A stretch of DNA of 64,000 nucleotides from Isoetes taiwanensis (lineage: Eukaryota > Streptophyta > Lycopodiopsida > Isoetales > Isoetaceae), in contig JAJEKV010000071.1 in the NCBI GenBank assembly GCA_021234155.1, forward strand, positions 2,181,138 through 2,245,137, written 5' to 3'. Positions 1-64,000 of this stretch are shown in pieces (the stretch's first letter is position 1; the number at the start of each line of letters is the position of its first letter). The position numbers and the translations under genes were made by a program. The notes beneath the pieces are model-generated. The model saw nothing but the letters and a program-made list of their open reading frames with translations. It did not search any database and was not told the DNA's origin.

Positions 1-374
1 TAATCTCCCTCAGCGCTCTCCTCTCCACCTCCTTCCTGTCGATCTTCTTCTTGGGTGGTGGCTTGGGGACCTTGGGCTTCGGTGGTGGCGGCTTTAAGGT
101 CTGTTGCTTCGATGGTCGCCCTCCCTCGACGAATGCAACCCTGTTCTCTTCATAGTACTTATTGTATGCCTCCCACTTCTTCATATACGCCTCGTGCTCC
201 CTCATCTTCCTTTCGTATATTTTGACCCGGTCGGTGACGTAGGCTTCTCGGGCAGGCCTTGGCTGTTTCTTCCTATCCCAAGCCGGGTACTCGGGGGGCT
301 TCTGCAACTGGTCTTGCTGGGGCTGCTCAGGCGCTGGCTGCTCGTCGCCTGGGGGTTTGTAAACCCTAAACCCC
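1..374 (-). CDS. Continuation of the gag-like ORF after a one-base frame change (partial)
   Basis: In the frame offset by one base from the preceding ORF, the minus strand stays open from about 374 to the window edge (~120 codons). It encodes a proline- and lysine-rich chain: short segments such as VYKPPGDEQPAPEQ, then a charged helix-like region, then KPPPPKPKVPKPPPKKK. Composition and lack of stops argue that it belongs to the same protein or polyprotein. The shift could be a programmed frameshift, a small splice, or a single-base mutation. Confidence 0.5.
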
Positions 375-998
375 TCCAGCATTGGGGATGACGTCGTCGT
401 CAGAAGAGGAGTCGTCGGGGTTCGGAGGTTGGTCGGCTGACCGCTCCTTGATGACAATTTTGGGGTTAGGTCTCTTCCTTGGTGGGACGTCCTTCAACTT
501 CCTTGAGCCGTCCACGAACTTCCCCTTCGCCTTCCTTTTCTCTTCCGCCGCCTTCTGTTCCTCCTCCTCCCTCTTTCTCTTTTTGTCTTCCCTCTTCTTT
601 TCCCGGCACTCGTACTTTTTGATGAACCTTCTAAGGTCTGCTTCCTCTGCTGGCTCCAGACCTGCCACCTGGTTCTCGTCCGCGAGGATCTCCGTGGCTG
701 CGTCAGAATGGTCTTCTGCTCTTTCCTGCTGCCGGATCTCCCGCTCTATTTCTTCATACACCTCCCTCGTCTCCTCGTCCATGGAGGTTGGTGATGTGGC
801 CTCGTCTTGCTCCACCTGCTGATTGAAGACATCAATCAGGTCGAATGTGTCCTGTTCTTCCGAGATGTCCTCGTCCGAAGGCGAACGACCCCCTTTCGCG
901 AGCCTCTCGCGAAGCATCTGCCGAATGATGTCAGCCTCAGTGGCGCTGGTGGTTTCGCCTGGGCGACGCTTCCTGGCGGTCTGTTTGGTTCGGGCCAT
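366..998 (-). CDS. Retrotransposon first ORF (gag position) with histone H3 tail N terminus
   Basis: A 210-residue reading frame and the first ORF downstream of the leader. It opens M-ARTKQTARK, identical to H3 residues 1-9 after Met removal, then departs (RRPGETTS instead of STGGKAPRK). The rest is very hydrophilic: an acidic, helix-prone part (residues ~20-125, rich in E, D and Q), a basic stretch rich in K, R and E (~130-175), and an acidic serine tail (DDSSSDDD, ~198-205). I see no zinc knuckle, protease or other catalytic motif. Position argues for a gag-like structural or accessory protein. A TAG at 366-368 ends this frame, but reading continues in a neighbouring frame. The start is chosen because the H3 identity begins exactly at the only N-terminal ATG. 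Confidence 0.7.
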   Translation of the reverse strand: MARTKQTARKRRPGETTSATEADIIRQMLRERLAKGGRSPSDEDISEEQDTFDLIDVFNQQVEQDEATSPTSMDEETREVYEEIEREIRQQERAEDHSDAATEILADENQVAGLEPAEEADLRRFIKKYECREKKREDKKRKREEEEQKAAEEKRKAKGKFVDGSRKLKDVPPRKRPNPKIVIKERSADQPPNPDDSSSDDDVIPNAGGV

Positions 999-1100
999 GT
1001 TTTACGGATCGTCGATCGGATAAAAGCGCCCAAAGATCGCCTAAGTGCGGGAGAGCGGATTTCTAGGGCTGGAACGAGGAAATGAGAGGGGTCTACATCT

Positions 1101-1108
1101 ATTTATAG
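1101..1108 (-). promoter_or_regulatory. Possible TATA box upstream of the first ORF
   Basis: The minus strand reads TATAAATA about 100 nt upstream of the ATG at 998. It could drive an internal transcript in addition to the LTR promoter, or be fortuitous. Confidence 0.35.
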
Positions 1109-1210
1109 CTTGAAAAATTTTAGGTCAAAATTCAAGTTACTCTATTTAACATGCTAAGGCACCTATTTAATTAAAATTTACACTTATTTCAGACTTTTTC
1201 TACCTATTGG

Positions 1211-1275
1211 TCTCACAGCTTGCGCCTCGCTCAAAAACTAAAGTTTAGTTTTTAGACCAGGCGCGAGCTGTGAGA
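1211..1275 (-). repeat. Leader hairpin 1 (65 bp)
   Basis: The arms begin TCTCACAGCT and end AGCTGTGAGA, with a second pairing block GCGCCT/AGGCGC and an inner AAAACTAAA/TTTAGTTTT stem, so nearly the whole 65 bp can fold. It sits between the primer-binding site and the first ORF. A packaging or dimerisation role is inference. Confidence 0.75.
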
Positions 1276-1400
1276 TCTCATACATTTCTAGGTTATTTAG
1301 GTAATTAAAACATGCTATTCTAATTTATCCTTATCTTAGAACTAGCCTTACCACATTACTTTTCTCAAATTCATCATGTTTTGGTGTTTTTGGCTCGATG

Positions 1401-1465
1401 TCTCACAGCTTGCGCCTCGCTCCAAAACTAACTTTTAGTTCTTCGACCAGGCGCGAGCTGTGAGA
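1401..1465 (-). repeat. Leader hairpin 2 (65 bp), copy of hairpin 1
   Basis: It has the same arms and length as the hairpin 190 bp away. Differences are concentrated in the loop-proximal part while the outer stem is conserved, which suggests selection on the stem or a recent duplication. Confidence 0.75.
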
Positions 1466-1655
1466 CCACCTCATTTAGAAAATTTTTGGCTCATTCTTTT
1501 TAATCTTATTAAGTTTAATTCACTTAATTGTTACTAGCTTAGCATAACTATAAAAATAAGAAAAAATTTTCCCATTTTTCGAGGCTTGAGGATCCTATCA
1601 AGTTAGTACTACTGGGAGCATGGCCAGTGCTTTGCTCTTGGTCTCCAAGAACATT

Positions 1656-1667
1656 GCTCTGATACCA
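1656..1667 (-). other. Primer-binding site, initiator Met tRNA type
   Basis: The minus strand reads TGGTATCAGAGC, the standard plant LTR-retrotransposon primer site complementary to the 3' end of initiator methionine tRNA. It lies one nucleotide inside the LTR and fixes the element's orientation. Confidence 0.9.
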
Positions 1668-1668
1668 C

Positions 1669-3225
1669 TGTGACGTCCCCTACTCGTATACGGTGCTCTC
1701 ACCGTATACAAACAGGAGTTCTTTCCCCACACCAGCTCCATGCTGATACAGGGCCCTCCACATATCACTGCACCCCTAACGAGTCCCAGTGAAGGTGTCA
1801 TTCTACCCTGTCTCCCTCAGGGCCTACCTAGCTGCGGAAGCGTAAACATACATGTCAGTATACAACATAATCCTCCATCCACCCAGAAGGGTGGTGCATC
1901 AACATCTGCATAGACAATGGTCAGCACATCACATAGGGGTCCTACCCAAGGCTCAGACTCAAGGGGTTGACTGACGGCTTGGGTCTCCAGAGTTCATTGC
2001 AGACAGAATTCATGGCAATGGATTTGGCTGGCATATGAACATGGCTTAGGTTGTCCACTCCATCCGCCCCTCCTGTGCACACTTTGCAGAGTAGGCTGAA
2101 AGGTGTCGGGACCTGACTGTAGCCCGTCGGATGCATAGCCGAAATGGCTATTCCTGGGGTTCATCCTCCCAGTTCCGATGGGGCAGGAAGGGATCACTCC
2201 CTCCAAAGATCTACATGCTGACTCAAGGTGACTAGAGGGCCACTGCCCTTATTCGACTGAACCCAATGGAAAGTGAACACCACTTCACGGGTGTCGAGCC
2301 CATGCCTTGCCCACACGCAGTGGCAAGCCATCAGACCTAGTCACAATGATCCCTGGTAGGCTTTACACACCAGAGGGATCGTTCAAGAATCAAGACATGA
2401 ACCTCCCTCTTAGCCAATCTGGCCCCTTCACCCACAACCAGGTGGGGTTCTTGTACACAGGCCGAATCTATGGTGTGCTAGAGAGGCTACTCTAGGAGCA
2501 TCAACTACAAAGCTTTAGGGCCTCTACCCCCCCTTCCCAATACAAGGAGTTCACAGAGATACATCATCCATATACATCACAGAAGAACTAAAGAACTAGA
2601 TCTAATCTATATCATAGAGTTAGGTTCTTTAGTTAGTGTCTGGGATCTAGAGATCTAGATAGCTGCTATGGGCAATTTTAATAGGCTAAACCTACTGATT
2701 CTATGACTAGAAGACGGTTTAAGCTATTAAATTGACCAAATACCTGATCCTTGAGTGGCTCCTCCTGACCTGAGTTCAACCATCCTGCTGAGCTGATCGA
2801 ATTCAGGAAAACTGATGGCGCAATTCGCTTGGGCAGCGTCTGGGAGGCGGTTTTGGCTCCTGGGGCAGCCAAAACAGAGCTCTAAAACCCTAAGGACGAA
2901 AACTAGCAAGCTAGGGTTTTCCTACCCTAAATAGACATGGGGTTTAGGGCTAGGGTTTCCAATTACCCATTTTGGCATGTGGGATAATTGGAAAGGCCCC
3001 ACTTGCCTTTAATGGCTAGGTGGCAAAATGTGCCTACATGGAAAGGTGTGCCCACATTAATGTGCACATGTGCACATTAATAACATGTGAACATATCTAG
3101 CAAGTTGCCCCTAGGGCTACTTACCTGGCTATCCGTTGGCGTACACGTCGGTCGGAGTGGCGTGTACGCGTGACGAGGCAGTACAGTATACGTCCTGGGG
3201 CCGTATACTGTGCTGGAACGTCACA
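1669..3225 (-). repeat. 5' long terminal repeat (about 1.56 kb)
   Basis: On the plus strand it begins TGTGACGTCCCC and ends GGAACGTCACA, so it has TG...CA ends with an extended imperfect inverted terminus. Both ends also carry GTATAC-centred palindromes (around 1686-1710 and 3185-3210). The inner end sits one base from the primer-binding site, as expected for an LTR. The partner LTR is outside the window, so LTR divergence and age cannot be estimated. Short ORFs inside it have no recognisable product. Confidence 0.78.
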
Positions 3226-4094
3226 GCAATCGAGCTGGCACCCTTCCCTCAAGTCAAACGAGGCCAGGACCTTGCAGGGATCCCTCACAAGAGGGGAGAG
3301 CGGGAAAAGAAAGAAACACTCACGCCCTCCACGACAGTATCCCGCATCCACATCCTAGGCCAATTGACTACGAGTGTGATGGAAGTGAGCTACCTTGGCG
3401 CTTCTTGGAGGTCGGGTGGTCTTCTGGCCACGAAACTTGGTCCCCAGAGCAATGTCGAGGTTCTGAGTCCATTGGCAGAGCCAAATCGCAATTCCGGAGA
3501 GGGGAGGTCGCCCGTCCGTCCCCAGGGCCTTGGGAAGAGGAAATTCGGGCAAGCAGCTTCCAGGGGGGTTTTAGGGTCCATGCTCTGGCGTCAACACCCC
3601 CACTCCACGTCAAGTCACGGCGCAAGGTCCCGGCCAAATCTGACAAGGAGAGAGCCTCCAAAACGTAAACCCTGTGGGTTGCCAGGTTCTAGAAGGGTTT
3701 GCATTTTGGGGGCCGAGACTTGGTCTGTTGCACTTGGGACCTGGCCAAGAAGCTGTAGCCGAGAATACGGAGTAAGGGAAACTTTCAGAGTGGAGTTTGG
3801 GCCTGTCCTCCTCCCGATGTGGCAAGTAGAAGTCGGGGGGCGCTTTTGCAGTGGCAAGACATTCATAAATTCGTAATTAATGCATTGTACGAAAATCCTA
3901 TATAATAAAATTATAGTGTGTGTCTGTCGTGTGTGTTGCCCTAAATTGGATGGTCAAGATTTGATTCAGATTATGCCCAGACTGTCCAGATCACGTCCTA
4001 GATCAGGTCGGGTATGGTTTTTTGCGAAGGCCTGCTAGGGTTAGGGAGAATCCGGCAGCTTGCCGAAGCCCACACAAGAAGATCTGGAAATCCG

Positions 4095-4483
4095 TCAAAC
4101 AAAAATCACCAGGAATAGTGTCGAAGCTGTTTCCTCCAAAATATGCCGTTTTAGCTTGGACAAAGCCCTCAGAGATGGTAGCGAGCCGGTGAATCCATTA
4201 TTTTGAAACCGAATCGTTTTAAGTTCTTCATTTTCTGAATGTCCGGCGTCACTGTGCCCCCTAAGCTCAAGCTCTTGAAAAGAAGTTTCGTCACAGATGA
4301 TCCTGTACATTGTATGTGCATGTATGTCCAACTACTAAGGGCATTGCCAGACGCCACGCCGTTTTGGAAGTTCTGCAGAGCTTGAAGATCATCTGCGTCT
4401 GTTGCAGCTGAAACTTGAATCCATAGCACTGTTATAACGACTATGGCTAAGAGAAAAACAAACCCCCTTCTTTTGGGGATCAT
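4095..4483 (-). pseudogene. N-terminal fragment of an LRR receptor-like kinase (TMK-like)
   Basis: The minus-strand frame from 4483 has a hydrophobic signal-like segment (FVFLLAIVVITVLW), then the LRR N-terminal pattern DADDLQALQNFQNG...LSSW, then one repeat (LGGTVTPDIQKMKNLKRF). The second repeat (NNGFTGSLPSLRALSKLK) continues only in another frame (4331-4095), so there is a frameshift near 4180. TMK-type receptors have the GPLPSLSGLSSL-like pattern, hence the tentative family. Later repeats, the transmembrane segment and the kinase are absent. It lies wholly inside Hel-A, consistent with capture. Confidence 0.55.
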
Positions 4484-5814
4484 TTCTCTTTCTGCCCAAA
4501 ACAGATTCTACTGAGCTTATTGCTGATATATGTTCTTCGGCACTTAAAATGCTATATACTTCTTCGTTTCTTTGCATCAGAAGACCTTGAGTTGAACAGA
4601 TACAATAAATAATATAGCTGATCCGTTTTCCAGTATCAGGATCAGCCCAGAACTGAATAATGCAGCAGAGCTTTAAAGCTGAACAAAGGGGAAAGCCCAG
4701 TTTCTTAGGAGGCAATGGCAACTGAAGCTTGAAGCTGGAAACATTTCAGAGCCTATGGTATTTCGTATGGTCTGTGGTGATAATGTATACAAAGATAGCT
4801 TTGAGAGATGGAGTAGGAGCAGGGGTTCCGGTATTGTTACATGTATTTATTGTAGAGTTGTTTGTAGTGTTTGAGACACACCTGTGCTCATTTTCTTTGT
4901 ACTATATTACTGAGAATGAAATTTTGCAAGGCTGTCATCTACTGCATTAATGAGTAATAAGGGCCAGAATTATATGTGATGGACGTGCTGTAGATCTGGA
5001 TGGACTTCCATACATCACATCTAGAAATTTCTCATCTACAAAATTATTTACTTCTACTCTTAACAGAGGTGAGAAAAAAGAACATTTCAGTTGTGTGCGT
5101 GGACATACCATTATTCGGTTTTGGTTTGCAGAGGATCTTAGTCTTGCGGGATTCAGTAAAACAGGTATGGTTTGATCTTGAGACAAATTGTGTGCTCTTT
5201 TTACTATATGCTAGAAGCTGCATTTTTCTCTGTAGGTTTTCAAATTTGAGATTAAGTTCTGGTTTTTTATAGCCTGCCAATTAAATCCACAATCCAGACC
5301 TATGTGATATTCTGAAATGATGATTGGCAGAATGTGAGCACACATTATAAGTTTGCAAAGGTGTGATATATTCCTTTCACATTTCAATTCAGCACCTTTG
5401 GAAAGACGAGATGTTATATTAGATTTAACATGCATTCAGGCTTGGATTGCAAGGTGCAATATCTCGGGTTCTAGAGCAGGAGACACCCTTTGTAAGCTGT
5501 CATTTTGCATCTTGACTATACTCTCTGTCAGTATCTGGTTTTATGTCAGTTTACATCAGCAGACATATTGCCAATACCTGAAATATCATTGTGATGCATA
5601 ATGAAATACAATATTTGTTCTGCACATGTTTGGAGCACAGCTTTGTAGATTGTAATTTACAATCTGGAGCTCTATTGTGGTCTCAAAAGCTTGCCTTCTG
5701 TACACCAAGTTCTCAATATGCCTGCACAGTTTCACCTGTAATGGTATTTATATCTAGCTCATGTGCTTTTCTTTTATGACTCTAATTTTCAAACTTCAAT
5801 ATCAACATGTATGT

Positions 5815-5868
5815 TATGGAAAACCAGGGTAATATTGTTGCATGGAAGAAAAAGGAGGGAGACCAGTA
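5815..5868 (+). pseudogene. Possible captured exon of mitochondrial pyruvate dehydrogenase E2 (lipoyl domain)
   Basis: The plus strand encodes MENQGNIVAWKKKEGDQ, close to the lipoyl-domain pattern M(N/T)(Q/E)GNI..W.KKEGDK found in dihydrolipoyl acetyltransferases. The frame breaks right after GDQ at CAG-TAAG, where the family often has an exon end. Only 17 residues are visible and the lipoyl lysine is not included. Confidence 0.4.
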
Positions 5869-7266
5869 AGCCCTCCTTATTTTATGTTGCACATTTTTTA
5901 CTTTGACTCTTAGTCTTATATCCAAGATGCCCATGTTTGACAAGTTCATTTGAATTATTTCCAAATATTGTAGATATCCATTTTGAAAAGATTATGTATG
6001 CTTTTCAATCCAAAAGTACATGCACTTACAACAAATATATCTTGAGTTGCAGCCAAAGCTATTATTCCTTTCTCTCAATTCTGTTTATGGAACCCTTCAT
6101 CATTTAATAATTTTGTAAGTATATCCCACATAATTATGCAATTTTTATGCAACGTACAAAATGATTATGCAATTTTTATATGTTTGTTACTGATGTAATG
6201 CTAGATTTTTCGCTATCACTATACATACAGTTAGGATTCACAATATAGTGGATTTGGAAATTTATTTCTTTAACTTAAATTAATGAACCGACAATGAGCA
6301 TCATTCACCATATCTAAAGTGTGGTAAATTCATGTGTTATATCATTGCTCTTACGCAAGGAAACAAAATTCATTGCACCAATATACATGAAATATTATGG
6401 ATAAGTGCGTTTGGTAGCAGATCATGGTATTTGGAGGAGTGGAATTGGCATGAGCTATTTAAGATCTAGCCTAAATGAGTGAAATTTTGGCATGAGTTGT
6501 TTGAGATCTAGCCTAAATGAGTGAGACTAAATGGGAAAAATAGAAACTAGAAAAAGAAGGAAAAGGACTTTTAGGACAGAAAAAAAGGGAAATCCATCAA
6601 AGCAAATCTGGACTCAATCCATCGGTGCCTCCAATGCATTTACGTTGACCTATAATGCTACAATGCCTGCTTCAGTCGACAGTTATCAGAGCTTCTTAAA
6701 CAGGAGGTATCAAGTATGATGACCTCTACAATATGCTTAATTCATGATATGTTCTTGATTGTGAGGAATCATAGGAAAACATTAAGAAACTTTGCCAATG
6801 CATCAACAGAGTGGTGAGTAACATCTCGGTATCATTCCTGCTTTATCATTTACAAGTTTCCAACTTATGCCCAGCAACGCTGGGCACCATTACTAGTAAA
6901 TTCTGATTTTTTGCCAGCTGAATTCCTAATTCATCTCCATCACATAGCCCAATTTTGGGAATTTTCGGAGAAGGTCTAGGTCAAAGGGTTAGCTAAGGTC
7001 AAAGGAATGGAGTTTATGGGATCGTTGTACTTGGGGTTGACCTTGGCTCGCTGGACATTATACTTGGTCTAAGATTGCATTGAGAATATAAGCATCATAA
7101 CTATTAGAATGAAGCTAAATGATTACAGAAAAGCATCATAACTACTAGAATGAAGATAAATGATTACAGAAAAGCAAAAGACTACTGCGGGTTGGGGGGA
7201 TTTAGATTTGGTTGCTTGTGATGATGGTTGTGTTTCAGTATCAAGGCATATGGATAAAGAGAATGC

Positions 7267-7816
7267 CATTAGGGATTTTTTGAGATCATAAAAGGGCCTT
7301 CTAAGAACTGCTGACTAAGCTATATGAACTACCAATCAGAAAATAGGACTGGTAATCCAGTCAGCAAAACAGTTATAACTAACTCACTGGATCACATTTT
7401 CTAGCATAAGTGTTGATAGAAAAGTCCAAATGAGCTCTTGTTTGGTGCAATAGATAGATTTCATTGAGATCTTTCCAACCTTGGATGGTTTGCATATCTT
7501 TTAGCCCCATAGAATAGTAAAAAATGGTAAAAACCATATTTTTTGGAGTTTTGACAATCATAAGTAGTTAAAATATGTGCAAAGCACCTAAGGTTAGAAA
7601 GCTACCAATGAGATCTATCTATTGCACTAAACGAGAGGTCATTTGAACTTTTCCATCAATAGTTATGCTAGAAAATGTGATCCAGTGAGTTAGTTACAAC
7701 AGTTTTGCTGACTGGACCCGTCAGGCTCTGATTTCTGATTGGTAGTTCATTTATCTTCATTTGGCTTAGTTGGCATGTTTTGAAGGCCCTTTTTTAATCT
7801 CAAAAAAACCCTAATG
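7267..7816 (+). mobile_element. Palindromic MITE copy A (550 bp, very long inverted arms)
   Basis: The ends are CATTAGGG and CCCTAATG, and the two ~250-bp arms are inverted copies of each other; for example ACCAATCAGAAA in the left arm pairs with TTTCTGATTGGT in the right. There is no ORF of note. It splits GAATGC|CCTTGTTC, which is contiguous at 10329-10341 in the duplicate of the same repeat, so the insertion is precise and no target duplication is visible. Confidence 0.8.
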
Positions 7817-8039
7817 CCTTGTTCAACGGACTGCTCCCTAAAGCTGGCATAATTAACTTGTAATGAACTGAATTCGGGGCAAGCAACTTCCGGGGGGATT
7901 TTAGGGTCCCCGCTCTGGCATCAACACCCCCACTCCACGTCAAGACACGGCGCAAGATCCCGGCCAAATCTGACAAGGAGAGGGCCTCCGAAACGTAAAC
8001 CCTGTGAGTTGCAGGTTCTAGAAGGGTTTTTGTTTTGGG

Positions 8040-8620
8040 TGCCAAGTTTTGGTCTTCTGGCCACAGAACTTGGTCCCTAAGGCAATGTCGACGTTTTGAG
8101 TCCATTGGCAGAGCCAAATCGCGGTTCCGGAGAGGGGAGGTCGCCCCGCCCGCCCCCCGTGGCCTTGGAGAGAGGAAATTCGGGGCAAGTAGCTTCCAGA
8201 GGGATTTTAGGGTCCGTGCTCAAGGCCAACACCTCCACTCCACGCCAAGTCACGACGCAAGGTCCCGCCAAACCGACAAGGAGAGGGTTTTCAAACGTAA
8301 ACCCCGTGGAGTTGTCGTCGTTCTAGAAGGGTTTGTGTTTTGGGGGCCAAGTTTTGGTCTTCTAGCCACGGAACTTGGTCCCTATGGCAATGTCGACGTT
8401 CTGAGTCCATTGGCAGAGCCAAATCGCGATTCCGGAGAGGGGAGGTCGCCCGTCCATCCCCAGGGCCTTGGGGAGAGGAAATTCGGGGCAAGCAGCTTCG
8501 GGAGGATTTTAGGGTCCGCGGCTCGCTTCAACACCCCACTCCACGCCAAGTCACTCGCGCCAAGGTCCCAAATCGACAAGGAGAGGGCCTCCAAAACGAA
8601 ACCCCGTGGGTTGCTGTGTT
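8040..8620 (+). repeat. Internal sub-repeats of R (about 300-bp module, two copies)
   Basis: The module running from CTTGGTCCCTA-GGCAATGTCGACG to the GGGTTTGTGTTTTGGG landmark recurs consecutively near 8068 and 8370, each with the GGCAGAGCCAAATCGC block. The module is present once in R1 and R3. Confidence 0.6.
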
Positions 8621-11099
8621 CTAGAAGGGTTTGCATTTTGGGGGCCGAGACTTGGGCTCAAGGCGCTTTGGGACCTGGCCGAGAAGCTGCAGCCGAGAAT
8701 ACGGAGCAAGAGGAACTGACGGAGCAGAGTTTGGGCATGTCCTCCTCCCGAGGTGGCAAGTAGAAGTCGGGGGGCGCTTTTGCAGTGGCAAGACATTCAT
8801 AAATTCGCAATTAATGCATTGTACTAAAAATAAATTCTGATTTTTGCCACCTGGATTCCTAATCCATCTCCAAAGCACATAGCCCAATTTTCGAAATTTT
8901 CGGAGAAGGTCTAGTCAAAGGGTTAGGATTAGAACGGTCGGGGCAGCCCGTTGCAGGGCAACCGAGCTGGCACCCTTCCCCAAGTCAAACGAGGCCAGGA
9001 CCTTGCAGGGATCCCTCACAAGAGGGGAGAGTCCGGACCCCAAGAGGCGGGATCCAAAAAAGTTCCCGAGGCAGCCCTTCCCGGCGGCTCCCCGGGCCGC
9101 GACGCTAATGACCACCCTCCCGGAGCCCGGTTCCCCTATCCGACCGTTGGATCCTCCGTTCAGGGGCCCCTCTTCGGTAAGGCCCAAAAGATTCCAGATC
9201 GGTCTGGGAGAACTTGTCAAACCGCGGGGCGCCCCGAGGCCTTTGTAGAAACCGCAGTTGTCTTGTCGCTCGCACCGGGGAGGTTCTCGAATGGCAAATC
9301 GACCTTGCCAAATCGTCTGGAATGGCGAAATTACCCTAGGGAGCAAGTTACAAGGTCGGTTTTGCAAAAGAAAGAAACACTCACGCCTTCTACGACAATA
9401 TCCCGCATCCACATCCTAGGCCAATTGACTACGAGTGTGATGGAAGTGAGCTACTTTGGCGCTTCTTGGAGGTCGGGTGGTCTTCTGGCCACGAAACTTG
9501 GTCCCCAGGGCAATGTCAAGGTTCTGAGTCCATTGGCAGAGCCAAATCGCGATTCCGGAGAGGGGAGGTTGCCCGTCCGTCCCCAGGGCCTTGGGAAGAG
9601 GAAATTCGGGGCAAGCAGCTTCCGGGGGGATTTTAGGGTCCCTGCTCTGGCGTCAACACCCCCACTCCATGTCAAGTCACGGCGCAAGATCCCGGCCAAA
9701 TCTGACAAGGAAAGAGCCTCCAAAACGTAAACCCTGTGGGTTGTCAGGTTCTAGAAGGGTTTGCATTTTGGGGGCCGAGACTTGGTCTGTTGCACTTGGG
9801 ACTTGGCCGAGAAGTTGCAGCCGAGAATACGGAGCAAGGGAAACTGATAGAGTGGAGTTTGGGCCTGTCCTCCTCCCGATGTGGCAAGTAGAAGTCGGGG
9901 GGCACTTTTGCAGTGGCAAGACATTCATAAATTCGTAATTAATGCATTGTACGAAAATAAATTCTGATTTTTTGCCAGCTGAATTCCTAATTCATCTCCA
10001 GCACATAGCCCAATTTTGGGAATTTTCGGAGAAGGTCTAGGTCAAAGGGTTAGCTAAGGTCAAAGGAATGGAGTTTGTGGGATCGTTGTACTTGGGGTTG
10101 ACCTTGGCTCGCTGGACGTTATACTTGGTCTAAGATTGCATTGAGAATATAAGCATCATAACTATTAGAATGAAGATAAATGATTACAGAAAAGCATCAT
10201 AACTACTAGAATGAAGATAAATGATTACAGAAAAGCAAAAAGACTATCAAGGGTTGGGGAGGGGGGATTTAGATTTGGTTGCTTGTGATGATGGTTGTGT
10301 TTCAAAGATCAAGGCATATGGATAGAGAGAATGCCCTTGTTCAACTGATCGCCCCTAAAGCTATTTGACATGGATGGCATAATTAACTTGTAATGAACTC
10401 AATTCGGGGCAAGCAACTTAGGGGGATTTTAGGGTCCCCGCCTGCTCAACACCCCACTCCACGCCAAGACATGGCGCAAGATCCCGCCAACTCTGACAAG
10501 GAGAGGGCCTCCAAACGTAAACCCCCGTGGAGTTGCAGGTTCTAGAAGGGTTTTTGTTTTGGGTGCCGAGTTTTGGTCTTCGGCGCCACGCAATTTGGTC
10601 CCTAAAGCAATGTCGATGTTCTGAGTCCATTGGCAGAGCCAAATCGCGGTTCCGGAGAAGGGAGGTTGCCCGCCCGCCCCCGTGGCCTTGGGGAGAGGAA
10701 ATTCGGGCAAGCAGCTTCCGGGGGATTTTAGGGTCCATGCTCAAGCGCCAACACCCCCACTCCACGCCAAGTCGGGCGCTAAGGTCCCGACCGAACTGAC
10801 AAGGAGAGTGCCTCCAAAACGAAACCATGTGGGTTGTCGTTCTAGAAGGGTTTTGCGTTTTGGGGGCCGAGACTTGGTCTGCTGCACTTGGGACCGCCAA
10901 GAAGCCGCAGCCGAGAATACGGGAGCAAGGGGAACCGACGCAGCAGAAGTTTGGGCCTGTCCCCTCCTCCGATGTGGCAAGAAGCTCGGGGGGGCTTTTG
11001 CAAAGGGCAAGACATTCATAAATTCACAATTAATGCATTGTACCTAAAAAAAAATTTGATTTTTTTTGTCGACGTGACATCTCACAATAAAATCCTAAA

Positions 11100-11970
11100 G
11101 TACTAGGGCCCGGACTATGAAGTCGGTGTAGGTCGTGGAAGAACCGAGGAGGTCGGGTGGTCTTCTCGCCACTTTAACTTGGTCCCCGTGGCAATGTCGA
11201 CGCTCGAGTCCATTGGCTTGTGATGATGGTTGTGTTTCAAAGATCAAGGCGTATGGATAGAGAGAATGCCCCCTGTTCAACTGGATCGCTCCCTAAAGCT
11301 ATTTGACATGGATGGCATAACTAACTTGTAATGAACGGGTTTTGTTTCTAAAACAATTGTACCTTGATGAAAGATTGCTTCATAGTTTCCAAGTGGAAAT
11401 TTTTTAATGTGTCCCAGACCGCCTTTGTTGCCCCCTGGTCAAAGACTCGCCTTTTTCGATGCACACTCTTTTAGTTATGCATTTTATTGCATTTATGGTT
11501 CATAAATTCGTAGTTAATGCATGGCATGGAATTAAATTATGGTTTTAGTCACTGGCTTCCATGGTCATCACCAAAGATACAGAAAATTTCCAAAATTTTG
11601 GATAAGGTCCAGACCCAAGCATTGGGGTTAGAACGGTCCGGGCAGCCCGTTGTTGGGCAAGCATGACTGGCACCCTCAAACAAGGCGAGGACTTTGAATG
11701 GCCACCTCAGTAGAGGGGAGAGTCCCGTCCCCAGGAGACGGACCCCAAAAACGTTCTCGAGGCAAACTGTCCCCGCACCGCCTCGGGGATCAGATGCTAA
11801 TGAACACCCTCCCGGCTCGGTTCCCCTATATATCCCAAACCGCTGAATCCTCCGCTCAAGGATCCAGCTCGAAAGCAGGACCAAAAAATCCAAGATCGGG
11901 TCCGAGAAACGGTCAAACCGCAAGCGCCCCGGGCGCACCGTCCCTGTGAACGGCGATTCGACTTCGCCAT
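11100..11970 (+). repeat. Degraded partial copies of repeat family R
   Basis: Pieces of the R body recur at about 11136-11220 (the GGTCGGGTGGTCTTCT landmark) and 11630-11970 (the AACGGTC-GGGCAGCCCGTTG landmark through the GC-rich block also seen at 8930-9300). They are separated by unique AT-rich sequence. Confidence 0.6.
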
Positions 11971-11979
11971 ACAATTTTA

Positions 11980-13262
11980 TCTGGTAGTAATAGAATCCGG
12001 AATGTGATTGACTGCATGCATGCCTCAGGACTGTTCAAATAAGCCTAGGGACAAACTTTAATGAGCATAACATTAATATGTCTCCCTCACTTTTTAAAAA
12101 GGCAAATGTAAAAATAGAATAATAGCCATGTCCACCAAGATGTCAACATGTGTCATCTTTTCCTTTTACATGGGAAAAAAAAAGTTGTCACAGGCATCCA
12201 AAATTTTATCTGGCATTCTGAAAGATTTTGCCCGCATTGAATTGCAATTGCTTAAGAAACACCTCAGGGGTTAACTATGGAATTGGTGTTTTTTTTGGGG
12301 GGGGGGGATGATGTCAAGGGTGCTTTCCCATTGGACAAAAACCTTTTGAGGTCATCTGCAAAGCTCTAGTGTTCCCATTAGGATATTTAGGTTTAGGATC
12401 TGAGTCCCAAGTAAACACTATCCACTTTTCGACTCTCAAAGTCTTAGACCTGATTTTGTCAATTTGTGCCATTTTTTGATCTATTTGTGCCAAGAAAAGT
12501 TTGTCTTTCCAAGGGAATGATGCAAGTTTCAGGTTGAGGTGACCTCCCCCTCTCCCCACCTTCATTCTGGTCCCATGGGAAACCATGCTAACACCCGCAA
12601 AATAATGAGCTTCCAGGTATACAAAAATTATTTTGCGGTCCTCTATGGTTAACTTAATATTTTGAATTTATACAATGCCAATAATAGAAAGTGCCTAGCG
12701 CCAAAATTTATTCGGTTGTTCTCCCCATTAGAGCAGATATCTCTCCTTTATTATTCTCCTTCGTCAACCATCCAACGCCTTTGGCTTGCTCCGAATAAGC
12801 TCTTCCAAGTTCTCCCCAATAAGTCTAAATGATTCTTTTTTGTATTTGAGTTTTCATTTTAAGTTTTTGATTGTTCTGGTGGCTCGCCGGGAAGGCAAAG
12901 ATAAGGGCAAAGCCATACTTCTGGAAATCGGACCGAATGGCTTAATCTAACATGAATCCCTTGTTTCGATCCAATATTGTGGTCCACATATGATCTACTA
13001 TATCAAATGACATCATTTCAGGTATCTAGTGTTTGTAAAGAAGCATATAAAGCATGAAATTGTAAGATAGATTTTAGTCTTGCATAGATTTAGGTCAAAG
13101 CACATGCACGGAGAACACAGGAATATATCACTTTGTTCATTTCTGTATCTAAATTGTTTGCATGTCTAGTTGTCTTCGACCTGCAATATACTACTATGGT
13201 TCAACACAGCTAACACAGTTTAAACCAGGAGAGATTTGTTTGTCAAGGGTAATTGGGTCAGT
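11980..13262. other. Non-coding stretch without recognised features
   Basis: AT-rich sequence between repeat R remnants and the left CACTA terminus. A 12-G run interrupts it at 12297-12308. Short ORFs (for example 12314-12586 minus) have no recognisable domain. Confidence 0.5.
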
Positions 13263-13283
13263 TATCACATTAAAAAAAGATGC

Positions 13284-13402
13284 AAAAAAAATAACGTCGC
13301 TATAACAAAATACGTCGCGTGGACGTCGCATGCGACATAAAACCGTATTTATATGGATTTGAAATAACGTCGCATGCGACGTGATGTCGCATGCGACGCT
13401 TT
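13284..13402 (+). repeat. Left subterminal repeat array of the CACTA element
   Basis: Several ACGTCGC motifs occur, including GACGTCGCATGCGAC at ~13333 and two adjacent CGTCGCATGCGACG palindromes at ~13370-13400. These are the presumed binding sites for the TNPA-like protein. Confidence 0.7.
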
Positions 13403-13570
13403 GTAATTTTTTGAACCCGCGGGCGGCCGGCTTTTCCGGAACTTCTTTTTGCCCTACTTTCTTCGAGCTTTTTGGGCGATCTGCGGCGCTACTACCCTGA
13501 TCGACCTGCAAGCAACTATTCTAAGGTTAGTATATCATATTTTTTAGATTGAATAGGTTTTTTGGATTGA

Positions 13571-14410
13571 ATGGTGCATGCCCAACCTTCCTCTTTTTTT
13601 GGTTTCCTTTCCTTCCTCTTCTTCTTTGTTCTTGATTTTTTTTCTTCCCATTCTTCCATGCCTCATCCATTCTTCCTCCTTCTTTCTTCCTCATGCTTCA
13701 TTTCTTCCTCATTCTTCCTCATGCTTCATTTCTTCCTCCTTCTTCCATGCTTCATTCTTTCCTCATTCTTTCTTCCCATATTTCTTCTTTCCTCATTTCT
13801 TTCTCATCTTTCTCATTCTTTCTTCCTCATTCTTTCTCATTTCTTTCTTCCTCATGCTTTCTCATTCTTTATTCCTCACTCTTTCTCATTCTTCCTCATT
13901 CTTTCTCATTTCTTGCTTTCTCATTTCTTTCTCATGCTTTCTCATTTCTTTCTCATTTCCATTCTTTCTCATGCTTTCTCATTCCTCATTCTTTCCCCTC
14001 CCTTCCCTCATTTCTTTCTTCTCTTCCCTTCCTTATTCTTCATTTTTTTCATTTCTTATTCTTCATTCTTTTTAATTTCATTTCTTCATTCTTCATTTGT
14101 TTCTTATTCTTCACATTTCTTCCTCACTTTCCATTCGATCCTTTTCTTTCCCTTCCCTTATTTCTTCCTTCCATTCTATTCCCTTCCCTTCTCTTATTTC
14201 CTCTTATTTTTCTTCATTCTTTCTTGTTTCTTCTCGTATTTCTTCTCTATTCTATCCTTATTTCTTCCCTTCTATTCTCTTATTTCTTTCTCTTGTTTTA
14301 TTTCTATCTCTTGTTTTCTATCCCCCCTCCCTTTTTTTCCTTTCTTTCTTCTTCGATCTTTTTCTTCTTTGTTCTTATTCTTCTAATGCTTTGTTACTTC
14401 TATTGCAGCT
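13571..14410 (+). repeat. Pyrimidine-rich tract (CTTCCTCATTCTTT-type)
   Basis: About 840 bp of almost pure C and T with recurrent TCATT interruptions. It differs from the Helitron tracts, which are GGGAAAA with GGCATGG interruptions. Open frames on the plus strand encode only F/S/L/H-rich sequence and follow from the composition. Confidence 0.75.
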
Positions 14411-14524
14411 TTCTATTACGATTTGGACCCGGCAGGATCTTGTACACGCATCCTTCTTTTGGTAAGTAGTTGATCGCACTTGCATTTTATTTTTATAGTT
14501 TTAAGTAGGTTAAAACAATTGATG

Positions 14525-15110
14525 GAGTGGCTTGTTCAAGGGCACGGGTCGGCTCCACCTAGAGTGGGGAGGACCATGTACCCGGGTTCGAAGTCCACTT
14601 TCACTACAATCATAAATGTTTCATAGGTTAATGAGTGGCTTGTTCAAGGGCACGGTCGGCTCCACCTAGAATGGAGAGGACCACGTACCCGGGTTCAAGT
14701 CCACTTCCAGTTCCACTTGTTATTTTTTAGGTTTAAAATAAAATTGTAGTGGCTTGTTCAAGGGCACGGTCGGCTCCACCTTGCGTGGAGAGGACTAGGT
14801 GTCCGGGTCCAAGTCCACTTTTCTTCTCATTCTTAGGTAGATGTGGCTACGACAAGGACATGGTCGGCTCCACCGCGAGTGGGGAGGACCAGGTGTTCGG
14901 GCCTTAGTTCATGTTTATTGTCAATTTTAGCTAGAGGTAGCTAGGGCAAGGACATGGTCGGCTCCACCATGAGTGGAGGGGACCAGATGTTCGGGCCCTA
15001 GTCCCACATTTCCTTTTTTTTTTTTTTTAGGTAGAGGTGGCTAGGGAAAGGGCATGGTCGGCTCCACCATGAGTGGGGAGGACCACGTGTTTGGGTCCTA
15101 ATCATACTCT
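14525..15110 (+). repeat. Minisatellite, about 95-115-bp unit, six copies
   Basis: The block GGTCGGCTCCACC with GTGG(G)GAGGACCA recurs at about 14550, 14655, 14770, 14865, 14957 and 15058. Copies drift in length. It lies inside the CACTA element, as tandem arrays often do. Confidence 0.75.
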
Positions 15111-16349
15111 AGCCTAATCCAGCCGATCTAATCTAGTCTATCTAGCTTATTCCATCAGTCCAAAGCCTCCTCTATTATCTAGCCAAATCTAGCTTTTGAT
15201 CCGAGTAAGGGTCTATTCGCACCCATGGTCAAGTTTAGTTAAGTTATTTTTATCGTTAAGTTGATTCCCTCACACCAGTGCTAGTTAAAAAAAATAGGTT
15301 AGGCTAACTTAATGTAATACTAATTCGCACTAAAAGCTTTGGTAAAAAAATAACTTAACTAATTAACTAAAGTATTTCGAACATGTCTAGTTAAGTTAGC
15401 CAAAGGCATAAAAAATTATAAGCACAATTAACTAAACTTAAAGTGACCTCTATAGTGCTAATTTCTAATTTAGTTATTTTTTAGTTAATTTTGCTAACTA
15501 ATCCGAACAAGGTGCGAAGATAAGTTTAGGTAGTGTTTTTGGTTAAAAAAGTTAACTAAATTTCGGGGACTATCTCGCTAACTAATTAACTAGTAATATT
15601 TAATGTAAATTGACCGTGGGTCTCAATACCCTAATCTAACCTATTTAGTTTTCCTTGTTTCTTCTTTTTTTTTTTGCTTTTTGGGGAGGATCAGATAAGG
15701 TATTAGTCGCCATAGGGCGTGTTATAAGTAATGATTATATGGTCTGCATACATGTTTGATATTGTCGTACTATGTTGCATTTACTTTGTGCATGCTTGGC
15801 TTTTGTATTCATTATTTTGTTTTGTTTGTAGGCATAAAATGGCCTCGATGAAGGACAGAGATGCTTAGTGAAATTAGGCGCATCCTCATCAATCAAATAT
15901 GCGCATTGCATCACCAGGCCGGAACGACATATGCAAGCCGATGATCGAATTAACCGCTTTTGTAGCATCAGTTGAGAAAGAATGTCGGTCCCTCAATTAT
16001 GTGGGAGGTGGCCGAGCATGAGTCCGAAGTTGGAAGATATGATGAGAAAGAACTTAAAGTCTTGGGTTTGCAATCCCGGAGCGTAATTGAGGATGCTACT
16101 TAAGTATAAAGTGCCACTTATGAGCCCCTATCTTTGAGGCATACGTGGGACGATGGGCTAATTCGTGGCGAAGTGCAAAGGTCCGACGCAAAGATCACAA
16201 GATGGCCAGTAGCAGTCTCAATTCTGAACAGGTGAAGGAGTTAGATAGTCTTATCCATGGTGCGAGCTCTATTGGTGCAGGGGCTAGATTATCATTACAT
16301 GCTCATGATAAATGTGTTTGATTTATTGACAAAGACATTCCTATGGATC

Positions 16350-17381
16350 TTGTTGGAGTTGTAAAGTGCATTGGTAGTAAACAAGGCGCGGATATACCAA
16401 ATCCAGATCTTGGGAACCCCAGACTTTAATGAAGATGATTATTATACTGGCATTGTGTGGAGAGGCCAAGATAGAGCTGCATCATGGTTGTTGGCTGACA
16501 AGTATATCCGTTTCAAGAGCCCAAGTCCAGCATTGGCCACACCCCTTGGACTTGCCCCTGAGGTCTTTTGTGGAGATGAGCCACAAGGACCAATGGTAGT
16601 CTTGCCATTCATGAATGGAGGAACCTTTGCGAGAATTACTTGACCATCTTTCCGAGCCAATTCTCTTCTTATAGGAGATGGTCAAATGCAATGCATAGTG
16701 CTCCAAGAAGGGCTGATATGAAGATAAGTGGAGTGGAAAGCCAAAATGAGACTCGCGTGTATAAGTACGTCCCTAAATAGCTCTCGCTCTTGCAGAAGGA
16801 GTCTATGCCATCCACGCTCCAGGTTGGACACACACAAAGCTCAATTGCAAAAGGGTCAAACTCCATTTTGATGACTCCCTTACAAATGTGTGGGTGGCTA
16901 TTGGTGATTGGGACACGGCCCTCCTTTTTTTTTGCAAGGAGCGAATGCCCAAATTGAAGAGCCGTTATACACTACAAGATGGAATGCAGTGCGATATCCT
17001 TGGTGGGAGAAGAGAGTTTTTACATCATCATCAGATGACCAAGCATCATGGGGGCATGAGATATCTGACATATATTCCCTGGGCTACATTTACGAGATGC
17101 TCCTTGATTTTGTCCAGGCAATGCGGCTTATGGGGTTGTGTGTTGAGATAAACCCAACCGACCGATACTCTAGCACATTGGACATCATCCAACATATGAA
17201 GGTCCAAATGATGATGGATAGAGAGCTGGTGCACATGGATCGCCCATCTATTGCTCGCGTCGTCGATGTGTTCAAAACAGCAGGGCTTTCTTCTGATATA
17301 GTTGTGAGAGAGAGACGACATATGAAGTGTGGTGATCCACTTGAGATGGCTAAGCTACTGTTAAATGCTTGCAAGAAGTGA
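16350..17381 (+). pseudogene. Protein-kinase fragment captured in the CACTA element
   Basis: Three frame-shifted plus-strand stretches read as one degraded kinase. The N-lobe/hinge part has PLGLAPEVFCGDEPQGPMVVLPFMNGG. The catalytic-loop part (~16850-16920) is LHFDDSLTNVWVAIGDWDTA, where the DFG triad reads DWD. The C-lobe (from ~16950 to 17381) has DIYSLGYIYEMLL, matching subdomain IX, and CVEINPTDRYSS, matching subdomain XI. The glycine loop and VAIK lysine are not visible, and the conserved HRD is not preserved. The C-terminal frame (16908-17381) ends naturally at TGA. No transposon role is known; gene transduction by CACTA is a documented process and is my inference here. Confidence 0.6.
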
Positions 17382-17534
17382 TTAATATAATTTTGTCTTC
17401 CTATTTGAGGCTTGTTGCAACCAATAAATGTTTTTTATTCAAAATTACTAATGAAAAAAGTAATTTATTAATCAAAAAAATTATTATTAATGGTAAATAA
17501 ATTATTAATCATAACTTGTAGATAAAGTGTCGCT

Positions 17535-17830
17535 ACAGACGTCAAACCCTAGGTTTTGTGTGCTACGTCATCAAACCCTAGATTGTAAATGCCATGTGGC
17601 ACAATCTAGGGTTTGATGATGTGGCACACGCAAGCTAGGGTTTGATGACATGGCACTTACTATGATGTGGCAATAGGAAGTCGCGACGTGACACAACCTA
17701 GGGTTTGATGATGTGCCACACGCAACGTAGGGTTTCATGATGTGGCACTAAAAATGCCACGTGGGATAATTTAGGGTTCGGTGTATGACATGATACATGG
17801 CCTGATAATATGGCAACCTAGAGTTCGATA
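17535..17830 (+). repeat. Short tandem/inverted repeat block (CTAGGGTTTGATGATGTGGCA)
   Basis: The phrase CTAGGGTTTGATGA followed by TGGCAC recurs about five times, once inverted at the left end (CATCAAACCCTAG), giving local hairpin potential. Confidence 0.65.
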
Positions 17831-18258
17831 TGCACCCCATACATATATACGAGATACTTTTCTAATATAAATAAGAAGATAAGAATATAAATTTAGGTAT
17901 TTATTCAAAGACACTTGTTCAAAGCTTTTCTCTCGCTAATTCTCGGTTATGTTCAAATTAATATATATAGTCGTGGCGGAGGCTCAATTCTTAGTGGTCT
18001 TCCTCATTGTGGCCCTCTTTCTGCTGATGCAATATTCATGGCGCGTTATCGTCTCCCCTCCGCCCGGTGGGCCAAGCGGGTCAAGACTGCAGTAAGTCTG
18101 CCGGGGCTCATTGGTGGCACATTTCGAACCATGAAAATACTATTTTTCATTTGTATGGTTTGTAAGTATCATTCTATTATTGCAACCAATATCATTCATG
18201 GTTATCAAATGTTTCTCTCACAATTTCTTTTGATCTAGGCGTGCTCTTTTTCTCAGCG

Positions 18259-19930
18259 ATGAATAGAGGTAATCGCAATCGTACGGAGAATGACGAAGAC
18301 GAAGGTAAGTATTTATATAGTTTTTATTATACGCTTTACCCTCTAATTAGGTATGTGAGTTTATGCATGGAGTTTTAATTTGTTGTGTAGAGGAAAGGGA
18401 CGAGTTTAGAGAAAATAGGAGGAGGACTCCACGAGGTAGGGGCAATCGTGCTGATGTTCCAAGACGCCAACCTCCACCTGTAAGATAGCTTTTTATAAAA
18501 ATAATAAATAAATGAATTGTTTTTTGCATGATATTTGTGCTTCTGCAGCTCCTCCGCCGCTCCCCGCCTTCCTCGCAAACATGTCTCTGCCGAGAGAGAC
18601 CAAATTGCAGCATATTTTGCCTCTTTGACACCAACGCCAGTTAGGCAGCCTCCCGCTCCTATTCCCCAACGACATAGTGTTGATTATCGGCCTCCACGTT
18701 CTCGCGAGAATATTGAGATCGCTAGACGTAGTATGGACTCCCGTTCTAGGCAAGAGACGGGAACAGATTTTCTAATGCAAGGAACTTGAGGCAGATTTCA
18801 ACGTGTAAATATATATCCACTACGCACCAAACATTTCTTTGGTTGCAAAGATGTTAAAGATGCTCATTCTCTCATTGCTTCCCAGGTCAAGAAGTAGTGG
18901 AGCAACAGACTCACAACGCTCAAGATCGCGACGATCATCACGGGTTCGGGATCCAAGAACATCGCCGCCGCCTCGACTTGGAGAGGGAAGGATCCCGACG
19001 ACGCCCACATGTCACTGAAGAAGAGCCGCCCATTTCGCTTTGTTTTAGACACGAAGTCTCCGGGTGATTTGGCCCCGAATATACCCGACTATCATATTAA
19101 TAATAATTTTTGATGTAAGTTATGTGAACATATTATTTAAGATATCAACCTTAAATATTAGTACTTTATCATCTAAATTTGTTGTTTTGTTCATTCTCTT
19201 CACTTAGAATACATTGTAAAGTGCTCAAAAAGGTTCTTAATCGGGGCCGGGATATGTATATTGACGGTGAGACATAAACACGCTTTTACATACCCACCAT
19301 TTATGCTTCGGGGACGCTCTTCCTAAGAAGGATGATGAGGGAAGTGTCTTTTATACTACATTGAGGGACGCGGGTCACAAATAATATCTCGCTTATGGCC
19401 TCCCCCGGTATAGGGGAGTGGCTCGCACTTATGAGCAACGCGAAATAGAGAGCGCTAAAAATAAAATGAAACAGAGTTTCCCGTGAGATAGAAAAAGCAA
19501 AAAAGGCGTTTAACCGAAGAAGCTCACTTCGATGATGGGCGAGCTTATACGAAAAAGGAGGTACATGAGTCATAGTCTTGTTTTTATTATTTTGATATTG
19601 CGTTGATCTATCGATTTATGTCAAAGGCACCATGTGGTCAAGGAACTGAAGCAGACTTGCAAAAACGTTGGAGGCGATTGGTCAAAAGTCCCTAAACCAC
19701 TTAATCTCCACAAGGAAGATATCAAGGTATTTCTTATTTTTTTTGTCATTCGTTCACTTTATCTTGTGATAATGTTGTGTGCCTTGCAATCAGATTGCAT
19801 TTGAACGTGCAAAGGATCCAGAAAACAAACATAGAGCTCGGACCGACAAAGCAACTAATAGTGACCGAAAGCCGTCTCATTTGGGCTCCGGCGGTCGGAA
19901 AGGGTTTCTCTATAGATTCGTAAGAGCTAT
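18259..19930 (+). pseudogene. TNPA-like second gene of the CACTA element (Transposase_24-type), degraded
   Basis: Exon-like pieces are visible. Exon a (18259-18304) starts MNRGNRNRTENDEDE before GTAAGT. Exon b (18391-18479) reads EERDEFRENRRRTPRGRGNR and ends before GTAAGA. A shifted third piece (18584-18789) is proline/arginine rich, and an SR-rich piece lies at 18889-19000. Pieces at 19630-19725 (HHVVKELKQTC) and 19800-19918 (NKHRARTDKATNSDRK...GSGGRKGF) resemble the NRAK...GS signature of plant En/Spm Transposase_24 proteins, which bind subterminal repeats. Frameshifts and stops break the frame. Hel-B inserts just after. Confidence 0.5.
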
Positions 19931-19951
19931 ATTAGTTCACATTAATTTTAA

Positions 19952-21805
19952 CTAGTAATGGTGCCCAGCATTGCTGGGCATAAGTTGAGAGCCTATAAAT
20001 GCTTTGGGATGCAGTGAGAAAAGCCCTATCCCTTTCCTTTTCCCTCTTGCTCTATCCCGCATTTCATTTTTTCTTTTTTTTTCTCGTCTTTCTCACATGT
20101 TTCCTTGTTTTCCCATCCCTTTCCTTCCCCCTTCCCTGTCCTCGATAACCTTTTTCCCTTCCCTTTTGCTCCTTTCTCCACCTTTTCCCTCTTCTCTTTT
20201 TTCTTTGCCCTTTTCCCTTCCCCTTTCTCTTTTTTTATGCCTTCTCTTTTCCCCACCCTTTTTCCATGTCTTCCTTTTTTCTCAACCTTTTACTCTTTCG
20301 CCCTTTTCCATGCCTATTTTCCCTTCTCTTTTCCTCATTTTCCCACTCTTTTCCTCTTTTTTTTTGTGTGCCCTTTTCCCTTCCATTTTTCTTTTCTCCC
20401 TCCCATTTTCCATGCCCTTTTTACCTTCTCTTTTTCCATCTCCTCACCCTTTTCCTCTTTCCCTTTTTCCATGTTCCCTTTTCCATTTTCCTCATTTCCT
20501 TTTTCCCGTGCTCTCTCTCTCTCTTTCCCCCTTTTTCCATTCTTTTTTCTTTTCTATTTCCTTTTTTTCCCATGCCCTTTTTCCCACCCTTTTCTTCTTT
20601 TCTATTTTTTCCGTGTTTCTTTTTTTCTCCTTTTCCCACCCTTTTCCCTCTTCTGCAGGTTTTTTCCCTTCCTTTTTCTTTTCTCTTTTCCTTTCCTCAT
20701 GTCCTTTTTCCCTTTCTCTCCCCTCCATCACTCCCCTGCTTCCCTTTCCCTTTCCCTTTTTTCCCGTTTCCCTTTTCTTGATGATTTTTTTTTTTCTTTC
20801 CGTTTTCCTCCTTTGCCGATCCTTTTTCTGTGCACTTTTTCCTTCCTTTCTTTTTCCTTTTCCCTTTTTCCATACCTTTTTGCACATTTGTTTTATTCTT
20901 TTATTTCCTATACCCATTTTTTCCTTTTTTCCCACCCTTTCTCTTTTCCCTTTTCTTTTCCCTTTTTTTTTTTTTTCCTTTTTCTTCACCATTTTCCTCT
21001 TGCCTTTTCTCTCATGCCCTTCCCCCCTTCCCCTTTTCTCGTTTCCCTCTTTTTATTTTTCCTCGTGACCTTTACCTAGGTTCCTTTCCCCATTTTCCTT
21101 TCCTTTTCTTTCTTCTTACTTTCCCTTTTTCTATGCCTCTTTTCTTTTCCCCTCTCCCCATCCTTTTCTTGTTCCCCCTTGTCCCTTCCCTTTTCCTCAT
21201 TTTTCCAACCTTTCACTCTTCCCCTTTTCTTGATGCGTTTCTTCCCTTTCCTTTCCCTCTCTTTTTTTTTTCCCTTTTCCTATGCCATTTGTCTCTTCCT
21301 TTTTCCTCTTTCCTCAACGCTTTTTTTTTCCCCTTTTCCCATGCTCCTTCCTTTTCCCATGCTTTTTGTCTCCTTCCCTTTTCTATGGTTTTTTTCTCCT
21401 TCATTTTCTCCTTTTTTCAACCTTTTCCTCTTTCCTTTTTTTTCATGCCCTTTCCATTTACCTTTTCCACTTTATCTCTTCCTCCTTCCCTCATGCCCTT
21501 TTCTCAGGTTCCTTTCCCTTTTTCGTTTTCCATGCCTTTTTCTCTTCGCTTATCCCCACCCTTTTCCCTTTTCCTTTTACCCTTTTCCCTTTTCCCCATG
21601 CCTTTTTGCCCTTCACATTCTCTCTTTCCACTTCCTTTTTTTTTTCCCCTTTCATTTATTTCCTTTCCCCTTAAGAGATCGAAGCATGACCAATCACAGT
21701 GTTGGTTAGTCGTGCAATAAATCTAGGCCTTCGGATGCATCCAGATGATCTCGGCCATTCAAATTAGGGCTCGATGCACTACGCACTTACGGTATAACAT
21801 TATAA
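19952..21805 (-). mobile_element. Helitron Hel-B (purine-interior type)
   Basis: Read on the minus strand, it ends with stem-loop GCCCAGC-AAT-GCTGGGC (19963-19979) and ACCATTACTAG at 19952. The 5' end near 21805 matches the TCTTATATTATAATG terminus but lacks the first bases, where it abuts Hel-C. The interior (~20030-21680) is pyrimidine-rich on the plus strand, hence purine-rich on the element's top strand. It is nearly the same sequence as Hel-E. Confidence 0.75.
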
Positions 21806-23777
21806 GGCTGAGATTTATTGCACAACTTTCCACTACCGTGATTAGTCATCATTTGATTTCTTAAGGAGAAAGGAAAAGGAAAGGGGAGGTAAGGCACGGG
21901 TAAAAGGGAAAAGGGAAGGGAAAAGGGAAGGAAAAAAAAAAGAGGAAAAGGAAAAAGGCAAAGAAAGGGGAAAAAGAAAGGGAAAAATGGCATGGAAAAA
22001 ATGAAAACAAGAGTAGAAATAGAGAGGGAGAAAGGAAAGGAAAAAGGGAAGGGTGGGAAAAAGACAAAAAGGTAAGGGAAAAGGGTGGGAAAAAGGGGAC
22101 GAACAGAGCATATGGAAAAAGGAAAAAAGAAAAAGGGAGATTGAATGGGGAAAAGGGAACCTGGAAAAAAAGCATGAGGAAAAGGGCAAAATGAAAGGGG
22201 GAAAGGGCATGGAAAAAAAAAAGGAAAGAGGAAAATGGTCAAGAAAAGAGGAAAAGGGAAGCGAAAAGATAGTATCGAAAAAAGAAAGGGAAAAGGTTAG
22301 AGAGAAAAGGTGAAGAAAGAGGAGAGGGGAAGAGGAAAATGGCATGGAAAAAGGGAAAGGGAAAGGGGAAAAGAAAAAGAGAGGGGAAAAGGAAGATAAA
22401 AGGGCATCGAGAAAAGAGAAATAGGAAAAGGGTGAGAAAACGGTGGGGAAAAAGCTAAACAGGAAAAGGGTGGAAGAAGGGGACGAATAAAGTGCATGGG
22501 AAAGGGAAGGGGAAAGGAAAAAAGAAAAAGGGAGATGGAAAGGGAAACCTAAAAAAATAGCACGAGAAAAAGGGCAAAAGAGAAGGTGAAAAGGGCATGC
22601 AAAAAAAGGAAAAAGGAAAAGGGTGAAGAAAGAGGAAAAGGGAAGCAAAATAGGGCATCGAAAAAAGAAAGGGAAAAGGTTAGAGAGAAAAGGTGAGAAA
22701 AGAGGAGAAGGAAAGGGGAAAATGGCATAGAAAAAGGGACAGAGAAAGGGGAAAAGAAAAAGAGAGGGGGAAAAGGAAGATAAAAAGGCACCGAGAAAAA
22801 AGAAAGAGGGAAAGGGTGGGAAAAGGAGGAAAAGGGAGGGGGGAAAGGGTGGAGAGCAAGGAATGGAAAAAGAGGAAGAAAGGAAGGGGAAAGGGGGACG
22901 AGAAAAAAGGGAAGAGGGAAAGGATGAGGAAAGGGAAAAAGAGCATGGGAAAGGAAAAAAAGGGAGAAAACGGAAAAGAGGAGGAGGGAAAAGGCGGAGG
23001 AGGATGGGGAAAGGAAAAGGGGCACATAAAAAAGGTGGAGAAATGCGAATGAAAAGACGCATGAGAAAAGGGAAAGGGAAAGCGAAAATGAAAATGAAAA
23101 TGAAAAAGAAGGATGAAAAGGAAAGGGAAAAAGGGCATGGAGAAAAGCGAAAAGATGGAAAAGGGAAGGGAAAGGAAAAAAAGAAAAGGGGAAATGGGGG
23201 AAAAAAGGCACCAGGAAAAGGAAAGAGGGAAATGGAAAGAGAGAAGAGAAAAAGAGCACAGGATAAAGAGGAAGAGAGTGGGAAAGGAAGAAAAGGGCCA
23301 CATGAAAAGGTGGGGAAAAGAGAAGAAAAAAAGGCATGGGAAAAGGAAAAAAGGAAAGGAAAAGAAAAGGGAAAAATGGGAAGGGCGAGAGGGAAGAGAA
23401 AAAACCTATCAGAGAAAGAGAAAGGGAAAGGAAAAGAGGGGAAGGGGAAGGGGAAGGGAAGGGGGCTAAAAAAGGGGCGGGGAAGGGGGGGGTGCAGGAA
23501 GGAAAAAAGATAACGTGCAGGAAAAATAAGAAGGAAGGAAGGAAGGAAGGAAGGGAAAAGGAAAACGGAAAGTGTGTAGGATAATGAGGAAAAGGGGAAA
23601 CATAGAATAGAGCAAAAAGCAAAGGGAAAGGTATTAAATGCACAAAACCTTTTACAGCTCAGCAACACTGGGCTTGATTTCTATTATATTGATTTATGAA
23701 AAGAAGACTGGGCTGAATAGGTTTCCATCCACATAGGTTCCCAACTTATGCCCCGCAACGCTGGGCACCATTACTAG
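21806..23777 (+). mobile_element. Helitron Hel-C, 5'-truncated, joined head-to-head to Hel-B
   Basis: It begins at GGCTGAGATTTATTGCAC, about 75 nt into the family's 5' region. It runs through ~1.75 kb of GGGAAAA-type purine sequence and ends with GCCCCGC-AAC-GCTGGGC (23750-23766) and CTAG at 23774-23777, followed by T. A second, older 3' terminus remnant (CAGCAACACTGGGC) lies ~100 bp inside. Confidence 0.7.
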
Positions 23778-23795
23778 TATTTTTATAATATAAGA

Positions 23796-23830
23796 CTAGA
23801 AAAGTGCCCACCTTCGGTGGGCTTTAGGTT
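23796..23830 (-). mobile_element. Possible 3' end of a second Helitron subfamily
   Basis: On the minus strand GCCCACC-GAA-GGTGGGC is followed by ACTTTTCTAG and then T, the same architecture as the other 3' ends with a different stem. It abuts TCTTATATTATAAAAA, which looks like a Helitron 5' end. The rest of this element is not delimited. Confidence 0.4.
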
Positions 23831-24123
23831 TTCTAATATAAGGATTGTGGCTTTTGGTTTCTAATATAAGGAGTGTGTTTGTAGTTTGTGACTTTACTTC
23901 ATCTCATTTTTGTTTAAACCTGAGTAACACAAACAATACTCCCATGTGGCTATTCTACCCGTCAGCAGTAATGCAACAATCCTCCTTGCTGATGGTATCA
24001 GCAGATAATACCTTTCTCATTTTGTTGCCATGCGTCATATTATCTCCAAGCAACTACAACAACTTAGGCAGAGTAAGGTTCTTGGTGCCTTGTTTACAGA
24101 TACAAAAATATATGCTTACTTAT

Positions 24124-24529
24124 GTAATGGTGCTCAGCGTAAGGTCGGGCATAAGTTGAGAGCCCTGTGAAATGCTTTGGGATGCAAAGAGAAAAAGTTC
24201 TATCCCTTTCCCTTTCCCGCTTGCTCTATCCCCGCGATTATTTTCTTCTTTTTTTTTTTTTTTTTTTTTCCATGCCTTTTTCTCTTCGCTTATCCCCACC
24301 CTTTTCCTTTTACCCTTTTCCCCATGCCTTTTTCACATTCTTCTTTTTCCACTTCCCTTTTCCCCCTTTTCATTTAATTTTCCCCTTAAGAGATCAAAGC
24401 ATGACCAATCACGTTGTTGGTTAGTCGCGGTAATAAATCTAGGCCTTCTGGATGCATCCGTGATGATCTCGCCATTCAAATTAGGGGCTCGATGCACTAC
24501 GCACTTAGGTATAACATTATAATATAAGA
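24124..24529 (-). mobile_element. Helitron Hel-D, short deletion derivative (about 400 bp)
   Basis: The 5' end, revcomp of the sequence up to 24529, reads TCTTATATTATAATG. The interior keeps only ~150 bp of purine tract. The 3' stem-loop is degenerate (GCTCAGCGTAAGGTCGGGC on the plus strand) and the terminal CTAG is lost, so the copy is probably dead. Confidence 0.6.
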
Positions 24530-24589
24530 AGATAAGAACTTTAAATGTCACTAGCTAATACTCAAGTATATTGTCATAGGAACATCTAT

Positions 24590-24960
24590 ACGGGTTTCCC
24601 CTAACAAGCAAAGACGCACAAGTAGCCACGGAACGGAGCCGCATTATTCAGATGGCCAGCTATACAACGAGGAAACCGGCCCCACTTCGCGGGAATGCGG
24701 GGGGTGCTTGTAGAAAATTATTATAATTCTATGAACTACATTAACGCCTATATTCTTTTGGTTTTATAGGAAGCAAAAGTATGGATATGAATGAAGGTCT
24801 AGAGCATGACATGGGGCGCGGGGTCGGCGAGGGATCTGCAAACATTGGTGGAGAGCCATCCAATCGCAACCCTGCGGCTGAGGGTTCGAGGCGTCATCAA
24901 ACTACGTACTCGGATGACTACTCCACTGAATCTGACAGAGATTAGCTCTAGGCTAAAAGG
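24590..24960 (+). pseudogene. 3' exons of the TNPA-like gene, separated by Helitrons
   Basis: Between Helitrons D and E lie two GC-richer pieces, 24590-24710 and 24770-24960, with an intron-like TTTTATAG boundary before the second. They encode hydrophilic glycine/arginine/serine-rich sequence similar in style to exons upstream of Hel-B. Exact frames are uncertain. Confidence 0.35.
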
Positions 24961-25066
24961 GTGGATACTCCTCTTAACGAGTCTTTTGTGATTATTTAAA
25001 AATATAAATACAATTCACTTTTGTGATTATTTAAAAATATAAATATAAAAATAATTTTTTTGACTA

Positions 25067-26878
25067 TCTTATATTATAATGTTATACCGTAAGTGCGTAG
25101 TGCATCGAGCCCTAATTTGAATGGCCGAGATCATCTGGATGCATCCGAAGGCCTAGATTTATTGCACGACTAACCAACACTGTGATTGGTCATGCTTCGA
25201 TCTCTTAAGGGGAAAGGGTAAATGAAAAGGGGGAAAAGGAAAAGGGAAGTGGAAAGAGAGAATGTGAAGGGCAAAAAGGCATGGGGAAAAGGGAAAAGGG
25301 TAAAAGGAAAAGGGAAAAGGGTGGGGATAAGCGAAGAGAAAAAGGCATGGAAAACAAAAAAGGGAAAGGAACCTGAGAAAAGGGCATGAGGGAAGGAGGA
25401 AGAGATAAAGTGGAAAAGGTAAATGGAAAGGGCATGAAAAAAAAGGAAAGAGGAAAAGGTTGAAAAAAGGAGAAAATGAAGGAGAAAAAAACCATAGAAA
25501 AGGGGAGGAGACAAATTGCATAGGAAAAGGAAAAAAAAAAAGAGAGGGAAAGGAAAGGGAAGAAACGCATCAAGAAAAGGGGAAGAGTGAAAGGTTGGAA
25601 AAATGAGGAAAAGGGAAGGGACAATGGGGGAACAAGAAAAGGATGGGGAGAGGGGAAAAGAAAAGGGGCATAGAAAAAGGGAAAGTAAGAAGAAAGAAAA
25701 AGGAAAGGGAAAATGGGGAAAGGGAACCTAGGTAAAGGTCACAAGGAAAAATAAAGAGGGAAACGAGAAAATGGAAGGGGGAAGGGCATGAGAGAAAAGG
25801 CAAGAGGAAAATGGTGAAGAAAAGGAAAAAAGAAAAAAGGGAAAAGAAAATGGGCAAGAGAGAAAGGGTGGGGAAAAGAGGAAAATGGGTATAGGAAATA
25901 AAAGAATAAAACAAATGTGCAAAAGGTATGGAAAAAGGGAAAAGGAAAAGGAAAGGAAGGGAAAAAGTGCACAGGAAAAGGATCGGCAAAGGAGGAAAAC
26001 GGAAAGAAAAAAATCCATCAAGAAAAGGAAACGGGAAAAAAGGGAAAGGGAAAGGGAAGCAGGGGAGTGATGGAGGGGAGGGAAAGGAAAAAAGGACATG
26101 AGGAAAGGAAAAGAGAAAAGAAAAAGGAAGGGTTAAAAGAAGGGAAAATTGCACGGGAAGAGGGAAAGGGTGGGAAAAGGAGAAAAAGGAAACACGGGAA
26201 AAATAGAAAGAAGAAAAGGGTGGGAAAAAGGGCATGGGAAAAGGGAAATAGAAAAGAAAAAAGAATGGAAAAGGAGGGAAAGAGAGAGAGGCACGGGAAA
26301 AAGGAAATGAGGAAAATGGAAAAGGGGAACATGGAAAAGGGAAAGAGGAAAAGGGTGAGGAGATGGAAAAAGAGAAGGTAAAAAGGGCATGGAAAACGGG
26401 AGGGAGAAAAGAAAAATGGAAGGGAAAAGGGCACACACAAAAAAAGAAGAAAAGAGTGGGAAAATGAGGAAAAGAGAAGGGAAAATAGGCATAGAAAAGG
26501 GCGAAAGAGTAAAAGGTTGAGAAAAAAGAAAGACATGGAAAAAGGGTGGGGAAAAGAGAAGGCATAAAAAAAGAGAAAGGGGAAGGGAAAAGGGCAAAGA
26601 AAAAATAGAAGAGGGAAAAGGTGGAGAAAGGAGCAAAAGGGAAGGGAAAAAGGTTATCGAGGACAGGGAAGGGGGAAGGAAAGGGATGGGAAAACAAGGA
26701 AACATGTGAGAAAGACGAGAAAAAAAAGGAAAAGAAAAAAAAAGTACAGAAAATAAGAAAAAATGAAATGCGGGATAGAGCAAGAGGGAAAGGGAAAGGG
26801 ATAGGGCTTTTCTCATTGCATCCCAAAGCATTTATAGGCTCTCAACTTATGCCCAGCAACGCTGGGCACCATTACTAG
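25067..26878 (+). mobile_element. Helitron Hel-E (complete, 1812 bp, purine interior)
   Basis: Starts TCTTATATTATAATG after A and ends with stem-loop GCCCAGC-AAC-GCTGGGC (26851-26867), ACCATTA and CTAG (26875-26878) before T. From ~25205 to 26780 the plus strand is almost pure purine with GGCATGG, GGCACG and GGGTGGG interruptions. No Rep/helicase. It is inverted relative to Hel-B and nearly identical to it. Confidence 0.88.
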
Positions 26879-26999
26879 TTTAAAAATATAAATATAAAAA
26901 CACTTTTGTGATTATTTAAAAATATTTTTATATTTATATTTTTTATATAAATATATTTTTTATATAAATATATTTTTTATTTTTTTTATTTTTTTCCCC

Positions 27000-27452
27000 T
27001 ACACGTCGCATGCGACGTATCCACGTGGCTTTTTTTTTGCCACGTGGCATTTCTACACGCGGATTTTCGAATTTTCCACGTGTATATTCCACGTGTGACG
27101 TCGCATGCGACGTATACACGTGGCTTTTACGCACGTGTATATTCCGTATGTATGTTCCACGTGTATATTCCACGTGTATATTCCACGTGTCTGTTCCACG
27201 TGTCACGTCGCATGCGACGTATACACCTGGCTTTTACGGCACGCGTGGATTTTGTTGATGTTCCACGTGTATATTCCACGTGTATATTTCACGTGTCACG
27301 TCGCATGCGACGACTGTGTCACGTCTGTGTCACGTCTGCGCGATGTCTGTGCGACGCCTGCCGACGTCGCATGCGACGTGTCTGCAGCGACGTCTTTGCG
27401 ACGTCTGTGAGACGCCGTCAGACGTCGCATAGACGTCGCACAGACGTCGCTA
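27000..27452 (+). repeat. Right subterminal repeat array of the CACTA element
   Basis: Five intact copies of the CGTCGCATGCGACG core (near 27005, 27101, 27208, 27299 and 27365) alternate with repeated TTCCACGTGTATA units carrying the CACGTG palindrome. The array ends in degenerate GACGTC repeats next to the terminus. It is very rich in CpG. Confidence 0.75.
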
Positions 27453-27539
27453 AATGACCTTTTTCTTGTTGTGTATGGTGGGAAGAATCAGGTTGGGATA
27501 CGCGTGAGCTCTGGGTTCCTAACCCAACTGCGTGGGTTA

Positions 27540-27600
27540 CACCTCGCAGGGAAAGGGGAAGGGGTTAGGAAGGAAGGAAGGAAGGAAGGAAGAAATTTTT
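27540..27600 (+). repeat. (GGAA)n-type simple repeat
   Basis: A GGAAGGAAGG tract next to the downstream end of the LINE ORF1 remnant, just outside the CACTA right end. Confidence 0.7.
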
Positions 27601-27759
27601 AACGTCCACGGAACCCAATCGGGTTATGGGACCAGAACAAACAAAGGGGGCATAAGCCCTAACAGAAAGAGGGCCGAAGCCCAAAAAAGTAGAACATGGG
27701 TCTAAGCCCCGTTTCAACACAGAAATAACCAAACCAGAGCGAAACAAAAAATTACATAG

Positions 27760-28679
27760 CTATACAGTAAGTGCCCATGGATCAGATGGCCACTGATCTC
27801 GAATGATAGCTTGACCTCCCCTATAAACAGCCCACTTCCGCTGTAGGCGAGCCTCTCGCACACGACATAACTCTTCTTTCCGTCTACAGAGCTGTGCTGG
27901 AGTCAAGTCTTTCTGGACGGAGAAGGTGGGTCCTTCAAATGGTTGCCATGTCGCAGGATGTGCAATCGGGAAAGAGCATCTTGAAAGCATACCAAGAGGT
28001 GACGAGGACGGTCAGACCACACTGCTCCAACCCGCTGGGCCGAGACAATACCATGTGCTTGGATATGCATCACTTGGGTAAAAAACTGTGTGGCCACATC
28101 TGTAGCAAGAGAATCACCCGTCTCCTGAATACCCACAATACGTAGGTTCAAGTATGCATCCTCCGGCAAAGTATATGTGGATCCTTGTATGTTGTCATCA
28201 TCTTTAGGCATATCATTCACATGGTCGGGCCCAGTATGCGTGGATCCATGTACTCTGTTATCAGCATCGTGCATATCATTCACATGCTCAGGGGCAGGCA
28301 TTGTGCTAGACACCGGCGAAGCAGTACTACGATCTACTGGGCTGTGGCCCACAGATTGTAGCAACAACTCTAGAAGTTGCATCCAGTTTTGTAAGGATAA
28401 CTGAGCAGACATTGCTGTGACAGTGACAGTAAAGCATACTGCCTGTATGCTGGCTAAGATATCTGGATGCAGACAGTTCATCTGAGCATCAAGCCTATCT
28501 AGCGTGGCATTCAGGGACGCATCAGGAACTGGTTGTGGATCCGGCTAGGTCAGAATAGGACGCTGGGGCCCAAAAGAAGGGGCTGCCTGGAGATAGGGCT
28601 CTATCGTGGGATCATAGGGCTTACCAGATGACATAGGCACTGTGATAAGGTTCTTTGCCTTGCGGGTCTCTCTGGCCAT
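27760..28679 (-). pseudogene. LINE ORF1-like pseudogene (L1 type)
   Basis: The minus frame starts MARETRKAKNLITVPM at 28679, meets a TAG at ~28545, continues (from 28481) with a helix-prone, then acidic region, and shows the L1 ORF1 C-terminal pattern: LRIVGIQETG, AQRVGAVWSDRPRHLLVCFQDA. A frameshift near 27930 moves the ending (DLTPAQLCRRKEELCRVREARLQ) into another frame. No ORF2 is attached, so this is a truncated or recombined copy. ORF1 proteins of this kind bind the LINE RNA. Confidence 0.6.
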
Positions 28680-28689
28680 ACGTTTGATA

Positions 28690-29050
28690 GGGGAAGGTTA
28701 CTAGGGACATACTACCGTGGTCTCTAGTAACCTTTGCTATCTATCATACATATTGTGTTTGGAAGTTGGTATATGATACTGTGTTAATATGTTTTTTAAA
28801 TATTCATGTAGTGTACACAACATATGTATGATACAGAGGTACTGTACACGTGTATACGACCCTTGCATAAGGTTTACAATAAAAAAAGTCTAATTTACTA
28901 AAAATTTTCCCATTATAATGAAATTGTGCTTCAATGAAGATTCAGGATTGAATGCATGTACACAATGGATCTGCCTAGTGTCTAAAATCCTTTCTGCACC
29001 TCATGCTTTCTTTCTATCTATATCCTCCACCTGGACTTCCTCTTGCTAGT
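28690..29050. other. AT-rich stretch without recognised features
   Basis: No ORF, repeat or RNA gene recognised. It contains short imperfect TATGTATGATA repeats. Confidence 0.5.
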
Positions 29051-29051
29051 T

Positions 29052-30144
29052 TTAGATATATTCATCCACTCGGATGTTCCACAAGTCAGCAACTTCTACC
29101 ACTTCATGAGCATTACCCAATTTTATACTGCTGTATTTTAATTGCAGTTGTCTTAACCATCTCTTCAACTCAACAGCCTTGCCATCGTGTTCACCTTTCC
29201 GGTGGTTAGAACCAAAAAAAATCCAGACTTCAGTGTCATTTGTGTACCTAGCCACAAAGTAAAATAGTCTAGAAGCCTTGAATTGAGATGTTGCACCATC
29301 TGAAAACACATAATGTCTCTTTGGCACCCTTCCTTTCTGCTCCAGATATTTGTAGTGCTTCATGAAGCAGTGTTGCACGAACAAAGTATCGTGTTCCCTA
29401 TCATCTGATACATAGTAATGTGTTTCCTTGACAATCTCATCTACTACTGAGTCATATTGATATGTTATTTGAACCAAAATTGTAATTTGGTTATTGACCC
29501 AGTGCATCGACTGCACCTCCTCTTATTCCTTGAATATATAGTTCTCTGCAAAATCCACTACCGAAAGACATGCATCTGCTGGGAGATTCTCCAGAAGCTC
29601 CTTAAATTATTTTGTCTGTCATTGGTACCTGAAATTATGCAATGGAAATATTTTTAGACGCTCTTTGAGTTTATCTAGAAGCTCCTTGGATTCTGTCTCA
29701 TTAAACTGATGAGTCAATCTCCTACCAGAACTCGAGACGTTGTCTTTTTCATAGTCAATGTACTCCCATTTCACTTTCTTGTTACTGCCACTTTTTTCCA
29801 TGGGACAGATCTGAAACTTCTTGATTCCACACAGCTCACAATCTCCAAGGATGCACGCCTTCTTGTAAAACTCATCTAATTCACTCTTTGGACATAATAT
29901 AGATCTCCACAGGCTTCCTGTACTTGCAATTTTATGCTGGTGTGCCCTCCATTGACCAAGTTCATGTGATCTACATACATCGCAGGTGCAAGTGCAATTC
30001 TTCGGATTTTTGGTTCTCATCCCATTAAGTCCATCCGCTAGCATTTGCATCCTCACATGCTGAATGCAATAACAACTATTGAAGTCCTTCAATTTCACAA
30101 CAAACCAAGGTTTTAGCTTCTCAAAAGCTCGAAGACGAATCTTA
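29052..30144 (-). pseudogene. Transposase-like pseudogene (SDG...QFK / FFGS.H.KG.HDG family)
   Basis: A single minus-strand frame runs from ~30144 to 29052, broken by three in-frame stops between ~29530 and 29630. The first part has CxC, CxxC and CILGDCELCG cysteine pairs (a likely zinc-binding region). Then come SVVDFAENY, EVQSMHW, DTLFVQHCF, FSDGATSQFK and IFFGSNHRKGEHDG. The spaced Asp residues in VVDF, FSDG and HDG would suit an RNase-H/DDE fold, but that is inference; I know this motif set only from uncharacterised proteins. Removing the stops would be needed for any function, so this copy is dead. Confidence 0.5.
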
Positions 30145-30229
30145 ATTTATGGATGTTGGTCCTTGAACCTCTTGAACAATAGCATCTGCATGAAATGAAA
30201 ACTAAATTGTTAGGATGTGTATACCACAC

Positions 30230-31045
30230 CAAACCATGCACCACACCATGCCCTACACTCATCATATTCACCAGACCGAGCACCTTAGTGTTGTGTACAT
30301 TACCACACACCACACCACACCCCACCACACACCACACCCCACACCCCACACCACCACACCACACCATCCACCACATACCATACACCAAATGTGTGGTGGT
30401 AGCAAGGAGTGGTGGGACATTGTGCAGGGTGGTGGAGTGGTGGTGGTGTGTGGTGGTGGTGGGGTGTGGTGTTGGTGATGGTGGTGGGGGTGTGGTGGTG
30501 GGGTTTGGTGGTGGTGGCGGTGGTGGTGGAGTGTGTGGTGGTGGAGAAGTGATATGGTGGTGGAGTGTGGTGGTGGGAGATGGTGGGGTGTGGTGGGAGC
30601 TGGTGGGGTGTAGTGGTGGGAGATGGTGGGGTATGGTGTGGGACATGGTGAACTGTGGTGGAGTGTGGTGGTGGAAGATGGTGGGCTTCAAATGTGGTGA
30701 TAATGAGAATGTGGTGCATGTGGTGGTGGGAGATGGTGTGTTTGAAATGTGGTGATAAATGTGGTGGTGGCAAAGATATGCTAGTCTATGGTGGATGAAA
30801 TTTAGTGGGAGGATAGATGGTGGGGTGTTATGTGTTGTGGTGGTGGTGACAGATGTGGTGAAATGTGGTGGTGAGAGATTGTGTGGTGAAATGTAGTGGC
30901 TGTGACGAATGTGGTGGAGTGTGGTGGGGTGAGGGGGGAGAATAAATAAAATTGAATCCACATATTATACATTTAACATGCACACACCCACGTGACACCA
31001 TAAATATAATGCATCCCACACCACACCACACCACACATCATATCA
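30230..31045 (+). repeat. CCACACCACA / GGTGGTG microsatellite with strand switch
   Basis: The plus strand is CACACCACACC from ~30230 to 30375, switches to GTGGTGG from ~30415 to 30940, and returns to CACACCACAC at ~31015-31045. The G-rich part has many runs compatible with G-quadruplexes. H/T/P- and G/V-rich ORFs here are compositional. Confidence 0.8.
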
Positions 31046-31399
31046 CATCACTTTGATCCTATTTCGTTTGCCATAAAGAATCTGCCTAGTCTGCTCTCAT
31101 AATATTTTTGAAATTCGTACACTCTGATAATAATTACATTCCTTTCCTAATAATATTAAAGGACCTACCCACTAAATCCTGTCCCTGCACTAGATTTTTG
31201 GCGCGCAAGCTTCCAAGTTTATTCCGGCAATGGCTAACAGGAGGTTCAGAGACAATTACGGCCTACCTAGAGTGAGTGAGGAGGCCCTTCGGTTTGGGCT
31301 CGTGATCAGTCTTTGAAGGTGGATATGCCTAAATCCACCTTCTTTACTCAATTCAAAGCCACCCTAAACCCATTCAATTGACTGGATGCTGGGCCTTCA

Positions 31400-31708
31400 A
31401 TGGCTATTTTTGGGGTCGGATTGACGGGAAGAGAGCTTTCAGTTAAGGTTCATGACCTTATGTTACATGTTGCTGCAAAAACGGGTATAGCATGGGTTGT
31501 TCGGCACTTCGAGGCTCTGAGTCGGCAACAACGGGAATTATTGGCAGGGTTGCGTTCTTACCACGAGGGGATGCAGGAAGCACTGGCAAACCTGATCCTA
31601 TGCAATTCTGGGATGACTGCAGAAAGCTTAGATGCTTTAGTGCAGAAAACAGTAATTTTGGATGCACCAGAAGTGGAGCCAGTCATACCAGCATTTCATG
31701 CTGCTTAG
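31400..31708 (+). CDS. Unrecognised small ORF (102 aa)
   Basis: Encodes a mostly helical-looking protein with a leucine-rich middle and ending in EVEPVIPAFHAA. Related-looking frame MANRRFRDNYGLPRVSEEALRFGL lies upstream (~31230-31310), ending in a stop, so this could be the 3' part of a broken gene. I cannot assign a family. Confidence 0.25.
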   Translation: MAIFGVGLTGRELSVKVHDLMLHVAAKTGIAWVVRHFEALSRQQRELLAGLRSYHEGMQEALANLILCNSGMTAESLDALVQKTVILDAPEVEPVIPAFHAA

Positions 31709-31762
31709 GAAATGCATGTAAATTTAGTTCTCAAAACCAGTAGATAAATACAGAAGATGAAT

Positions 31763-31955
31763 GAATGCCCCATCTGGACGTTTCCACTAAAATAATGTCA
31801 CAATACAACATGCCCATCTGGGCATCTCCACTAAAATAATATCACAATACGGAATGAATGCCCCATCTGGGCGTCTCCACTAAAATAATGTCACAATACA
31901 ACATGCTGTAATGCCCCATCTGGGCGTCTCCACTAAAATAATATCACAATACAAC
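31763..31955 (+). repeat. Minisatellite, about 50-bp unit, four copies
   Basis: The phrase GCCCCATCTGGGCGTCTCC-ACTAAAATAATGTCACAATAC recurs at ~31767, 31812, 31861 and 31914. CCCATCTGGG is itself palindromic. Confidence 0.75.
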
Positions 31956-31959
31956 ATGT

Positions 31960-34080
31960 TGATTATACATCCATTAGTTTATTCCTTGCTCATGTGCTTT
32001 TCCTGTTTCGTCTTCAATTCTGTAAACTTGGTAATAGGACCTTCTTTAATTCTGAAAAATTCTGTGCTTGAACTCCCTCTGGCTATGCGAATCATTGAGA
32101 ACTATTTGCAGGGTTTTGGCTCTTGCATTTCCTTGTGCCACACCTCTGCCATATCGCTGCTCTAGTTTTCTTTTCTGCTGAAATAGTCTAATCCTGTACT
32201 GATACCAAATGATGTAATGAGAGCAATGCATTCCACAAAAGCCTAGCAACGGACCAAAACCCTGCTGAAAAGGAGCTGCTGTAGGAAATAACAAAAATAC
32301 TCTCCACGTCTTCACAAATGCCTTAGTTGATCAAAATTTCTTCTTGCAATGCCAGTATGATGTCCAAGCAAAATCTGGGTGTGCAGAACACTTTGAATCG
32401 ATATCTGTGCTATAAATATTTCTAGATTTACGTTTCTTTCATTCATGCTTCTCTGGGATTTGTGGTAAACCCCAACTAACATGTTTGCTTTTCGTTTTTA
32501 CAGGAACATATCAATATTCTGATGTTGGAAAGTTACATTTTTGGAGCAAATTCTACCACGATTTCTTCTATTCTGGCCACATCCAAATTGTTACTTCTCC
32601 ATGGCAAAGTGTATACATGTGCCCATCGTGTTTGAGAAGGCCATAGAATGTGCTATATTGCATGAGGCTTTTCTGAGCCACCTTGTTTTAGAGAAGTGAG
32701 ATTAAAGGTAACTGTGTATCTGTATATTCATCTCTAAGGACCAATACATATGTTTTTATACGTAAATTCATTCACAACACAATTTGCTTTTGACACATCA
32801 TTTAAGAGACGGAAATCAGACACCAATTTGGTAATTGTGAGTTTGCATTGTTACAAAGAGTGTAGCAGGATCATAATGCCCTTTGCCATGCAATTGGCTG
32901 GGATGGACTTCTTAAGGTGAGTCTTTATTTGTTAGTTGATGGTTGTCTTGGTATCCCATCACACATTTCTTGGAAACTAAAATCCTAGGCATTTATTTTG
33001 TGTTGTTATAGTTGACTCATGTCCTACTCGCGTCAAAAGCATCTACATGTTCAGAGGGTTTTGACGATTTCAATTCTTCTCATGTATCTTATGCAGGTAA
33101 ACTTTGTTCCATGAGTCTATGCTTTTGTGACTATATTATCCAGTAGTCTCCAATTGCTTACAATTCTAGCTTGCACATTTTTGAGTTATGTGATTATTTG
33201 TTGTATGCTTTCATTGCTGTTTTGTAGGCTCTCATTTCAGTAATAGCATAGCATGGATCTCTATAGATGTAGCACTAAATCTCTTTCCCTTATCATAGAG
33301 CTGATGCCAAGGACAGCAAGCAGAGGTGGATCATAAGAACCTTGGCAGTTACAATGAAATGAACATGAAGATGTTATTTGGGTCTAAGTAAAGTGCTTTA
33401 CTGTCAGAATACAACTTGATCCTTCGCCGGCAATGCATGTCAAGGTTTTTTACGAACCTAAACCTAGAAGGTGCAAAGCATCAAATTTATGACAGAGTAC
33501 TAAATATGTTCTCTCATGCAGTTCTTTGAAGGGGCTCAATTTACTTTTAACGAGGTAAAACCTCACTGCCCATAGTATTAGCAATATACCAACGCCTCTT
33601 ATCATTGTAAAATAAATGGTATTGAAGCAGAACGTCTTCTATATGCCAGTTCTAGGAGCATGTGCTTTATAGCCCATCCAGATGATGCACCTCATCCTCT
33701 ATGTAGGTATATTGCTTTCATATAGTGATGTACCTATTTGAGGCCTATTGCATGATTTTTAGCTTTGTTCTTCCTATACAGAGAGATATGGCTTTCAGAA
33801 GTTAATTCTCAGGAAATATTTAGAAGTTCCTATTAGGAGTTCCTATTTTCAATATATATATATAAGTCATATACAATTTGTGTTTGAAGCTAATATTTCT
33901 GCCCTGAAAAGAAGTGTGGCCACGACATGTGCCCTATAAAAGTAAAAAAATAAAAAACTAAATTCTCTTCGTGTGACGTCACCGTCTTCTCTGCTCTCTC
34001 TGAGATTGTTTCTGATTAGATTTTGGGATCGACTGCATCGAATTACAAGATTTATAAGAGGACTGATTCTGCTCTGGAGG
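31960..34080. other. AT-rich stretch, no recognised gene
   Basis: Only short ORFs are present. Several TTGCAG/TGCAG-GTAAAC-like splice signals suggest it could be intronic or captured sequence, but no exon is identifiable. (AT)n runs near 33855. Confidence 0.4.
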
Positions 34081-34179
34081 TTTTGGAATGATATGATATG
34101 ATATGAATTTATCAAGCCAATTAGGCCCTCAGGCCTCTATGGCAAACCATTACAAAAGTTTGAGTAAAATCTAAGCGCA

Positions 34180-34834
34180 TTAATCCAAGGCGCTATTTAT
34201 ATCAAAGTTAAGCATTAAATTATACAGATCAATTATATCTGCTCTCTCCTTCCAAACATCTCGAATGTATGTGCTTAAAGTATGTGGTGATACTGCAAAA
34301 AGATCTCTTAAAGTGTTTACCTCTATACCATGTTTTTTCCTTATATGTTCATAGGAATATGTTCCATACCATCTACCTGTCTCAATGTGCAGATGGTGAG
34401 AAGAAAGTCTCAATTGAGAGATATACATCCGGTTCTTGCGGCTAATATGTGACATTTTTGTTCCTTGTAATCCTGTAGAGAATTAATCTCAGCTAGGTAG
34501 AATTGTTTCTTTGTATACCTGTATCCCCAATCTTCCATAGCTTGCTCAGTGCTCTTTCTGTCACAAAAGCTCTTATCTCTGAATATTTTTCCGAATCTGG
34601 CCAGGTATTCAAGCCAAGCCATTTTTCTGCCCATTTCAAGGCATCGGCATACCAGCCTTTATTTTTAAATTGCTGCAATGCCATATAGGGGAGCCTATCC
34701 TGCTCCATTGCCAAAACTCTGTTTATATAAGTGATCGTTCTAATCAAAGCTTCAACTTCTAGAGGTAATAGACCTGTCTCAGCAAGCAGCATGCAATATG
34801 GAGTCTGAGGCTTAACTCCAAGTTCAAGGAGCAA
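34180..34834 (-). pseudogene. LINE ORF2 C-terminal region, degraded
   Basis: Two frames (34834-34493 and 34455-34180) match the C terminus of the intact copy at 47.2-48.3 kb: LGVKPQTPYCMLLAETGLLPLE and RMYISQLRLSSHHLHIETGRW. The CxxxxxxxHxxxxC zinc-like segment of the intact copy is deleted here. Confidence 0.7.
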
Positions 34835-35216
34835 AAATCTTTTCTGGACCTGTTCTATTTTATTCCAACCTCTGAGAGAAAGCCCAGGGCCCCAAATTGG
34901 GCAACCATAAAGAACAACAGACCTTACATGAATAAGCCATCTGAATCACATGATTTTCCATTCCACATGTGTTGCAATGCAGATTTGACATCATCAACAG
35001 AAAATAATGACATCGACTCACCAGAGGAGACCATTAAGCCTTTATCTGAGTCGTGATCTTGGTATAGTTCTCTGATCAAGTCTAGGAGTCTATCTTTGGA
35101 GATGTCACCATTTGTGGTATGCTTCTTTGTCCGACTCCAAAACTTTTTTGGTTCCAATTCCATTTCATCCATGAGCATTTTATGGTGCATCCTCAGCCAA
35201 TCCCTCTTTTTGTGCT

Positions 35217-36345
35217 TCACCAGAACTTTACGGCAGCTTGAGTATCTCTTGCAGTCTTACAAGCAAGTTTAGCATCTAAACAGGCAGTATCAAACCATTT
35301 TCTGTCTTTATATTTTACACTTTTAGTACTGACTCCAAAAGTGTCTCTTGCTACTCTCATAATAATATCTTGCAATGTATGGCTTTTCTCTTCTATCAAG
35401 GCTGGCCATTCCACATCTGTTAACATCTGTGTTAAACTCTTTTCATATTGCGAAGCAAGCTTATAGCGGATTTTCAGCCTCAAAGGAGGATTCGGATCTT
35501 TAGTAACCTCCTGTACTTTTACGTCTAGAAGTATCATAAGCGGAGCATGGTCGGAGTCCGGGCTTTTGTCCAAGATCCTAAAATCTTTTAAGCATGACAT
35601 ATAGTCTGGATCTCCTAAAAGCAAATCCACTGAGCTTTTACCATTCGGCTGAAAGCAAGTAAAGCCTTTGGAATGTGGAAAGCTGGCTATGCCATTGCAG
35701 ATTACCATGTTAAAAGACTCGCATAAAGAAATAACATGCTCACCCATTTTGTTTTGCACATAATCCGTTGTTTGCCTTGGCCACGCTGCATGCCCATCTT
35801 GTTCCTGAAGTCAAAGAGCATTCATTTCCCCTGACAGCAGAGTTGCTTGTTTGTTGGAAAGCCGTGCATTGAAATCCCATGTCACATATACAAGCCCTTT
35901 GTGCCTATAAAGGGATATATCATTAGCAAGATTCTCCAACGGGTCATCAGGATTCAAGTCTGGGTGATTATATATGGATGCAAGAGGATCTAGCGGAGCA
36001 AAATATACCACAGCCACATAAATATCTTTATGATCAGAGTTTAAATGCAACCAGATAAACTGAGAGAAGACATCTTTCTTTATTATGGTAATTGAATTTT
36101 TCAGGCCTTTCCGTACAAAGCATGCTATACCACCCCAACCACGTTGGCTCTGACCACGCATATTCCAGACTGAATCAAGAAGATCAAATCCTGGGATTTC
36201 GATCGCCCTATTGAATTCATGTTCCCATGTTTCTGTGAAAGCCACTATATCATAATCATGAAAAAGAGTTAAACTGCTTAAAATTTTGTCTTCATTTAGT
36301 CCATGTATGTTCCAAACGAGAAGCCTGAGGACCTGAGATCCCTAT
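35217..36345 (-). pseudogene. LINE ORF2 endonuclease domain (APE-like), broken
   Basis: Motifs in order: AFTETWEHEFN (position of the catalytic Glu), GWGGIACFVRKGL, VYVTWDFNARLS (family GDFNAR with the Gly changed to Trp), and SPDSDHAPLMI (catalytic SDH). A TGA at 35811 interrupts the frame and a frameshift follows at ~35217. It would nick target DNA in an intact element. Confidence 0.75.
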
Positions 36346-36389
36346 GCCTTGTTTCGGATCAGCAGTTTATTGTTTACTATGTATACAAT

Positions 36390-37057
36390 TTTGCCTTCAT
36401 CCCTTAATCGTTTCATCTCATTGAGCATTTGCTTTCTTTCATTTTGCTGTACAATTGTCAGATCATCATTCAACCAGATCTTTTGACCTTTCAAGTGGCT
36501 TCTGCTGAATTACTCTATTTCGTGCATCTACATCTGTGAATCTGATTAAGATCGGCCGTATTTTACCTTCATTCTTCTTACCAATGCAGCGACAATGTAA
36601 TACTCCTGGATTTGATAAAAACATGGTGTCCTTGAAGAAGACATCCACCACTTCAAATATTTTCTCTTCGTCCTTTTCTTCTATACCTGGTAATATCAGA
36701 TTCTTTGCTCTGGCTGTCCGCTCTTCATGTTCTGCAATTCTTTCTTGCTCCTATGCAAATAAGCTCTGTACATGCGCTTCAATATTGGAAGTGATCTTAG
36801 TCACCATTTGCTCCTGACTCATTTCTTCAGAACCTACATCCTCTTCGTTTTCCTCTTGATTCTCTTGGATATCTTCCACAATACCCTTTACTTCATGAAC
36901 ACCCTGTTTCAAACACTTCATTTCCTCTCTCCTGCCTGCATTTCCTCTCTCAGCAGTCTAATTTCTTCTCTGGCTGGCTGGAGCTCTGAGGTCAGGATTC
37001 GAAACACATCTTCCTCCTCCGGATCTCCTTTTTTTGCTGAAGATCGCTTACTCATCT
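36390..37057 (-). pseudogene. LINE ORF1 (RNA-binding protein), broken
   Basis: Opens MSKRSSAKKGDPEEEDVF with a predicted coiled coil (EEIRLLREEMQA), then a frameshift near 36925 and an in-frame TAG at ~36750. The L1-like RNA-recognition part follows: RAKNLILPGIEEKDEE, VVDVFFKDTM, and IGKKNEGKIRPILIRFTD. In the family this protein coats LINE RNA. Confidence 0.6.
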
Positions 37058-37462
37058 GTCCGATCTGTTTGTGTCTGTTCAGAGGTTGCTGTCAACGCAG
37101 ATGTCACTGTCTGTGCTCTCTATTTAGTTTTCACGATAGCGCCTAGGGTTCGCGCCTAGGTTTAGCGCTATCATAGTTGCATTGAATGTGAGATCTCCAG
37201 AGATTTAAGGAGTATAATTGCATTGAATGTATCTTGCCCCACTATTCTGACATCCGCCATAGCCAGACTTGTGCTTGCCCCTGCATACAAAACTCAACAG
37301 AGGCCTGTTACAAGGAACGAACTAAGAAAAATCCAATATAAAGCCCATTGCCTTACCACCATTTACTCCAATTTTGCACTGAATCCCTTAATGGGTGCCT
37401 CAATCGGACCAGATCGAGACAGAAGAACCAGTAAAGTAGAGCAAATTGAAAGCCCCGCACAA

Positions 37463-38378
37463 TCTTATATTATAATGTTATACCGTAAGTGCGTAGTGCA
37501 TCGAGCCCTAATTTGAATGGCCGAGATCATCTGGATGCATTCGAAGGCCTAGATTTATTGCACGACTTACCAACACTGTGATTGGTCATGCGTCGATCTC
37601 TTAAGGGGAAAGGGTAAATGAAAAGGGGGAAAAGGAAAAGGGAAGTGGAAAGAGAGAATGTGAAGGGCAAAAAGGCATGGGGAAAAGGGAAAAGGGTGGG
37701 AAAAAGGGCATGGGAAAAGGGAAATAGAAAAGAAAAAAGAATGGAAAAGAGGCACGGGAAAAAGGAAATGAGAAAAATGGAAAAGGGGAAGAGACAAAGG
37801 GAACATGGAAAAGGGAAAGAGGGAAAGGGTGAGGAGATGGAAAAAGGGAAGGTAAAAAGGGCATGAAAAACGGAAGGGAGAAAAGAAAAATGGAGGGGAA
37901 AAGGCTACACAAAAAAAAGAGGAAAAGAGTGGGAAAAGGAGGAAAAGAGAAGGGAAAATAGGCGAGGAAAAGAGAAGGGAAAATAGGCATGGAAAAGGGC
38001 GAAAGAGAAAAAGGTTAAGAAAAAAGGGAAGACATGGAAAAAGGGTGGGGAAAAGAGAAGGCATAAAAAAAGAGAAAGGGGAAGGGAAAAGGGCAAAGAA
38101 AAAAGAGAAGAGGGAAAAGGTGGAGAAAGGAGCAAAAGAGAAGGGAAAAAGGTTATCGAGGACAGGGAAGGGGGAAGGAAAGGGATGGGAAAACAAGGAA
38201 ACATGTGAGAAAGACGAGAAAAAAAAAGGAAAAGAAAAAAAAAGTACAGAAAATAAGAAAAAATGAAATGCGAGATAGAGCAAGAGGGAAAGGGAAAGGG
38301 ATAGGGCTTTTCTCACTGCATCCCAAAGCATTTATAGGCTCTCAACTTATGCCCAGCAACGGTGGGCACCATTACTAG
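37463..38378 (+). mobile_element. Helitron Hel-F (complete ends, 916 bp)
   Basis: TCTTATATTATAATG start after A; stem-loop GCCCAGC-AAC-GGTGGGC (38351-38367, one stem mismatch); CTAG at 38375-38378 before T. The interior is a shortened Hel-E: the first ~220 bp and last ~650 bp correspond, so it is an internal deletion derivative. Purine tract on the plus strand. Confidence 0.87.
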
Positions 38379-39055
38379 TAACTTCGAATGATGGACCTGC
38401 ATGAAAAGCCTGCTCAATCGACATCAAGCATGTCATTTTTACATCTTAATGCTTTATCTGCTTGCAAAATCTTCCATTCTTCTGCAAATTAGCTCCGTTG
38501 TGGCCGGATTAGCAGCCCTCATGTGGCCGACCCTGCTGCCAGTTTCGATTTGTGTGGAAGAAGCGGGACGCCACAGCAACAAGACAGACTAAAATCAAGC
38601 GAAACCGAGGCATTTTATGGATGCTCGATGAAGAATCATCAAAGGGTAGAAGCATAAAAGGGTGATTGAATTTTTTTGTATATTAATGTAAAAAAATGAA
38701 CTGGGCTAAAGTATTTGTAATGTACATTTTGAATTTTACATGGAGTTACCTATCATTAATAAAGGTGGTTGACGTCCAATATTCTCCATAATTATACCAA
38801 ATTCTTCCGAAATCTTGGCTCATATTTTGAACTTTCCTCAATCGATCAAACATGGATCATCCATTTTGAATTTGTATACTAGACGTGAATTCATTACATT
38901 TTGAATCTATAAATGTAAAATACTGGCACTTTTTTTGCCCACCCTTTCATGCTTCTACCCCAAAGCAGCTTTTTGCCAGTAATCTGATAGAAAATCCCCC
39001 CCTTAGCTATGCCAGTGGTCTCGTAGAAAATCAGAGAAAGTGAAAATACTTGCGC
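38379..39055. other. Unique stretch, no recognised gene
   Basis: Contains a 63-codon ORF (38401-38592) with a hydrophobic middle, not recognised; otherwise AT-rich. Confidence 0.4.
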
Positions 39056-39057
39056 CT

Positions 39058-39214
<157 letters not shown>

Positions 39215-39346
39215 CTGGGCCACATGCATTTTAGAGATTACAAGGAGAGACAATAACGAGATGGGAGAAGGGGAGAGATGGGTGAGAGTGGGTTTTCTTG
39301 ACTCTCACCTCCAGAGACAATTTCTCCCTAACAGGAGAGAGGGACA

Positions 39347-40532
39347 TCTTTATATTATAAAGTTATAGCATATGTCATGAATCAAACCCTAATTTGGACA
39401 GTTGAGATCATCTGATTGCATTCGAAGGTCGAAATTTATTGCACAACTTCCCACCACCATGATTGACCATGCTGTGATCTCTTAAGAGGGAAGGGAAAAA
39501 ATGACATTGTGAAAAGGAGAAGAGGGTATAGGGAAAGGGTAAGACAAGAAGCGGAGAAGGGAAGAAAAAAGGGCATAGAGAAAACTGGAAGAGGGAAGGA
39601 GGGAAAAGAGAAGGAGAAAAAATGAAAAGGGAAAGGGCGGGGAAAGGGGAAAAGGGAAGGTATGAAAAAAAAGAAAGGGAAAGAAATAAAGGAGGAGGAA
39701 TGGGATGGAAAAAAGACATGAAAATAAAAGAAAGGGAAAAAAGGCATTGGAAAAAAGAGAAAAAAAAAAGGTGGTAAAAAGGGGTGTGGGAAAAGGGAGA
39801 GAGAAAAAGAAAAGGAAAAAGGGGGGAGGGGGGAGGAGAGGGGGAAACGGGAGGGAAAAGGTGAAATAGAGAAGGGACTGAGAAAGAAGGAAAAGGGAAG
39901 GGAAAAAGGCCGTCGGAAAGGGAAAAGGGAAGGGCAAGGGCAAAGGGAAGCGAAGCGAAGGGGAGGGGAAGAGAGGGGAGGGGAAAAATGGAAAAGGGAA
40001 AAAATGTAAAGGAAAAGGGGAAGGGAAACGCGGAGGACAATAAAGAGAATGAGAGAAAAATAAGCGTAAAATGGGAAAATAGGAAGGGGAGGGAAAATAA
40101 AAGGAAAAGAAAAATAGAAAAAAGAAAAAGGGAAAAGCAGGGAATAGAAAAATACAAAAGAAAAAAAGGAAAAAAGGAAAAGCGATTGAGAAAGGGCAAA
40201 AAAAGAAAAAGGAAAGGGCAAATAAAAATAGTAGAAAAGGGAATGCGAAATTAGAAAAAAAAAACGATGAAAGGGAAAACAAGGAAGGGAAAAGGGAGAT
40301 GGTAGAAATGGAATAGTGGAAAAAGAAAAAAGATAATAGAAAATGGAAAAGGGGAAAGGGGAAAATAAAATAAAATAAAATAAAAAGCATGGAAGGCAAA
40401 AAGAAAAAGAAAAAAGGAAGGGAAAGTGGAAATATTATGTGATTTTAAGAATGTGAATTCATTAAACAATTTGCTCCAATGTATTATTTACAGTTCCTAG
40501 ATATGCCCAGCAACGCCGGGCTCCATTTCTAG
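39347..40532 (+). mobile_element. Helitron Hel-G (1186 bp, diverged subfamily)
   Basis: Starts TCTTTATATTATAAAG after A; ends with stem-loop GCCCAGC-AAC-GCCGGGC (40505-40521), then TCCATTTCTAG before T. The 3' tail differs from the ACCATTACTAG type, defining a second terminus subtype. Interior purine tract from ~39485 to 40435 on the plus strand. Confidence 0.85.
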
Positions 40533-41407
40533 TAACTAATACATTTGCTTATAGATTTGACCTCAAAATTTTCCTTCTGATCACTTTAATTATTGAACTT
40601 TGTCCTCAAAGATGTGCATTTATAATCTTTTGTGCTTTCCATTGTGCTGCTTGGTCGCAACATTTTCAGCACATCCTTAAGGCATACGTTTTAGAGGGCC
40701 TTTATAGCCAGCCACATGGGTGTTAATTTTGCATAAAGAATTATTCACCGTTGCCTTGTGAGCCAAACAATCATGTCATCCTAGAAGACCAAGCATAAAG
40801 GAGAAAAATCCGGGGTAAACATGTTGTTAATGCTAGATTTATGATGTCTTGCAGGTCTTCCCAGTCATGAGTATGAGAAAGGAAAGTTAATGCTTGCATT
40901 AGAACCCAAACATCATATTTGCTGCTTAATAAATTAAAAAAGATCCAAAGCAATCTTATATTATAATGTTTTACTGTAAGTGTTGGACCACGCCCTAATT
41001 TAGATGGTTCAGATTATCAGTTCTAGAACTACTAAGTGTAGGTATAGACAAGGATGCTGAATGCTTCTCGGCATCTCCTTATAACCAAAACTGATACATT
41101 GAAAGCAAGTTAGTGAAAGCATTATGGTCGGGATTAAAAAACCTCGCCCTTTCGGGTTTTCGAGGAAAAACCCTGACAATAATGAGATCACTAACGTATG
41201 CTACCATATAAATAGCATCTATACCCTCATGCTGACGAGCCTTGTTGGGTGTAATTACAATACAACAAAGAAATTGCACCATATGAACTCATATTCGAAT
41301 ATATCGATCTTCATTTTGTGCACGGAATCCCATATATCTCTGTGTAAAATGCCAAAAGTACGCTCCTTACTGCTCACCTGCACACACAAAAAAGTAACCA
41401 AAAGACA

Positions 41408-41555
41408 CTAGGGCTCATCCAGGCATGAGGGTCTCCAACCAGGCACGAGGGCCTCCATCCAGGCACGAGGGCCTCTACCAGACACAGAGTCCTCCAACAG
41501 GCACGAGGGCCTCAACCAGGTATGAAAACCTCCACTAGGCACAAGACCTCCGACA
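41408..41555 (+). repeat. Minisatellite, about 20-22-bp unit
   Basis: CAGGCACGAGGGCCTCCA-like unit repeated about seven times with drift, inside unit 1 of the dimer. Confidence 0.7.
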
Positions 41556-41593
41556 AAGTTGGCTACACAAATAAAGTTCACAAATGGAAAGAC

Positions 41594-41786
41594 AAGGGTG
41601 GGGGGGTGGGGACCAACACCAAGAAGAGAAAGGAAGATGCACGAAAGCTGATGGGGAAAAGATGGACGAGAAAGAAATTAAATAGGGAGAGGGAAGGAAA
41701 AGACAAAAATAACTAAACTGCTAACTAACTCCGTAGTTCTAGAACTTTGTTTTCCTTCTATTCGTTGAAACGAAGGAAAATGCCAT
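41594..41786 (+). repeat. 3' terminal block, first copy
   Basis: ACCAACACCAAGAAGAGAAA through GCCAT; over 90% identical by eye to 44248-44420, including the 3' hairpin. Confidence 0.85.
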
Positions 41787-42707
41787 TTCTAGAACTACTA
41801 CGTGTAGGTATAGACAAGGATGCTGAAAAAGAGGCAGAGAGAAGCAAAGAACCAGTTAAGAAACGCAAAGAAAAATTGTATGTTGAATATTGTAAAAAGA
41901 CCTATCTTAGGTCACTCCTAAACCCAAAAACTGAAGGCAAGTATTAGTACAAGGAAAAAACAAAGATGTGTTTGAAACGGAAGGGAAGGGATTTATGGTT
42001 GAGGTTAAGGTCAAGATAGGGATTAACTTTATTATCTGGATATTAGGAACCTTATATAGAGCATTTGAGCTAATAACCGCGTATTGCTAGCAATATACCA
42101 ACGACACAAAACTATAATGGCCTTGCCCGTTTAACAGGACCTAAACAAATCAATGTTGCAAATAACCCAGCGGAAAATGAACTCATTTTACTGTAATACA
42201 AATTATGGAAGAAACGCTACCCCTATGCTCTATTGAAGCATGCATTCTTATCCTGGTGCTAAAATAAGAAAAAGATAAAGGCAGTTATGCAACCGGATCG
42301 AAACAAAAAATAGGTAAAACTTTTGGCTGTGTGTTACGATGGCGGTTACCTAGCTAAAATCTGACTACAGGGAGAAGAACCAGGGGAAGATCCAGCTACT
42401 GTTCGTCCTCCGCCATGCTATCACAGCTTCAGCCGGTTGCAATCTTGGCTACCGTTCGGCACTCTACTCCATGCTACATATCTGATTCGGCTTCAGAACA
42501 GGGCTTTAGTTAAGATAGGGATCACAATAAAACCCGACACATACAGGTAAAGCGGTTCTGTTACTGAAAATCAAAGCTACTAAATAAACACAGGTCTTGA
42601 ACTCGATTGGCCTCTTCATGCATTCAAAGGTAACTTAGCCACAGACAAGTATTTGTCACTGGTATGAATTAACCAGATAAGCAGTTTATGCAGCCTGTTA
42701 GACAGCT

Positions 42708-42830
42708 AGAAACACAAGCCAACAGAAACGATTGCCTTGAGAAAATTTAGAGGAACAAAACCTATGAAACTCCTAGAAACACAAGCCAACAGAAAAGATT
42801 ACTTTGAGAAAATTTAGATAAACAAAACAT
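42708..42830 (+). repeat. Tandem duplication of about 63 bp
   Basis: AGAAACACAAGCCAACAGAAA through AAAACCT/AAAACA occurs twice in succession with few changes. Confidence 0.7.
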
Positions 42831-43038
42831 TCCTGTACGCTTTCTATGAAACTCTGCTTCTTCCAAACCAAAGGCAACCTTAATAACCCAGAATGTATTA
42901 AATAAACCAGAGTCTTTAAACATCTCTCAAGCATACTTGGCCTTCTGACCGAACTTACCACAGATGCAACAGAGCAAACTTACCACAGATGACATAGCAA
43001 ATAAGAGCCAAAACCATCAGAAGGGTAAAACCCTCATT

Positions 43039-44051
43039 TCAAGGCCATTTTTCACATGCGAAAGGGCTAAATTCCCCCATTTCGTAGAACTCTGCAACCC
43101 TGGGACCTTCCCTATCTCTGATACAAATTAAATTCTGCCTGTTAGAAATTAAAGATTTACCTTTATCAATGATGGCCTCTGCTTCAGCGTCCAGAGCCTT
43201 GTGCAACCGCAAATGCTGAGCCAAATCTGCAAACGAATCTTCTAATTGATTCAAAAAATCAAACTCTTTGATGTTCTCATGAAACTTCAAGACATGAGCT
43301 CTCTTTTCCTGCTCCTCCGTTCGATCTCTTCTTGCAAAGAAGAAATTTTGGATTCTAATGCCACAACAATATCATCCTTAGAGCTGATCAGCTCCTGAAA
43401 CTTGGCCTCAAAACTGCTTTCTATGGCATTAGGGTTTTTTTGAGATTAAAAAAGGGCCTTCAAAATATGCCAACTAAGCCAAATGAAGATAAATGAACTA
43501 CCAATCAGAAATCAGAGCCTGACGGGTCCAGTCAGCAAAACTGTTATAACTAACTCACTGGATCACATTTTCTAGTATAACTATTGGTAGAAAAGTCCAA
43601 ATGAGCTCTCGTTTAGTGCAATAGATAGATCTCATTGAGATCTTTCCAATCTTAGGTGCTTTGCACATATTTTAACCACTTATGATTGTCAAAACTCCAA
43701 AAAATATAGTATTTACCATTTTTTACTATCCTACGGGGTTATAGGATATGCAAACTACCCAAGGTTGGAAAGATCTCAATGAGATCTATCTATTGCACCA
43801 AACAAGAGCTCATTTGGACTTTTCTATCAACACTTATGCTAGAAAATGTGATCCAGTGAGTTAATTATAACTGTTTTGCTGACTGGATTATACCAGTTCT
43901 GTTTTCTGATTGGTAGTTCATATAGCTTAGTCAGCAGTTCTTAGAAGGCCCTTTTATGATCTCAAAAAATCCCTAATGCTTTCAGCCATGCTGGAACCTG
44001 CTCAGGATCGGCATGCTTCCTCCTAAGCTTAGCACTAGATTTTGGGGCCAT
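43039..44051 (-). pseudogene. Small coiled-coil gene interrupted by MITE copy B
   Basis: The minus frame begins MAPKSSAKLRRKHADPEQVPAW at 44051 and is cut by the MITE at 43978. It resumes at 43426 with IESSFEAKFQELISSKDD, a coiled coil (VVALESKISSLQEEIE), and, after a one-base frameshift near 43325, a further part (FDFLNQLEDSFADLAQHL...) ending CEKWP at 43039. The ending LISNRQNLICIRDREGPRVAE recalls coiled-coil proteins of mobile elements, but I do not recognise the family. The frame is in register across the MITE, which shows where the insertion happened. Confidence 0.45.
43427..43978 (+). mobile_element. Palindromic MITE copy B (552 bp)
   Basis: Ends CATTAGGG/CCCTAATG with ~250-bp inverted arms; same family as 7267-7816. 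The flanks join as TCTATGG-CTTTCAGCC, which keeps the interrupted reading frame intact, again without any target duplication. Confidence 0.8.
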
Positions 44052-44247
44052 AGCATGCAACAAAAGCAACAGAAGGGGTTCTGGCAGGGAAAAGATTGCC
44101 TTACGGAAAGCAAGAAAAGGGGATGCTTTAGGCTGGCAGACCAGCCACGAAACCAGAATTGTTGTGCTGCACTGTCACCACAAAAACTTGACACACTTGA
44201 TTGCCGGACCAAAATTGGTCCACACTATAGTAACAAACGAGAATCGA

Positions 44248-44420
44248 CCAACACCAAGAAGAGAAAAGAAGATGCACGAAAGCCGATGGGGAAAAGATGG
44301 ACGAGAAAGAACTAAATAGGGAGAGGGAAGGAAAAGACAAAAATAATTAAACTGCTAACTAACTCCGTAGTTCTAGAACTTTGTTTTCCTTCTATTCGTT
44401 GAAACGAAGGAAAACGCCAT
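44248..44420 (+). repeat. 3' terminal block, second copy
   Basis: Counterpart of 41594-41786; small indels only. Confidence 0.85.
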
Positions 44421-45904
44421 ATTGCATCCGAAGGCCAAGATTTATCGCATGACTTCTCACCACTGTGATTGGTTATCGCTTTGATCTTTTAAGAGGAAAA
44501 GGAAAAGGAAAAGGAAAAGGAAAAGGAAAAGGAAAAAGGAGGACGAAAGGGAAAAACGAAGGGTAAAAAGGCACGAGGAAAAGGGGAACAGGGAAAGGGA
44601 AAAAAGGAGGGGAAAAAAGGCATGGGAAAAGGGGGAAGAGGAAAAAGGTGAGGAAAGGGAAAATAGCATGAGAAAAAGGAAAAAATAGAGTAAAAGAAAA
44701 ATAGGAGGGAGGGAGGAAAAGGGAAGATGGAAAGGATGAGGAAAGGAAGAAAAGGGAAAGGAAAACGGGGAAGAAAAAAATGGTAGAGAGAAGAAAAAAA
44801 GACATGGGAAAAGAAAAACGAAAAAGGGCACGAGGAAACGGGAGAGTAAAATAGAAAAGCGGAAGAGGAGAAGTGCGCGGGAAAAAATTGAAGAGGAAAA
44901 TGGTGAGGAAAAGAAAAAAAAAAAGGAAAAAGAGCATGGAAAAAGGGAAAGGCAAAAGAAAAAGGGGGATAAGGAAATGAGGGGAAGAGGGTGGGAAAAG
45001 AGGAAAAGGAGCATGTAAAAAAAGTGAGGAAAAAGGAATAGAAAAAGGTATGGGAAAGAAAAGGGAGAAAGGAAAGGGAAAACGGGCACATCAAAAAGGA
45101 GAAGAGATGAAAAAGGGAGACAAAGGAAAAAAGAAAAGGGAGCAGGGGGAGGGGAGGACGCGAGGAAAAAGGAGAGGAAAATGGAAAAAAGAAAGGGGAA
45201 AAGGGTACGAAAAAAATGGAAGATGCAAAGGGTGAGGAAAGGGAAAGAAAGCAAGGGACAAAAGGCATGGAAAATGGAAAAAGAAAAAAGAAAAAGGGAA
45301 AAGGGAAAAGGGGAAGAGGGTGAGGAAAGGAGGAAAAGGGGCACGTAAAAAATGTGGAAAAAAAGGAATGGAAAAAGGCATGGGAAAAGGGAAAGGGAAA
45401 GAGAAAAGGACAAGGAAGGGGAAAGTGAAAGGGGAAGAAGGCATGGGAAAAAGGGAAAGTACGGAGAAAGGATGAAAAATGAATGAAAAGAAAAAAGGAG
45501 ATGGAAAGGGAGGAGGGAAAGGAAAGATGGGGGGAGGGAGGAGGGGTTAAAAAAGGGGGGGGGGAAGGGAGGGGGGGAAAAAGAAGATGTGTAGGAAAAA
45601 TAGGAAAAATGGAAAAAGAAATTAAGAAAGTCTGTAAGAGAATGATGAAAAAAGGAAACACGAGATAGAGCAAAAGACAAAGGAAAAGGGAAGGGTGTCG
45701 AATGCACAAAAACCTATTATAGCCCAGCAATGCTGGACTTGGTTTCTATTATATTAGATTTATGAAAAGGAGTCTGAGATGAACAGGTTTCCGTCCACAC
45801 AGGTTTCCAACTTATGCCCAGCAATGCTGGGCACCATTACTAGTTCTCATTATGACTTTTAATTGTTAAAGGTGTACTCTCCGGAAGTTCTATTTCCCCC
45901 CTGA

Positions 45905-46870
45905 AAAATTTTCTGGCTGGATGTGTGCAATTACAAAGGGGTTTTCTGTTCTCCCCCAAATGCATCCCCCTGCGATCAGGTTGTCACCGGAATAGATCTG
46001 AACCATGACTATTTATCTGGAGAATTGGTTCCGGAATTGGGCTGGCTTTCTCATTTGGTCCTGTTTCATATCAACACAAACTATTTCTGTGGTACAATCC
46101 TGAAACATTTCAGTACCTCACACAGCTTTTCGAGCTTGATGTTAGCAATAACCGGCTTTCCAGTCCCTTTCCTTTCGTCGTTTTGAATCTTCCTACTCTC
46201 AAATACTTGGATCTTCGATTTAGTTCTTTCGAAGGCGAGCTCCCTTCCGCATTGTTCGACAAAAACTTTGATGTCATTTTTGTGAATAACAACAAATTTA
46301 CAGGCTGTTTGCCCGATAATTTGGGCAATTTGCCCGTTTTGGTGGTAAATTTTGCAAACAATAACTTTGGGAGTCGGATTCCGTCGAGCATTGGCAATAT
46401 GGGGAATACGCTAAACGAGATTCTGTTCATCAGCAACAGATTTGAAGGCTGTTTGCCGGATCAGCTGGGAAAGCTTCAGAGTTTAAATGTATTTGATGTA
46501 AGCTTCAACGAGCTATAGGGGGAGCTGCTGCTGAATTTGCAATGTCTGGTAAAATTAGAAAATTTAGTTCTGGCAGATAATTTCTTCTTTGGGGACATTC
46601 CGGCAGGGATTTGCAGGTTGCCCAAGCTCCAAAATTTTACAGTGTCGAACAATTTCTTCACATCAGAGAGCCCAACATGCCGGGCCCTACCATACCAAGG
46701 CAAGATCTACGACAACAGAGGAAATTGTCTCCCGTATGAAAATCTACAGTGATCTCCGCTGCAGTGCAAAGCATTTTTATCTTCTGCCCGATCCTACTAC
46801 CCAAAACCATCCCCTCCTTTTCGCCCAATTTATTCCCATCCTCCCCCTTACTCCGACAGCCCTCCATATC
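45905..46870 (+). pseudogene. Leucine-rich-repeat extensin (LRX)-like pseudogene fragment
   Basis: Reads VCNYKGVFCSPP...VVTGIDLNHDYLSGELVPELG and HINTNYFCGTI, then after a frameshift near 46100 ELDVSNNRLSSPFPFVVL, FEGELPSALFDK, FVNNNKFTGCLPDNLG, NTLNEILFISN, and VFDVSFNEL. After a TAG at 46516 it continues to ICRLPKLQNFTVSNNFFT and CLPYENLQ. A short proline-rich ending (SPPFRPIYSHPPPYSDSPPY) is the extensin start. LRX proteins act in the cell wall. The N-terminal signal region is missing because the fragment starts ~60 bp after the 3' end of Hel-H. Confidence 0.8.
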
Positions 46871-47085
46871 CATAGCTCCAAGCTTTTTACTCTTAATTTG
46901 TAAAAACTTGTACCAACCTTGATTTTCCGACCGGTATGGGAATTTTAGGCCAAACTAGGCCAAACTGGGCCAGTTAGTGTGCGAGAGAGATAATTGTCTC
47001 TCGTCATCTCTCGTGCACATACGTATAAAAATTGTCTCTCGCCGTATACGACGAGAGACAAAAAATGATCGAGCATGTGCCCGAC

Positions 47086-47095
47086 GAGAGAGAGA

Positions 47096-47190
<95 letters not shown>
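47086..47190 (+). repeat. (GA)n microsatellite at the 3' end of the LINE
   Basis: About 50 GA units with one interruption (GATAGA at ~47109), directly abutting the LINE 3' tail. Confidence 0.95.
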
Positions 47191-47192
<2 letters not shown>

Positions 47193-47240
47193 AATGAAAT
47201 GAAATGTTTATTATTACGCCTACTGAGACCATCAGGTCTA

Positions 47241-48266
47241 TCAGACGTTCAGATTATCCTTTACATCAAACCAATCCTCTAGTGAGCTTCCACAGTCAGA
47301 AGCATCATCTATCTCCTCACTCATCTCTTTCTCATTTATATCATTTTGTAAAAGAACATCAATACTAGCAATACAAGTTTGTCTAATTTTCAGTACATCG
47401 ATGATAAAATTACCAACAGTGGATGGTGGCAAGCTAAATAAATCTGCCAATGTGCCATGGACCCCATATCTCTGTCTCAAGATCTCATATGCTGGGCATA
47501 GAAGAAGGGCATGCACCTCATCCTCAACCTCATCCTGACCACAGACCTTGTAGACTCGCCTGTCCCTCGGTATGTTCCTCCATCTTCCTTCCTCTATACC
47601 CAAGTGATGGGAGCTCAGATGCATGCGCGAGATCTCCTTGCGCTTCAGGATGGATATGTCACTCTTCAAGTAATACGCCTCCTGTAACATAGGATTCATG
47701 TGATTGCGATAAGCCTCCATCTTTGTTTTGGGGTTTAGCCAGAGTACAGCACGGATTCCTGCAATCACCCATTCTCTTATCTCCTTAGGCGGACAATCTT
47801 CAATTTTCATGTTCCATTTCAGCAACCATTCCCTAACATTCTTATACCAACCATTTGATTCGCTTTCCTTCATTGCTAGGTAGGGCAGTCCACTGTCATT
47901 TAGAGCCTTAACTTTCTGCACATATACCAGTGTCTGGATAAGGGCTTCACCTTCCAGAGGAATCATACCACACTCTGCCAACATCATCTCATACGAGGTT
48001 TGTGTCTTCACTCCAAGTTCTGTACACAGAAATCTCTTTTGAATTCTCTCTAATTGACTCCACAAACACGCCGGCAACCCTGGACCCCATACTTTGCAGC
48101 CATACAGTACCACGGACTGGACCAAAACTTTGTAGAGCATCTTCTTGAGACCCAGATTCAAGTTATGCGCTTTCCCACAACTGCTCTGCATAGCATAAAG
48201 TGATTTAAGACCGCCATTTGTTCTCTGCTCAATGCACTTATTCCATTTGAAATTCTTATCAAGCAT
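47241..48266 (-). pseudogene. LINE ORF2 C-terminal domain with zinc-like motif
   Basis: A 341-residue open frame in register with the LINE: FLCTELGVKTQTSYEMMLAE, then SRMHLSSHHLGIEEGRW and CGQDEVEDEVHALLLCPAYE (C...H...C pattern), ending in an acidic tail (EEIDDASDCGSSLEDW). It matches the degraded LINE-1 copy over its length. Confidence 0.75.
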
Positions 48267-49120
48267 TATGTAGAGTCCATCCTTGCCCCTTTATAATAGA
48301 AGTCTCGATTCTTTCTGGAACCCACTACCATGATTTTAGACTTAGACAGATTCACTTTCATGCCCATAGCATCAGAAAAATCAGCCAACGTATCAAGATG
48401 CTTTTGAAGCCCTGTTGGTTGCTTCGAGATAAGTACTACATCATCCGCATACAACAGAAGAGCAAACATACCCCCTGCAATAGAGGTGCCTGGCCCACCC
48501 TGCTCCATAATCCATTCTTCTAACCCATCAATAAACAACCCAAACAGCGTCGGAGACAAGGGGCAGCCCTGTTTGACACCCACATTACTCACTATCACAC
48601 TATCACATGCATCTCTGAAGGGCAAGGATAATTCTACCAGCACCTTTTCATATACTAACCTGGTAGCATCTCTGTACTCCACTGGGATATTTAATTTTCT
48701 CATTCTTTCCAACAAGCATTCTCTAGGAACCATATCAAATGCTTTACTAAAATCAATAAACGCAAGATATAGAGGTTGTTTCTTACCCTTTACCGCATCC
48801 ATTGCAACTGTGAGAGTGACTAAGTGGTCAATGGTGGAGTGCTTTTGTCGGAAACCAGCCTGCCCATTAGCTCTCAAATCATGTTCTTCAACCCATTTAA
48901 CAATCTTAGATTCTAGTATTGATGCAAAAAGCTTGGAAAATATACTAGATATCAAAATGGTTCTGTAATTATTAATATCAAACTTATCACCTCCTTTGAA
49001 GATCGGCACCACTCTATTGACTTGCCATGTTTCAGGAAAACCTTCACATAACGCAATATTAAACATCTTCATGAGAGATTCAATCAGCTGGTCTCCCGCC
49101 CATTTTAACATCTCTGCCAC
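48266..49120 (-). pseudogene. LINE reverse transcriptase domain
   Basis: Residues run from MAEMLKWAGDQL through RT blocks: WQVNRVVPIFKGGD, NYRTILISSIFSKL, GQAGFRQKHSTIDHL, LAFIDFSKAFDMVPRE (first catalytic Asp), GVKQGCPLSPTLF, and FALLLYADDVVLIS (catalytic DD), then LNLSK-like KVNLSKSKIMVVG. All catalytic residues are present. The frame ends at 48266 and the next frame (48266-47241) carries on, so one frameshift separates RT from the C terminus. Confidence 0.85.
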
Positions 49121-49261
49121 AACTCCACGCGCATCAGCAGCCTTACCATTAGCAAGTTTTGCAACTCCAACCGTGACATCCTCAACTGTGATAAAAGGCT
49201 CCCTCTCATCCTATTCCATAACCATTTTTTATTCAATCCCATGGACAAATTTTCTGCCTAA

Positions 49262-51365
49262 TTGGCTCAAACATGCCACCTAGGCTCAAACATGCCACCA
49301 AGGTGGCTCAAACATACACAAAGTGGCTCAAACATGCCATCAAGGTGGCTCAAACATACACAAGGTGGCTCAAACATGCCACCAAGGTGACTCCAACATG
49401 CCACGCGGGCTCTAACATGCCATGCAGGCTCCAATATGCCAAGGCGGCGCAAACATGCCACGTGGGCTCCACCATGCCACCTAGGCTCCAACATGCCAAG
49501 TCACAACATGCCACATAGGCTTAAATATGCCAAGTTGGCTCAAACATGCCACCTAGGCTCCAACATGCCAACTAGGCTCAAACATGCCAAGGTGGCTCAA
49601 ACATGCCACGTGGGCTCCAACATGCCACCTAGGCTCCAACATGCCAAGGTGGCTCAAACATGCCACCTAGGCTCCAACATGACAAGGTGGCTCAAACATG
49701 CCACATGGGCTTCAACATGCCACCTAGGCTCCAACATGCTAAGGTGGCTCAAACATGCCATGTGGGCTCCAACATGCCACCTAGGCTCCAACATGCCATC
49801 TAGGCTCCAACATGCCAAGGTGTTTCAAACATGCCACGTGCGCACCAACATGCCAAGGTGGCTCTAACATGCCACCTAGGCTCAAACATGCCAAGGTGCC
49901 TCCAACATGCCACCTAGGCTCCAACATGACAAAATGGCTCAAACATCCCACCTAGACTCCAACGTGCTTAAACATGCCACGTGGGCTCCAACATGCCACC
50001 TATGCTCCAACTTGCCAAGGTGGCTCAAACATGCCACGTGGGCCACCTAGGCTCCAACATTCCTAGGTGGCTCAAACATGCCACCTAGGCTCAAATATGC
50101 CATGCATGCTCACTTAGGCTCCAACATGCCAAGGTGATTCAGCCATGCGGGCTCTAACGTGCCTTCTAGGCTGGAACATGCTAAGGTGGCTCAAACATGC
50201 CACCTAGGCTCAAAAATGCCAAGGTGGCTCCAACATGCTCAAACATGCCACCTAGGCTCCAACATGCCAAGGTGGCTCAAGCATGCCACCTAGGCACCAA
50301 CATGCCAAGGTGGCTCAAATATGCCACGTGGTCTCCAACATGCCACCTAGGCTCCAACATGCCAAGGTGGCCCCAACATGCCAAGGTGGCTCAAACATGC
50401 CACCTAGGCTCCAACATGCTCAAACATGCCACGTGGGCTCCAACAGGCCACCTAGGCTCCAACATGCCACCTAGGTTCAAACATGCCACCTAGGCTCAAA
50501 CATGGCAAGATGCCATGTGGGCTCAAACATGCCACCTAGGTTCCAACAAGCCAAGGTGGCTCAAGCATGCCAGCTAGGCACCAACATGCCAAGGTGGCTC
50601 AAACATGCCACGCGGGCTACAACATGCCACCTAGGCTCAAACATGACAAGGTAGCTCAAACATGTCAAGGTGGCTCAAACGTGCCACGCAGGCTCTAACA
50701 TGCCACCTAGGCTCCAAGATGCCAAGGTGGCTCAAACATGCCACATGGGCTCCCAACATGCCACCTAGGCTCCAACATGCCAAGGTGGCTCAAACATGCT
50801 ACGCGGGCTCCAATATGCCACCTAGGCTCCAACATGCCAAGGTGGCTCAAACATACCACCTAGGCCCTAACATGCCAATGTGGCTCAAACATGCCATGTG
50901 GGCTCTAACGTGCCACCTAGGCTCCAACATGCCAAGGTGGCTCAAGCATGCCACGTAGGCACCAACATGCCACCTAGGCTCTAACATGCCGAGGTGGCTC
51001 AAACATGCCAAGGTGGCTCAAACATCCCATGTGGGCTCCAATATGCCACGTAGGTTCCAACATGCCAAGGTGCTCAAACATGCCACCTAGGCTCCAACAT
51101 GACAAGGTGGCTCAAACATACCAAGGTGGCTTAAACATGCCACGTGGGCTCCAACATGCCACCTAGGCTCCAACATGCCAAGGTTTCTCGACCATGCCAC
51201 GTTGGCTCCAACATGCCAAGGGGGCTCAAACATGCCACCTAGGCTCTAACATGCCAAGGTGGCTCCAACATGCCATGCGAGCTCCAACATGCCATGCGAG
51301 CTCCAACATGCCACCTGGGGTCCAATGTGCCAAGGTGGCTCGAGCATGCCACCTAGGCACTCGAA
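49262..51365 (+). repeat. Minisatellite, about 18-19-bp unit, over 100 copies
   Basis: Units of the type GGCTCAAACATGCCACCTA and GGCTCCAACATGCCAAGGT alternate for 2.1 kb, with variants (CACGTGG, CACGCGG). ORFs over it are periodic (CHLGSNMPRWLKHATW-like) and not genes. Confidence 0.93.
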
Positions 51366-51589
51366 GTGGTGACATGGCATGCCAAGTGAGCAAGGCCAAG
51401 TTTTGACTAGGCCAAAAATGAAACGATGTCCATCTTTGGTCTTTTCATTGGGTGGTGGTGGCAAATTTTGGGTGACATGGCTAGATGGTGGTGACATGGA
51501 CATGATGACTAAGATATTATGCAAGAAATATGATAACCTTTGGAATTTTTGGTAGAGGAGTTTGGCGAGGGATAGAATAGAGGGATCTT

Positions 51590-53445
51590 GCACTGACACC
51601 CTTCCCCAAATCGAACTAGGCCCGGACTTTGCACGGCTTCCTCACCAGAGCGAAGAGGCCAGACCCTAGGAGACGGACCTTAGAAAGGTTGCTGAGGTAG
51701 CCTTTCCTGCCAACGCTCCTCCGGGAGGCCAAAGGCCAATGCCCCCCCTCCCAGAGCTCGGTTTCCATATTCGACCGTTGAATACGCCATTCAAGTAACC
51801 TGCTTCGAGTAGGTTCAAAAAAATCCAAGATCAGTCCGCGAGAACTTATCAAACTGCGAAGCATCCTGCGGTCCACCGTGTAGAAACCTAATTGTTTTGT
51901 TGTTCGGGCAGTACAAAGGCTCCGGAATGGAGATTCGACTTCGTCATGTCGTTCGAAATGATGAGATTATCCTAGAGACCAAGTTACACGATCCATTTTT
52001 GCAACAAAAGAAACACGAACCCTCTACATGGTAGTATTATGCTGCCACCTCTTAGGCCAATTAACTACGAACGTGCTTCTTGGAGAATTTTCTGCCCATG
52101 AAACTTGGTCTCCAGGGTAATGTCGACGTTTTGAGTCCATTGGCAGAGTCAGTTCACAGATCTGGAGTGGGAGAATTGCCCGTCCATGGCCAGGGGCCTT
52201 TGAGAGAGGACCTTTGGGGCGAACTGCTTCCGGAAGGTTTTAAGGGTTCGTCTTCGTGTCAACACCCTCCCTCTACCTAATGACATTATGCAAGATCCTG
52301 GTCAAATCTGACTAGGATATGGCCTCCGAAGCGTAAATCTTGTGTGTTGCAAGATTATTGAAGGGTTTACATTATGAAGGTCGAGTTTTAGTCGGTTGCA
52401 CTTGGGACATGGTCGAGAAGTTGCAGTTGAAAACGCGAAGCAATAGGAACTGACAGAATGGGGTTTGGATTTATCCTCCTCCGAGTGTGGCAATTAGAAG
52501 TCAAGAGCACCTTTTGTAGTAGCAAACTTATTTGGGATCATTCAGGATGGCCAATAGCTTCAAACTCTGTTATTTCAGTTGCCAAGGCTCCACATGCATG
52601 TTTAGAAAAGCTGCACCTAATTATCCAAGAAAACGACCATCTTTTGATATCTGAAATGTAAACCCTACAATAACCTAGCAACACACAAGGTTTACGTTTC
52701 AGAGGCCAAAACATGTAGGTGCACCTTTTCTAAACATGCATGGGGAGACATGGCAACTGAAGTAACAGAGTTTGGATCTATTGGTCATCCCAAATGGTCC
52801 CAAACAATTTTGCTACTACTCCAAACAAAAGGTGCTCTTGACTTCTAATTGCCACACTCGGGGGAGGATAAATCCAAACCCCATTCCGTCAGTTCCTATT
52901 GCTTCGCGTTTTCAACTGCAGCTTCTCGACCATGTCCCAAGTGCAACCGACTAAAACTTAACCTTCATAATATAATCTCTTCAATAATCTTGCAACACAC
53001 AAGGTTTACGTTTCGGAGGCCATGTCCTAGTCAGATTCGACCAGGATCTTGCAAAATGTCATCAGGTAGAGGGAGATGTTGACACCAGAAGATGGACCCT
53101 TAAAACCTTTCAGAAGCAGTTCGCCTTAAAGGTCCTCTCTTGAAGGCCTCTGGCCATGGACGGGCAACTCTCCCACTCCAGAACTGTGAACTGACTTTGT
53201 CAATGGACTCAAAACATCGACATTACCCTGGAGACCAAGTTTCATGGGCAGAAGACCATTCCTTCTCCAAGAAGCACGAAAGTAGCTCATGTCCAACACG
53301 TTCGTAGTTAATTGGCCTAAGAGGTGGCAGCATAATACTACCATGTAGAGGGTTCCTGTTTCTTTTGTTGCAAAAAATGATCGTGTAACTTGGTCTCTAG
53401 GGTAATCTCGTCATTCCGGACGATATGGCGAAGTCGAATCTCCCA
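51590..53445. repeat. Repeat R copies arranged as a 1.5-kb palindrome
   Basis: Left arm ~51925-52665 and right arm ~52690-53440 are inverted copies by eye at about 90% identity: AGATTCGACTTCGTCATGTCG at the left edge pairs with CGATATGGCGAAGTCGAATCT at the right. The centre near 52676 has a ~25-nt loop. Upstream 51590-51925 extends the left copy with the GC-rich R block. Confidence 0.8.
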
Positions 53446-53599
53446 CACTCACCCCGGTTTTTGGTCCACTGTTGAAAACATCAGTTTTGGTAGGTCTACA
53501 TGTCCTGTTTTCAAAGAATCCTACATGTGGATTTGTGGAGGTATGGTTTTGTTCGATAATGGTGTTCTTTTTTCATTGGACTAAAACATCCACTGTTGT

Positions 53600-54125
53600 T
53601 TTGTAGTTTCTTCTATTGTGACATGTCATTTTATAATACAATCCACTGTAGGAAAGAATACTTGAATTTCTACATGTCTAATAATTCTATTATCACATGT
53701 CTTTATAGATGTAGGAAAGAATATTTGATTCTCTACATGTCCTATACTTCCATTCACATGTCTTTATAGTAGTAGGACAAAGTACTTTATTTGCTAAGGC
53801 ATTGTAGGAAAGAATACATGAATTACGACATGTGTAATACTTCTATTGTCACATGTCTTTATAGAAGTAGGAAAGAATACTTGATTCTCTACATGTATGC
53901 TTCCATGTCACATGTCTTTATAGTAGTAGGACAGAGTACTTTATTTGCTAAGGCATTGTAGGAAAGAATATATGAATTACGACATGTATAATACTTCTAT
54001 TGTCACATGTTTTTATAGAAGTAGGAAAGAATACTTGATTCTCTACATGTCCTATCCTTCCATATCATGGGTCTTTATAGTGGTAGGACAGAGTACTTGA
54101 TTTGCTACATGTGATGCACATGCAC
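53600..54125 (+). repeat. Tandem/interspersed repeat, TAGGAAAGAATACTTGA type
   Basis: GTAGGAAAGAATAC followed by CTACATGTCCTA and CACATGTCTTTATAG recurs about seven times with a higher-order period near 170 bp. Confidence 0.75.
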
Positions 54126-54148
54126 GATCACATGTCCTTATACTAGTA

Positions 54149-56023
54149 CTAGTAATGGTGCCCAGCGTTGCTGGGCAAATATTGGGAACATTTGTGGATG
54201 GAAACCTATTCAGCTCAGACTCATTTTTATACATCTAATATAATAGAAACCAAGTCCATCATTGCTAGGCTATAAGAGGTTTTTGTGCATTTGATAACCT
54301 TCCCTTTGCTCTATCCTGCATATCCTTTTTTCCTCATTTTCTTACACACTTTCTTTTTTCCCTTTTCTTATTTTCCCTGCACATTTACTTTTCTCCTTCT
54401 CTCTCTCTCTTTTTTTACCCTCTTCTCCCTCCTCTTTTTCTTCCTTTTCTCCTTCTCATTTTTCCCTTTCCCTTTCCCTTTTTTTGACGGCTTTTTTCCT
54501 TCCCTTTTCACCTTTCTCCACCCTTCCCATTTTTCTCATGCTCTTTTTTCCCTTTCCTTTTCCCATTCCTTTTGCTTTTCTCTTTTCCCTTCCCTTTTCT
54601 CATGCCCTTTTTGCATTTCCTTTTCCCCACTTTTTTTTTTAATGTTTTTCTTCCTCTCCTCACCCTCTTCTTCTTTATCTCATGTCTCTTTTTTCCCAAT
54701 TTCTTCTTCCTTTTTTCTCATGCCTTTTTTCCTTTCCTTCCCCCCTTTCCGCCTCCATTTTTCCTTTTCCCTTTCCTTCTTTTTTCATCATTTCCCCACC
54801 CTTTCCATTTTTCCCGTGCCCTTTTCCTCTTTCCTCCCCCCTTTCCCTTTCCCTTTCCCTTTCCCTTTCCCTTTCCTTTTTCCTTTTCACTTTTTCCCAT
54901 GTATTTTTTCATTCCCTTTTTTCCACTTTTTTTTACTTGCCTTTTCTTCCGCCTTTCCTTACCCTCTTCCCCTTTTCCCCGTCCCTATTGCCCTTTTTTC
55001 TTTTTCTTTTCCCTTTCCCCATGCTCTTTTTCCTTTTATTTTTACCCTTTCCTCACCCTTTCCCTCTTCCAGTTTTTTCCGTGCCCTTTTTCCCTTCCTC
55101 TTTTCCATTTTCCCTCCTTATTCCTCGTGTTCTTTTTTCTTTCCCCTTTCCCTTTTCGCCTCCCATTTCCTTTTTCCTTTTCCTTCTTTTTTTTCATCCT
55201 TTTCTCTTTTTTCCATGCCCTTTTCCTCTTTCCTTTCCACCCTTTTTTTTTTTTCCTTCTCTCTTTTCCTTTCCATTTTCCCACACCTTTTTTTCCATTC
55301 CATTTTTCCAACTTTTTTCACATGCCCTTTTTCCTCCTTTTCCCACCCTCTTCCCCTTTTCCCTTTTCCTCTTTTTCTATTCCATGTTTTCTGTTCTCTT
55401 TTTGCTTTTCACTTTTCCCTTTTCCCTTTTTCCATTTCTTTTTTTCCCTTTCTTTTTTTTTTTCCTTTCCTCACCCTTTTCCTCTTCTCGTGCCACTTTC
55501 TCCTTCCTCTCTCATTTCCCTCTCCCTTTTCCTCATGCCCTTTTCCCTTTTTCGCCTCCTTTTTCCTTTTTCCTTCCCTTTCTATTTTTCCACCCTCTCT
55601 CCACCATTCTTATCTTCCCCTTTTTCCCTTCCGTCACCCTTTTCGTCTTCACATTTTTTCCGTTGCCCCTTTTTCTTCCTTTTCCTCCTTTCCCCTTTTC
55701 TTTTCCCTTATTACATCCTCACCCTTTTTCCCCTTTTCCTTTTCATAGTGTCTTTTTTTTCCTTCCCTTTTCTCCCTTTCTTTTCTTTCCCTTTTTTTAG
55801 GTGCTCTTTTCCCTTTCCTTTTCCTTCTTCGTCTTTCCCTTTTTGCCCGTGCCTTTTGCCTCTTACTTTGCCCTTTTTCTACGCCATTTTCCCTTTCCTC
55901 TTAAGAGATCGAGCATGGCCAATCATGGTGGTGGGAAGTTGTGCGATAAATCTCGGCCTTCAAATGCAATCGAGGCGATCTCAACTATCTAAATTAGGGT
56001 TTGATGCAAGACATACGCTAAAA
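54149..56023 (-). mobile_element. Helitron Hel-I (purine interior, minus orientation)
   Basis: On the minus strand the 3' end is stem-loop GCCCAGC-AAC-GCTGGGC (54160-54176), ACCATTACTAG, before T. A degenerate older terminus lies ~100 bp inside (54255-54275). The interior (54300-55890) is pyrimidine-rich on plus. The 5' region near 55900-56020 follows Hel-G (CATACGCTAAAACTTT) but the last ~14 nt are replaced by the start of a duplication. Confidence 0.75.
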
Positions 56024-56603
56024 CTTTCTCCTTCCTCTCTCATTTCCCTCTCCCTTTTCCTCATGCCCTTTTCCCTTTTTTAGCCTCCTTTTTCCTTTTT
56101 CCTTCCCTTTCTATTTTTTTCCATGCCCTTTTTCCCTCTCTCCACCATTCTTATCTTCCCTTTTTTTCCCTTCCGTCACCCTTTTCCCGTCTTCACATTT
56201 TTTTTCCGTTGCCTTTTTTCTTCCTTTTCCTCCTTTCCCCTTTTCTTTTTCCCTTATTCTGTCCTCACCCTTTCCCCTTTTCCTTTTCATAGTGTCTTTT
56301 TTCCTTCCTTTTCTCCCTTTCTTTTTCTTTTCCTTTTTTTTAGTGCTCTTTTCCCTTTCCTTTTTTTTCCTTCTTCGTCTTTCCCTTTTGCCGTGCCTTT
56401 TTGCCTCTCACTTTGCCCTTTTCTCCGCCATTTTCCCTTTCCTCTTAAAGAGATCGAGAGCATGGCCAATCATGGTGGTGGGAAGTTGTGCGATAAATCT
56501 CGGCCTTCAAATGCAATCAGACGATCTCAACTATCTAAATTAGGGTTTGATGCAAGACATACGCTAAAACTTTCTCCTTCCTCTCTCATTTCCCTCTCCC
56601 TTG
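55495..56603 (+). repeat. Tandem partial triplication of the Hel-I 5' part
   Basis: The phrase ACTTTCTCCTTCCTCTCTC begins at 55495, 56023 and 56569; units are 528 and 546 bp, the third only ~35 bp. Each junction fuses AACTTT of the Helitron 5' end to the interior ACTTTCTCC, a microhomology join. Confidence 0.8.
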
Positions 56604-56683
56604 AGGTAAGTTCATCCCATATTCGCGGAGAACTTAATGCCTTGAGGTAAGTTCATCCCATATTCGCGGAGAACTTAATGCTT
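56604..56683 (+). repeat. 40-bp perfect tandem duplication
   Basis: GAGGTAAGTTCATCCCATAT through GCCTT occurs twice in direct succession (the second copy ends GCTT). Confidence 0.85.
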
Positions 56684-57283
56684 ATGTTCGCCAGCAGTAT
56701 TAGTGGAAGGGCTAAAGGATGCAAGGAGATAGAGAAGGAAAGTTTTCTGGAGTCCCTCTTTGCCAACGTAGACGAATATCTTCTTGGCCCTGTTGAGGAG
56801 GGAGGAAAATCTTTCAAGTGTTTCCACATGAGTCCATTAGGTTTGTGCCTCGACGTAGTCAACACGTCAGCCCGCTTCATCGGCTGTGACTTTAGATATA
56901 CAAAGAAATGGATAATGGAAGACTATCAGAAATTCCTTTTTCAGATTAGCACATTGACAGACCAGTAGCTTTACTGGATCGCAATATTCATCACGCCGAA
57001 CCGTCTTGATGAGTGCCTATCTGCCATGAAGACAATAGACGGTGCTGGATCGTGTTTGAGTTGGCACCTACCCCCGGCCAAAAGTGCTTCTACCTCTCGA
57101 GTGCGGGAGCTACAAATTCTTGTGTTGGTCATGTATGTTGCAAGAGACCTAGCGGCTTCGCCAACACTGGATGAACTAAATATTTGCTTCACCAGTTCGG
57201 ACCATCCTAGGCAATATGCTAAATTTCCCAAGCATTTGCGAGAAAAAGAAAACATTGAGAAGATGAGTCTGCGGCAGGTATAG
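56678..57283 (+). pseudogene. N-terminal part of a methyltransferase-like gene
   Basis: One plus-strand frame with a single TAG at 56966-56968. It encodes ...SPLGLCLDVVNTSARFIGCDFRYTKKW..., IAIFITPNRLDECLSAM, SWHLPPAKSASTSRVRELQ and DHPRQYAKFPKHLREKENI. The HPRQ...FPKHLREKE part before a methyltransferase core resembles uncharacterised plant mobile-element proteins; I cannot name the family. A frame change separates it from the next part. Confidence 0.4.
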
Positions 57284-57311
57284 ATCTGAAATTGGGCACC
57301 CGCCAAATTTC

Positions 57312-58217
57312 ATGATGTATATTATGAACATTTGTAACATTTGTTTTGCCTGCAACTTCTGGCTATATCGTCCCTGGTGCGATAATGGTGCAGCAGGTGG
57401 GGGAGGAGTTCTCGTACAGAATCAGTTAGAGTCGAGGACGTGCATCTATCTAATACAAAAGTTGATGACGGAAGGTTGCATTGTCTTAGATTTCTTTTCT
57501 GGTGGTGCATTTGGCCGGGTTGCATTGTGCAAGGGCTATAAAGCATTGTCATTTGAGACGGACGAGAAGCTGTAAATGAAGCTTGTTCAAATATTCGAGC
57601 AACTTGATGTTATGTTAGACGAGAAAAAATCAAGAGCTCGAGCAATACAAAAGCTAAAAGAAGGCAAGAACGAGGCTTCTGGATCCAAAAATGTGCCTCC
57701 GCCTCCGCTTTCTCCTCCTGAGTCTCCTTGTCCTTTCTCGTCTACAACGATACTTGAAGTGCAATCCATTCTTAGACTGACCAAGAGCTCGATGGCAGAA
57801 GAGATAAAAAAAGCAGGGGCTCTTGGCTCTCCTGATCTGCAACTATTTAGGAGAAGAAAAGATACCATCAACGCATTGGTAGGGACCATGCTGATAAATA
57901 CTCAGGATATAATTCAGGGGACTTCAAGATTCGAAGAACAGGTTGCCAGGGATCAAGAGTCCGTGGTCGTGATGGAAACTCAAGAAGGGGGGTTTGAAAA
58001 AGAGTTAAAGGATGGAGAGGAAGAGGTTCCTAAGACATTTGATCGTGAGCGAGAGGATGAGGTTAATAAGGAAGTAGGCTCTGAAGATTTCGTGAAAAAG
58101 ATGGAGACGATCAAGGAGGCAGCACAACAAGCTCTTGGATTCTCTGCAGGGAATAAATTACTAATTGAATATTTCTTATTAGCCAGAATGACTTTAGCTA
58201 AACTTGCTCGATATTAA
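57312..58217 (+). pseudogene. DNA methyltransferase-like domain plus charged C terminus
   Basis: A single frame broken only by a TAA at 57573. It contains YRPWCDNGAAGGG, TCIYLIQKLMTEGCIVLDFFSGGAFGRVALCKGYKALSFETDE. The order (a helix then hhLDxFSGGxxGxxALxKGxxxxxxExD) is that of motif X then motif I in beta-class N4/N6 DNA methyltransferases, which bind S-adenosylmethionine. The DPPY-type motif would lie upstream and is not evident. After the stop comes a proline-rich linker and an acidic coiled tail ending LAKLARY. Confidence 0.45.
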
Positions 58218-58750
58218 TCTCAAAACTTTCTGTGGTTTAGCTAAACTCTATACATTTTTCCTCTCATACTTTCTAGCATTAAGCTAAACTAACCCAAACA
58301 TCATCACAAAAATTTCTATGGTGTGGCCAACAGAAAATATTAAACCAAATTACTATAATTTTTTTCAATATATTCCACTTATTTTAGTCATTTTCTTTGT
58401 GAAAACATTCTAAAATAATTAATTAGTAAAGTCTAGGACTCAAATTAATTCATAATGCTAGAAACTAAACTACTAGTCACATATTTCATATAAACTAGAA
58501 TGATGTTAGCTAAACTAGCCCAAAATTCATTCTAAAAGTTTCTATGGTTTAGCTAAACACTACAAAATTTCACGCTCTTACTTTCTAGCATTTGGCTAAA
58601 GAGCTCCAGGGTTGGTGCAATCCCGAAAAAAGTTAAGCTAAAATTATTATTTTTTTTCCCAATTTTTTCCATTTACTTTAACCAATTTTTTTTCGAAAAT
58701 GTGCTAAAAAATTGCCAAATAGCTAAGTTTAGCCCTTAAATTATTCCATG
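58190..58750 (+). repeat. Diverged tandem duplication of about 300 bp
   Basis: TTTCT-TGGTTTAGCTAAAC and CTTTCTAGCATT recur about 300 bp apart in the same order; first copy 58190-58490, second 58495-58750. Confidence 0.6.
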
Positions 58751-59304
58751 CATTAGAGGTAATTTGAGATCTCATTTTGTCCCATTAAGGGATGCTTAAA
58801 AAGCCACATCAGCTTTTTAAACTGTCCAATAAGAGAAGAGCTCCAGTGTATTTTATTCCAGTCTTATGTGGCAGCAGTAATTAATGCAGTTCTAACTAAC
58901 TTTTGCAGTGTCATCTTTCTACGATAACTTTTGATCAAAAACTCCGATTCCAACACTATTTGTGGCAATGGATTCGTCTCCTCAAGATCTTTCTAATGAC
59001 AACCCATTGTTATATCTTTTGGGATGTAAATATATAAGAAAAGAGCAAAAAACTATATTTTTAAGGTTAACACATATGGCTTGTATTGAAATACATCATA
59101 ACCATATATCACTTGAAAGATCTTTTCATTCTGCATCTAATGCAACAAACGCCGCAGCATTTTCATGAGTAGATCAAAAGATATAGGGAAAAAACGACAG
59201 CAATGAAGTTGTTAATGCTGCATTAATTGCAGTTTGATGTAGAGTACTCATTCTATTGGAGGATTCTTATGGGGACAAAAGGAGATCTCAAATTACCTCT
59301 AATG
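58751..59304 (+). mobile_element. Non-autonomous TIR element (554 bp), possibly hAT-like
   Basis: The 33-bp terminal inverted repeats start CATTAGAGGTAATTTGAGAT. The flanks ATTCCATG and ATTCTCTG match at 6 of 8 positions, compatible with a decayed 8-bp duplication. An internal 68-codon ORF (58962-59168) starting MAMDSSPQDLSNDNPLLY is not recognised. Confidence 0.6.
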
Positions 59305-59494
59305 ATTCTCTGAAGAATGTGAAGACAAGCATTCAAGAGAGGTGCCTCCAGACGCATGAGAAACCTGTGCTTATATGCCTGTATAGATGTGAAAATGATG
59401 TAATTAATTTTTTTGTCCAATGAGATACATTATCCATATTTTCTTGTTTTAAAATTGCAAAGATTCTTTTGTTTATAATGCTCTCCACCTTGCC

Positions 59495-59875
59495 TTCCCA
59501 ACACAAACTGGGTGGGCGCCCAATTTGGCGGGGGGAGGTGCATACTTAACTTCATCCATGCATTGACATCCTGAGGTAATTGGGCAGGTGCCAAATTTGT
59601 GCCCTACATGGCAGTCTGAATGACTTAAACGCATCCCTTGACCTCCCGAGTTAATTGGGAGGGCACCCAATTTGAGGCCCCATTAGGCGCTCTAAAATGT
59701 GGTCCTTTGCAAAATAAGCTGGACGGGCGCCTAATTTGGTTGCTGTAAGTGCCAGCAACTTAATTTAACGCATCCTTTGACCTCCTGAGATAATTGGGCT
59801 GGCGCACAGGGAGGCGATATGAAATTTGGTTGAGACTTGCCTTTGCAAGGAAAACTGGGCGGGCGCCCAATTTGA
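59495..59875 (+). repeat. Palindromic GC-rich repeat array, left block (six copies)
   Basis: Motif CTGGGCGGGCGCCCAATTTG at about 59508, 59578, 59652, 59717, 59791 and 59853. Two flanking contexts occur: GCCTT(C/T)...AAACTGGG and ACGCATCC(C/T)TTGACCTCC...AATTGGG. Spacing is ~70 bp. Confidence 0.8.
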
Positions 59876-60012
59876 ACAAGAGTGTCATTCAATTTGGAAT
59901 ATAGAAGACAAGTTGGAATAATAGTATACCTCGGAGAGTTGTGTATTACAAAAGGTTGTGTGTACCTATTGAATACTAACACAACCAGATTACAATAAGA
60001 TTACAACTACTA

Positions 60013-60444
60013 TTACCCTTCTGAATCATCACCACCAGGCACTCCAGAGATCCTTTCGATCATGAACAACTGATGCTCTCTATTCCATATAAGATGGATG
60101 ATAACATCGAAGGGATCAGGATAATGGCAGGCATGATTGATAGCAACAATGGTCAGTCGGTCTTCAAGCGCTATACCTCGCTCACGGCACTGCAAGAGGT
60201 GCTCATGTTTCATCTTGCAATTCATGGGATCACGTTCAGGACCAGAATGTGCCATGGCTAGACGGAGGCCAAAGTTGATAGACTCCATAATTTGATACAT
60301 AGATATACCCACCAAAATTATTGATGGTATATACATCAAAATTATTGCATGTATATAATATGTATGATACCCAATAATTTTGTTGCAGTGGACGTCAATA
60401 GGTTCACGGGTAGAAGTGTAGCTACATTCGATGGCATAATGCAT
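60013..60444 (-). CDS. Small ORF of unknown family, divergent paralogue 1
   Basis: 143-codon frame; likely starts are internal (60300 or 60255). The C-terminal ~70 residues, from CKMKHEHLLQCRERGIALED through VIIHLIWNREHQLFMIERISG, align without gaps to the plus-strand neighbour. Shared features are C-x9-C, RGI, LT, and hhhhhW..E. I do not recognise the family. It ends in GVPGGDDSEG. Confidence 0.4.
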   Translation of the reverse strand: MHYAIECSYTSTREPIDVHCNKIIGYHTYYIHAIILMYIPSIILVGISMYQIMESINFGLRLAMAHSGPERDPMNCKMKHEHLLQCRERGIALEDRLTIVAINHACHYPDPFDVIIHLIWNREHQLFMIERISGVPGGDDSEG

Positions 60445-60720
60445 TCATTTGCTATGTCTCGACGTCCTGCTAGACCTCATCAGAGGTCGCAATATCCTTC
60501 TCCTGCTGAAAATCTGGACTCCCCTACTTGCTCTATGAGCTTGAAAGATCTATATGCATGCAAGCAAAGAGGTATCATCCTTGATCCCTGGCTGACTAAT
60601 ATAGCAGAGGGTCGAGAGAGAGATTCCCCTGGCGAGTATTGGGTTGTTATCAATATTGTTTGGGTTCCAGAGCGAAACGCTTATGAGATTGATAATATAA
60701 CCAATTCCTATAATCTATGA
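60349..60720 (+). CDS. Small ORF of unknown family, divergent paralogue 2
   Basis: 123-codon frame, probably starting at 60454 (MSRRPARPHQRSQ) or as an exon after TTTTGTTGCAG at ~60386. Its C-terminal ~70 residues (CSMSLKDLYACKQRGIILDP ... VVINIVWVPERNAYEIDNIT) pair residue for residue with the minus-strand ORF. Between the two lies an imperfect inverted repeat (CCAAAATTATTG / CAATAATTTTG). No known domain. Confidence 0.4.
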   Translation: MYIICMIPNNFVAVDVNRFTGRSVATFDGIMHSFAMSRRPARPHQRSQYPSPAENLDSPTCSMSLKDLYACKQRGIILDPWLTNIAEGRERDSPGEYWVVINIVWVPERNAYEIDNITNSYNL

Positions 60721-60869
60721 ATCATGTATGCTATAAGAGTATCTATGATATAACTATATTATGCAGTTGTTAAAGATGTAAGCATTTATATGTGATCTAA
60801 GTTATAGTAATGTACATGATCTAATGTTTTAAGTTGAATAACTTAAAATAGTATAAAGTACAGTCTCAG

Positions 60870-60990
60870 TTAACGCAACCCTTGAACTCCCGAGAAAATT
60901 GGGCGGACGCCCAATTTTCTCGGGAGGCTTTCAGGAGACTTGGATGAGGCTTGCCTTCCCAGAGCAAACTGGGCAGGCGCCCAATTTGGG
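60870..60990 (+). repeat. Palindromic GC-rich repeat array, right block (two copies)
   Basis: The copy at 60889-60924 is a perfect palindrome with 17-bp arms (CCCGAGAAAATTGGGCG and its complement) around GA; the second is at 60968-60988. The contexts are the two seen in the left block, so the array was once continuous. Confidence 0.8.
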
Positions 60991-60999
60991 TTCCTCAGA

Positions 61000-61890
61000 A
61001 GTGACTTTTTTAACTTGACCTCAACCATGACTTCCTGGAGTTGTAGGGCTATTATGCTCTTTTTATGGAAATAGGGAGAAACTGTTGTATTTATATAGAA
61101 AAGAAGTACATAGACCTGGCAATATGCCTAAACACAGCTAAAGCAACACATATATAAAGAGAGATAATAGATAATATCAGAGAGCAAAGTTTCAGTCAAT
61201 GCCCAGTTCAATCTGAATAAGATCCCCCAGATTGAACTTCTCAATTCTACTTCGGCTAAACAGATCCAGCCAGTCATCCAAGTCTTGGACATAGTGAATA
61301 GTGTTGACGATGATCTTGATTGCCAAAGCTTCACGCTGCTTTTTCTGCTTCTTATAAACCTTTTTATATAACGGTCTGAATATGTTGTGCATCCAAACGT
61401 CCTCCATTTTCAGCAGCCTCTTCAGTGCCCTTGTCCTGTAAATATGGCATTTCAGTGATATGAGGCAGGACTGCAACTCTGCTCTACTGAACTAATCTTT
61501 GTCATTGTTTACCCCATGGAGGAGCTTCGTGACTTTGGCATTGATCTCTTTCTTTCCATGCTGGTTTATCTCGTTTTGCACCTTCAGCTACAACTGATTC
61601 GCATGGGCTAAGATTGGTTCACTAATATGGGACTGCATTTCGCTCATTGTAAATCTATATCTGCACCTCATTCCAACCATTTTGAGTGTCCTGAGATGGA
61701 TCTAGAGAAGCAAAATTGCACCATCTCGCCTTAACTAGCAACACCTCCGGTTATGAGGGCGCTTTTCCAGAACACAGCCTTGGATTTTTCTTTCGTAACA
61801 CAATGCCTGCCAGCTCACTTACCTGCACGATTCCCAAAATATCGCATCTTTATATTAAAAAAAATGCAATCAGCCATCATTTTAGAGGCA
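61000..61890. other. Stretch with short unrecognised ORFs
   Basis: Minus ORF 61476-61192 (KRLLKMEDVWMHNIFRPLYKK...) is lysine-rich and helical-looking, with no recognised domain. It also holds a diverged further copy of the palindrome context at ~61018-61050. Confidence 0.35.
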
Positions 61891-61892
61891 TA

Positions 61893-61935
61893 CTAGTAAT
61901 GGTGCCCAGCGTTGCTGGGCATCAGTTGGAAATCT
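61893..61935 (-). mobile_element. Helitron 3' end (Hel-J), 5' end not found
   Basis: On the minus strand stem-loop GCCCAGC-AAC-GCTGGGC (61904-61920) and ACCATTACTAG end at 61893, with T following. The element should extend to the right; no TCTTATATTATAA-type end is visible before the window end, and there is no purine tract. Confidence 0.6.
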
Positions 61936-64000
61936 GTAAATGTTTTATTGCAATGGAAAAAAGTGTGCAATAAACTTTTTATTATAGCAAAAATTTTCAA
62001 AATATCATTTAATTGTTGACATCTTGAAAATTGCACATTGAAGAGGAGTACCTCCTTACTCACATAAGAGATCCGGCGTTTTGTCTTTAGGCAAACCAAT
62101 GCACAATTTCTGGGACAATAGCAAAATGGAGGGGCTATAAAGGGATATTGAATTGTATCTTCTAAGGAATTTCAGGCGTCATTGTTGGGAGCATGGGCAA
62201 AGGTCTTGGCAAATGAGTTCTCATTAAGGAGGTTGTAAAGTTTATCTTGTAAATATCTCTTGAGGGTTGGGAAGTTGCATGAAGCAAGTACCGATTGCTT
62301 AGACAATTTAAGTAATCTTGTGAATATGTGTGGAGGAGGTTGCAAAGTTGCATGAACATGTGAACATGTGTGGAGGTTGTGAACTTGCATGAACAGGGTA
62401 TCGATTGCCCTAACAATTTAATTTCATTTAAGAATATCTCCAAATGGAATTATCATTAAAAACATTACAGCATTTTAAAATGGACAAAATATAAGCATTG
62501 CATGAAATTGCTGGCTTTTTCAATCACATAACCACCAGTGCAATAGGTATAGTTTGCATCTCCGGTTAAGTTGTTTGAAAACTTTGGTTTACTCTTATAT
62601 GCTCCCCATGGAAACCTACTTATTTAGGATGAATGGAGTGTCTGTCAATCTCAGAATAGAATAGTTAGATCTTACCATGCAAATCAAGGTTTTTTATGGT
62701 CAAGAACCGCTTCAAAGAACCGTACCATACATGTAATATACCAATGCATGCATGTGTCCCCATAACTACCTAAGCAAATTTAGAATACCGTTCAGAAAAT
62801 AACGTGCCAGTCTTTCTTTAACTCATCACAAGACTTTCCAATAATATCATGTATCCATCCTTGAATTTCATAGATTTTGCACGTTAAGCCCTGAAGGCGT
62901 AGTCACATGTACGTGTTTTTTTGAAGCGCGGGACCATTCCGGGCAGTAGCTGCCGACCCAAGCAGCCGCGGCCACCGTTCCATCGGTGGCCATACGCGGG
63001 TTGCGCTGTCGCTGTTCATGGCAGCGGTTCACATAGCTGCTCCAATTTGAAGCAGAAAATTCCAATTTCCAGCCAAAATTCTTCCACTGCTGCAGACCGC
63101 CCTATTTAGATCATGTGATTTGAGTTGGCAGCCAGCTGCGCAGCGCGATTTAGAGCACCGTCAAATGCACAGCCCATTCCTTCCATGTGAATACGGCTTG
63201 AATTTATCACTAACTTATCACTAACGATAACCTACATGAGCATCTGCCCACGACTTAGAGAAGATAATTTCAACTCTTCTGTAAGCAATATGGCAGGGCT
63301 AATTCAAATTTACCTCACAACCCTCCATGATATGCATAAGGTCACCATAGCATGACCTGAAATCAGGAAAAAATGTCAGTCCAAAAGGTGTAAGACAGAC
63401 AATGTTGTTGATCCTTTTCATCTAGGTTTTGCTTCTGTCAACACGGAAGAGAGTGCAGAAGTGATTCCATGTTACCTGGCTGCTAAATAAGGAAGTAGCA
63501 AGGAACGATTGAAGCCTTCATTGGACATGATGAAATAACGAAAATCATCAGATGAGAAGGGCATTGTTCGTCTTCTTGCATAAGTTTAAGATAAACAACT
63601 TTGTTGCAATCCTTTTCATCTAATTTTTGCTTCTGTCAACATGGAAGTAGAGCGTGCAGAAGTCATTACATGTTACCTTGCTATTAAATAAGTCGACCAT
63701 AACCAAAAGCTCTAAGCACATGATAAAAACCAAAGCGCATTAAATCCCTGCCTGTGTAATATATCAACCTTCTCAGGGGCATAAGCTAACACAAATGAAG
63801 CTTTCTTGGCGCCGCAATGTTTTTACGAAGATTGATTATGCTAGCAGACAAAAGAGAAAATAATAAATTGTGTGAGCAGCACTCGGCCTCTTGAAGATAC
63901 ACCACAACAGTAAGCCACAAGGAAAGGGGCAGAACCGAAACTCTTTGATGCACGGAAACGGATGGTCGCGGCAAGGCATTAGCTTTGTTGGTCGATCGAA
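61936..64000. other. Unique or old-repeat DNA, no recognised gene
   Basis: Only short ORFs. A duplicated phrase (AATCCTTTTCATCTA through CTTCTGTCAACA) occurs at ~63410 and ~63610, and a ~60-bp duplication (GCATGAACA with GTACCGATTGC / GTATCGATTGC) at ~62277-62410. Confidence 0.45.

Follow-up and report, generated by a model that had tools for sequence, protein, structure and literature searches.

An H3-identical N terminus in the first ORF of a plant LTR retrotransposon: a candidate histone mimic

Introduction

The host enzyme G9a reportedly carries a self-methylated histone mimic that imitates the ARK/K9 site outside histones. Here we describe a protein that may imitate the same site: ORF1, the first open reading frame behind the long terminal repeat (LTR) of a retrotransposon, identified in a stretch of DNA of 64,000 nucleotides (hereafter, the window). 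Unlike the tail of ORF1, the G9a mimic is said to be short, internal and part of a host enzyme.

Parasites can also encode such motifs. The NS1 protein of influenza A H3N2 ends in ARSK, which imitates ARTK; methylation of the K4-like lysine of this motif and binding of NS1 to PAF1C have been reported (PMC7600879). ORF1 resembles NS1, as described in excerpts of that report, in being a parasite-encoded protein with the H3 N-terminal motif. In contrast to NS1, where the likeness covers four residues at the C terminus, ORF1 has nine identical residues at the very start of the protein, and these are expected to expose a free Ala amine; in addition, the parasite is a retrotransposon and the host is apparently a plant.

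A survey of plant LTR retrotransposons counted extra ORFs in 3372 of 8453 Ty3/gypsy and 582 of 5410 Ty1/copia elements, with 21.4% of the extra-ORF proteins resembling known domains (PMC6317226). Like the 5' extra ORFs of the Ty3/gypsy elements Ogre, Retand and Athila, ORF1 is in forward orientation, lies in the 5' part of its element and has no recognised domain; unlike them, it has an H3 tail, a feature that the excerpts of that survey mention for no extra ORF (PMC6317226). With 210 aa, ORF1 falls below the survey's limit of 250 codons (PMC6317226); alternatively, ORF1 may be where Gag begins. The chromodomains of chromoviruses are likewise an interface between a retrotransposon and the H3 tail (PMC3350952, PMC12786077); as these sources describe them in part, they read H3, whereas the ORF1 element would supply an H3-like ligand. 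If this is true, the usual picture is reversed, since chromoviruses read H3 while the ORF1 element presents it, and it becomes directly testable whether a transposon can evade RNA-directed silencing through imitation of what histone readers bind. To our knowledge, a retrotransposon protein that starts with nine residues of exact H3 tail would carry the longest mimic of this kind.

Results and discussion

The N terminus of ORF1 is identical to H3 residues 1-9

ORF1 is a highly charged protein of 210 aa encoded at positions 366..998 of the minus strand. Its first ten codons (969..998, minus strand) read directly, from 998 to 969, as ATG GCC CGA ACC AAA CAG ACC GCC AGG AAG, that is, M-ARTKQTARK, in which the residues after the methionine are those of H3 1-9; the protein then continues RRPGETTSATEAD. 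When residues 1-22 were compared with the chains of the PDB using phmmer, 74 matches were obtained up to E 10. The best 60 of these were all named H3, H3 peptide or H3 variant, one being Cse4. The best E-value was merely 0.15 because the H3-like match is short. In the alignment, the identity to H3 stops at residue 10, with the exception of a single G. The first-pass annotation had reported an exact M-ARTKQTARK at the N terminus followed by complete divergence, and both the codon reading and phmmer confirm it, with residue 10 as the limit and that one G aside. A short exact H3 tail in a non-histone protein is one mark of a histone mimic, beside conservation by selection, modification or binding by H3 readers, and ORF1 carries such a tail.

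Comparison of the whole of ORF1 with PDB structures, again up to E 10, gave three weak matches (best E 0.63), none of which was H3. We also considered whether ORF1 could be an H3 gene or pseudogene, and rejected this, as the likeness is gone past residue 10 bar one G and the protein has no Pfam match.

The position of H3 S10 is occupied by R in ORF1. The K4 and K9 sites are kept, and K14 and K23 are not retained. The net charge of the protein is +5 in residues 1-15 and -23 summed over residues 16-120. This contrast favours a rival explanation, in which a Gag or extra-ORF protein simply starts with an ordinary patch of basic residues, used for RNA binding or nuclear localisation, and the identity to H3 is a coincidental convergence under biased composition. 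Indeed, a basic N terminus could be of use in binding RNA or in entering the nucleus with no role of H3 at all, which counts against mimicry, and MART- or MARTK-type starts are frequent in the proteins of plant retroelements, which counts for coincidence. We regard this explanation as a serious rival, possible but doubtful, and the analysis of chance below bears on it from both sides.

A more specific version of the import idea was also tried. The yeast H3 importin Kap123 contacts K14 and K23, according to excerpts of its description (PMC5677370). As neither lysine is retained in ORF1, we rejected the idea that the tail is the H3 import signal as mapped for Kap123, and we count this in favour of mimicry; a general basic import signal in the N terminus of ORF1 is possible.

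The match is probably not due to chance

How often would such a tail arise by chance? At the base composition of the window, the 30-base coding pattern is expected with a probability of 4e-14 at any one position. For the nine residues behind a given ORF start, the probability is 9.5e-11 under the composition of ORF1, 2.7e-9 under the composition of its first 40 residues, and 7.5e-9 even with a choice of just eight kinds of residue; all these figures apply per position or per ORF start, and they do not form a single overall p-value. The last two values argue against coincidence, since nine ordered residues remain this rare under a strong composition bias.

As an empirical control, we scanned 257 Gb of prokaryote contigs, in which H3 is not expected, with the tail coding pattern alone. 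Nine matches were found. By translation, seven of them are H3 genes or pieces of H3 genes (L002, L003, L005, L006, L007, L008 and L009), and two are not H3 (L001 and L004). The two non-H3 matches read 28 and 19 aa from their ATG, respectively; when the three frames of the strand were read for each of them, L001 proved to lie over a longer open frame of different phase, and L004 to be a frame of 19 aa. Hence, none of the nine matches in these prokaryote contigs is a gene-length non-H3 protein with an M-ARTKQTARK start, and the short reach of the two non-H3 frames, which end at most 28 aa from the ATG, speaks against coincidence as the source of the tail of ORF1. The same DNA pattern had no matches in viral contigs.

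The control also revealed a weakness of the calculations. Two non-H3 matches were observed where 0.02 were expected, so simple models underestimate chance by about 100-fold. We count this against the finding and in favour of the coincidence explanation, as chance matches in real genomes outnumber the prediction of the simple model some 100-fold. The claim of the first-pass annotation that the identity is very unlikely by chance is therefore supported by the composition models and by the 257-Gb scan, with the qualification that the simple model was about 100-fold too optimistic. We conclude that the H3-tail identity of ORF1 is probably not due to chance.

As a side observation, the seven H3 matches of the scan are eukaryotic H3 genes or pieces located in metagenome-assembled genomes filed as bacterial. 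Their presence suggests that these assemblies hold eukaryotic contamination.

Searches for relatives of ORF1

We searched for relatives of ORF1 and of the frame behind it (2..457, described below) in several collections. In a protein library, ORF1 had 584 candidates with shared words, none of them at E<=0.01; its residues 1-45 had eight candidates, none at E<=10; and frame 2-457 had 96 candidates, none at E<=0.01. Each canonical H3 has six 5-residue words in common with ORF1, and a fitting length. Because only eight candidates were returned for the N terminus, although canonical H3s should qualify, the library is apparently poor in eukaryotic proteins and its silence says little. In viral contigs, neither ORF1 (13 pattern stretches) nor frame 2-457 (15 pattern stretches) had relatives, and ORF1 had no match in plasmids up to E 1.

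Within the window itself, blastn with bases 1-3200 did not reveal another copy of the element; besides itself, the query matched only at the two leader hairpins and a 26-base palindrome. All that we infer about the H3 tail concerns one copy of the element. This counts against mimicry, as does the failure of the above collections to yield relatives in which selection on the tail could show. Among the matches listed in an open-access literature search there was no retrotransposon protein starting with the H3 tail, an absence that weighs little as the search covered open-access papers only.

ORF1 lies behind an LTR and a tRNA primer site

The 5' LTR, read directly, is 1557 bp long (1669..3225, minus strand), with the ends TGTGACGTTCC...GGGGACGTCACA. 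It has the TG...CA ends and the terminal inverted repeat of an LTR (TGTGACGT / ACGTCACA). Its outer edge, at 3225/3226, is the point where a copy of the flanking repeat near 8958 carries on unoccupied (GCAATCGAG versus GCAACCGAG near 8958). From this boundary outward, the flank at 3226 and the repeat near 8958 agree with small differences (GCAATCGAGCTGG versus GCAACCGAGCTGG). The existence of this repeat in an unoccupied form gives independent support to the outer junction of the LTR.

The primer binding site, TGGTATCAGAGCAATG, is of the tRNA-Met type and lies at 1652..1667 on the minus strand, one base past the inner end of the LTR. We take it to be complementary to initiator tRNA-Met, and a tRNA-type primer site adjoining the LTR is characteristic of LTR retrotransposons. 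With the LTR ends, the outer junction and TGGTATCAGAGCAATG all read, the placement of ORF1 behind an LTR and a tRNA primer site, proposed in the first-pass annotation, is borne out. In the plant-element survey, tRNA-Met is the commonest primer-site type, at 39% (PMC6317226). The element extends past position 1, the edge of the window, so that the second LTR and the integrase lie outside the window.

The repeat that the LTR abuts belongs to a set of mutually related repeats, each some hundreds of bases long, present in several direct copies (3305-3938, 7871-8872, 9366-10000 and 10452-11064). Between them, a large foldback occupies 7317-7757; its inverted arms of 178 nt are 83% complementary and stand 5 nt apart, and an outer pair of 26 nt is 92% complementary.

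The leader contains two hairpins and a candidate internal promoter

Primer site and ORF1 are separated by a leader of 670 nt with 38% G+C, and both primer site and leader look plant-like. The leader holds two hairpins on the minus strand: hairpin 1 at 1400..1466 (-41.4 kcal/mol, z -7.46 for 1400-1470) and hairpin 2 at 1209..1277 (-41.8 kcal/mol, z -9.14 for 1208-1280). They are identical at 60 of 66 compared positions, and differ mostly in the inner stem and the loop. The hairpins may function as signals in packaging, dimerisation or regulation, or may be small foldback insertions.

Ahead of the ORF1 start, the leader also carries 14 ATGs, which open frames of 23 aa or less. On RNA initiated in the LTR, this speaks against the use of the start at 998; an internal transcription start or splicing of the leader would remove the obstacle. 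A candidate internal promoter is present: TATAAATA (1100..1107, minus strand) lies 109 nt before the ATG of ORF1 and is the sole match to TATA[AT]A[AT] on the minus strand between 3300 and 900. The stretch from 1095 to the start codon contains no ATG. Among 2000 single-base shuffles of the leader, 6.35% had TATAAATA at any position and 1.2% had it 60-160 nt ahead of the ATG. Taken from the sequence, this arrangement suggests an internal promoter at TATAAATA.

The same arrangement bears on a second rival explanation. ORF1 could be a recent chimera, in which the promoter, the leader or the first codons of a host H3 gene were fused to the element by reverse transcription or recombination, leaving a tail that has as yet no function. 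The succession of TATAAATA, an ATG-free leader of ~100 nt and, directly behind it, the H3 codons is what such a capture might leave, and the extra ORFs of plant elements are apparently of many sources, as far as excerpts of the survey indicate (PMC6317226). Against it, the identity to H3 breaks off sharply after codon 10, so the captured coding sequence would amount to just ~30 nt. We consider a chimera of this kind unlikely, yet it is to be taken seriously.

ORF1 has coding-type periodicity and is followed by a second frame

The codon-position G+C of ORF1 is 0.61/0.40/0.69. This periodicity is of the coding type and supports ORF1 as a real ORF. The start context is AAAACATGGC; an A at -3 and a G at +4 make a strong start context by the usual rule. 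Behind ORF1, a second, Pro/Lys-rich frame, in +1 relative to it, runs along the minus strand at 2..457 and is open to the end of the window. Its first ATG is at 382, giving an overlap of 17 nt with the end of ORF1, and from this ATG on its codon-position G+C (0.58/0.39/0.72) has the same coding-like pattern. This frame may be the body of Gag.

Neither ORF1 (up to E 1) nor frame 2..457 matched a Pfam family. Thus, of the earlier description as a Gag-like first ORF, the position as first ORF after the LTR stands, while the likeness to Gag found no Pfam match either in ORF1 or in the next frame. In this one copy, the stop of ORF1 at 366 is separate from the ATG at 382, which is in another frame. 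Accordingly, ORF1 would be either a separate accessory ORF, or the product of a change of the Gag frame in this copy, or the first part of a programmed shift. As the stop at 366 and the downstream ORF are in different frames, this copy of the element is possibly damaged.

We also obtained a single-sequence structure model of ORF1 (mean pLDDT 68.4, pTM 0.24). Within residues 1-20, the block means were 49 and 58, and the model has no secondary structure there. It places helices, with low confidence, at residues 21-35, 43-68, 75-98, 108-113 and 116-158. At this low confidence, the model would be consistent with a tail ahead of a helical body.

Histone mimicry is the best single reading of ORF1

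Taking these observations together, we tentatively read ORF1 as the first protein of a plant LTR retrotransposon, with an N terminus that genuinely mimics the H3 tail, perhaps as a decoy for readers. Histone mimicry is the best single reading, one we hold with somewhat less than even confidence, given that coincidence and capture from H3 are serious rivals.

H3 loses its Met, and PHD fingers and related domains then read the free amine of the Ala. A similar course can be envisaged for ORF1. The ATG at 998 would be used as the start, and the Met would be removed before Ala; with Arg at position 2, the Ala amine would be left free, as it is in H3. The unstructured tail would then project from the helical body and, if this body oligomerises, many tails could be shown together. 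Displayed in this way, they would keep H3-tail readers occupied, for example the Pol IV recruiters SHH1 and ZMP. The tail itself may come from an H3 gene or mRNA through recombination, or from convergence. What counts against the mimic is the R in place of S10, since K9 readers and writers with contacts to S10 may be weakened by it.

SHH1 is described as reading K4me0 together with methylated K9, and ZMP as reading K4me0 through its PHD finger, in excerpts of one study (PMC7617993). Judged on its letters, the tail retains residues 1-9, which fits an action on readers of the H3 tail; binding of SHH1 would need the mimic itself to be methylated at K9. As the outcome, the silencing machinery might be titrated off the DNA of the element, or the particle might be tethered to chromatin, and we favour the decoy version.

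The tethering outcome can also be taken as an explanation of its own, in which the tail mainly serves the integration complex of the element: once methylated, it could bind an H3K9me-type chromodomain of a chromovirus integrase, or it could steer particles to chromatin. Excerpts of two papers fit this idea, as Group I chromodomains, prevalent in elements of non-seed plants, are credited with the ability to bind H3K9me (PMC12786077), and the chromodomain of the fungal element MAGGY binds H3K9me2/3 (PMC3350952). The tail of ORF1 also holds Q5-K9 of the H3K9 site; however, S10 is missing from it, and the integrase, with its possible chromodomain, lies beyond the window. We hold that tethering is very improbable as the main role of the tail.

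Returning to mimicry with a decoy function, its fullest form can be stated as follows. Some lineage of LTR retrotransposons in plants would expose free N termini identical to H3 from A1 to K9 on its particles or on an accessory protein. As a multivalent decoy, these would engage both H3K9 writers and the readers through which Pol IV is recruited, and the element would in effect encode a suppressor of transcriptional silencing based on histone mimicry. In this complete form, we think the proposal unlikely to hold.

Other features of the window

A few further features were observed in the window. The frame at 4169-4483 resembles LRRNT_2, a leucine-rich-repeat N-terminal domain typical of plants, with 18.3 bits against a curated cut-off of 20.7 bits (E 0.0029). 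Together with the look of the primer site and leader, this match, although below the cut-off, points to a land plant as the probable host. On the minus strand, 48266-49120 encodes a reverse transcriptase of the LINE type (RVT_1, E 7.2e-31), which resembles R2 and LINE-1 ORF2 proteins; the neighbouring ORF at 47241-48266 had no match in Pfam. Finally, pyrimidine-rich repetitive stretches are found within 13571-14469, 20004-26831, 37567-38331, 39408-40399, 44457-45730 and 54285-56650. On one strand, the long apparent ORFs of these stretches are rich in Phe, Ser and Pro; those of the opposite strand are in places rich in Lys and Glu. The stretches look like satellite DNA rather than genes.
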